In this document: one piece after another, positions 1 to 40,492 of the stretch
How positions within the stretch are numbered: position 1 is the first letter of the stretch
Layout of the letters: the number at the start of each line of letters is the position of its first letter
Assembly: GCA_022843705.1 (NCBI GenBank)
Contig: JALHND010000014.1
Coordinates: 1 to 40,492, forward strand
Length of the DNA: 40,492 nt
Reading direction: 5' to 3'
Source of the DNA: Burkholderiales bacterium
GTDB lineage: Bacteria > Pseudomonadota > Gammaproteobacteria > Burkholderiales > SG8-41
Position numbers and translations under genes: made by a program
The notes under the pieces: generated by a model
The model's input: the letters and a program-made list of their open reading frames with translations, nothing else
Database searches by the model: none
What the model was told of the DNA's origin: nothing

Positions 1-2
1 CG

Positions 3-197
3 GACTGGTTCCGTCCCTATCCGGGTTTTGTGCGTGATCCCTATGCCGAATATTCCGAGCCCTGGTTCGGCAACCACAAGGTGCTGCGCGGCGGCTGCCA
101 TGCCACCAGTCCGGACCTGGTCCGCAATACCTGGCGCAATTTCTACACGCCGGACCGGCGCGACGTGTTTGCCGGCTTCAGGACCTGCGCGTTGTGA
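3..197 (+). CDS. EgtB/SenA-like nonheme iron synthase, C-terminal fragment
   Basis: Only the last 64 codons are present; the gene runs in from the left edge and stops at TGA 195-197. The residues include PWFGNHKVLRGG, RNFYTPDRRDVFAGFR and a final TCAL, which is the typical C-terminus of the formylglycine-generating-enzyme-like domain of EgtB-type sulfoxide synthases. Family members join cysteine or gamma-glutamylcysteine to hercynine for ergothioneine, or a selenosugar to hercynine for selenoneine (SenA). The iron-binding DinB-like N-terminal domain lies outside the window, so EgtB and SenA cannot be told apart. The stop overlaps the GTG start of the next gene (GTGA), so the two are probably translationally coupled. 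Confidence 0.72.
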   Translation, partial: DWFRPYPGFVRDPYAEYSEPWFGNHKVLRGGCHATSPDLVRNTWRNFYTPDRRDVFAGFRTCAL

Positions 198-976
198 AAA
201 TCATCACCTCCTCCGACAATCCGCGTTTCCGCGCATTGCTGAAACTGGCACAGTCTTCGCGTGAACGGCGCAGTGCCGGTCTTTCGCTGCTGGACGGCAT
301 TCATCTGGTCGCGGCTTATGCGGAGCATGTCGGGGCGCCGGCCGAAATCGTGCTCAGCCGCAGCGGTGCGGGCAGCGCCGAAGTGCGCGTACTGCTCGCA
401 GCGCAGGGCATTGATGATGCGCTGCTGCTGTCCGATGCCCTGTTCCGCCAGTTGTCGTCGGTGGCCACCCCCACGGGCATCATGGCGGTGGTGCCGACGC
501 CGCGGGTGGCTGCGCCGGACAGGCTCACGGGTTCCAGCGTCTGGCTGGAGGACATCCAGGATCCCGGCAACGTCGGTTCGATCCTGAGATCGGCGGCGGC
601 TGCCGGCATTGACACGGTATGTCTGTCGCGGCACGCGGTGCATGCCTGGTCGCCGCGGGTGCTGCGTGCCGGCATGGGTGCCCATTTCGCGCTGCGCATC
701 ATCGAAGGTGTGGATCTGCAGGCGCTGGCGGGAGTTTATTCCGGGGTCATCGTGGCTACTGCGGTGAATCACGGGGTGCCGGTATTCAGCGCCGACCTGA
801 CCGGTGATGTGGCCTTGCTGTTCGGCAACGAGGGCGCGGGGCTGTCGCCGGATCTGGCCGCGCTGGCCCGACAAACCGTGCACATCCCGATGCCGGGCCG
901 TGTCGAGTCGCTCAATGTCGGTGCCGCCGCAGCGGTCTGCCTGTTCGAGCGGGTGCGGCAGCTGCGAGCTCAGTAG
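194..976 (+). CDS. TrmH/SpoU-family (SPOUT) RNA 2'-O-methyltransferase
   Basis: This 260-residue protein should transfer a methyl group from S-adenosylmethionine to a ribose 2'-OH in rRNA or tRNA. An N-terminal substrate-binding part (about 1-100) is followed by the knotted SPOUT domain. Its three motifs are visible: [13 protein letters not shown] (motif 1), [10 protein letters not shown] (motif 2) and [18 protein letters not shown] (motif 3). The target nucleotide cannot be assigned; RlmB-like 23S rRNA methylation is one possibility. The start is GTG at 194, overlapping the previous stop by four bases. The 3' end overlaps the convergent ppsR gene by 7 bp. Confidence 0.9.
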
Positions 977-1794
977 ATCCGCCGCTCCAGCTTTGCTTCC
1001 TGCAGGATCGTGGTGGCGAGTTCCTCGACCGATTTGCTGGTCGCGTCGAGATAGGGAATGCCTTCCTGACGCATCAGCGCCTCGGCCTCGCGGATCTCGA
1101 ATTCGCAGTTGGCCAGTGTGGCGTACTTGCTGCCCGGCCGGCGCTCGTTGCGGATCTGCTGCAGCCGGGCCGGCTTGATGGTCAGCCCGTAGAGCCTGTT
1201 CCGCAGCGACTTGATCTGGGCCGGCAGCTGCATGGTGCTGAAATCCTCCGGGATCAGCGGATAGTTCGCGGCCCGGATGCCGAATTGCATGGCCAGGTAG
1301 AGGCAGGTGGGTGTTTTGCCGCAGCGTGACACCCCGACCAGGATGATGTCGGCCTCGGTCAATTCCCGTTTCGAGACGCCGTCATCGTGGGACAAGGCAT
1401 AGTTCACCGCCTCTATCCGGTGATGGTAGTTGACGAAATCTTCGGTGCTGTGCGAACGGCCGATGGCATGGGAGGCCTTGACCCCCAGTTCCTTCTCCAG
1501 CGGGGCGATGAAAATCTCAAAGGAATCAAGGAACAAGGCATTGGCGGTGGCCACGATGCCGGCGATTTCCGTGTTCACCAGAGTGCTGATGACGATGGGG
1601 CGTACGCCATCGGCAACCCCCGTGGTGTTGACCTGCCGGACGAAGCCATGAGCCTTGTCCACGGTGTCGATGAACGGCACGGTCACTTCCTTCAGCCTGA
1701 CCCCGTCAAACTGGGTCAGCAGGCTGTGGCCCAGCATTTCGGCCGTGATGCCGGTCCGGTCTGATACAAAAAAAGCCGTGCGGGAGGAATTCAT
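970..1794 (-). CDS. ppsR: PEP synthase regulatory protein (kinase/pyrophosphorylase)
   Basis: This 274-residue DUF299/PSRP protein matches the normal family length of about 270-280. Family members inactivate PEP synthase by ADP-dependent threonine phosphorylation and reactivate it by Pi-dependent pyrophosphorolysis. It begins [17 protein letters not shown], with the typical FxVSDxTGxTAE motif, and contains the nucleotide-binding loop [10 protein letters not shown]. The ATG is at 1792-1794; the open frame continues upstream, but that part is only antisense to ppsA. It is divergent from ppsA with a 69-base gap, the usual pairing of regulator and target. Confidence 0.96.
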
Positions 1795-1795
1795 T

Positions 1796-1825
1796 TTCGG
1801 AACCGGTGGGGGGTTTCGGTAAAAT
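1796..1825 (+). promoter_or_regulatory. candidate ppsA promoter
   Basis: A TAAAAT -10 element lies at 1820-1825, with a poor -35 match (TTCGGA, 1796-1801) 18 bases upstream. It would start transcription near 1832, about 30 bases before the chosen ppsA ATG. That argues against the in-frame TTG at 1834, which would leave almost no leader. Confidence 0.45.
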
Positions 1826-1863
1826 ATCGTCTTTTGGCGAAGCATACAATCAAGGACAAAGGC

Positions 1864-4248
1864 ATGGGCGGCAAGGAACTGGTGGTTGATCTCGGCGCGT
1901 TGCGGATGAGCGATGTCGGGCGGGTGGGCGGCAAGAACGCATCCCTGGGGGAAATGATCAGCCAGCTGGCTGGCGCCGGTGTGCGTGTTCCCGGCGGATT
2001 TGCGACGACTTCCGATGCCTACCGGCTGTTCCTTGCCCAGAACGGACTGGCCGACCGGATTTCGAAGCGCCTGTCCTCGCTCGATGCCGATGACGTCAAT
2101 GCGCTGACTGCGGCGGGCAGCGAAATCCGCGGTTGGATCGTGGCCCAGGAATTCAGCGCCGAGTTCCGCAAGGCGATCGAGGCGGCCTATGTGAAACTGG
2201 TCGCCGATTCCGGCGCCGACGTATCGTTTGCGGTGCGTTCCTCGGCGACCGCGGAAGACCTGCCGGATGCCTCCTTTGCCGGCCAGCAGGAAACCTATCT
2301 CAACGTGCATGGCCTTGACAACCTGCTCGGGGCGATCCGCCAGGTGTTTGCGTCCCTCTACAACGACCGTGCCATTTCCTACCGCGTGCACAAGGGTTTC
2401 ACCCATGACGAGGTGGCGCTGTCGGCCGCAGTGCAGCGCATGGTGCGCAGTGACAAGGGGTCCAGCGGCGTGATGTTCACGCTCGACACCGAGTCCGGTT
2501 TCGACCAGGTGGTGTTCATCACCTCGGCCTACGGGCTCGGCGAAACGGTGGTGCAGGGACAGGTCAATCCCGACGAGTTTTACGTCTACAAGCGCGGGTT
2601 GAAGGAAGGCAAAAGCGCGATCCTGCGGCGCGGGCTCGGCTCCAAGGCGCTGCGCATGGTGTTCACGGACAACCGGGCGGCGGGCAAATCGGTGCAGACC
2701 ATCGAGGTGCCGGAGGCGGAACGTCGCAAGTTCTCGATCAGCGATGACGAGGTCAACGAACTGGCCCGGTATGCCATGATCATCGAGGCGCACTACAAGC
2801 GCCCGATGGACATCGAATGGGGTAAGGACGGCAACGATGGCAGGCTCTACATCCTGCAGGCGCGGCCGGAGACCGTAAAGGCCAGCGAAAAGGTCGATAC
2901 CCTGCGCCGTTACCGGCTGAAGGAGCGCTCGGAGGTGCTGGCCACCGGCCGCGCCATCGGCCAGCGCATCGGCGGCGGACCGGTGCGCCTGATCAAGAGC
3001 GCGTCGGAGATGGACAGTGTCAAACCGGGTGATGTGCTGGTCACCGACATGACCGACCCGGACTGGGAGCCGGTGATGAAGCGGGCTGCCGCCATCGTCA
3101 CCAACCGTGGCGGCCGCACCTGCCATGCGGCGATCATTGCCCGCGAGCTGGGCATCCCGGCGGTGGTCGGCTGCGGTGACGCCACCCAGGTGCTGAAGGA
3201 CGGCAAACCGGTCACCGTGTCCTGCGCGGAGGGGGATACCGGTTTTGTCTATCGCGGCGAATTGCAGACCGAGATCATCGACCTGTCACTGTCGAGCATG
3301 CCCAAGTGCCCGGTGAAGATCACGATGAATGTCGGCAATCCGGAACTGGCCTTCGAGTTCCAGCGCCTGCCCAACGAGGGCGTTGGCCTGGCGCGCCTGG
3401 AATTCATCATCGCGCGCATGATCGGTGTCCATCCCAAGGCGGTGCTGGCCTATCCCGATCTCAGCGCCGACCTCAAGCTGGCGGTCGAGGAGCACAGTGC
3501 CGGTTATGCTGATCCTGTGAGTTTCTACGTCGACAAGCTGGCTGAAGGTGTGGCGACGCTGGGCGCGGCGTTCTGGCCGAAGCCGGTGATCGTGCGTCTA
3601 TCGGATTTCAAGTCCAACGAATATTCGAGCCTCACCGGCGGTTCGCGTTACGAACCGCACGAGGAAAATCCGATGCTCGGTTTCCGCGGTGCCTCGCGTT
3701 ACGTGTCGCCCGCATTCAGGGACTGTTTCGAGCTCGAATGCCGGGCGATGAAGAAGGTCCGTGACGAGATGGGGCTGACCAACATCGAGATCATGGTGCC
3801 GTTCATCCGCACGGTGGATGAAGGCAAACGGGTTTTGAAGTTGCTGGCGGAGAACGGTCTCGAGCGGGGCAAAAACGGCCTGCGCATCATCATGATGTGC
3901 GAAATCCCGTCGAACGCCATTCTTGCCGACCAGTTCCTCGAACATTTTGACGGCTTTTCGATAGGCTCCAACGACATGACGCAGATGACCCTGGCGCTGG
4001 ACCGCGATTCGGGCATCATTGCCGACGCCTTCGACGAGCGCGATCCGGCGGTCAAGCACATGCTGCACCTGGCAATCGCGGCCTGCCGCAAGGCCGGCAA
4101 GTATGTGGGCATCTGCGGGCAGGGGCCTTCCGATCATCCCGATCTTGCCGAATGGCTGGTGAAGGAGGGCATTGAGAGCCTGTCACTGAACCCCGACACG
4201 GTGGTCGAAACCTGGCTCTATCTGGCACGGGGCGGCAAGCCCGCGTGA
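1864..4248 (+). CDS. ppsA: phosphoenolpyruvate synthase
   Basis: PEP synthase converts pyruvate, ATP and water to PEP, AMP and phosphate, the entry step of gluconeogenesis from C3 compounds. The 794-residue product is close to the 792 residues of E. coli PpsA. It has the N-terminal ATP-binding domain (about 15-345, with [20 protein letters not shown]), the swivelling phosphohistidine domain and a C-terminal PEP/pyruvate-binding barrel ([17 protein letters not shown]). The catalytic histidine in GGRTCHAAI is residue 421, the E. coli number, which supports the ATG at 1864. An AGGA ribosome site precedes that ATG. It is probably regulated by the divergent ppsR product. Confidence 0.97.
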
Positions 4249-4277
4249 TTGGAGGGCGGCGGGATTTGCGATAAAAT
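4249..4277 (+). promoter_or_regulatory. candidate sigma-70 promoter for pyrG
   Basis: TTGGAG (4249-4254) and TAAAAT (4272-4277) are separated by exactly 17 bases. The predicted start near 4284 leaves a short leader before the pyrG ATG at 4301. The -35 element begins right after the ppsA stop codon. Confidence 0.6.
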
Positions 4278-4279
4278 AA

Positions 4280-5968
<1,689 letters not shown>

Positions 5969-5987
5969 GCGAATCCCGGGCCTGTCC

Positions 5988-6821
5988 ATGAAACTCTGCG
6001 GATTCGAAGCCGGACTCGACCGGCCGATGTTCCTGATTGCCGGGCCCGACACCCTGGAAAGCGAGCAGATGTGCCTTGACGTTGCGGGTCATCTGAAGGA
6101 GCAGACCTCCCGGCTGGGCATGCCCTACGTGTTCAAGGGTTCCTTCGACAAGGCCAACCGGACCTCGGGCAAAAGTTACCGCGGCCCCGGCATCGAAGAG
6201 GGGCTGCGCATGCTCGAATCGGTGCAGCGGCAGATTGGCGTGCCGGTGCTGACCGACGTTCACGAAGACACGCCGCTTGCCGAAGTCGCGGCGGTGGTGG
6301 ACGTGATCCAGACACCGGCCTTCCTCTGCCGGCAGACCAATTTCATCCGCAGCGTGGCCAGCCAGCACAAGCCGGTGAACATCAAGAAGGGCCAGTTTCT
6401 GTCGCCCTGGGAAATGGCCAACGTTGTCGACAAGGCGCGCAGCACCGGCAACGGGCAGATCATGGTCTGCGAGCGCGGCTTCAGCTTCGGCTACAACAAC
6501 CTGGTCGTCGACATGCGGGGACTGGCAGTGATGCGCGGTACCGGCTGCCCGGTGGTGTTCGATGCGACCCATTCGGTGCAACTGCCCGGCGGACAGGGCA
6601 GTGCCAGCGGCGGTCAGCGCGAGCACATCCCGGTGCTGGCGCGCGCGGCGGTGGCTGCCGGCGTCTCCGGCGTGTTCATGGAAACCCACCCGAAGCCGGA
6701 CGAGGCGCTGTGCGACGGACCGAATTCATGGCCGCTCGCCCTGATGGGCGAATTGCTGGATACCCTTCACGCTCTCGACGCAGCGGTCAAAAGCCGCCGT
6801 TTCGTGGAGCAGCATGTATAA
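5988..6821 (+). CDS. kdsA: 3-deoxy-D-manno-octulosonate 8-phosphate synthase
   Basis: KdsA condenses PEP with arabinose 5-phosphate to Kdo-8-phosphate for the lipopolysaccharide inner core. The 277-residue TIM barrel carries [11 protein letters not shown] (substrate binding), [32 protein letters not shown] and the normal C-terminus. The ATG at 5988 is chosen because it gives the family N-terminus and lies 19 bases after the pyrG stop. The first-strand motif reads AGPDTLES. The family normally has cysteine (metal-dependent form) or asparagine (metal-independent form) where this protein has Asp21; see findings. The other metal ligands (His, Glu, Asp) appear to be kept. Confidence 0.96.
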
Positions 6822-8126
<1,305 letters not shown>

Positions 8127-8164
8127 GCTTTTCTCGCGGGCTGTCCGCGTGCCTTCCTGAAGCC

Positions 8165-8473
8165 ATGCGACTGCTTGCCATCACGCTCACCGGGTTGCTG
8201 CTGCTGATCCAGTATCCCCTGTGGCTGGGCAAGGGCGGCCTGCTGCGGGTCTGGGAGATGGAGCGGCAGATCGAGGCGCAGCGCGAATCCAACGACCGGC
8301 TGCGCGCGCGCAACTCCGCGCTGGATGCCGAAGTCAGTGATCTCAAGCAGGGATTGGAGGCGGTTGAGGAGCGCGCGCGCAATGAACTGGGGATGATCCG
8401 GCGGGACGAGGTGTTTTTCCAGGTGCTCGAAGGGGTGCCTGGCAACGGGCCGGCGACACAGCCCGGCAAATAA
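8165..8473 (+). CDS. ftsB: cell division protein FtsB
   Basis: FtsB is a small bitopic membrane protein of the divisome that pairs with FtsL and FtsQ. This 102-residue protein has one membrane span at about 3-22, then a coiled coil at about 28-70 (repeated E/R/L heptads such as RQIEAQRESNDRLRARN). The FtsB/DivIC motif ARNELGMIRRDEVFF follows. It sits directly downstream of eno, the typical place in beta- and gammaproteobacteria. The last 20 residues are Gly/Pro-rich and probably disordered. Confidence 0.93.
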   Translation: MRLLAITLTGLLLLIQYPLWLGKGGLLRVWEMERQIEAQRESNDRLRARNSALDAEVSDLKQGLEAVEERARNELGMIRRDEVFFQVLEGVPGNGPATQPGK

Positions 8474-8519
8474 CGGCGGACGAGGGCTGCCGGTCAATCG
8501 ACAAGGGAATCGGGACACG

Positions 8520-9371
8520 ATGGGTGCAATCATCATCGACGGCGCTGCCATGGCAAGACAGGTGCTGGATGAGCAGAAATCCGCGGTCGCACGGCTGGCG
8601 CAGCGGGGCTGCGTACCGGGGCTTGCGGTGGTGCTTGTCGGCGATGATCCCGCTTCCGCGGTGTACGTGCGCAGCAAGGAACGCGCCTGCCGCGAGACCG
8701 GTGTGATCACCTTTGATACCCGCCTGCCGTCGGCCACCACGACGGCGGAGATGCTGCGGAAAATCGACGAGCTGAACAACGACGCCCGGGTGCACGGCAT
8801 CCTGGTGCAGCTGCCGCTGCCGGCGCACATCGATGCCGTGGCGGTCCTGCAGCACATCGACCCCGCAAAGGACGTTGACGGCTTCACCTGGCGCAGCCTG
8901 GGTGCCTTGCTCGACGGCCATGCCCTGCTGTCGCCCTGCACGCCGTCGGGCTGCATGCTGATGCTGGAACGCGCCGGCGTGCCGGTCGCCGGCCGGAAGG
9001 CCGTGGTGATCGGGCGCAGCAGCATAGTCGGCAAACCGGCGGCGCTGATGCTGCTCCAGCGCAATGCGACGGTCACGATCTGCCATTCCCGCACCCCGGA
9101 ACTGGCGGCAATCACGCGCGAGGCGGACATCCTGCTCTGTGCCGCGGGCAAGCCGCGGATGGTCACCGCGGAGATGGTCAGGCCCGGTGCCGCGGTCATT
9201 GATGTCGGCATCAACCGCCTGCCCGACGGCAGCTTGTGCGGGGATGTGGATTACGCTGCCGTGATCGACAGGGCCGGCTGGATTACGCCGGTGCCGGGCG
9301 GCGTCGGCCCGATGACGGTGGCAATGGTGATTGCCAATGTCATCGCGGCGGCAGGGGCTGCGGCACGCTGA
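8520..9371 (+). CDS. folD: methylenetetrahydrofolate dehydrogenase/cyclohydrolase
   Basis: FolD interconverts 5,10-methylene-, methenyl- and 10-formyl-tetrahydrofolate with NADP, supplying one-carbon units. The 283-residue protein shows YVRSKERACRETG with the catalytic lysine, VQLPLPAHID, DPAKDVDGF, the dinucleotide-binding VIGRSSIVGKP and the C-terminal TPVPGGVGPMTVAM. All key residues look intact. The start ATG at 8520 is 46 bases after ftsB. It is the last housekeeping gene before the accessory region. Confidence 0.97.
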   Translation: MGAIIIDGAAMARQVLDEQKSAVARLAQRGCVPGLAVVLVGDDPASAVYVRSKERACRETGVITFDTRLPSATTTAEMLRKIDELNNDARVHGILVQLPLPAHIDAVAVLQHIDPAKDVDGFTWRSLGALLDGHALLSPCTPSGCMLMLERAGVPVAGRKAVVIGRSSIVGKPAALMLLQRNATVTICHSRTPELAAITREADILLCAAGKPRMVTAEMVRPGAAVIDVGINRLPDGSLCGDVDYAAVIDRAGWITPVPGGVGPMTVAMVIANVIAAAGAAAR

Positions 9372-9492
9372 AGCCCGAAGGGCGGCCCTGTTCAGTACCT
9401 GCCGCACCACGACGGTGCGCCACTATTCATGCATCCACCAAGCGATATCTATAAGTATTTGATTTAATTTATATTTTTTAGGATTGCCCGGG
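9372..9492. promoter_or_regulatory. AT-rich upstream region of the GntR-family gene
   Basis: This 121-base gap follows folD. It holds a 6-bp perfect hairpin (9403-9419, 5-base loop, no T-run), then a strongly AT-rich tract at about 9444-9482, unusual in this GC-rich window. The tract contains several possible -10 elements, but none has a convincing -35 at the right distance. It probably carries the promoter of the regulator gene. Confidence 0.4.
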
Positions 9493-10317
9493 ATGGCAGC
9501 TGGTACGGCTTATGCGTACATCCAGACTGCCATGGCGTCCGAGCCCAGCCCGTTTCCGTTTCCCGAACCCGCCGGCATGCATCTTCCGGTGCACGCCGAC
9601 GGGCGGCGGGTTCCCCTGCACGAACAGGTCTGCAACAGCCTGCGCGACCGCATCCTGTCGGGAGACCTCGCGCCGCACCAGCGCCTGCCCAGCGAAGCCT
9701 GCCTGATGCAGGCCTTCGGCGTCAGCCGGGTCACCGTGAGGCAGGGGCTCAAGGACCTGGCGGCCGAAGGGCTGGTCTACAGCCAGCAGGGCAGGGGCAG
9801 TTTTGTCAGCGCGCCGCATGCCACCTGCAATCTGAGCGCCTTGCTCGGTTTTCACGAATCCATGCAGGGCAAGCCCTTTGTTGCGGCCTCGCATGTGCGG
9901 TCAACCGGCGATGCGGCGGCGACGCGGGAAATCGCCGCGGCACTGAACCTGAAACGGGGCGACCCCGTGTTCGAGGTCAAGCGCATTCGCTGCCTGAATA
10001 CCCGTCCGGTATCCGTCGATCTCAGTTATTTCCCGCCGGACATCGGCGAGCGGCTGCGGAGCCAGGACCTCAACCAGGACATCTTTCCGCTGCTCGAGGC
10101 CCGGGGTATCGGCCTCGGCCGCTCGCGGCTGTGGATCGAGGCGCAGCCCTGTCCGGAGGAATTTGCCGCCGATCTTGCCGTCGAGCCGGGTGCACCGGTG
10201 CTGCGCCTGGCACGCCTGACCTACAGCAATTTCGACCGCCCGGTCGATTACGAACACCTCTATTGCCGCGGTGATTCGTACCAGTACAAGGTCGAACTGA
10301 GGCGGCGTCCCTTCTGA
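9493..10317 (+). CDS. GntR-family transcriptional regulator with UTRA domain
   Basis: This 274-residue regulator has an N-terminal winged helix (about 30-105, with PLHEQVCNSLRDRI and RLPSEACLMQAFGVSRVTV). A C-terminal UTRA ligand-sensing domain follows (about 118-270, with DPVFEVKRIR and DYEHLYCRGDSYQYKVEL). HutC/FarR-type members bind a small molecule through UTRA and leave the operator. The ATG at 9493 has an AGGA eight bases upstream. A later ATG at 9532 and a TTG at 9484 remain possible, and the first 25 or so residues are low in complexity. It is upstream of, and in the same direction as, the AprA-like operon and probably controls it. The effector is unknown. Confidence 0.9.
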   Translation: MAAGTAYAYIQTAMASEPSPFPFPEPAGMHLPVHADGRRVPLHEQVCNSLRDRILSGDLAPHQRLPSEACLMQAFGVSRVTVRQGLKDLAAEGLVYSQQGRGSFVSAPHATCNLSALLGFHESMQGKPFVAASHVRSTGDAAATREIAAALNLKRGDPVFEVKRIRCLNTRPVSVDLSYFPPDIGERLRSQDLNQDIFPLLEARGIGLGRSRLWIEAQPCPEEFAADLAVEPGAPVLRLARLTYSNFDRPVDYEHLYCRGDSYQYKVELRRRPF

Positions 10318-10527
10318 TCCGCCTGCCTGCGCCGGTGCAGTGCACGTCATTGCGGCCCCGCACTCCGATGGCGCGACCGGATTAATACAAGTCATCCCTC
10401 AGGTTTCCGGCGTCACGCGTCTGCGGCGACTCATCGGCGGCAGCGCTTGTATCGTGGCATGGCGGTTGCTCTATGACGGTCATGAGGCCGCAACCGGCTG
10501 TTCTCCTGAAGGGGGAAGGTTGAGGCG
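10318..10527. promoter_or_regulatory. intergenic region with candidate GntR half-sites
   Basis: No gene is visible in these 210 bases. Two HutC-like half-sites face each other: ATACAAG at 10385-10391 and CTTGTAT at 10446-10452, 54 bases apart. A perfect 11-base palindrome ATGACGGTCAT lies at 10473-10483. TTGTAT (10447-10452) followed 17 bases later by TCTATG (10470-10475) could be a weak promoter that overlaps the second half-site and the palindrome. This is the arrangement expected for a repressed promoter of the downstream operon, but no binding has been shown. Confidence 0.4.
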
Positions 10528-12291
10528 GTGCGGGACGAACCGGAGAGCAAGGTGAATATTCCAGAACCGATCATCATGGAAACCGACGTGCTGGTTGTCG
10601 GTGGCGGTACGGCGGGGCCGATGGCGGCAGTCAAGGCCAAGGAGAAAAATCCGAAGCTGCGGGTGATGCTGCTGGAGAAGGCCAACGTCAAGCGCAGCGG
10701 TGCCATCTCGATGGGCATGGACGGGCTCAACAACGCAGTGCTTCCCGGGCACGCCACGCCCGAGCAGTACACCAAGGAAATCACCATCGCCAACGACGGT
10801 ATCGTCAACCAGAAGACGGTATACGCCTACGCGACCAACAGCTATCGCACGATCGAGGAACTTGACCGCTGGGGGGTGAAGTTCGAGAAGGACGAGACCG
10901 GCGATTACGCGGTACGGAAGGTGCACCATCTCGGCAGTTATGTGCTGCCGATGCCCGAGGGGCATCACATGAAAAAGATCCTCTACCGCCAGCTGAAGCG
11001 CACCCGGGTGGAGGTCGTGAACCGCGTGGTGGCGACCCGTGTGCTGACCGACAGGCAGGGGCGTGCCGCGGGACTGATGGGTTTCGACTGCCGCACCGGA
11101 CAGTTCACGGTGATCCGCGCCAAGGCGGTGATCCTCTGTTGCGGCGCCGCCGGCCGTATCGGCCTGCCGACTTCGGGTTACCTGTTCGGCACCTACGAAA
11201 ATCCGACCAATGCCGGGGACGGTTACGCGATGGCCTATCACGCCGGTGCGGAGCTGGCGAACCTCGAGTGTTTCCAGATCAATCCGCTGATCAAGGACTA
11301 CAACGGCCCGGCCTGCGCCTACGTGACGGGTCCCTTCGGCGGCTACACCGCCAACGCCCACGGCGAACGCTTCATCGAGTGCGACTACTGGAGCGGCCAG
11401 ATGATGTGGGAGTTCTACAACGAGCTGGAAAGCGGCAAGGGGCCGGTGTTCCTGAAACTCGACCATCTCGCCGAAGAGACGATATCGAACATCGAAGTCA
11501 TCCTGCATACCAACGAAAGGCCCAGCCGCGGCCGTTTCCATGACGGCCGCGGCACCAACTACCGCAGCAAGATGATCGAGATGCACATATCCGAGATCGG
11601 TTTCTGCAGCGGCCACAGCGCCTCCGGTGTTTGGGTCAACGAAAAGGCCGAGACGACGGTGCCCGGCCTCTACGCCGCCGGAGACATGGCCAGCGTGCCG
11701 CACAACTACATGCTGGGAGCTTTCACCTACGGCTGGTTCGCCGGCGAAAATGCGGCCGTTTATTGCGCGGAGACCACGGCAGGCGAGGTTGATGATGCAC
11801 AGATCGCGGCGGAACATGCGCGGGTGATGGCGCCGCTGCAATGCGCCGACGGGATTCCGCCGAACCAGCTCGAATACAAGCTGCGGCGCATGGTCAACGA
11901 CTACCTGCAGCCGCCCAAGGCGACGCGGAAAATGGAACTGGGCCTTGAGCGGTTTGCCGAGATCGGCGAGGACATCCGGCAATTGAGCGCCGCCGACCCG
12001 CATGAACTGATGCGGGCGATGGAGGTGCAGCACATCCATGACTGCGCCAACATGGCCGCGCGTGCATCGCTGTTCCGCACCGAGAGCCGATGGGGGCTTT
12101 ATCACTACCGCGCCGATTTCCCCGAGCGCAACGATGCCGAGTGGTTCACCCACTGCCACCTGCGCAAATCCGCCGACGGAAAAATGGAAAGCATCAAGCG
12201 CCCCGTCGAGCCGTACATCCTGCCCCTTGATGACGAGGAAAAAACCGCCTACCAGCGGCTCCGCGTCGTCAAGGAGGCCTCCACCGTCTGA
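10528..12291 (+). CDS. AprA-like FAD-dependent reductase, flavoprotein subunit
   Basis: This 587-residue flavoprotein belongs to the fumarate reductase/succinate dehydrogenase/APS reductase superfamily. The FAD-binding loop VVGGGTAGPMAA is at about 23-34. KANVKRSGAISMGMDGLNN (about 51-69) closely resembles the equivalent stretch of AprA, the APS reductase alpha subunit, more than that of fumarate reductase. The second FAD region includes GLYAAGDMASVPHNY (about 380-394). There is no signal peptide, so it is cytoplasmic. The next gene encodes an AprB-like ferredoxin, so the pair resembles AprAB. True AprA is longer (above 620 residues), so this is a shorter paralogue with unknown substrate. GTG 10528 follows a GGAAGG site; GTG 10552, after GGAG, is equally possible. 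Confidence 0.85.
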   Translation: MRDEPESKVNIPEPIIMETDVLVVGGGTAGPMAAVKAKEKNPKLRVMLLEKANVKRSGAISMGMDGLNNAVLPGHATPEQYTKEITIANDGIVNQKTVYAYATNSYRTIEELDRWGVKFEKDETGDYAVRKVHHLGSYVLPMPEGHHMKKILYRQLKRTRVEVVNRVVATRVLTDRQGRAAGLMGFDCRTGQFTVIRAKAVILCCGAAGRIGLPTSGYLFGTYENPTNAGDGYAMAYHAGAELANLECFQINPLIKDYNGPACAYVTGPFGGYTANAHGERFIECDYWSGQMMWEFYNELESGKGPVFLKLDHLAEETISNIEVILHTNERPSRGRFHDGRGTNYRSKMIEMHISEIGFCSGHSASGVWVNEKAETTVPGLYAAGDMASVPHNYMLGAFTYGWFAGENAAVYCAETTAGEVDDAQIAAEHARVMAPLQCADGIPPNQLEYKLRRMVNDYLQPPKATRKMELGLERFAEIGEDIRQLSAADPHELMRAMEVQHIHDCANMAARASLFRTESRWGLYHYRADFPERNDAEWFTHCHLRKSADGKMESIKRPVEPYILPLDDEEKTAYQRLRVVKEASTV

Positions 12292-12302
12292 AGGGAACCG
12301 CA

Positions 12303-12536
12303 ATGACTTATGCCGTGCAACGCACCCGTGTCCCGGTTACCGTCGATGAGGAGAAATGCATCGCGCACAAGGGATGCACCGTCTGTGTCGATGTCTGCCC
12401 GCTCGACCTGTTGGCGATCGACATGCTGAAGGGCAAGGCCTACATGAAATACGACGAATGCTGGTACTGCATGCCCTGCGAGAAGGACTGCCCGACAGGC
12501 GCGGTGCACGTCGACATTCCCTACCTTCTGCGCTGA
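12303..12536 (+). CDS. AprB-like 2[4Fe-4S] ferredoxin subunit
   Basis: This 77-residue protein has two cysteine sets for [4Fe-4S] clusters: Cys19-x5-Cys25-x2-Cys28-x3-Cys32-Pro and Cys53-x2-Cys56-x2-Cys59-x3-Cys63-Pro. The widened first motif and the DECWYCMPCEKDCP segment resemble AprB, the electron-transfer subunit of APS reductase. The long C-terminal tail by which AprB wraps around AprA is absent. It lies 11 bases after the flavoprotein gene and almost certainly acts as its electron partner. A generic ferredoxin is the alternative. Confidence 0.88.
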   Translation: MTYAVQRTRVPVTVDEEKCIAHKGCTVCVDVCPLDLLAIDMLKGKAYMKYDECWYCMPCEKDCPTGAVHVDIPYLLR

Positions 12537-12549
12537 AGCGAGGCGAGCC

Positions 12550-13521
12550 ATGACTTCCATGCAAACCGCAGATGCCGCGCCCGGCGACCTGATCGCGCGC
12601 CTGGGTGATGCCGACGCCGAAGTGCGCCGCATTGCCGTGATGGAGCTGCCGTACTGCGATGAAGACGACATTCTGCCGCTGCTGCTGAAGGCGCTGGCGG
12701 ACGGCGATGCGCTGGTGCGTGCCGAAGCGGCAAAGGCAGTCGAGGGATTCGAGGAGCCCGAGGTGGTGACCGCGCTGATTGGCCTGCTGCATGACCCGGT
12801 GGAGGAGACGCGCCGCGCTGCCGCTGAAACCCTGTCTGAATTGAAGGACAGCAGCAACGGCGGCATTTTGCTGAAAGCGGCCGGTGATGCCGATCCGTTC
12901 GTGCTGGCGGCGGTGTTTCGCGCGCTGCGGCCCTTGCGTGTGCCCGACAGCCTGGCGCCGGCGCTGGCCAGCCTGGACCATCCGTCGCCGCAGGTGCGGC
13001 GTGAAGCCACCGGCGTGCTCGGTTACCTGAAACATGCCGGATCCCTCGGGCCGCTGACCCGGGTCGCGATGAATGATCCCGATCCGGAGGTGCGGCGCAT
13101 CGCCGTGGGGGCCCTGGGTTTTGCCACGGATGTCGAAGTCCTGCCGGCGCTGACCCATGCGCTGAGCGATACCTCGTGGCAGGTGCGGGAAGAGGCTGCC
13201 GGCACCCTGGGAAAACTCAAGCTTTCAGGCGCGGTGGATCACCTGATCACGGTGATGGCTGACCGTTACTGGCAGGTCAGGGTGCGCGCGGCGCGCAGCC
13301 TGGGACGGCTGAAGGCCGTTTCGGCCCTGGAGGTGTTGAGTGCCGCTCTGAAACACGAAATCAGCAACCTGCGCAAGGAAGCCGCGATTGCGCTGGGCGA
13401 GATCGGAGATCCGAGGGCGATTCCGCTGCTCGAGGATGCGCTGAAGGATCCAGATCCCGATGTGCGCAAGCTGGCGCAGCTCGCGCTGAAGCAGATCCAG
13501 ATCAGCAACCAGCAGCGCTGA
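12550..13521 (+). CDS. HEAT-repeat protein (PBS lyase-like)
   Basis: This 323-residue protein is built almost entirely from about ten HEAT-like repeats of roughly 31 residues. The pattern recurs as D-x-(D/N)-P-x-V-R-x-x-A-x-x-x-L-G-x-L, for example DPDPEVRRIAVGALGF and DRYWQVRVRAARSLGRLK. Such superhelical proteins, including the phycobilin-lyase CpcE group, bind other proteins; no catalytic motif is visible. Its place between two iron-sulfur genes suggests a scaffold or maturation factor for the AprAB-like complex. That is inference from position only. The ATG at 12550 is 13 bases after the previous stop. Confidence 0.88.
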   Translation: MTSMQTADAAPGDLIARLGDADAEVRRIAVMELPYCDEDDILPLLLKALADGDALVRAEAAKAVEGFEEPEVVTALIGLLHDPVEETRRAAAETLSELKDSSNGGILLKAAGDADPFVLAAVFRALRPLRVPDSLAPALASLDHPSPQVRREATGVLGYLKHAGSLGPLTRVAMNDPDPEVRRIAVGALGFATDVEVLPALTHALSDTSWQVREEAAGTLGKLKLSGAVDHLITVMADRYWQVRVRAARSLGRLKAVSALEVLSAALKHEISNLRKEAAIALGEIGDPRAIPLLEDALKDPDPDVRKLAQLALKQIQISNQQR

Positions 13522-13530
13522 GGAGTGGCC

Positions 13531-13857
13531 ATGGCTTACGTCGTCACCGAACCCTGCGTCAACTGCCGCTACACGGATTGCGTGGAAGTCTGTCCGGTCG
13601 ACTGCTTTCACCAGGGGCCGAATTTCCTGGTGATCAATCCGGAAGGCTGCATCGACTGCACGCTGTGCGTCGACGAATGCCCGGTCAATGCGATCTGCGA
13701 GGCATCCGAGGTGCCGCCGGGACAGGAACATTTCATCGAGCTGAACGCCCGTTATGCGGCGGTGTGGCCGGTGATCACCGACCGGACGGAGCCGCTGCCG
13801 ACGGCGGAGGCCTGGGCCGGCGTGAGCGGCAAGGTTGCCGAATTGAGGGAAGCGTAG
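13531..13857 (+). CDS. fdxA: seven-iron ferredoxin (FdxA type)
   Basis: This 108-residue [3Fe-4S][4Fe-4S] ferredoxin is very like Azotobacter FdI. Allowing for the initiator Met, the cysteines fall at the same positions: 9, 17 and 50 for the 3Fe cluster, and 21, 40, 43 and 46 for the 4Fe cluster. Cys12 and Cys25 are extra. The tail [19 protein letters not shown] is also typical. It is a low-potential cytoplasmic electron carrier. ATG 13531 has AGGAG five bases upstream, so the earlier in-frame GTG at 13525, which overlaps that site, is rejected. Placement inside the AprA-like operon suggests a dedicated redox partner. Confidence 0.95.
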
Positions 13858-13954
13858 GACATGACGCGGAAACACAGAACACGCGTCGCCGGAGGAGGCA
13901 TGCAGGGTGCAGTCGGTTTTGCCTGATCGTCAATCTAATTTCCGGGGAGCAGCC

Positions 13955-15418
13955 ATGAGCGGAATCAAAGCGGATGCAGGGGCAGTCAAAACGGTTTTCG
14001 GGGGCATTTGCAGGACTTTGGGCATGGCCTTGCCGGTGTTGTGCCTTGTTGCGGGCGTGGCGCAGGCGCAGACCACGATCAAGATCGGAATAGGCACCCA
14101 GAACACGACAACCAACACGGTGACCGGCGGAATCGTCATCAAGGAGCTCAAACTTTTCGAGAAACACCTGCCGAAAACGGGTAAATACGCCGGCGTCAAA
14201 TACGAGTTCGACTGGCAGAACGCAACCTCGGGCCCGCCCATCACCAACGGCATGATGGCGGACAAGATCCACATCGGCATGATGGGCGACTACCCGCTGC
14301 TGGTGGCCGGTGCCACCGGGCAGGCGACAAAAAACGAGACCCAGCTGGTGGCGATCATCGCCTACAACCAGTTCGGTGCCGGCAACGGTGTCGTGGTGCA
14401 CAAGGACTCGCCGTATTTCGAGCTGTCCGACCTCAAGGGCAAGCTGGTGTCGGTGCCGTTTGGTTCCGCCGCGCACGGCATGATGCTCCAGGCCATGCAG
14501 GCACGCGGATGGCCGGAGAACTTCTGGAATCTGGTCAGCCAGTCCCCCGAGGTCGGCACCACCAACCTGCAGGAGAAGCGCATCGACGGCCATGGCGATT
14601 TTGTGCCATTCGCCGAACTGCTGCCGTTCCGCGGATTCGCGCGCAAGATCTTCGACGGCGCCGAGACCAAGATCCCGACCTTCCACGGCGTGGTCATCCG
14701 CAAGGATTTTGGCGAAAAATACCCCGAAATCGTGGTCGCCTACATCAAGGCCCTGATGGAAGCCAACGACTGGGTGCGCAAGAACCCGAAGCTGGCCATG
14801 GAAAAAATCGAGGAGTGGACCAAGATCGAGAAGGAAGTCGCCTACATGTTCCTCGGGCCCAGCGGAGCACACACCCTGGATCCGACCATCAAGCCGAAAT
14901 GGGTGGAAACGATCGGCATTGTCCACGGCGTATTGCAGAAAATGGGCCGGGTCAAGGAGTTCGATGCACAGGCCTGGGTCAACGAAAGCTACCTGCGCCA
15001 GGCCTTCAAGGAGCTGAAACTCGACTATGACAAGCAGAAAGCGTCGTTCTCGGGATACGAAATCACCGGCAAAGACGCGCTTTGCAACGCGCCGATCAGG
15101 CAGCCGCGTGAAGCAGGGCAGGTCTGGCTGGCTGGCGGTGACATCATCCCTTTCAGCTCCACGGTATGCACGCTGTCCGGCGTCAGGAAGTACGAAGCGG
15201 AAGGCAGGAAAATCGGCGTTGTGTATGTCTTTGACCGTTCGTTGGGGATCAAGATGTTCGCCGACAAGGCCTTTTATGCGCTGAATGCCGGCGATCCGAA
15301 GAAACCGCAGATCGTGCCTTTCCTGCTGAAGAAGGATGCCGAGGCGCATGTTGCCAAGAGCGGCGGAAAGCTTGCGAGCTATACCGAAGCGCTCGCGGCA
15401 GCACCGGTTGTGAAGTGA
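13955..15418 (+). CDS. NitT/TauT-type ABC substrate-binding protein with NosL-like C-terminal domain
   Basis: This 487-residue protein has a signal peptide (hydrophobic core about 22-36, likely cleavage after Ala38 in AQA). Residues about 40-330 form a periplasmic binding domain of the SsuA/NrtA/TauA class, with GPPITNGMMADKIHIGMMGD and the SDLKGKLVSVPFGS hinge region. It is about 150 residues longer than usual. The extra part (about 377-475) resembles NosL, the copper-binding nitrous oxide reductase accessory protein; it includes GVVYVFDRS, MFADKAFYAL and KKDAEAHVAKSGGKLASY. NosL's N-terminal Cys-Gly-Met copper site is not visible. ATG 13955 follows GGGGAG. The solute is unknown. Confidence 0.88.
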   Translation: MSGIKADAGAVKTVFGGICRTLGMALPVLCLVAGVAQAQTTIKIGIGTQNTTTNTVTGGIVIKELKLFEKHLPKTGKYAGVKYEFDWQNATSGPPITNGMMADKIHIGMMGDYPLLVAGATGQATKNETQLVAIIAYNQFGAGNGVVVHKDSPYFELSDLKGKLVSVPFGSAAHGMMLQAMQARGWPENFWNLVSQSPEVGTTNLQEKRIDGHGDFVPFAELLPFRGFARKIFDGAETKIPTFHGVVIRKDFGEKYPEIVVAYIKALMEANDWVRKNPKLAMEKIEEWTKIEKEVAYMFLGPSGAHTLDPTIKPKWVETIGIVHGVLQKMGRVKEFDAQAWVNESYLRQAFKELKLDYDKQKASFSGYEITGKDALCNAPIRQPREAGQVWLAGGDIIPFSSTVCTLSGVRKYEAEGRKIGVVYVFDRSLGIKMFADKAFYALNAGDPKKPQIVPFLLKKDAEAHVAKSGGKLASYTEALAAAPVVK

Positions 15419-15426
15419 GGCTGTAA

Positions 15427-16347
15427 ATGAGTACGGTACAGGCTTTGCGCAGGGAAGAGCCCGCTGCTGAAAGCCGGGATGGCGTCCAGGCCGTCGCGGT
15501 GAAAGCGGCAGCCCCTGTACCCGAAGTGCGCCTGCAGATCGTGCACCCTGCCTTGCGCTGGGTGCACGACAACGGGGTGAGCATGATCCTTTGGGCAATC
15601 TCGATCGCAATCCTGCTCGGAGTTTGGTACCTCGGCACCCGCTACAAGGTGGAGCTTTATATCCGCTTCACCAACGTGCCCACACCGCTAGAAGTGTTCC
15701 GGAAAATTGCCGAAGTCAACGAATCCGGAAGGTTTCTCTACCACATCGGCATCAGCGTGCGCCGCATCCTGATCGGTTTCTGCATTGCGGTTGTTCTCGG
15801 CTCTGCCCTCGGACTGCTGATCGGCCGCTACCGTGTCGCGCGTGATCTGCTGTTTCCGATCTGCGAGGTATTGCGCCCGATACCGGCGATTGCATGGGTG
15901 CCGATGGCAATCATGCTGTGGCCGACCAACGAGGTCAGCATCGTGTTCATCACCTTCCTCGGATCGTTTTTTCCGATACTGCTCAATACGGTCCATGGCG
16001 TGCATTCGATCGATCCGGTGCTGATCCGCGCCGCACGTTGCCTCGGTGCCAACGAGTTCCGGCTGTTTACCAACGTCATTCTGCCCGGTGCAATGCCGCA
16101 CATGTTCACCGGATTTTCGGTGGGGATGGGGGTTGCCTGGGTATCGCTGATCGCGGCCGAAATGATTTCCGGGCAATTCGGCGTCGGCTATTTCACCTGG
16201 GAGGCCTACTCGCTGGTGAGCTACGCTGAAATCGGACTCGGCATGATCACCATCGGCGTGCTCGGGCTGGTATGCAGCGGAGTCATCCAGGTCGTCGGCC
16301 GGATGCTGATGCCCTGGTCATCTTACGGCGGCGGAGGCAAGAAATGA
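15427..16347 (+). CDS. ABC transporter permease, NitT/TauT (SsuC-like) family
   Basis: This 306-residue inner-membrane permease has a long Ala/Glu-rich cytoplasmic N-terminus (about 1-48). About six membrane helices follow, starting at residue 52 (SMILWAISIAILLGVWYLG). The cytoplasmic coupling loop with the EAA motif is clear at about 200-220 (RAARCLGANEFRLFTNVILPG). VLRPIPAIAWVPMAIMLW is typical of SsuC/TauC/NrtB permeases. It starts 8 bases after the binding-protein gene and overlaps the ATPase gene by four bases (ATGA), so the three form one importer. Confidence 0.94.
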   Translation: MSTVQALRREEPAAESRDGVQAVAVKAAAPVPEVRLQIVHPALRWVHDNGVSMILWAISIAILLGVWYLGTRYKVELYIRFTNVPTPLEVFRKIAEVNESGRFLYHIGISVRRILIGFCIAVVLGSALGLLIGRYRVARDLLFPICEVLRPIPAIAWVPMAIMLWPTNEVSIVFITFLGSFFPILLNTVHGVHSIDPVLIRAARCLGANEFRLFTNVILPGAMPHMFTGFSVGMGVAWVSLIAAEMISGQFGVGYFTWEAYSLVSYAEIGLGMITIGVLGLVCSGVIQVVGRMLMPWSSYGGGGKK

Positions 16348-17204
16348 GCGAACAATTGAGGGGTGCAATCAGCATCAGCGATCTGGGTGTCATCTTCAAT
16401 TCGGGAGGCAACACACTGCAGGCAGTAAGTTCCGCAACCATGGACGTCAAGCCCGGGGAATTCGTTTCGCTGATCGGCCCATCGGGCTGCGGAAAGTCGA
16501 CGCTGCTCAATATTGTCGCGGGTTTCGTCAACCCGACCTCGGGCAACGCGCTGGTTGATGGCGCCGCCATCAAGGGGCCGGGATCGGACCGCGGCGTGGT
16601 ATTCCAGCAATACTCGCTGTTTCCGTGGCTGTCGGTGCGCAGGAATGTCGAATTCGGCCTGAAGATGAAAGGCATACCCGCGGCGCAAAGGGTGCCGCAG
16701 GCGCGCACGCTGCTGGGCCTCGCGGGTTTGCTGGCCTTTGAAAACCACTACCCGGACCAGCTTTCGGGCGGCATGAAGCAGCGGGTCGGCATCGTGCGCG
16801 CGCTGGCCACCAGCCCGCAGGTGCTGCTGATGGACGAGCCTTTCGGTGCGCTGGACGCGCAGACCCGGGTGGTGATGCAGGAAATCCTCACCAACATGTG
16901 GCAGCAGTTCCGCATCTCGGTGCTGTTCGTCACCCACGACATCGAAGAATCGATTTTCCTGTCGGACAAGATCTATGTCATGACGGCACGGCCGGGCCGC
17001 ATCAAGGCCGAAATCACGGTGCCGCTGCCGCGCCCGCGCAAGCCGGAGATGACCTACACACCGGAGTTCATCGGGCTGGTGCAGCAGCTGAAGGCGCTGA
17101 TTCGCGAAGAGTCGCTGGCTGCGATGGGATCGGAGCTGAAGGACGGCGGCCTGTCGGGTTTCGGCATGGAAGTCGGCCCGCAGGGCGTGGAGAAGGTTGT
17201 CTGA
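16344..17204 (+). CDS. ABC transporter ATP-binding protein, NitT/TauT (SsuB-like) family
   Basis: This 286-residue ATPase powers the importer. It has Walker A GPSGCGKST, the Q-loop in VVFQQYSLFPW, the signature LSGGMKQR, Walker B VLLMDEPFGALD and the switch histidine in FVTHDIEES. The C-terminal 45 or so residues run past the core domain without a recognisable regulatory domain. The ATG is fixed by the ATGA overlap with the permease stop and by the family N-terminus. Confidence 0.95.
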   Translation: MSEQLRGAISISDLGVIFNSGGNTLQAVSSATMDVKPGEFVSLIGPSGCGKSTLLNIVAGFVNPTSGNALVDGAAIKGPGSDRGVVFQQYSLFPWLSVRRNVEFGLKMKGIPAAQRVPQARTLLGLAGLLAFENHYPDQLSGGMKQRVGIVRALATSPQVLLMDEPFGALDAQTRVVMQEILTNMWQQFRISVLFVTHDIEESIFLSDKIYVMTARPGRIKAEITVPLPRPRKPEMTYTPEFIGLVQQLKALIREESLAAMGSELKDGGLSGFGMEVGPQGVEKVV

Positions 17205-17205
17205 A

Positions 17206-17520
17206 ATGAGAAAGGACATGCCGGAACCGCCGCACGCCCTGGAGGTCTGCAACCATCACGCCACCGGCATGCTTGAAATCGCCTGGTCCGATGGTGTCAC
17301 GGGCATCCTCGCCCACCGGGTGCTGCGCGAATCCTGCCGCTGCGCCCATTGCACGGCGGAGATGCGCAGGGGGCGGCCGGTCCGCGCCGGGGACGGCACA
17401 CGCATCGTCAGTATCGAGGCGCTGGGAGGGAGCATGCTGCAGCTGGTCTTCAACGACGGCCACCAGCGCGGGATTTATCCCCTGGCTTATCTGCGCTCGT
17501 TGGCGGCGCCTGGCAATTGA
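17206..17520 (+). CDS. DUF971 (GBBH-like N-terminal domain) protein
   Basis: This 104-residue protein has the DUF971 fold, also found as the N-terminal domain of gamma-butyrobetaine hydroxylase. Cys44-x-Cys46-x2-Cys49 with a later histidine (NDGHQRGIYP) matches the zinc site of that domain. Stand-alone copies sit near iron-sulfur and ApbC/Mrp genes in many bacteria, and their role is unclear. It starts one base after the ATPase stop and is probably the last gene of the operon. It could help assemble the complex or bind an oxidised ligand, but nothing in the sequence decides. Confidence 0.88.
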   Translation: MRKDMPEPPHALEVCNHHATGMLEIAWSDGVTGILAHRVLRESCRCAHCTAEMRRGRPVRAGDGTRIVSIEALGGSMLQLVFNDGHQRGIYPLAYLRSLAAPGN

Positions 17521-17545
17521 GCCGGTGATGGGGGCGGAGCAGGCG

Positions 17546-17680
17546 TCAGCAGGAGAAGCTGTTGGCGAATCCCAGCAGCAGCTCCGCGCTGAAGTAGCCG
17601 CGGAACGCCGCGTAACTCAGCGATGCCGCGAGTACGGACAAAAGTATCCAGACCAGCATTTTGCGTTGGTTTGTGCTCAT
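17546..17680 (-). CDS. small single-span membrane protein, 44 residues
   Basis: A complete small gene runs from ATG 17678-17680 to TGA 17546-17548. The product begins MSTNQRKMLVWILL, has one hydrophobic span at about 8-25, and ends SAELLLGFANSFSC. From memory, similar 40-50-residue proteins with a short basic start, one span, and an ending close to 'LL-FAN-F-C' are common in beta- and gammaproteobacteria, which supports a real gene. The function is unknown. It is convergent with the DUF971 gene and divergent from the large flavoprotein gene. Its ribosome site is weak. Confidence 0.65.
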   Translation of the reverse strand: MSTNQRKMLVWILLSVLAASLSYAAFRGYFSAELLLGFANSFSC

Positions 17681-17794
17681 TGGATTGAGGGCAGGCCGCC
17701 GCTGTCACTGGCATTATTGCACGCCGCATGCGCGGGAAAAGCGTGCGCGCGATAGTGCCGGAAAAGCTAAGCAAATAACCACTGGATTCATGCG

Positions 17795-20700
17795 ATGGAC
17801 ACCCCGGTTGATATAATTTCCGCTTTGCCCAATTCCCGGAAAACCTTGAATCAAACCACGGATATTTTCCTCCGCGCCGGCTTTTCCTTCGCGGACCTGT
17901 ATACACGCGACGGTCTGCTGCGGCTGGACCAGGCGTTCATCGACGGTCTTGCGGAGGCGGACGCGGCGCTGCATGCGCAGCTGCTGGCGGCGCGCCGGGC
18001 GGCAAACCCGCTTGAGGCCAAGGCGGAGTCGGAGCTGCTGCTGGCGCTGGCCCCGCATCTGGATGACTTCATCGCCCGGTTCTTCGGCATCGAGGCCGAA
18101 GTCCGCGCGCTGTCGTCACGCCACCAGGAACTGGCGCCCCTCTACCGGGTCAAGCGCCTGTTCGTGCAGCGCAAGGCCATGCACAAATACAAGTCCGAAG
18201 CAGCCGCGGCAATGGACGGGGATGCGGTGGGTGCAAAACTGGCCGCGCTGTTCGGCGAGGACCTGACCGAACTCGCCTTTGCCCGCCACGTCGAGCTGTG
18301 GCAACAGGACGAACAGGCGCATGCCGGGGCGCTGGACCTGGCGCTGCAGTACGCCGCCTGGGCCGCGCATACCGGAGCCGGCCGTGCCCGACACCATGCC
18401 GGTGTGCTGTTCAAGGCCCCGCACAAGCTTGATGTGCAGAACCTGGTGCCGGTACAGACCGATGCCGGCAGGGGTTACACCGAACACCGCTTCGACGTGT
18501 CGAAGCTGCGGCTGCGCGAGGGGTTCAGGCTGACCGATCGCGGCACCGACCTTGCCGGCGCGCTTGACGAAGCCAATTACTGCATCTGGTGCCACGAGCA
18601 GGGCAAGGATTCCTGTTCCAAGGGCCTGCGGGAGAAGGGGGCCAGCGGCCGCGGTGCGGCATCCTTCAAAAAATCGCCTTTCGGCATCACGCTGGCCGGC
18701 TGTCCGCTGGAAGAGAAAATTTCAGAGTTCCACAAGGCCAAGACTGAAGGGCTGGTGATCGGCGCGCTGGCGATCATCGCCGTCGACAACCCGATGGTCG
18801 CGGCAACCGGACACCGCATCTGCAACGACTGCATGAAGGCCTGCATCTACCAGAAGCAGGAGCCGGTCAACATTCCGCAGGCGGAGACGCGGACGCTGAA
18901 GGATGTGCTAGAACTGCCCTGGGGCTTCGAGATCTACAGCCTGCTGACACGCTGGAATCCGCTGAACCTGCGCAATCCGCTGCCGAAAGCGCCGACCGGA
19001 AAACGCGTGCTGGTGGTGGGCATGGGGCCGGCGGGGTTCTCGCTGTCGCATTTCCTGATGAATGACGGTCACACGGTGGTCGGCATCGACGGCCTGAAAA
19101 TCGAACCCTTGCCGCCGGAGCTGTCGGGTGTCGATGCGGCAGGCGGGCGGGTGCCGTTCAAGCCGGTCAGGGATGTGCATGAATTGTATGAGTCGCTCGA
19201 CGAACGGGCGATGGCCGGCTTCGGCGGTGTCGCCGAATACGGCATCACCGTGCGCTGGGACAAGAATTTCCTGAAAATCATCCGCCTGCTGCTCGAGCGC
19301 CGTGCGCAGTTTGCGCTGTTCGGCGGCGTGCGTTTCGGCGGCACGGTCACCGCGGAAGACGCTTTCGCACTGGGCTTCGACCACGTCGCACTGGCGATTG
19401 GTGCCGGCCGCCCGACGGTGCTGGACATGCCCAACGGGCTGGCCCGTGGCGTGCGCACCGCATCGGACTTCCTGATGGCGCTGCAGCTGACCGGCGCGGC
19501 GAAGGCCGACTCGATTGCCAACATGCAGCTGCGGCTGCCGGTGGTGGTTATCGGCGGCGGCCTTACCGCGATCGACACCGCCACCGAATCGCTGGCCTAC
19601 TATCCGTTGCAGGTCGAAAAATTCCTGCTCCGCCACGAAACCCTGGTCCGGGAGCGGGGCGAGGAAGCCGTGCAGAAGGCATGGAGTGGGGAGGAGCGCA
19701 AAATCGCCTGCGAATTCATCGCCCATGCGCAGGCGATCCGCGCCGAGCGCGCCGCGGCGGCGCAGGAGGGGCGCGAACCGCGCATCCTGCAACTGCTGCA
19801 GTCCTGGGGCGGCGCCACGCTGGCCTATCGCAAGCGGATGGTCGACAGCCCGTCCTACACGCTGAACCACGAGGAAGTGCACAAGGCGCTGGAGGAAGGC
19901 ATCACCTTCGCCGAATGCCTGACGCCGCTGGCCATCGAGACCGACCAGTACGGCCATGCCAGCGCGCTGAAGCTTGCCGTGCAGGCGAAGGGTGAGGACG
20001 GCAGCTGGCAGGATGCGGGGCAGGTGACGCTGCCGGCGCGGGCGATCCTGATTGCCGCCGGCACCCAGCCCAATACCGTGCTGGCACGGGAAGATGCGGA
20101 CACTTTTGTGCTTGACGGCCGCTATTTCCGTGCCGTCGATGCCGACGGCCATCCGGTGGCGGCGGAGAAATCGATTTCCAAGCCGGAAACGGTCAACGTG
20201 CTGCTGGCGAAACGCGCCGACGGCCGCTGCATCAGCTATTTCGGCGACGTGCATCCCTCGTTCTTCGGCAACGTGGTCAAGGCCATCGGCAGTGCCAAGC
20301 AGGGTTACCCGGTGGTCAGCAGCGTGCTTGGCCGGATCAGCCCTGCGGCCGCAGTCGATGACATGGTTTTCCTCGGCGCGCTGCAGCGCGAGCTGCGGGC
20401 CACGGTGCATGAAGTGAAGCGGCTGACGCCGACCATCGTCGAGGTGATCCTGCATGCGCCGCTGGCGGCGCGGCGTTTCCGGCCCGGACAGTTCTACCGG
20501 CTGCAGAATTTCGAGTCGCGCGCGCCGCAGAGTTGCGGCAGCACCCTGGCGATGGAGGGCCTGGCGCTGACCGGCGCATGGACCGATCCCGGGCGCGGCC
20601 TGCTGTCGACCATCGTGCTCGAGATGGGCGGTTCCAGTGACCTTTGCGCCGAGCTGAAGCCCGGCGAACCGGTGATCCTGATGGGCCCCACCGGAGCACC

Positions 20701-21358
20701 CACCGAGATTCCGTCGGGCGAAACCGTGGTGCTGGCGGGTGGCGGGCTCGGCAATGCGGTGCTGTTCTCGATCGGGCAGGCGATGCGCAAGGCCGGCTGC
20801 CGGGTGCTTTATTTCGCCGGTTACAAGGGCATGGCCGATCGTTATCACGTCGAAAACATCGAAGCGGCGAGCGATGTCATCATCTGGTGCTGCGATGAAA
20901 AACCCGGCTTCACGCCATCGCGTCCCGGCGATCGCAGTTTCACCGGCAATATCGTGCAGGCGATGCTGGCCTATGCGTCGGGCGAACTCGGCACGCAGGC
21001 CATACCCTTCAAGGACGCCGACCGCATCATCGCCATCGGTTCCGACAAGATGATGGCGGCGGTTGCGCGGGCGCGGCACGAGGTGCTGAAGCCTTACCTG
21101 AAAGCGCAGCACCATGCGATCGGCTCGATCAACTCGCCGATGCAGTGCATGATGAAGGAGGTCTGCGCGCAGTGTCTGCAGCCGCATGTCGACCCGCAGA
21201 CCGGCAGGACGAGTTATGTGTTTTCCTGCTTCAACCAGGATCAGCCACTGGATTGTGTCGACTGGAAGGCGCTCGACCAGCGGCTGAAACAGAACTCGAC
21301 CCAGGAAAAGCTGACGGCGCAGTGGCTTAATCGCTGCCTGGCTGCGCTCAGGGCTTAG
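17795..21358 (+). CDS. large NfnAB-like iron-sulfur flavoprotein oxidoreductase
   Basis: This 1187-residue protein has four parts. (1) A helical N-terminal region (about 1-250) that I do not recognise. (2) A GltD/NfnB-type iron-sulfur domain with Cys263, 266, 274, 303, 343, 346 and 350, including CIWC, GCPLEEKI and GHRICNDCMKAC. (3) An FAD/NAD(P) disulfide-reductase-like domain with VLVVGMGPAGF near 409 and VVVIGGGLTAID at 583-594. (4) A ferredoxin-NADP reductase/PyrK-like module (about 863-1095) ending in a cysteine cluster at 1118, 1124, 1127 and 1145. Parts 2-4 match, in one chain, the two subunits of NfnAB, which couples NADH, NADPH and ferredoxin. The function is inferred. ATG 17795 is uncertain. 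Confidence 0.85.
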   Translation: MDTPVDIISALPNSRKTLNQTTDIFLRAGFSFADLYTRDGLLRLDQAFIDGLAEADAALHAQLLAARRAANPLEAKAESELLLALAPHLDDFIARFFGIEAEVRALSSRHQELAPLYRVKRLFVQRKAMHKYKSEAAAAMDGDAVGAKLAALFGEDLTELAFARHVELWQQDEQAHAGALDLALQYAAWAAHTGAGRARHHAGVLFKAPHKLDVQNLVPVQTDAGRGYTEHRFDVSKLRLREGFRLTDRGTDLAGALDEANYCIWCHEQGKDSCSKGLREKGASGRGAASFKKSPFGITLAGCPLEEKISEFHKAKTEGLVIGALAIIAVDNPMVAATGHRICNDCMKACIYQKQEPVNIPQAETRTLKDVLELPWGFEIYSLLTRWNPLNLRNPLPKAPTGKRVLVVGMGPAGFSLSHFLMNDGHTVVGIDGLKIEPLPPELSGVDAAGGRVPFKPVRDVHELYESLDERAMAGFGGVAEYGITVRWDKNFLKIIRLLLERRAQFALFGGVRFGGTVTAEDAFALGFDHVALAIGAGRPTVLDMPNGLARGVRTASDFLMALQLTGAAKADSIANMQLRLPVVVIGGGLTAIDTATESLAYYPLQVEKFLLRHETLVRERGEEAVQKAWSGEERKIACEFIAHAQAIRAERAAAAQEGREPRILQLLQSWGGATLAYRKRMVDSPSYTLNHEEVHKALEEGITFAECLTPLAIETDQYGHASALKLAVQAKGEDGSWQDAGQVTLPARAILIAAGTQPNTVLAREDADTFVLDGRYFRAVDADGHPVAAEKSISKPETVNVLLAKRADGRCISYFGDVHPSFFGNVVKAIGSAKQGYPVVSSVLGRISPAAAVDDMVFLGALQRELRATVHEVKRLTPTIVEVILHAPLAARRFRPGQFYRLQNFESRAPQSCGSTLAMEGLALTGAWTDPGRGLLSTIVLEMGGSSDLCAELKPGEPVILMGPTGAPTEIPSGETVVLAGGGLGNAVLFSIGQAMRKAGCRVLYFAGYKGMADRYHVENIEAASDVIIWCCDEKPGFTPSRPGDRSFTGNIVQAMLAYASGELGTQAIPFKDADRIIAIGSDKMMAAVARARHEVLKPYLKAQHHAIGSINSPMQCMMKEVCAQCLQPHVDPQTGRTSYVFSCFNQDQPLDCVDWKALDQRLKQNSTQEKLTAQWLNRCLAALRA
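17812..17817 (+). promoter_or_regulatory. TATAAT hexamer inside the first codons of the 1187-residue gene
   Basis: A perfect -10 hexamer lies 17 bases inside the longest reading frame, without a good -35 partner. If it is used, translation must start later, for example at the in-frame TTG at 17846, which has GGAA upstream. If not, the ATG at 17795 stands. The motif's position a few dozen bases before a usable start is suggestive. Confidence 0.3.
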
Positions 21359-21394
21359 TTTGTAATATATAACTTATTGATTATAAAAAACTTT

Positions 21395-21958
21395 TTAATC
21401 CCGGCCAGGGTCTTCAAGGCGCCAGAGACTGCGTTCGATGCGTGCCCCCAGGGCCGTCAATCCCGCCATATCCAGCTTCAGGTCTCCGCAGGCGATGAAT
21501 TGCGGCAGATCCCTTCCGCCCGACTGATATTTCAGGGCACTGATGCCTGCGCCTGAAAGCTTCTCCAGTACGGCGGGGCGTACCGAATCCGTGCAGAAGA
21601 TGCCGGACCAGGTCTGCAGGTCTCCGCGCCGGAACATGCCGTCGCCATCCGCGTTGCCGGCATAGAGGGGGCGCTCGAAACGCCGGTAGAGCTGGCGCAT
21701 GCCGACACGGATGGCTTCGAATTCCGGACTGGCCGCGCGCGCCGCCATGTCGGCATCCTGGGCGGCCATGTCCGGAAAATCGAGGCGCCACAGCGTGTCG
21801 GGCCAGCCATCGCCACCTTCGATTTTTGCGCAGACCTGTCCTCGCGGCAAACCCAGGCTTGCACGAACGTCGCAGGCCCTGATGCGCTGGCGCAGTACCG
21901 CATCCGCATTGCCGGGACGGGCATAGTAGAAATTCAGCGAAACGATCATGCCGGCCAT
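21395..21958 (-). CDS. uncharacterised protein, 187 residues
   Basis: I do not recognise a named family. The N-terminal half (about 4-98) starts MIVSLNFYYARPGNADAVLRQ and alternates predicted strands and helices, like a dimeric alpha-beta barrel (EthD/NIPSNAP-like). The second half has no motif I can name. No signal peptide or membrane span is seen. The ATG at 21958 lies 5 bases after the aminotransferase stop, so the two are almost certainly one operon; ATG 21949 is an alternative. The gene is convergent with the large flavoprotein gene across a 36-base AT-rich gap (21359-21394). Confidence 0.7.
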   Translation of the reverse strand: MAGMIVSLNFYYARPGNADAVLRQRIRACDVRASLGLPRGQVCAKIEGGDGWPDTLWRLDFPDMAAQDADMAARAASPEFEAIRVGMRQLYRRFERPLYAGNADGDGMFRRGDLQTWSGIFCTDSVRPAVLEKLSGAGISALKYQSGGRDLPQFIACGDLKLDMAGLTALGARIERSLWRLEDPGRD

Positions 21959-21963
21959 CGCCG

Positions 21964-23295
21964 TCACTGCTGGCGCCCGACCTCCCGCAGTGCATCCCCC
22001 AGCTTGCCGACCAGTTCGTCGATCTGGGCCTTGCTGATGATCAGCGGCGGTGACAGCGCGATGATGTCGCCGGTGGTGCGGATCAGTGCGCCTTTTTCGT
22101 AACACTTGAGGAAGGTCTCGAAGGCGCGCGCAGTCGGTGCACCGGGCCGCGGCTCGAGCTCGATGCCCGCGACCAGGCCCATGTTGCGCACGTCGATGAC
22201 ATACGGGAGTTCGCGCAGCGACTGCACGGCCTCCTCGAAGTAGGGTGCCAGTTCCTGTGCGCGCTGGAACAGTCCTTCCTCCTCGAAAGTGTCAAGGCTG
22301 GCCAGCGCGGCGGCGGTGGCCAGCGGATGTCCGGAGTAGGTGTAGCCGTGGAACAGTTCGATCGTGCCCGGCGGAGCGTTGTTGACCACCGCGTCGTAGA
22401 TGCCGCGGCGGGTGATCACCGCGCCCATCGGCACCGTGCCATTGGTCAGTCCCTTGGCGACGATCATCATGTCCGGCACCACGCCGACCGCGTCTGCGCC
22501 GAAGCAGGGGCCGGTGCGGCCGAAACCGGTGATGACCTCATCGAATATCAGCAGCAGGCCGTACTTGTCGCAGATCTGGCGCAGGCGCTCAAGGTAACCC
22601 TTCGGCGGCACCAGAACACCGGTGGATCCGGCCAGCGGTTCAACGATGACCGCGGCGATGTTGCCTGCGTCGTGCAGCGGAATGATGCGCTGCTCGAGTT
22701 CGTCCGCCAGATGCGCACCCCAGGCCGGCTGGCCGCGGCTGAAGGCGTTTTCCTTGAGGTTGTGGGTGTGCGCAAGATGGTCGACCCGGAACAGCATGTT
22801 GCCGAAAGCCTTGCGGTTGGCCGGAATGCCGCCGACCGAAATGCCGCCGAAACCGGCGCCGTGGTAGCCGCGTTCGCGGCCGATGAGCACATTGCGCTGG
22901 CCTTCGCCGCGGGCACGGTGGTAGGCCAGCGCGATCTTCAGCGCGGTATCGACGCCCTCGGAGCCGGAGTTGCAGTAGAAAACATGGTCAAGGTCGCCAG
23001 GTGCCAGTGCCGCCAGCCGTTCGGCGACGCGGAATGCGTCCGGATGGCCCAGCTGGAAGGCGGGGCTGTAATCCATCGTTGCGACCTGTTTTTGCACGGC
23101 CTCGACGATTTTCGGCCGGCAATGGCCGGCATTGACGCACCACAGCCCGGCAGTGCCGTCGAGCAGCTGGCGGCCGTCATCGGTGGTGTAGTGCATGTCC
23201 TTGGCGGCGACCAGCATGCGCGGCGACTGCTTGAAGGCGCGGTTGGCGGTAAAGGGCATCCAGAATGATTCAAGATCAGCGGGTCGGGCGGTCAT
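21964..23295 (-). CDS. omega-amino acid--pyruvate aminotransferase (class III)
   Basis: This 443-residue class III PLP aminotransferase resembles Pseudomonas beta-alanine:pyruvate aminotransferase throughout, from the N-terminal DLESFWMPFTANRAFK to the C-terminal half. The PLP lysine is Lys281 in IVAKGLTNG, the aspartate pair lies in LLIFDEVITGFGRTG, and the phosphate-binding region is CNSGSEGVDTALK. It should move the amino group of an omega-amino acid such as beta-alanine, or of an amine, to pyruvate, giving alanine and an aldehyde or semialdehyde. The exact substrate is not fixed. No semialdehyde dehydrogenase gene is adjacent. It is divergent from the transporter gene at 23398. Confidence 0.93.
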   Translation of the reverse strand: MTARPADLESFWMPFTANRAFKQSPRMLVAAKDMHYTTDDGRQLLDGTAGLWCVNAGHCRPKIVEAVQKQVATMDYSPAFQLGHPDAFRVAERLAALAPGDLDHVFYCNSGSEGVDTALKIALAYHRARGEGQRNVLIGRERGYHGAGFGGISVGGIPANRKAFGNMLFRVDHLAHTHNLKENAFSRGQPAWGAHLADELEQRIIPLHDAGNIAAVIVEPLAGSTGVLVPPKGYLERLRQICDKYGLLLIFDEVITGFGRTGPCFGADAVGVVPDMMIVAKGLTNGTVPMGAVITRRGIYDAVVNNAPPGTIELFHGYTYSGHPLATAAALASLDTFEEEGLFQRAQELAPYFEEAVQSLRELPYVIDVRNMGLVAGIELEPRPGAPTARAFETFLKCYEKGALIRTTGDIIALSPPLIISKAQIDELVGKLGDALREVGRQQ

Positions 23296-23334
23296 GATTT
23301 TGCGGTTTTACCTTTGACGGACTCTGACGGGAAT

Positions 23335-23367
23335 GGCGGCGCAGGAGCGTGATTCTCCTGCGGCGCC
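23335..23367. repeat. strong imperfect inverted repeat in divergent intergenic region
   Basis: Two 13-base arms (23335-23347 and 23355-23367) pair with one mismatch around a 7-base loop. The core GCAGGAG/CTCCTGC is perfect. No T-run follows on either strand, so a terminator is unlikely. It lies between the divergent aminotransferase and transporter genes, 30 bases before the transporter ATG, so an operator for a shared regulator or an mRNA leader hairpin is plausible. Confidence 0.6.
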
Positions 23368-23397
23368 ATGGTGCCTGCATGCTACCATTTTCGCGCG

Positions 23398-24945
23398 ATG
23401 AAACGACACCGACACTGCGCTGCATGCGGCCTCGCCGTTGCGTTTCTGCGGCAGGGTCATCCGCTTTTTTTCGCCGTCCTCCTGCTCGCGGCATCCGCTG
23501 CAGCCGCCGGCGATGTGCTGAAGGTCGGCTCCAAACGTTTCACCGAATCCTATGTGCTGGGTGAAGTGATCGCGCAGACCGCAGCTGCGTCCGGCGCAAA
23601 AGCGGAGCACAGGCCGGGGCTCGGCAACACGGCGATCCTGTTTGCCGCACTCAAAAGCGGCGCCATCGATGTCTATCCGGATTACACCGGCACCATCGCG
23701 CTCGAACTGCTGCGCTTGCCGGGGGTGCCGCTGCTGGAGGAGCTCAACCGGCAGCTCTCCGCGCACGGTCTCGCCGCCGGCGTGTTTCCCGGTTTCAGCA
23801 ATTCCTATGCACTGGCAATGCGGGAGCCGGATGCGGCAGCACGCGGCATCCGGCGGGTTTCCGACCTCCGGAATTTTCTTGATGCGCGCCTCGGGCTGTC
23901 TCCCGAATTTCTCAACCGGCGGGATGGCTGGCCTGCGCTGAGCGAGACCTACGAGATTGGCGGCCTGGCGGTCCGGGGCCTGGAACATGGCCTTGCCTAT
24001 GCCGCGCTGGCAAGGGGGGAAATCGACGTGGTCGATGTTTACACCACGGACCCGCAGACCCGGCGGCTGGGTCTGCGCGTGCTGGAGGACGATCAGCGCT
24101 TTTTTCCGGAGTACGAGGCTGTGCTGGTGTACCGGCTGGACCTGCCATCGCGGCATCCGGTGGCCTGGGCTGCGATAGAAAAGCTCCACGGCACGATTTC
24201 GGCGGCTGCGATGCTGGAAATGAATGCCGCCGTCGAACTGGAGCGCAAGGCTTTTCCGGAGGTGGCGCGGGACTGGCTGGAAAAGCGCCCGCCGGTGACG
24301 GCAGCGGGGCAGCGGTCGCTGGCGGGCGCGGTGTTTGCTCCCGACCTGCTGCGCCTGACCCTGGAACATCTGCGGCTGGTGGCGGCCTCGCTGCTGCTCA
24401 GCATTGCAGCGGGCATCCCGCTGGGCATCCTGGCGCAGCGCGTGCCCCGGGCGGGACGCTGGATCCTGGCTGCAGCCGGGGTGCTGCAGACGGTGCCGAG
24501 CCTGGCCCTGCTGGCGTTCCTGATTGCGCTGCTGGACCGCATAGGTGCGTTGCCTGCGGTGCTTGCGCTGTCGCTTTATGCGCTGTTGCCGGTCATTCGC
24601 GGCACGGAGGTGGCACTGGCCGGCGTCGGTGACCGGATGCGCGATGCCGGGCGGGCACTGGGCATGAGCGGCGGGCAGCTGATGTGGCTGGTCGAATTGC
24701 CGCTGGCGGTTCCCGGCGTGCTGGCGGGCATCAGGACTGCGGCAGTCATCAACGTCGGTACCGCGACGATCGCGGCCTTTGTCGGCGCCGGAGGTTACGG
24801 CGAGCGCATTGTCGCCGGGCTGGCCGTCAATGATCACGTGGTGATGCTGTCCGGCGCCCTGCCTGCGGCAGCTCTTGCCTTGCTGATCGAGTGGGGGCTG
24901 CGCCTGTGCGAACGGCGTCTGCGTCCGGAGTGCGGAGGACGGTGA
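23398..24945 (+). CDS. OpuC/EgtU-type ABC transporter, fused binding protein and permease
   Basis: This 515-residue protein has a signal-anchor-like N-terminus (about 20-37). An OpuAC-type binding domain follows (about 38-300: VGSKRFTESYVLGEV, GLGNTAILFAALKSGAIDVYPDYTGT). The C-terminal part is an OpuCB-type permease (about 312-515: LGMSGGQLMWLVELPLAVPGVLAGIRTA, GTATIAAFVGAGGYGE). The family imports quaternary amines such as glycine betaine or choline, or ergothioneine in EgtU. EgtU-type fusions have the permease first; here the order is reversed. No ATPase gene adjoins. The ATG at 23398 is preferred over 23368, which would add an unlikely segment. Confidence 0.88.
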   Translation: MKRHRHCAACGLAVAFLRQGHPLFFAVLLLAASAAAAGDVLKVGSKRFTESYVLGEVIAQTAAASGAKAEHRPGLGNTAILFAALKSGAIDVYPDYTGTIALELLRLPGVPLLEELNRQLSAHGLAAGVFPGFSNSYALAMREPDAAARGIRRVSDLRNFLDARLGLSPEFLNRRDGWPALSETYEIGGLAVRGLEHGLAYAALARGEIDVVDVYTTDPQTRRLGLRVLEDDQRFFPEYEAVLVYRLDLPSRHPVAWAAIEKLHGTISAAAMLEMNAAVELERKAFPEVARDWLEKRPPVTAAGQRSLAGAVFAPDLLRLTLEHLRLVAASLLLSIAAGIPLGILAQRVPRAGRWILAAAGVLQTVPSLALLAFLIALLDRIGALPAVLALSLYALLPVIRGTEVALAGVGDRMRDAGRALGMSGGQLMWLVELPLAVPGVLAGIRTAAVINVGTATIAAFVGAGGYGERIVAGLAVNDHVVMLSGALPAAALALLIEWGLRLCERRLRPECGGR

Positions 24946-25017
24946 AAATCCGGAGCAAACCGGCCATCCGGATGGTCACATGTTGGAATGCAACGGCTGC
25001 TTTTTCGTCTCCGGCTT

Positions 25018-25044
25018 GAACTTAAATACCTGCCGCTGGTCACT
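25018..25044 (+). promoter_or_regulatory. candidate sigma-E-dependent promoter of rpoE
   Basis: GAACTT (25018-25023), a 16-base spacer and TCACT (25040-25044) match the sigma-E pattern GAACTT-N16-TC. It lies 120 bases upstream of the rpoE ATG. A sigma-70-like TATACT at 25091-25096, with a poor -35, could give a second basal promoter. Autoregulation is the norm for rpoE operons. The 24946-25164 gap holds no other gene I can support. Confidence 0.65.
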
Positions 25045-25164
25045 GCAGACGACGCTTGGAGCGGATGTTTCATGCAGCCGTTCAGGCAGTTATACTGCGG
25101 CGCCTGTCAGGGCGGCGATTTTGCCGGCCGGGCGCAGGACTGCAGTATCGGGGACCGGATAATA

Positions 25165-25764
25165 ATGAGCGATCGCGAAGTCGATCAGCAGCTGGTGGAG
25201 CGCGTGCAGCAGGGTGACAAGCGCGCATTTGACCTGCTGGTGAGCAAATACCAGCGCAAGCTGGGCCGGCTGCTGTCGCGGTTTATCCGGGATCCCAGCG
25301 AGGTCGAGGATGTGACGCAGGAGGCGTTCATCAAGGCGTACCGGGCTTTGCCGGGTTTCCGCGGCGACAGCGCCTTTTACACGTGGCTGTACCGCATCGG
25401 CATCAATACGGCGAAAAACCATCTGGTGGCGATGGGGCGGCGGGCGCCGACCAGCACCGAACTCGATGCCGAGGAGGCGGAAGGGGTGGAGGCCGGCGAG
25501 CAGTTGCGGGACCTGAACACCCCGGAAAACCAGATGATGAGCCGGCAGGTGGGTGACACAGTGAACCAAACCCTGCAGGAGTTGCCTGAGGAGTTGAGAA
25601 CGGCGATTACCCTCCGTGAAATCGAGGGGCTGAGTTATGAGGAAATTGCGGCGGTGATGCAGTGTCCGGTAGGTACGGTGCGCTCCCGGATATTCCGGGC
25701 GCGCGAGGCGGTGGCGGAGAAATTGCGGCCCTTGCTTGGCACGGGCAAGGACAGGAGATGGTGA
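25165..25764 (+). CDS. rpoE: RNA polymerase sigma factor RpoE (AlgU)
   Basis: This 199-residue ECF sigma factor of the RpoE/AlgU group directs transcription of envelope-stress genes. Region 2 (about 10-90) contains FDLLVSKYQRKL, DVTQEAFIKAYRAL and FYTWLYRIGINTAKN. Region 4 (about 130-190) contains LPEELRTAITLREIEGLSYEEIA and GTVRSRIFRARE. The ATG at 25165 gives the standard MSDREVDQQLVERV start; the frame is open upstream but has no family match there. It is followed after one base by its anti-sigma gene. Confidence 0.97.
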   Translation: MSDREVDQQLVERVQQGDKRAFDLLVSKYQRKLGRLLSRFIRDPSEVEDVTQEAFIKAYRALPGFRGDSAFYTWLYRIGINTAKNHLVAMGRRAPTSTELDAEEAEGVEAGEQLRDLNTPENQMMSRQVGDTVNQTLQELPEELRTAITLREIEGLSYEEIAAVMQCPVGTVRSRIFRAREAVAEKLRPLLGTGKDRRW

Positions 25765-25765
25765 G

Positions 25766-26284
25766 ATGGAACATGTATCGGCGTTGATGGACGGCGAAGC
25801 GGGCGGGCAGGAAGCGCACCAGGCGCTGCTGCGTCTCGGGGATACTGCGGAGGCGCGGGAATCCTGGGACACGTATCACCTGATCGGTGATGTCATGCGG
25901 GGCGAGGCGGTCCGCGGTGTTGACGTTTCCCGGCGTGTTTCCGAGGCGCTGTCCCGGGAGCCGACGGTCCTGGCGCCTGCACGGACCCGCAGGGCCGGCA
26001 AACCCCTCGCTTTTGCCTTGTCCGCCGCGGCATCGGTTTCCGCAGTTGCGGTGGTCGGCTGGATGGCTTTCTCCTCAAGCAATATCGCGAATCCGCCGGC
26101 GGAAATTGCGCGCGCCACGGTTCCTGCCGCGATTCAGGCCGAGCCGCCGCTGGTCAGCGTGCCCAATGACGGCCAGATGAACGAATATCTGCTTGCCCAC
26201 CAGGGCATATCGCCGAGTACCAGCCTGCAGGGTGTGGCGCCCTACATCCGCACCATTTCGATAGCGCCCTCCGCCGACCGGTAA
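25766..26284 (+). CDS. rseA: anti-sigma-E factor RseA (MucA)
   Basis: This 172-residue inner-membrane protein should hold RpoE inactive until proteolysis releases it. The N-terminal anti-sigma domain (about 1-60) has SALMDGEA and WDTYHLIGDVMRGE, characteristic of RseA. One membrane span follows at about 80-100 (FALSAAASVSAVAVVGWMAF), then a periplasmic tail. The ATG is one base after the rpoE stop, so the two are tightly coupled. The sequence past the membrane span is poorly conserved in the family, so the call rests on the N-terminus and gene order. Confidence 0.93.
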   Translation: MEHVSALMDGEAGGQEAHQALLRLGDTAEARESWDTYHLIGDVMRGEAVRGVDVSRRVSEALSREPTVLAPARTRRAGKPLAFALSAAASVSAVAVVGWMAFSSSNIANPPAEIARATVPAAIQAEPPLVSVPNDGQMNEYLLAHQGISPSTSLQGVAPYIRTISIAPSADR

Positions 26285-26291
26285 CACCCCC

Positions 26292-27272
26292 ATGAAATTC
26301 TGGTGGATCCTTGTTCTTGGTTTTGCGCCGGGGGCCGTAGCGGCAAACGGAGAATCACGCGAAGCCCTGGCCATGCTCGAGAAGATGGCCGAAGCGGGCC
26401 GGAAGGTGAATTACACCGGAACATTCATGTTCCAGCATGGCAAGCAGGTTGAAACCTCCAGCATCGCCCATTTCGTCAATCCCTCCGGTGGGGTATTGGA
26501 GCGCCTGGAAACGCTGGATGGCCCGGCGCGTGAAATCATACGCAACAATGACCAGGTGACCTGCTACATCCCGGGCAGCAAGGTCGTGCTGGTCGATCCC
26601 CGCGGCTCCCGCCAGTTTCCGATCCGTGTCGAACAGATCCAGGAAATCGTCCAGCATTACAGCGTCGTGAAAGGCGGGCTCGACCGGGTTGCCGGCTTGC
26701 AGTGCCAGTGGGTGACCCTGGTTCCGGCCGACACGCTGCGCTACACCCGGCGCTTCTGCGCCGAACTCAACACGGGACTGCCCCTGCAGGCGCGCACCCT
26801 GAACGACAAGAACGAGACGCTGGAGGCATTTGCGTTCTCGACGCTGGATATCGGCGGCTCCTTCCGCCGTGAGCTGGTGCAGTCCAAATATGCGGCGATA
26901 AGTGCCAGGCAGAACTGGCGTGTCGACCGGTCCGCGCTGACGACGGGCGACAGCGGGGATTCCGGCTGGGTGGTGCAGTCCCTGCCGCCGGGTTTCCGCA
27001 AGCTGATGGAACTGAGGCGGTCCATGGTGGGCAAAAAAGGCACGGCGTCGCACCTGGTGTTTTCCGACGGCCTTGCCGCAGTTTCCATATTCATCGAGCC
27101 CGGGGTCCGTACGGACAGGAAACAGACGCTCCGGCACCAGGGCGCGATGCACATTTACAGCCAGCCGGTTGCCGGGCATACCGTGACCATACTTGGCGAA
27201 ACACCGGCGGAAACCGTGATGCAATTTGCGCGCTCGCTGGAACCCAGGGCATCCACCACGGTGCAGCGCTGA
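26292..27272 (+). CDS. rseB: sigma-E regulatory periplasmic protein RseB (MucB)
   Basis: This 326-residue periplasmic protein has a signal peptide (about 1-18, MKFWWILVLGFAPGAVAANG) and the two-domain MucB/RseB fold. The N-terminal lipid-sensing domain has MLEKMAEAGRKVNYTGTFMF. The C-terminal part (about 210-326) has LPPGFRKL and SDGLAAVSIFIEP. RseB binds RseA and protects it from DegS-type cleavage until lipid or LPS signals displace it. It lies 7 bases after rseA. Confidence 0.95.
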   Translation: MKFWWILVLGFAPGAVAANGESREALAMLEKMAEAGRKVNYTGTFMFQHGKQVETSSIAHFVNPSGGVLERLETLDGPAREIIRNNDQVTCYIPGSKVVLVDPRGSRQFPIRVEQIQEIVQHYSVVKGGLDRVAGLQCQWVTLVPADTLRYTRRFCAELNTGLPLQARTLNDKNETLEAFAFSTLDIGGSFRRELVQSKYAAISARQNWRVDRSALTTGDSGDSGWVVQSLPPGFRKLMELRRSMVGKKGTASHLVFSDGLAAVSIFIEPGVRTDRKQTLRHQGAMHIYSQPVAGHTVTILGETPAETVMQFARSLEPRASTTVQR

Positions 27273-27328
27273 GCGCGGCTTTTTCGTATTCATTCTCCAG
27301 ACCCTTGCGTTACCAGGAAAGGCTGAAC

Positions 27329-28732
27329 ATGTTCAGGTATTTCTTTCTGGCCCTGTGCCTGTTTGTACCCCTGCAGTCCGCCGCCCAGCTTCCCGACTTC
27401 ACCGAGCTCGTGGAGAAACAGGGGGCGGCCGTGGTCAACATCAGCACCACGCAGTCCGCAAACCGCAATGCCCTGTCGCGGCAGCTGCCGCAACTCGACG
27501 AGAACGACCCGTTCTACGAGTTTTTCCGCCGCTTCATGCCGAACAATCCGAATCCGGGACAGCAGGGGCCGCGCGGATTCCAGGCGCAGTCGCTGGGTTC
27601 CGGATTCATCATCAGCGCCGACGGTTACATCCTGACGAATGCGCATGTGGTTGAGGGCGCCGATGAAGTCAGTGTCAAGCTCACCGACAAGCGTGAATTC
27701 AAGGCGAAAGTCATCGGCACCGACCGCCGCACCGATGTCGCCCTGATCAAGATCGACGCCGGCGGCTTGCCGACGGTCCGTTTCGGCGATGCCAACCGGC
27801 TCAAGGTCGGGGAATGGGTAGTTGCCATCGGCTCGCCGTTCGGATTCGAGAACACGGTGACCGCAGGCATCGTCAGCGCCAAGGGACGTTCCCTGCCGCA
27901 GGAGAACTTCGTGCCCTTCATCCAGACCGACGTTGCCGTCAATCCGGGCAATTCGGGCGGGCCGCTGTTCAACCTCAGGGGCGAGGTGGTTGGCATCAAT
28001 TCGCAGATCTACAGCCGCACCGGCGGGTTCATGGGGCTGTCTTTCGCAATCCCGATTGATGTCGCCAATGACATTGCGCAGCAGCTGCGAACCACCGGCA
28101 AGGTGACGCGCGGCCGCATCGGCGTGGTGATCCAGCCGGTGACCCGGGAACTCGCGGACGGTTTCGGCCTGCCCAAGCCCCAGGGGGCGCTGGTCAATTC
28201 GGTTGAAAAGGGCGGTCCGGCGGAAAGGGCCGGCATCGAGGCCGGTGATGTCATCCTGCGTTTTGACGGCAAGCCGGTGAATTCCTCTGAGGACCTGCCG
28301 CGCATCGTCGGCGGCACCAAGCCGGGAAGCAGCATCGCCGTCCAGGTCTGGCGCAACAAGGCGGCACGTGACATGCAGGTGGTGGTGGCCGAGCTGTCTG
28401 ATGATCGCGCGACGCGCCAGGCACGGGGCGGCAAGCCGCAACCGCAGGCAGGCAACCGGTTCGGCATGGCGCTGGCCGACCTCAGCGATGCGCAGCGCAA
28501 GGAACTGAAAATCGAGGGCGGCGTGCTGGTTGACGGCGTGCAGGGTGCCGCGGCGCAAGCCGGCCTGCGCCGCGGCGACGTGATCCTTGCGATCAACAAC
28601 CAGGATGTCAAGTCGGTCGAGCAGTTCCAGCAGCTGATGGGCGGCTTCGACAAGGGGCGGATCGTGGCCCTGCTGGTGCGCCGCGGCGGCAACTCGCTGT
28701 ACATCCCGTTCCGCATCGACGGGAATGGATGA
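27329..28732 (+). CDS. mucD: periplasmic Do-type serine protease (MucD/DegP)
   Basis: This 467-residue HtrA-family protease has a signal peptide (about 1-20, cleavage near SAA/AQL). The trypsin-like domain carries the catalytic triad His (TNAHVVEGA), Asp (RRTDVALIKID) and Ser (NPGNSGGPLFN). Two PDZ domains follow (about 260-350 and 370-467), with GDVILRFDGKPV and GDVILAINNQDV. It degrades or refolds damaged envelope proteins and dampens sigma-E signalling. ATG 27329 follows AGGAAAGG; the in-frame TTG at 27305 would spoil the signal peptide. It closes the rpoE-rseA-rseB set. Confidence 0.96.
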   Translation: MFRYFFLALCLFVPLQSAAQLPDFTELVEKQGAAVVNISTTQSANRNALSRQLPQLDENDPFYEFFRRFMPNNPNPGQQGPRGFQAQSLGSGFIISADGYILTNAHVVEGADEVSVKLTDKREFKAKVIGTDRRTDVALIKIDAGGLPTVRFGDANRLKVGEWVVAIGSPFGFENTVTAGIVSAKGRSLPQENFVPFIQTDVAVNPGNSGGPLFNLRGEVVGINSQIYSRTGGFMGLSFAIPIDVANDIAQQLRTTGKVTRGRIGVVIQPVTRELADGFGLPKPQGALVNSVEKGGPAERAGIEAGDVILRFDGKPVNSSEDLPRIVGGTKPGSSIAVQVWRNKAARDMQVVVAELSDDRATRQARGGKPQPQAGNRFGMALADLSDAQRKELKIEGGVLVDGVQGAAAQAGLRRGDVILAINNQDVKSVEQFQQLMGGFDKGRIVALLVRRGGNSLYIPFRIDGNG

Positions 28733-28982
28733 TTCACCGCCGCTTGAGCTGACCCTCTACGGCCGCGCATGGTGCCATCTCTGTGACGACATGCTGGCCG
28801 GCCTGCGCGCGCTGCCGGCCGGCCGGCCGTTCCTGGTCACGGTCATCGATGTCGATGACGATGCCGCGCTGGAGCGGCGTTTCGGGGACCAGGTGCCGGT
28901 GCTGATGCACGGCGACCGGGAGCTCTGCCATTACCATCTGGATGTTGCCGCGGTTACTGAATACTTGCTGAATTTCCGCTAA
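28725..28982 (+). CDS. glutaredoxin-like thiol protein (DUF836)
   Basis: This 85-residue thioredoxin-fold protein has Cys17-x2-Cys20 in GRAWCHLCDDM and the cis-proline segment DQVPVLMHGD. It belongs to the small glutaredoxin-like DUF836 family often found between mucD and lepA in betaproteobacteria. The substrate is unknown; a cytoplasmic thiol-disulfide role is inferred from the fold. It overlaps the mucD 3' end by 8 bases and is therefore coupled to the sigma-E operon. Confidence 0.9.
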   Translation: MDDSPPLELTLYGRAWCHLCDDMLAGLRALPAGRPFLVTVIDVDDDAALERRFGDQVPVLMHGDRELCHYHLDVAAVTEYLLNFR

Positions 28983-28985
28983 AAT
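28980..28985 (+). promoter_or_regulatory. candidate lepA -10 element
   Basis: TAAAAT at the 3' end of the glutaredoxin-like gene resembles the -10 elements before ppsA and pyrG. No clear -35 is seen at 16-18 bases. Transcription from here would begin near 28992 and run through the hairpin at 29009-29048 before lepA. Confidence 0.35.
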
Positions 28986-29008
28986 ACGGGACCTTGTGAA
29001 TCGAACTT

Positions 29009-29048
29009 GGGCACGCCGGGGAAGTCGGGGTGCCCTTTTTGTTGTTTT
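29009..29048 (+). terminator. rho-independent terminator or attenuator upstream of lepA
   Basis: GGGCAC (29009-29014) pairs with GTGCCC (29030-29035). Two further C-G pairs extend the stem inward after one mismatch. TTTTT and then a second T-rich run (to 29048) follow at once. It ends only 18 bases before the lepA ATG, so it either terminates the sigma-E operon or sits inside the lepA leader. Confidence 0.7.
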
Positions 29049-29066
29049 TTCCGGCGGCCGGAACTG

Positions 29067-30857
<1,791 letters not shown>

Positions 30858-30868
30858 GGAACCCTGTC

Positions 30869-31672
30869 ATGAATTTCGCGCTGATCATGCTGGTGCTGCT
30901 GCTGGTCACCGGCGCCGTCTGGCTGGCGGAGGTGCTGTATTTCCGCAAGCACCGGGCGGCCGGCATGCAGCAGCCGTGGTGGATCGAGTACCCGGCGAGT
31001 TTCTTCCCGGTCATCCTGGTGGTGTTTGTGCTGCGTTCCTTCCTGGTTGAGCCGTTCAAGATACCTTCCGGTTCGATGCTGCCGACGCTGCTGGTCGGGG
31101 ATTTCATCCTGGTCAACAAGTTCACCTACGGCATACGTCTGCCGGTGCTCAACACGCGGCTGGTCGAGGTCAGCGAGCCGCAGCGCGGGGAGGTGATGGT
31201 GTTCAGGTACCCCGAGAACCCGTCCCTGGATTACATCAAGCGGGTTGTGGCGCTGCCCGGGGATGACATCGTCTATGCGGACAAGCGCCTGAGCATCAAT
31301 GGCAGGGAAGTGCCGCTGAAACCCGACGGCGACTACAGCTACGTCGAGGGCGGTCTCAATTTTGTTTCGGCAAAACGTTTCGAGGAGCGGCTGGGCGAGC
31401 ATGCCCATGCGGTGCTGCTGCAGCCCGACATCCCCCCTGTGCAGCTTGGCGGGGTCCAGCGCTTTCCCTACCGTGACAATTGTGCGTACAATGACACCGG
31501 TTTCCGCTGCAAAGTCCCCGCCGGGCACTATTTCCTGATGGGGGACAACCGGGACAGCAGCAGCGACAGCCGTTACTGGGGATTTGTGCCGGAGCGCAAC
31601 ATCGTCGGCAGGGCATTTCTGATCTGGTGGAATTTCGACAACCTGAAACGCATCGGGCAGTCGATCAACTGA
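30869..31672 (+). CDS. lepB: signal peptidase I
   Basis: LepB cleaves signal peptides from exported proteins at the outer face of the inner membrane. The 267-residue protein has two N-terminal membrane spans (about 1-20 and 45-62) and a periplasmic catalytic domain. The nucleophile is Ser69 in IPSGSMLPT and the general base is Lys124 in YIKRVVALPGD. Box E, GDNRDSSSDSRYWG, is intact. The gene lies 11 bases after lepA. Confidence 0.97.
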   Translation: MNFALIMLVLLLVTGAVWLAEVLYFRKHRAAGMQQPWWIEYPASFFPVILVVFVLRSFLVEPFKIPSGSMLPTLLVGDFILVNKFTYGIRLPVLNTRLVEVSEPQRGEVMVFRYPENPSLDYIKRVVALPGDDIVYADKRLSINGREVPLKPDGDYSYVEGGLNFVSAKRFEERLGEHAHAVLLQPDIPPVQLGGVQRFPYRDNCAYNDTGFRCKVPAGHYFLMGDNRDSSSDSRYWGFVPERNIVGRAFLIWWNFDNLKRIGQSIN

Positions 31673-31690
31673 CATACTCGGGAGGCATCA

Positions 31691-32047
31691 ATGAATTCGC
31701 AGCGCGGCATCACGATCACCGGTTTTCTGGTATTTGCGGTACTGCTGATCTCGGCACTGCTGCTGGGCTTCAAGATCGGGCCGGCGTACATGGAATACCA
31801 CACCATCCAGAAGATGTTCCGCACGATGGCCAGCGACCCTTCCATAAAGAACGCCACCCGCGGCGAATTCAACAGCGCATTCAACGCGCGCGCCGGCGTC
31901 GACAACGTCAAGGCGATCACCTACGATGACGTGCAGATCGAGAAGGACGGCGACGGCATCGTGATCAGCGCGGAATACACGGTGCGCGTGCCGCTGTTCA
32001 GCAATCTCAGCGCGTTCATGGAGTTCCGGCCGACGTCCCGGCAGTGA
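31691..32047 (+). CDS. DUF4845 membrane protein
   Basis: This 118-residue protein has a short basic start, one membrane span (about 11-28, FLVFAVLLISALLLGF) and a soluble domain of about 90 residues. It matches the DUF4845 family found between lepB and rnc in betaproteobacteria. The N-terminus looks slightly pilin-like (RGITITGFLVFAV), but there is no clear prepilin peptidase site. Function unknown. Confidence 0.88.
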   Translation: MNSQRGITITGFLVFAVLLISALLLGFKIGPAYMEYHTIQKMFRTMASDPSIKNATRGEFNSAFNARAGVDNVKAITYDDVQIEKDGDGIVISAEYTVRVPLFSNLSAFMEFRPTSRQ

Positions 32048-32077
32048 CGGCCGGATGACGCGGTTTCCTGGCCTGCG

Positions 32078-32749
32078 GTGGATCACGGCCTGATCAGCGG
32101 CAGGATCGGTTACGTCTTCCGCGAGCCGGCACTGCTGCGGCGCGCACTGACCCACCGTTCTTTCGGCGCCGACCACAACGAGCGCCTGGAGTACCTCGGC
32201 GACAGTGTCGTCAACTGCCTGGTTGCCCTGGAACTCTATGACCGTTTCCCGCAGCTCAGCGAAGGCGAACTCTCGCGCATCCGCGCCAACCTCGTGAACC
32301 AGCAGGCGCTGCAGGGCATAGCCATCAATATCGGACTGGGCGGACAATTGCTGCTTGGCGAAGGAGAAGTGAAAAGCGGCGGCGCGGCGCGTCCCTCCAT
32401 CCTGGCAGATGCCGTCGAGGCGGTCATCGGCGCGGTGGTCATTGACGGCGGATTCCCGGCTGCGCAGCAGGTCGTGCGCAGGCTGTTTGGTGAAAATCTG
32501 GCCGCGGTCGATCCCGGGGTCAGCGGCAAGGACGCGAAAACGCGGCTGCAGGAGTTTGTGCAGGGCAGGGGATTGCCCTTGCCCGTTTATACGCTACTCG
32601 GCACCCGCGGGCAGGCGCATGCGCAGTCCTTCGAAGTGCAGTGCTCCATCACTGAACTCGACATCCTCACCGAGGGGCGCGGCGGAAGCAGGCGTGCCGC
32701 GGAGCAGGACGCGGCCGGCAAGGCCATGGCCCTGGTGGAGAATCAATGA
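32078..32749 (+). CDS. rnc: ribonuclease III
   Basis: RNase III cleaves double-stranded RNA, including rRNA precursors and some mRNAs. The 223-residue protein has the catalytic motif NERLEYLGDSV (Glu38, Asp42), the second acidic site in LADAVEAVIGAV, and a C-terminal double-stranded RNA-binding domain (about 155-223, ending GGSRRAAEQDAAGKAMA). The start is GTG at 32078. Its stop overlaps the era start (ATGA), the classical rnc-era coupling. Confidence 0.97.
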   Translation: MDHGLISGRIGYVFREPALLRRALTHRSFGADHNERLEYLGDSVVNCLVALELYDRFPQLSEGELSRIRANLVNQQALQGIAINIGLGGQLLLGEGEVKSGGAARPSILADAVEAVIGAVVIDGGFPAAQQVVRRLFGENLAAVDPGVSGKDAKTRLQEFVQGRGLPLPVYTLLGTRGQAHAQSFEVQCSITELDILTEGRGGSRRAAEQDAAGKAMALVENQ

Positions 32750-33636
32750 CCGATGCCGTGCACCGTGCCGGGCACCTCGCGATCATCGGCAGGCCGAATG
32801 TCGGCAAATCGACGCTGCTCAACCGCCTGGTGGGCCAGAAAATCAGCATCACCTCCAGGCGTCCCCAGACAACGCGGCAGCGGATCATCGGGATCGTCAC
32901 CCGTCCTGACGCGCAATATGTTTTCGTCGACACCCCCGGGTTCCAGACGCACCACGGCAGCACGATGAACCGCCTGATGAACCGCAGCGTGTCCCGCAGC
33001 GTATCGGATGTCGATGCCGTGGTCTGGGTGGTGGAGGCGCAGCGACTGACAGCGGAGGACAAGGCGGTGTTCGCCCTGCTGCGGCCGGAAACGCCATTCG
33101 TGGTTGCGCTGAACAAGATCGACGGTGTGGGCAACAAGAACGAACTGCTGCCCCTGATGCAGGAAATCCATGCGCTGGCGCAGCCGGCGGCCATCGTCCC
33201 GGTATCGGCAAAAACAGGCCTGGGAACCGATGCGCTGCTGGCGGCGCTGCGGCCGCTGTTGCCCGAGCAGGACTCCATGTACGGAGAAGACGAGATCACC
33301 ACGGCCAGCGAACGCACGCTGGCGGCCGAACTGCTGCGCGAGAAACTGTTCCGGCTGCTGGGCGAGGAGCTGCCGTATTCGGCACTGGTCGAAATCGAGA
33401 AATTCGAAACCGTGGACGGACTGCGCCGCATCCATGCCGGCATACTGGTCGACAAGCCCGGGCACAAGGGTATTGTCATCGGCAAGGGCGGAGCCAAGCT
33501 GAAGGACATCGCAAGCCAGGCCCGCGCCGACATGGAACGCCTGTTCGGCGGCAAGGTTTTTCTTGAAGTCTGGGTCAAGGTGAAATCTGGCTGGGCTGAT
33601 GACCTGGGGGTGTTGCGGCGCTCCGGGATAGAATAA
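32746..33636 (+). CDS. era: GTPase Era
   Basis: Era binds the 3' end of 16S rRNA and helps mature the 30S subunit. The 296-residue protein has the P-loop GRPNVGKST (15-23), switch II DTPGF, NKID, and a C-terminal KH domain with IVIGKGGAKLKDI. ATG 32746 overlaps the rnc stop by four bases. The gene is followed by the AT-rich gap before recO. Confidence 0.97.
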   Translation: MTDAVHRAGHLAIIGRPNVGKSTLLNRLVGQKISITSRRPQTTRQRIIGIVTRPDAQYVFVDTPGFQTHHGSTMNRLMNRSVSRSVSDVDAVVWVVEAQRLTAEDKAVFALLRPETPFVVALNKIDGVGNKNELLPLMQEIHALAQPAAIVPVSAKTGLGTDALLAALRPLLPEQDSMYGEDEITTASERTLAAELLREKLFRLLGEELPYSALVEIEKFETVDGLRRIHAGILVDKPGHKGIVIGKGGAKLKDIASQARADMERLFGGKVFLEVWVKVKSGWADDLGVLRRSGIE

Positions 33637-33710
33637 AAAATACAATAAAAACAATATGTTAAAAATAACTCTTCAAGCGGACTCCAGGTTATGGCGGGAG
33701 CTTCTGCGGC
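33637..33710. promoter_or_regulatory. AT-rich gap between era and recO
   Basis: The first 40 or so bases are almost purely A/T with long A-runs, in contrast to the surrounding sequence. No hairpin terminator or clean promoter pair is visible. It may act as a promoter or UP-like element for recO. No small gene is supported. Confidence 0.3.
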
Positions 33711-34436
33711 ATGGCTGAACGGGCACGGCGGGACGGGCAGGCGGCTTACCTGCTGCACACCTATGCCTACCGCGAAACCAGCCTGATTGCCGAGTTCTAC
33801 AGCCGCGAATCGGGCCGGGTCGCGGTCATTGCCCGCGGAGCACGGCGGCCGCGTTCGGCGCTGCGCGGCGTGCTGATGGCATTCCAGCCGCTGCTGATCG
33901 GCTGGTCCGGGAAATCCGAATTGAAAACCCTGCACAAGGCCGAGTGGCAGGGCGGCTACGCGCCCCTGCGCGGACTTGGCCTGATCTGCGGCTTCTACCT
34001 GAACGAACTGCTGCTGAAGCTGCTGCCGCGGGAGGATCCCCACGAGCAGCTGTTTGAAGCCTACGCCGCGGCGCTGGCGCAATTGCCCGGCACCGCGGAC
34101 CATGCGGCGGTGCTGCGCCGTTTTGAACGTGTGCTGCTGCGCGAACTCGGTTACGGCCTGGTGCTGGAGCGCGAGGCCGGCGCCGGTGCGCCGATCCGGG
34201 CCGAAGGCCTTTACCGTTACGTGCCCGAGCGCGGGCCGGTGCCGGCGCTCGGGAGTGACGGCCAAAGCGGCGTAGAATTGGCGGGGCAGACGCTGATCGA
34301 CATGGCGGAGGATCGTTATGCCGACCCGAGGACAGTGCAGCAGAGCAAGTTGCTGATGCGGGCGCTGATCAACCACTGTCTTGGTGCGCAGACACTGTAC
34401 ACGCGACAGCTGTTGCGCGACCTGCAGCAGTTCTAG
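33711..34436 (+). CDS. recO: DNA repair protein RecO
   Basis: RecO anneals DNA and loads RecA in the RecFOR recombination pathway. The 241-residue protein has the N-terminal OB fold (about 10-90: AYLLHTYAYRETSLIAEFYSRE, RVAVIARGARRP) and the helical C-terminal domain with RFERVLLRELGYG. Gene order era-recO-pdxJ supports the call. The ATG at 33711 gives a normal N-terminus; ATG 33691 is out of frame. Confidence 0.94.
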   Translation: MAERARRDGQAAYLLHTYAYRETSLIAEFYSRESGRVAVIARGARRPRSALRGVLMAFQPLLIGWSGKSELKTLHKAEWQGGYAPLRGLGLICGFYLNELLLKLLPREDPHEQLFEAYAAALAQLPGTADHAAVLRRFERVLLRELGYGLVLEREAGAGAPIRAEGLYRYVPERGPVPALGSDGQSGVELAGQTLIDMAEDRYADPRTVQQSKLLMRALINHCLGAQTLYTRQLLRDLQQF

Positions 34437-34481
34437 AACCGTTTACAGCACATTGATCCGTCACGATCCTGCAGCAATGCC

Positions 34482-35222
34482 ATGACCCGCCTCAGTGTCA
34501 ATGTCAACAAGGTTGCGCTGCTGCGCAATTCACGCACGCTCGGCATCCCGAGCGTGCTGCGCGCCGCGACCCTGGCCCTGGATGCGGGAGCGCATGGCAT
34601 CACCGTGCATCCCCGGCCCGATGCGCGCCACATCCGGCCCGGTGACGTGCACGACCTGGCCGGCCTGCTGCGTCAGCGTCCCGGTGCCGAATTCAACATC
34701 GAAGGCAATCCCTTCGAGCCGCCGCTGATGGAACTGGCGCAGGCAGTCAGGCCGCAGCAGTGCACGCTGGTGCCGGATACGCCCGGCGCCTTCACCTCCG
34801 ATCATGGCTGGGACCTTGCGCGGGATGGTGTACGGCTGCGGCCGGTGGTGGCAAACCTGAAGGCATGGGGTATCCGCGTCAGCCTGTTCATGGACGCCGA
34901 TCCGGCGGTCATGGCCGCCGCTGCGGCCACCGGCGCCGATCGCGTCGAGCTGTACACCGAGCCCTACGCGGCGGCTTTCGGCACGGTTGGCGGGCAGGCG
35001 ATGCTCGAGCGTTACGCCGCAGCATCCCGCAGCGCGCAGGCTGCGGGACTCGGCGTCAATGCCGGCCATGACCTGAACCGCGACAACCTGCCGCGTTTCC
35101 TCGGGGCGGTGAGCGGTGTGGCAGAGGTATCGATCGGTCACGCGCTGGTTGCCGACGCGCTCGAACTCGGACTTGCGGAAACGGTGAAGGAATACCTGCG
35201 CGTGATGGGAGTGCGGAATTGA
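34482..35222 (+). CDS. pdxJ: pyridoxine 5'-phosphate synthase
   Basis: PdxJ condenses 1-deoxyxylulose 5-phosphate with 3-amino-2-oxopropyl phosphate to pyridoxine 5'-phosphate in vitamin B6 synthesis. The 246-residue TIM barrel carries LSVNVNKVALLRNSR, HGITVHPRPDARHI, FNIEGNPF, LVPDTPGAFTSDHGWD and GHALVADALELGL, all family landmarks. Its stop overlaps the acpS start (TTGA). Confidence 0.97.
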   Translation: MTRLSVNVNKVALLRNSRTLGIPSVLRAATLALDAGAHGITVHPRPDARHIRPGDVHDLAGLLRQRPGAEFNIEGNPFEPPLMELAQAVRPQQCTLVPDTPGAFTSDHGWDLARDGVRLRPVVANLKAWGIRVSLFMDADPAVMAAAAATGADRVELYTEPYAAAFGTVGGQAMLERYAAASRSAQAAGLGVNAGHDLNRDNLPRFLGAVSGVAEVSIGHALVADALELGLAETVKEYLRVMGVRN

Positions 35223-35596
35223 TTCACGGCATCGGCATCGACGTCATTCAGCCGCACCGCGTGGCGCGGCTGCTGGAAAAATACGGCCAGCGTTTTGTGA
35301 GGCGGGTGCTGACACCGGTCGAGCAGGCACGTTATGCGGAAACCGGGAAGCAGGTCCTGTTCCTTGCCAACCGGTTTGCCGCGAAGGAAGCCTTCTCGAA
35401 GGCGATGGGCACGGGGTTCCGCTATCCGGTGACCCTGCAATGCATCAGCGTCGTGCAGGACAGCGCCGGCAAGCCGGGCTTCGCATTCAACGATGCCCTG
35501 GAAGCGCTGGTGCGGCAGCGCGGCATCACCGGCCATCACCTGACCATCAGCGACGAATCGAATCTGGCCTGTGCCTGCGTCGTGCTCGAGACCTGA
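35219..35596 (+). CDS. acpS: holo-[acyl-carrier-protein] synthase
   Basis: AcpS transfers 4'-phosphopantetheine from CoA to acyl carrier protein. The 125-residue protein has [14 protein letters not shown] with the metal-binding Asp, and [15 protein letters not shown] with the catalytic Glu/Lys. The start is the rare codon TTG at 35219, overlapping the pdxJ stop by four bases. No ATG or GTG exists nearby that would keep the conserved first strand, so the TTG start is well supported. Confidence 0.94.
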
Positions 35597-35606
35597 ACGG
35601 AGAGAC

Positions 35607-36653
35607 ATGAAAAAAACGATGCCCCTGGGGCCGGTCATGCTGGATGTTGCCGGTGTCGTGCTGACCGACGAAGACAGGCGGCGGCTGCTTCATCCGCTGA
35701 CCGGCGGCGTGATCCTGTTTGCGCGCAACTTTGAATCCTGCGCCCAGCTCGATGCGCTGACCGCTGAAATCCATGCCCTGCGTGATCCCGGCCTGATCAT
35801 CGCGGTCGACCACGAAGGCGGCCGGGTTCAGCGGTTCCGGCAGGGGTTCACGCATCTTCCGCCGATGCGGATTTTCGGAACGATATGGGATCGCGACCGT
35901 GATGCCGCGGCATCGCTGGCACGGTCCGCCGGCTTTGTGCTTGCAGCTGAGCTGCGGGTTCACGGTGTCGATCTTTCGTTTGCGCCGGTTCTCGATGTCG
36001 ATTACGGCAACAGCAGCGTCATCGGTGACCGCGCATTCCATGCCGACCCCGAAGCCATTGCCGAACTGGCATCCGCAGTGATGTGCGGCCTGCGCGAGGG
36101 GGGCATGGCGGCGGTGGGCAAACATTTTCCCGGTCATGGCCATGTCCGCGCCGACTCCCATCACGAAGTGCCGGTCGACGGCCGCAGTCTCGAGCAGATC
36201 CGTGCCGAGGACCTGCTGCCGTTCCGTCGCCTCTCCGCAGAAGGCCTGGAGGGCATCATGCCGGCACACGTGATTTACCCCGAGGTCGACGCTGCGCCGG
36301 CGGGGTTTTCGGCGACATGGCTGCAACGGATACTGCGCGGCGAACTGGGTTTTGACGGCGTGATTTTCAGCGACGATCTCAGCATGGAGGGGGCCAGTGT
36401 CGCCGGCGGCGTGATCGAGCGGGCACAGGCCGCGCTGGGCGCCGGTTGTGACATGGTGCTGGTCTGTAATGCGCCGTCCGCTGCCGACGAATTGCTCGCA
36501 GGCCTGCGTCATGACATGTCTGCCGCGTCGCGCGCGCGGCTGAAGCGAATCCTTGCCCACCCGTTTGCCGCGGATGCCGGAAGCCTGCAAGCCGATGCGC
36601 GGTACGCCGCGGCCTGCAAGGCGATTGCCGGAATCAGCGGGGCGGCACAATGA
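35607..36653 (+). CDS. nagZ: beta-N-acetylhexosaminidase NagZ
   Basis: NagZ removes N-acetylglucosamine from muropeptides in cytoplasmic peptidoglycan recycling. This 348-residue glycoside hydrolase family 3 protein shows [20 protein letters not shown], the mobile catalytic loop [18 protein letters not shown] (Asp-His pair) and the nucleophile Asp in [10 protein letters not shown]. There is no signal peptide, as expected. The ATG at 35607 follows GGAGAG and lies 10 bases after acpS; the in-frame upstream extension overlaps acpS and is rejected. Confidence 0.96.
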
Positions 36654-36673
36654 TGCGGCAGGGTACCGCTTTC

Positions 36674-36702
36674 TTTACACCTGCCCGCCAATGGTGTTAG
36701 AT
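36674..36702 (+). promoter_or_regulatory. candidate sigma-70 promoter for the DUF3135-udg-uvrC unit
   Basis: TTTACA (36674-36679) and TTAGAT (36697-36702) are spaced by exactly 17 bases. The predicted start is near 36709, almost at the ATG of the DUF3135 gene (36711). Either that gene is read from a very short leader or the promoter serves the genes downstream. Confidence 0.5.
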
Positions 36703-36710
36703 GTGCAGCC

Positions 36711-37055
36711 ATGGATCCCGCTGATCAGAAGGATTTCAATTTCGAGGAATGGGCGGCGCTTGCGCGCGAGGACGGTGATGCTTTCGAGCGCCGCCGCCAG
36801 CAGCTGATCGAGGACATGCTCTCGGCTGCCCCCGGGCGGATGCAGCGCCGCCTGCGCGGGCTTCAGTTCCAGATCGATCTCGAGCGTGAACGGGCGGGCA
36901 CGCCACTGGGCGCCGCGGTGCGGTTGAACTCCATGATGTGGTCCAGTTTTGCCGATTTGCGGGATGCCTTGGCGGGTGTCAGCGACGATGTTCCGCCACA
37001 GCCGCGGACGCCGGAAACCGGCGCGCAGCTGATACCGTTTCCCAAGCGTTCCTGA
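36711..37055 (+). CDS. DUF3135 family protein
   Basis: This 114-residue soluble protein has FNFEEWAALAREDGDAFERRR and RMQRRLRGLQFQIDLERER, the conserved core of DUF3135, a family of small proteobacterial proteins of unknown function. The C-terminal 35 residues are Pro-rich and probably disordered. It precedes two DNA repair genes, which does not by itself assign a role. The ATG is at 36711. Confidence 0.85.
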   Translation: MDPADQKDFNFEEWAALAREDGDAFERRRQQLIEDMLSAAPGRMQRRLRGLQFQIDLERERAGTPLGAAVRLNSMMWSSFADLRDALAGVSDDVPPQPRTPETGAQLIPFPKRS

Positions 37056-37118
37056 GCGATGGGCGGGGCAGTGGCCGGGCGAGGCGGCAGCTTGCCGCCG
37101 CCGGGCAGGGAGTTCTCG

Positions 37119-37742
37119 ATGGACTGCCGGCTTTGCCCGCGGCTGGCCGCGCACCTGGCCGGCGTCCGCAGTGATCATCCCGACTACCATGCCCGACCGG
37201 TGCCGGCCTTTGGTGACCCGCACCCCGGCTTGCTGATCGTCGGTCTGGCACCGGGCATGCACGGCGCCAATCGCACCGGCAGGCCTTTTACCGGCGACCA
37301 TGCCGGCATCCTGCTCTACGAAACGCTGCATCGTTTCGGTTTCGGCAGCCAGGCCCTGGCCTTGTCGCCGGATGACGGCCTGGAACTGAAAGGCTGCCGG
37401 ATCACCAACGCCGTCAAATGCCTGCCGCCGGAAAACAAGCCCCTGCCGGCGGAGGTCAGGACCTGCAACGGTTACCTGCGCGCCGAACTGCAGGCGCTGG
37501 CTCCGCCGGCGGTGCTGGCATTGGGTACGGTTGCCCACCAGGCGGTGCTGCGCGCGCTGGACTGCCGCATCGCCGGTTTTCCGTTCGCGCATGGCACCAG
37601 GCACCGGCTGCGGCCGGACCTGCTGCTGTTCGACAGTTACCACTGCAGCCGCTACAACACCCAGACCCGGCGCCTGACGCCGGAGATGTTCCGGGAGGTT
37701 TTTGCGGAGATCCGGAGCCATCTGGACGGGATCGGCCGATGA
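37119..37742 (+). CDS. family 5 uracil-DNA glycosylase (UdgB-like)
   Basis: This 207-residue iron-sulfur uracil-DNA glycosylase removes uracil, and probably other deaminated bases, from DNA. Cluster cysteines are Cys3 and Cys6 (MDCRLCPRL), then one in NAVKCLPPENKP and one in VRTCNGYL. Motif A is GLAPGMHGANRTGRPFTGD, in which the usual polar catalytic residue is absent, as expected for family 5. The second motif reads SYHCSRYNTQT, with Cys where many members have Pro. ATG 37119 has GGAG seven bases upstream; a frame from 37059 adds an unlikely Gly/Pro-rich stretch. The stop overlaps uvrC (ATGA), linking two repair enzymes. Confidence 0.9.
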   Translation: MDCRLCPRLAAHLAGVRSDHPDYHARPVPAFGDPHPGLLIVGLAPGMHGANRTGRPFTGDHAGILLYETLHRFGFGSQALALSPDDGLELKGCRITNAVKCLPPENKPLPAEVRTCNGYLRAELQALAPPAVLALGTVAHQAVLRALDCRIAGFPFAHGTRHRLRPDLLLFDSYHCSRYNTQTRRLTPEMFREVFAEIRSHLDGIGR

Positions 37743-39538
37743 CTCCGCTGGAGATTGCGGCGGGGCTGCCGCATCTGCCCGGGGTCTACCGCATGCTCGG
37801 CAGGGATGGCGATGTGCTCTACGTGGGCAAGGCCATAGACCTGCGCAAGCGGGTCAGCTCCTATTTCCAGCGCAGCGAAACGCTGTCACCGCGCATCCGC
37901 CTGATGGTGGCGCAGGTCTGCGGTATCGAGACGACGGTGACGCGCTCGGAATCGGAAGCGCTGCTGCTCGAGAACAACCTGATCAAGTCGCTGTCGCCCC
38001 GTTACAACATCCTGTTCCGCGACGACAAATCCTATCCCTACCTGATGCTCAGCGGCCATGCCTTTCCGCGCCTCGGCTTTTTCCGCGGCAATCCGGACCG
38101 CCGCCACCGCCATTTCGGCCCGTTTCCCAACGCCGGCGCGGTGCGCGAAAGCATGCAATTGCTGCAAAAGGTATTCCGGCTGCGCACCTGTGAGGACAGT
38201 GTGTTCACCCACCGCTCGCGGCCCTGTCTGCTGCACCAGATCCACCGCTGCACGGCACCCTGCGTCGGGCTGATCAGCGCTGATGCCTATGCCGAGGATG
38301 TGCGCAGCGCTGAACTGTTCCTCAACGGAGAGGAGGACGCGGTGTTCGAACGCCTCGACGGGCGGATGGCGGATGCCGCCGCCGCGCTGCGTTACGAGGA
38401 GGCTGCGGTCTATCGTGACCAGATCAGCGCATTGCGCAAGGTGCGCGAGCGCCAGTATGTCAGCGATGAATCCGGAAGGGACGTTGACGTGATTGCTTTC
38501 GGAATCGCGGGCGCGACAGGGTGTGTCAACCTGGTGATGATCCGCGGCGGACATCATCTCGGCGACAAGAACTTCTTTCCGCAGAATGCCGATGGCGCGG
38601 AACCGGCCCAGGTGCTGGAGGCGTTTCTGACGCAGCACTACCTGCTGCATCCGGTGCCGCCGCAGGTCATCGTCGGTGAGTCCGTCGCGGCCGGGGAGCT
38701 GCAGGAAGCCCTGTCACAACGTGCGGGGCGGCGTGTGCAGATCAGCACCAATCCGATCGGCGACCGCAGGGTATGGCTGCAGATGGCCGCAAAAAACGCG
38801 GGCCTGGGTGCCAGCCAGCGCCAGGCCCGGAAAACCGGTGATGCCGGCAGGCTGCAGGCGCTGCAGCAGGGGCTGGGACTGCCGGAATCGGTCCAGCGCA
38901 TCGAGTGTTTCGACATCAGCCACACCCAGGGCGAAGCCACGGTGGCTTCCTGCGTGGTCTACGACCGGGGTGACATGCAGAACGGCGAATACCGGCGATT
39001 CAACATACGGGATGCCGCGCCGGGTGATGACTATGGCGCGATGCGCGAGGCCCTGACACGGCGTTATCGCAGGGTGGTGGCGGGAGAAGGTAAGATGCCC
39101 GACCTGGTGATGATCGATGGTGGAGAAGGGCAACTGGGCGTGGCCGGGGAAGTGCTCGCGGAACTGGGGCTCAGCGAAGTTTCGCTGCTGGGTGTGGCCA
39201 AGGGCGTTTCACGCAAACCCGGCATGGAGCAGCTGTTGATGCCCGGGCGTGAACAGCCCGTCGGCCTGGCGGCGGATGACCCGGGTTTGCACCTGATCCA
39301 GCAGATCCGGGACGAAGCCCACCGTTTCGCCATCGAAGGACATCGGGCTCGTCGCAGCCGGACACGGAATACCTCGCCTCTTGAGGACATTCCGGGCGTG
39401 GGTGCCAGGCGCCGCCAGCGCCTGCTGGCGCGCTTCGGCGGACTGCGCGGACTGGTCGCGGCGGGCGTCGACGAGCTCGCCCAGGTTGAAGGCATCAGCC
39501 GTGCACTGGCGGAGCGCATTTATTCGGAACTGCACTGA
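37739..39538 (+). CDS. uvrC: excinuclease ABC subunit C
   Basis: UvrC makes both incisions in nucleotide excision repair. The 599-residue protein has the GIY-YIG domain (about 15-95: GVYRMLGRDGDVLYVGKA), a cysteine-containing linker, the UVR motif (about 200-235), the RNase H-like endonuclease domain (about 375-540: ECFDISHTQGE, VMIDGGEGQ) and the C-terminal helix-hairpin-helix pair (IPGVGARRRQRLLARFGG). The ATG at 37739 is fixed by the family start; the open frame further upstream lies inside the glycosylase gene. Confidence 0.97.
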   Translation: MTPLEIAAGLPHLPGVYRMLGRDGDVLYVGKAIDLRKRVSSYFQRSETLSPRIRLMVAQVCGIETTVTRSESEALLLENNLIKSLSPRYNILFRDDKSYPYLMLSGHAFPRLGFFRGNPDRRHRHFGPFPNAGAVRESMQLLQKVFRLRTCEDSVFTHRSRPCLLHQIHRCTAPCVGLISADAYAEDVRSAELFLNGEEDAVFERLDGRMADAAAALRYEEAAVYRDQISALRKVRERQYVSDESGRDVDVIAFGIAGATGCVNLVMIRGGHHLGDKNFFPQNADGAEPAQVLEAFLTQHYLLHPVPPQVIVGESVAAGELQEALSQRAGRRVQISTNPIGDRRVWLQMAAKNAGLGASQRQARKTGDAGRLQALQQGLGLPESVQRIECFDISHTQGEATVASCVVYDRGDMQNGEYRRFNIRDAAPGDDYGAMREALTRRYRRVVAGEGKMPDLVMIDGGEGQLGVAGEVLAELGLSEVSLLGVAKGVSRKPGMEQLLMPGREQPVGLAADDPGLHLIQQIRDEAHRFAIEGHRARRSRTRNTSPLEDIPGVGARRRQRLLARFGGLRGLVAAGVDELAQVEGISRALAERIYSELH

Positions 39539-39556
39539 CAATCTGACTGGACGGAC

Positions 39557-40126
39557 ATGCAACTGAACTGGCCCAACCTGCTGACCTGGCTGCGGATCGT
39601 GATGATCCCGCTGTTTGTCGGGGTTTTCTATTTCGAGCAGGGCTGGATGTCACATGCCACCCAGAATCTGGTTGCGACGGTCATCTTCACCGCGGCAGCC
39701 ATTACCGACTGGCTGGACGGCTGGCTGGCGCGGCGCCTGAACCAGACCTCGGCTTTTGGCGCCTTTCTCGATCCGGTCGCCGACAAGCTGATGGTTGCCG
39801 CCGCGCTGGTCATCCTGGTTCAACTGGGCCGCATCGACGCCGTCATTGCCCTGATCATCATCGGCCGTGAAATCGCGATTTCCGCATTGCGGGAATGGAT
39901 GGCGTCGATCGGGCAGGGGAAAAGCGTGGCGGTGTCGATGGCCGGCAAAGTCAAGACTGCCGCGCAGATGGTCGCCATTCCGATGCTGCTCTATCACGAC
40001 CCGATCGGCGGTTTTTCCCCGGATTACTGGGGCACCTGGCTGATCTGGGTGGCGGCACTGCTGACCCTGGTTTCGATGGGGTATTACCTCAGGATGGCCT
40101 GGCGGGCTGCGAAGGAGCATGGCTAG
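39557..40126 (+). CDS. pgsA: CDP-diacylglycerol--glycerol-3-phosphate 3-phosphatidyltransferase
   Basis: PgsA makes phosphatidylglycerol phosphate in the inner membrane, committing lipid to phosphatidylglycerol and cardiolipin. The 189-residue protein has about five hydrophobic spans. The CDP-alcohol phosphotransferase motif D-G-x2-A-R-x8-G-x3-D-x3-D appears in full as DGWLARRLNQTSAFGAFLD followed by PVAD. Order uvrC-pgsA-tRNA-Gly-tRNA-Cys-tRNA-Leu is the same as in E. coli. Confidence 0.97.
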   Translation: MQLNWPNLLTWLRIVMIPLFVGVFYFEQGWMSHATQNLVATVIFTAAAITDWLDGWLARRLNQTSAFGAFLDPVADKLMVAAALVILVQLGRIDAVIALIIIGREIAISALREWMASIGQGKSVAVSMAGKVKTAAQMVAIPMLLYHDPIGGFSPDYWGTWLIWVAALLTLVSMGYYLRMAWRAAKEHG

Positions 40127-40130
40127 CGGC

Positions 40131-40159
40131 TTGCGGCACCGGGGCGGGTTGAATATAAT
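40131..40159 (+). promoter_or_regulatory. strong tRNA operon promoter with GC-rich discriminator
   Basis: TTGCGG (40131-40136), a 17-base spacer and a perfect TATAAT (40154-40159) precede tRNA-Gly. The discriminator GCGCGGC follows at once, typical of stringently controlled stable-RNA promoters. Transcription would start near 40166, leaving an 18-base leader before the tRNA. Confidence 0.8.
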
Positions 40160-40183
40160 GCGCGGCTTGAAAGCAGCAGCGAT

Positions 40184-40259
40184 GCGGGAATAGCTCAGTT
40201 GGTAGAGCGCAACCTTGCCAAGGTTGAGGTCGGGAGTTCGAGCCTCCTTTCCCGCTCCA
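40184..40259 (+). tRNA. tRNA-Gly (anticodon GCC)
   Basis: This is a complete 76-base cloverleaf. The acceptor stem GCGGGAA pairs with TTCCCGC, the D arm is AGCTCAGTTGGTAGAGC, the anticodon stem-loop reads ACCTTGCCAAGGT with anticodon GCC, and the T arm contains GTTCGAGCC. The 3' CCA is encoded (40257-40259). It corresponds to E. coli glyW by position. Confidence 0.97.
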
Positions 40260-40266
40260 GATCCCG

Positions 40267-40308
40267 GGGGAAAACGGTTGAATCAGAAACCAGCCGTTTT
40301 CCCCTTTT
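40267..40308 (+). terminator. hairpin with T-run between tRNA-Gly and tRNA-Cys
   Basis: An 11-base perfect stem (40267-40277 with 40294-40304, GGGGAAAACGG and its complement) with a 16-base loop is followed by TTTT. It has the form of a rho-independent terminator on the + strand, placed inside the tRNA cluster. It could instead be a processing signal. Confidence 0.75.
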
Positions 40309-40317
40309 AGTTCCAGC

Positions 40318-40391
40318 GGCGGGGTGGCAGAGTGGTCATGCAGCGGCCTGCAAAGCCGTGTACGCCGGTTCGATTCCGACCCCCGCCTCCA
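40318..40391 (+). tRNA. tRNA-Cys (anticodon GCA)
   Basis: This is a complete 74-base cloverleaf. The acceptor stem GGCGGGG pairs with CCCCGCC, the anticodon stem-loop GGCCTGCAAAGCC carries GCA, and the T arm contains GGTTCGATTCC. The 3' CCA is encoded (40389-40391). It corresponds to E. coli cysT by position. Confidence 0.97.
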
Positions 40392-40450
40392 GACAAGCGG
40401 CAGTTGCCAATTGCAGCGAGACCCGGTCCCGGAAACGAGCAACTCTCACG

Positions 40451-40492
40451 GGGCGAGTGGTGAAATTGGTATACACAAGGGACTTAAAATCC
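40451..40492 (+). tRNA. tRNA-Leu (anticodon TAA), 5' part only
   Basis: The first 42 bases of a tRNA-Leu are present: acceptor GGGCGAG, a long D arm of the leucine type, and the anticodon region GGACTTAAAATCC with TAA. The window ends before the variable arm. It corresponds to E. coli leuZ by position. Confidence 0.88.

Follow-up and report, generated by a model that had tools for sequence, protein, structure and literature searches.

An operon of a Burkholderiales bacterium couples an AprA-like flavoprotein and its ferredoxins to an ABC importer, and our leading, if tentative, interpretation is that it forms a substrate-inducible unit for the uptake and reduction of a small oxidised sulfur anion that would serve as a sulfur source. 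We infer that the reaction is a reductive, ferredoxin-driven cleavage from which sulfite is released. Below, "the window" is the whole 40,492-nucleotide stretch analysed (contig JALHND010000014.1).

Gene content and conservation of the operon

The initial annotation had described eight genes following a GntR/UTRA regulator, and open reading frame and profile checks of the window recover all of them in that order, position and strand. The regulator, of the HutC type, lies on the forward strand at 9484..10317 (PF00392 and PF07702, both above cut-off), in a reading frame that opens with TTG at 9484 and has in-frame ATGs at 9493 and 9532. It is followed on the same strand by genes for the flavoprotein (10528..12291); a 77-residue AprB-like ferredoxin of the 2x[4Fe-4S] type, devoid of the AprB tail (12303..12536; Fer4_7; 41 bits against the aprB model TIGR02060, below its cut-off of 135.65); a HEAT-repeat protein (12550..13521; HEAT_2, PF13646, 235 bits); an FdxA seven-iron-type ferredoxin (13525..13857; NF045490, 149.6 bits, cut-off 135); a periplasmic binding protein (13907..15418); an ABC permease (15427..16347; BPD_transp_1, PF00528); an ABC ATPase (16344..17204, in a reading frame that opens at 16272; ABC_tran, PF00005); and a DUF971/GBBH-like_N protein (17197..17520; PF06155, 65.2 bits). 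The successive intergenic gaps are 11, 13, 3, 49 and 8 bases, after which, given the ATPase start at 16344, the genes overlap by 4 and 8 bases. Scans for sigma-70 promoters and terminators gave matches no more frequent than in shuffled sequences.

The flavoprotein family is common, being recovered in at least 591 confirmed stretches of genome contigs and in 54 plasmid records, and the hosts of the module include proteobacteria, cyanobacteria and actinobacteria; among the matches listed, Burkholderia, Pseudomonas and similar genera are frequent. As the best 80 of these at least 591 stretches were kept for comparison, the loci compared are closely related (74-93%). A protein-level comparison with phage records yielded three matches, two of them named Acinetobacter phage. 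In crude ORF calls, of which one neighbor cluster (c7) looks like antisense ORFs, the flavoprotein, the AprB-like ferredoxin and the HEAT gene occur together in all 89 loci with enough flank (two, L005 and L060, were left out for short flanks), which is beyond chance. This bears out the proposal that the genes form one unit, and the rare co-occurrence that would have spoken against it was not seen. A GntR homolog is present in 81 of the 89 loci, the full importer in 69 and FdxA in 9; the binding protein is missing from 20 and an ATPase match from 14, and hence the importer is not essential to the module.

The HEAT protein is fused to the flavoprotein in NF010374/PRK13800 and in an 893-residue Tsukamurella protein, and the DUF971 position after HEAT is occupied by Mrp/NBP35 in three cyanobacterial loci. 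Downstream of the eight genes, at 17795..21358 on the forward strand, lies a gene for a 1187-residue Nfn/GltD-like NAD(P)H:ferredoxin-type oxidoreductase, stretches of which match both NfnI subunits in the PDB (E 3.9e-12 and 4.6e-9) and which scores 820.7 bits against NF005128, below the cut-off of 1072. This gene directly follows FdxA in A. caldus and precedes DUF971 in L045 and L058, two loci scored as lacking DUF971 because it lies just over 10 kb away, behind the 1187-residue gene. Seven of the nine FdxA loci have an Nfn-like gene; in L001 this gene is truncated at the edge of the contig, and the ninth locus carries an FNR. FdxA or the 1187-residue gene adjoins the module in a minority of loci only. 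The 1187-residue gene belongs to the set in the host's lineage, and we propose its product as the electron supply.

The flavoprotein and its relatives

The flavoprotein is a member of NF006131/PRK08275 (1114 bits, cut-off 587, over model positions 9-576 of 577), of which NF010374/PRK13800 is the HEAT-fused form. The only name given to either model is fumarate reductase/succinate dehydrogenase flavoprotein subunit, in listings without an operon, substrate or role. The operon had been called undescribed-looking, and this stands for its function, as no published function was found among the matches listed; it does not stand for the family, which is common and has an NCBIfam name. Our literature searches found no paper on the cluster among the matches listed, and the available portions of PMC9694294, PMC9355187 and PMC8305402 hold nothing bearing on it; the last concerns P. 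phymatum, which does not occur among the 54 plasmid records with the family.

The closest solved structure is the alpha subunit of the archaeal PAPS reductase of Methanothermococcus thermolithotrophicus (8a8o; E 5.7e-63), whereas the score against the AprA model TIGR02061 is 183.1 bits, below its cut-off of 641.75. In a phylogenetic tree the family forms a clade (90/90) that is sister to AprA (96/86), and the two together stand apart (99/98) from the host's own SdhA (TIGR01816, 939.9 bits) and the TfrA-like protein of L086; the outgroup comprises three rows with long branches, and the probable AsfA is also a long branch. Accordingly, the position within ordinary fumarate reductases that the initial annotation had named as a refuting outcome was not seen: the flavoprotein groups with AprA and not with SdhA. 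The position of the His of the SdhA HPTG motif is Asn252 here and the region of the SdhA substrate Arg is gapped, which together with the tree rules out an ordinary fumarate reductase.

The residues Asn74, His398, Arg265 and Trp234 of AprA are those that we take to form its substrate site. An alignment from which four wrong-frame ORF rows were left out, with AprA numbering counted on the alignment from the search for solved relatives, retains equivalents of Asn74 and His398 in the flavoprotein. Arg265 is replaced by Leu254, Trp234 by Tyr223 and Phe448 by Tyr394, and the Gln145 equivalent is also replaced; Leu254 and Tyr223 are invariant over 22 family members. As the Arg265 equivalent is not retained, these residues make APS unlikely as the substrate, and the loss could mean a quite different chemistry. 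The AlphaFold model of the flavoprotein (pLDDT 61) was too poor and was left out.

Like AprAB (1jnr, 2fja), the system pairs an FAD subunit with a two-cluster ferredoxin, but it differs in its short beta subunit, in its importer and HEAT protein, and in having no adjoining sat or qmo. These sub-cut-off scores and replaced substrate-site residues rule out a true AprAB. The host has a genuine version on a separate contig (L134), a sat-aprA-aprB locus whose AprA and AprB pass TIGR02061 and TIGR02060 with 1088 and 207.3 bits, and its genome also contains a NIR_SIR gene of the sulfite/nitrite reductase type. Residues, tree and gene set agree with the suggested relationship to AprAB outside the standard pathway. 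The Methanothermococcus PAPS reductase represents an assimilatory use of the AprA fold and produces sulfite via FAD; it differs in its substrate, PAPS, in the co-occurrence of its genes with ATPS/APSK, and in that the available text describes no importer or HEAT protein (PMC10322725). In its alignment from that search 8a8o retains an Arg at the Arg265 column, unlike the flavoprotein of the window.

Importer, regulator and genomic context

The importer is assigned to the NitT/TauT type from permease and ATPase domains above cut-off and from the fold of the binding protein. The latter scores 108.6 bits against TIGR01728, below the cut-off of 163.5; its structural model (pLDDT 87) has TauA/SsuA entries as its top eight Foldseek matches in the PDB, followed by Thi5, nitrate and bicarbonate proteins. 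The nearest NCBIfam models to the ATPase are SaoA/TauB/NtrCD, all below cut-off, and the one nearest to the permease is SaoP; an SaoA/SaoP importer was rejected as far below cut-off in both components (ATPase 262.3 against 360; permease 154 against 295). The binding protein also bears a marginal C-terminal NosL-like domain at about residues 399-494 (PF05573, 24.9 against 24.0 bits; PDB NosL, E 0.027). NosL binds copper through conserved Cys and Met ligands; in a 36-row alignment no Cys or Met beyond residue 330 is invariant or nearly so, and copper binding by this tail was therefore rejected.

The gap between the GntR and flavoprotein genes contains a putative operator half-site, TTAATACAAGT (10382..10392, forward strand), which is invariant in the window and loci L001, L002 and L141 and equals the right half of a site found in L003. 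A second block, CTTGTATCGTGG (10446..10457, forward strand), carries the half-site in opposite orientation, with 12 bases identical in the same four sequences; no full palindrome with up to two mismatches occurs in the window. Across the wider set, a putative palindromic operator precedes the module in 65 of 91 loci, and ACTTGTYATRACAAGT is a candidate operator sequence for the GntR proteins of this family. Scanning 39 genomes or records picked for carrying the operator gave 40 sites, all at module copies: every locus picked has a site of its own, and the extra one likewise lies at a module copy. With the pattern reversed as a control, a single site (matching on both strands) appeared in one of the 39, and no wider GntR regulon emerged in these operator-carrying sequences. 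The regulator is a GntR protein, or Crp/Fnr in alphaproteobacteria, and not a known sulfur-starvation regulator.

In more than one phylum, sulfur genes recur next to the module. In 6 of 15 genomes the module has organosulfur genes within 20 kb, against 1.43 expected (P 0.0016, post hoc, the families having been chosen after viewing the neighbors, and among the matches listed: 150 of 154 for luciferases, and 150 of 195 for SsuA minus 12 module binding proteins). Widening the distance to 50 kb leaves a weak enrichment (P 0.07, same genomes and matches), and 9 of the 15 genomes lack all the tested organosulfur genes over that distance. The 15 genomes comprise, for each named genus, the one or two loci that head its listing; L070, a MAG, is among them, whereas a second Herbaspirillum (L079), the MAG-only genera Paucimonas (L036) and Halothiobacillus (L058) and unnamed MAGs were left out. 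TauE shows no clear enrichment: it lies within 15 kb in 1 of the 15 genomes, where a hand count gives an expectation of about 0.46. Of three cyanobacterial copies, two adjoin TauE/SafE and YeiH and one adjoins Met/Cys genes; an SrpI-like encapsulin 2A occurs at 6 loci.

Function of the unit and competing explanations

The initial annotation proposed that a solute is imported and then reduced or oxidised by a flavin/Fe-S complex; importer families and fold support the uptake part, and we refine the remainder to reduction of what is probably an oxidised sulfur anion. In the mechanism we envisage, the TauA/SsuA-like importer would take up the anion, and electrons would pass from NAD(P)H through the Nfn-like protein, FdxA and the AprB-like ferredoxin to the FAD of the flavoprotein, all of them parts present in the window in an order that we suggest. 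The N5 of reduced FAD might then attack the sulfo sulfur, as proposed for APS/PAPS reductase, the rest of the molecule leaving and sulfite being freed. Given the HEAT fusion and the replacement of DUF971, the HEAT protein would be the flavoprotein's structural partner and DUF971, or Mrp/NBP35 in cyanobacteria, would act in Fe-S loading. The GntR protein, with a single target in the 39 genomes or records, would control this operon alone and be released by substrate or product. The N5 mechanism requires a leaving group, which favours an S-sulfo compound (R-S-SO3-), an aryl sulfate or an activated sulfonate over a plain alkanesulfonate. As to direction, NAD(P)H:ferredoxin-type enzymes are part of the unit or recruited to it, which makes reduction the more probable one. 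Partners of the FNR/Nfn type could also act as an electron drain.

In the oxidative alternative, the substrate that the complex oxidises would be sulfite or a reduced organosulfur compound, with electrons draining along the ferredoxins to NAD(P). Burkholderia and Pseudomonas, among the genera in which the module is common in the matches listed, are mostly heterotrophs. This, the fact that the unit includes neither a membrane nor a quinone partner (Qmo, for example), and the better fit of a ferredoxin and NAD(P)H enzyme to reduction make this direction quite improbable, even though dissimilatory APS reductase is reversible (PMC10322725) and the host has sat-aprAB. Unlikely, if less so, is an electron relay in which flavoprotein and ferredoxin would not act on the substrate themselves but feed a monooxygenase encoded elsewhere, as is the accepted view of asfRABC. 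There, growth with aromatic sulfonates requires asfA and asfB, which encode a reductase and its ferredoxin, alongside an importer and SsuA-type binding protein and a local regulator (PMC4267179, PMC2864759), a layout paralleled here, and LLM or TauD-type genes lie near some module copies. Yet the conserved unit has no oxygenase, and within 50 kb 9 of the 15 genomes lack LLM, TauD and additional SsuA genes among the matches listed, though these may lie farther away. The asf regulator is a LysR protein, the available text of the same two papers gives no HEAT, DUF971 or Nfn-like part for asf, and the probable C. metallidurans AsfA shares just 25% identity in a partial alignment (E 8.5e-8) and falls outside the AprA-side clade, which rules out a true AsfA.

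A non-sulfur substrate, in which case the importer would take up an unsaturated, nitro or heterocyclic anion for reduction by the flavoprotein, deserves somewhat more weight, while still being a doubtful reading. NMT1-type importers also transport pyrimidines, nitrate and other solutes. The Thi5, nitrate and bicarbonate proteins next in the fold list, the loss of Arg265, the HutC-type regulator, the GNAT and amidase genes adjoining the Nostoc and Methylocystis copies, and the 9 genomes without the tested organosulfur genes within 50 kb speak for this reading. Against it stand the missing fumarate-reductase substrate residues, the TauA/SsuA fold as the nearest to the binding protein and the recurrence of sulfur genes beside copies across phyla.

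Within the preferred sulfur reading, a bolder version, possible but less than probable, is that of an oxygen-independent sulfo-group reductase, in which a HEAT-stabilised, AprAB-derived flavoprotein under a one-target repressor would free sulfite from an imported sulfonate, sulfate ester or S-sulfo compound. If true, the APS-reductase fold would gain a third reaction beside the reduction of APS and of PAPS. Most bacterial enzymes known to desulfonate compounds for sulfur supply depend on O2. Organic forms make up most of the soil sulfur (PMC4267179). A common module built on a sulfite-making APS-reductase fold would be a concrete, testable candidate for reductive sulfur release, and with one operator per genome the ligand of its regulator is directly searchable. 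Such a role would also explain what is done by flavoproteins now labelled fumarate reductase in databases.

The gene set in the window and its relatives

Behind a gene for a GntR/UTRA regulator (9484-10317; all genes here are on the plus strand), eight genes almost abut one another: those for the AprA-like flavoprotein (10528-12291, NF006131), a 77-aa AprB-like ferredoxin (12303-12536), a HEAT protein (12550-13521), FdxA (13525-13857), a binding protein (13907-15418), a permease (15427-16347), an ATPase (likely 16344-17204) and a DUF971 protein (17197-17520). The initial annotation had described this tightly spaced set across 9493-17520, and its family labels for the eight genes agree with both Pfam and NCBIfam; it had, however, omitted a gene for a 1187-aa protein (17795-21358), which follows DUF971 after a 274-base gap. 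Beyond the module, window positions 24988-28732 are an ordinary housekeeping stretch with rpoE, an rseB-like gene and a Do-family protease, followed further along by lepA and signal peptidase.

Co-occurrence was counted in 89 loci with enough flank, taken from the best 80 of at least 591 flavoprotein matches and 11 plasmid loci, two being dropped. The flavoprotein, AprB-like ferredoxin and HEAT genes occur jointly in all 89, GntR in 81, the binding protein, permease and ATPase jointly in 69, and DUF971 within 10 kb in 77, with two further loci having it just past that distance. FdxA is present in 9 of the 89. A Burkholderia lata locus (L009) is among those that lack their own importer, which suggests that the enzyme is the core of the module and this importer optional. 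The set had also been called undescribed-looking: among the matches listed, no description of the cluster was found in open-licence papers, but its genes are already widely sequenced and therefore constitute no new sequence family. Rather, it is a functionally unassigned family, best regarded as a variant of the APS-reductase kind.

Versions from other phyla bear on the accessory proteins. In Tsukamurella, GntR, ferredoxin and ABC genes accompany an 893-aa flavoprotein-HEAT fusion (NF010374, 1568 bits against a cut-off of 1196; HEAT_2, 94.8 bits), which points to the HEAT protein as a probable partner of the flavoprotein. Plasmids of Pseudanabaena, Leptolyngbya and Nostoc retain flavoprotein, ferredoxin and HEAT, and carry Mrp/NBP35, an Fe-S carrier family, behind HEAT at the place of DUF971; this argues that DUF971 would serve Fe-S clusters. 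TauE/SafE and YeiH-type exporters adjoin the module in two of these three cyanobacterial loci, and homoserine acetyltransferase and sulfhydrylase genes lie close by in the third. The Nostoc plasmid (L149, 11980-21411) has five genes between flavoprotein and ferredoxin, where HAD hydrolases, a methyltransferase, a GNAT and a VOC protein are found, with an amidase behind; the inserted genes may be a substrate-processing extension.

Kinship and active site of the flavoprotein

The window flavoprotein scores 1114 bits against NF006131 (cut-off 587), a model labeled fumarate reductase/succinate dehydrogenase flavoprotein subunit. Against NF010374, which models this flavoprotein with HEAT repeats behind it, the window protein reaches 896.8 bits, under the cut-off of 1196, and the window HEAT protein matches the end of that model (80.2 bits). 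In the PDB the flavoprotein best matches the PAPS reductase of M. thermolithotrophicus (alpha subunit, E 5.7e-63), followed by AprA (1jnr, 3.5e-47) and SdhA (7.6e-24), and a profile built from 22 family members ranks them identically. In a tree of 44 rows, including 21 of the family and three AprA, the family (90/90) is the sister of AprA (96/86), whereas the host's own SdhA, a TfrA-like flavoprotein (L086) and a probable AsfA are set apart (99/98); since outgroup branches are long, the tree gives the side on which the family falls, not its exact depth. The AprA-like label of the initial annotation agrees with this placement. With 12 of the 61 genomes searched (the host counted) above cut-off, the family is patchy.

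The flavoprotein was aligned to the host's own AprA, with A. fulgidus numbering counted on the PDB-match alignment. Five positions of the A. fulgidus AprA active site are each invariant across 22 family members: the equivalents of Asn74 and His398 are kept (window Asn68 and His363), and those of Arg265, Trp234 and Phe448 are replaced by Leu254, Tyr223 and Tyr394. Neither the HPTG histidine nor the substrate arginine of SdhA is present. Hence the family looks to have retained the catalytic corner of APS reductase and rebuilt the substrate side. A paper on PAPS reductase proposes attack of FAD N5 on sulfur to give FAD-sulfite, and reports the catalytic residues as kept in that enzyme (PMC10322725).

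The host has a dissimilatory-type APS reductase elsewhere, as seen from sat, aprA (622 aa) and aprB, each above cut-off, on another contig (L134, 6605-12305); a 279-aa gene behind aprB has no family match. The host genome also has a further AprA-like/AprB-like pair, of 578 and 102 aa (L133, 8031-10056), which adjoins a TctA gene, a CzcE-like protein and, by sequence reading, an AraC-like regulator. Most congeners have matches of this pair's class, and these make up a clade of their own outside AprA and the module family.

Regulation by a predicted operator

When up to one mismatch is allowed, 65 of 91 loci carry the palindrome ACTTGTNNNNACAAGT in the 1.3 kb upstream of the flavoprotein; there is a single site elsewhere in 1.9 Mb, and the reversed pattern gives none. 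Two mismatches raise this to 79 loci, with 11 sites elsewhere, against four loci and 30 sites overall for the reversed control. The palindrome usually sits upstream of GntR, and directly upstream of the flavoprotein in L023, where GntR has no match, and in six loci with a longer GntR-flavoprotein gap (L028, L050, L052, L059, L066, L087). A genome-wide scan with ACTTGTYATRACAAGT, one mismatch being allowed, covered 39 genomes or records picked for having the site and gave 40 sites: one in each of 38, and two in the last, upstream of two module copies (reversed control, one site in one genome). The regulator thus appears, from this predicted operator, to have one target operon in these 39. One MAG holds two non-identical module copies with identical operators (L145, L146), possibly two strains in one bin. 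The window has two conserved half-sites only (10382 and 10446), common to three congeners. For the alphaproteobacterial plasmid copies (Rhizobium, Sinorhizobium, Mesorhizobium, Bradyrhizobium and two Methylobacterium), the regulator gene nearby is instead of the Crp/Fnr type.

Solute, electron supply and a possible reaction

The binding-protein model (pLDDT 87) has TauA/SsuA entries as its first eight PDB matches, at 16-22% identity. Its NosL-like tail (PF05573, 24.9 bits against a cut-off of 24.0; PDB NosL, E 0.027) shows no conserved Cys or Met. Sulfur-scavenging genes are found repeatedly next to module copies: those for TauD, luciferase-type monooxygenases, additional binding proteins of the SsuA type, mercaptopropionate dioxygenase, rhodanese and, in six loci, encapsulin 2A. 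In L029, L034, L043, L048, L054 and L056 the module locus (about 20 kb) contains both the type 2A encapsulin (SrpI-like) and a class-V aminotransferase of the cysteine desulfurase type. Neighborhoods were sampled in 15 genomes, as the first one or two listed loci per named genus, leaving out L079 (a second Herbaspirillum), the MAG-only Paucimonas (L036) and Halothiobacillus (L058), and unnamed MAGs; L070, although a MAG, was retained. TauD, luciferase-type or SsuA-family genes, picked after the neighbors had been seen, occur within 10 kb in four genomes (0.78 expected, P 0.006), within 15 kb in five (1.11, P 0.0034), and in six within 20 kb (1.43, P 0.0016), 30 kb (2.04, P 0.0098) and 50 kb (3.14, P 0.07). 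In nine of the 15 none of these genes lies within 50 kb of the module, and TauE shows no clear enrichment across the 15 genomes.

The 1187-aa gene accompanies seven of the nine FdxA loci and is missing from all 80 loci that lack FdxA; in L001 it is interrupted at the contig end, and the ninth, from Methylobacterium, has FdxA followed by ferredoxin-NADP reductase. Parts of the encoded protein align with the two NfnI subunits (E 3.9e-12 and 4.6e-9; NfnI is the NADH-dependent ferredoxin:NADP oxidoreductase) and with a dihydroorotate dehydrogenase electron-transfer subunit; its score to the GltD-like model NF005128, 820.7 bits, is under cut-off. Because of the NfnI matches, the FdxA linkage, and its placement immediately behind fdxA in A. 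caldus and upstream of DUF971 in L045 and L058, we take this Nfn-like protein as the probable electron supply in this lineage.

We propose, tentatively and with somewhat less than even confidence, that the module carries out reductive sulfite release. The importer would take up an oxidized sulfur anion, NAD(P)H would supply electrons that travel by way of the Nfn-like protein, FdxA and the AprB-like ferredoxin, and sulfite would be freed reductively from the anion. Observed are the components, how they are linked, their kinship and the operator; the substrate, the direction, the sequence of electron transfer and the tasks of HEAT and DUF971 are inferences. An attack by N5 requires a leaving group, which makes S-sulfo compounds, aryl sulfates or activated sulfonates better guesses for the substrate than plain alkanesulfonates. 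With its sat-aprA-aprB and NIR_SIR genes, the host could, judging from gene content, make use of the sulfite.
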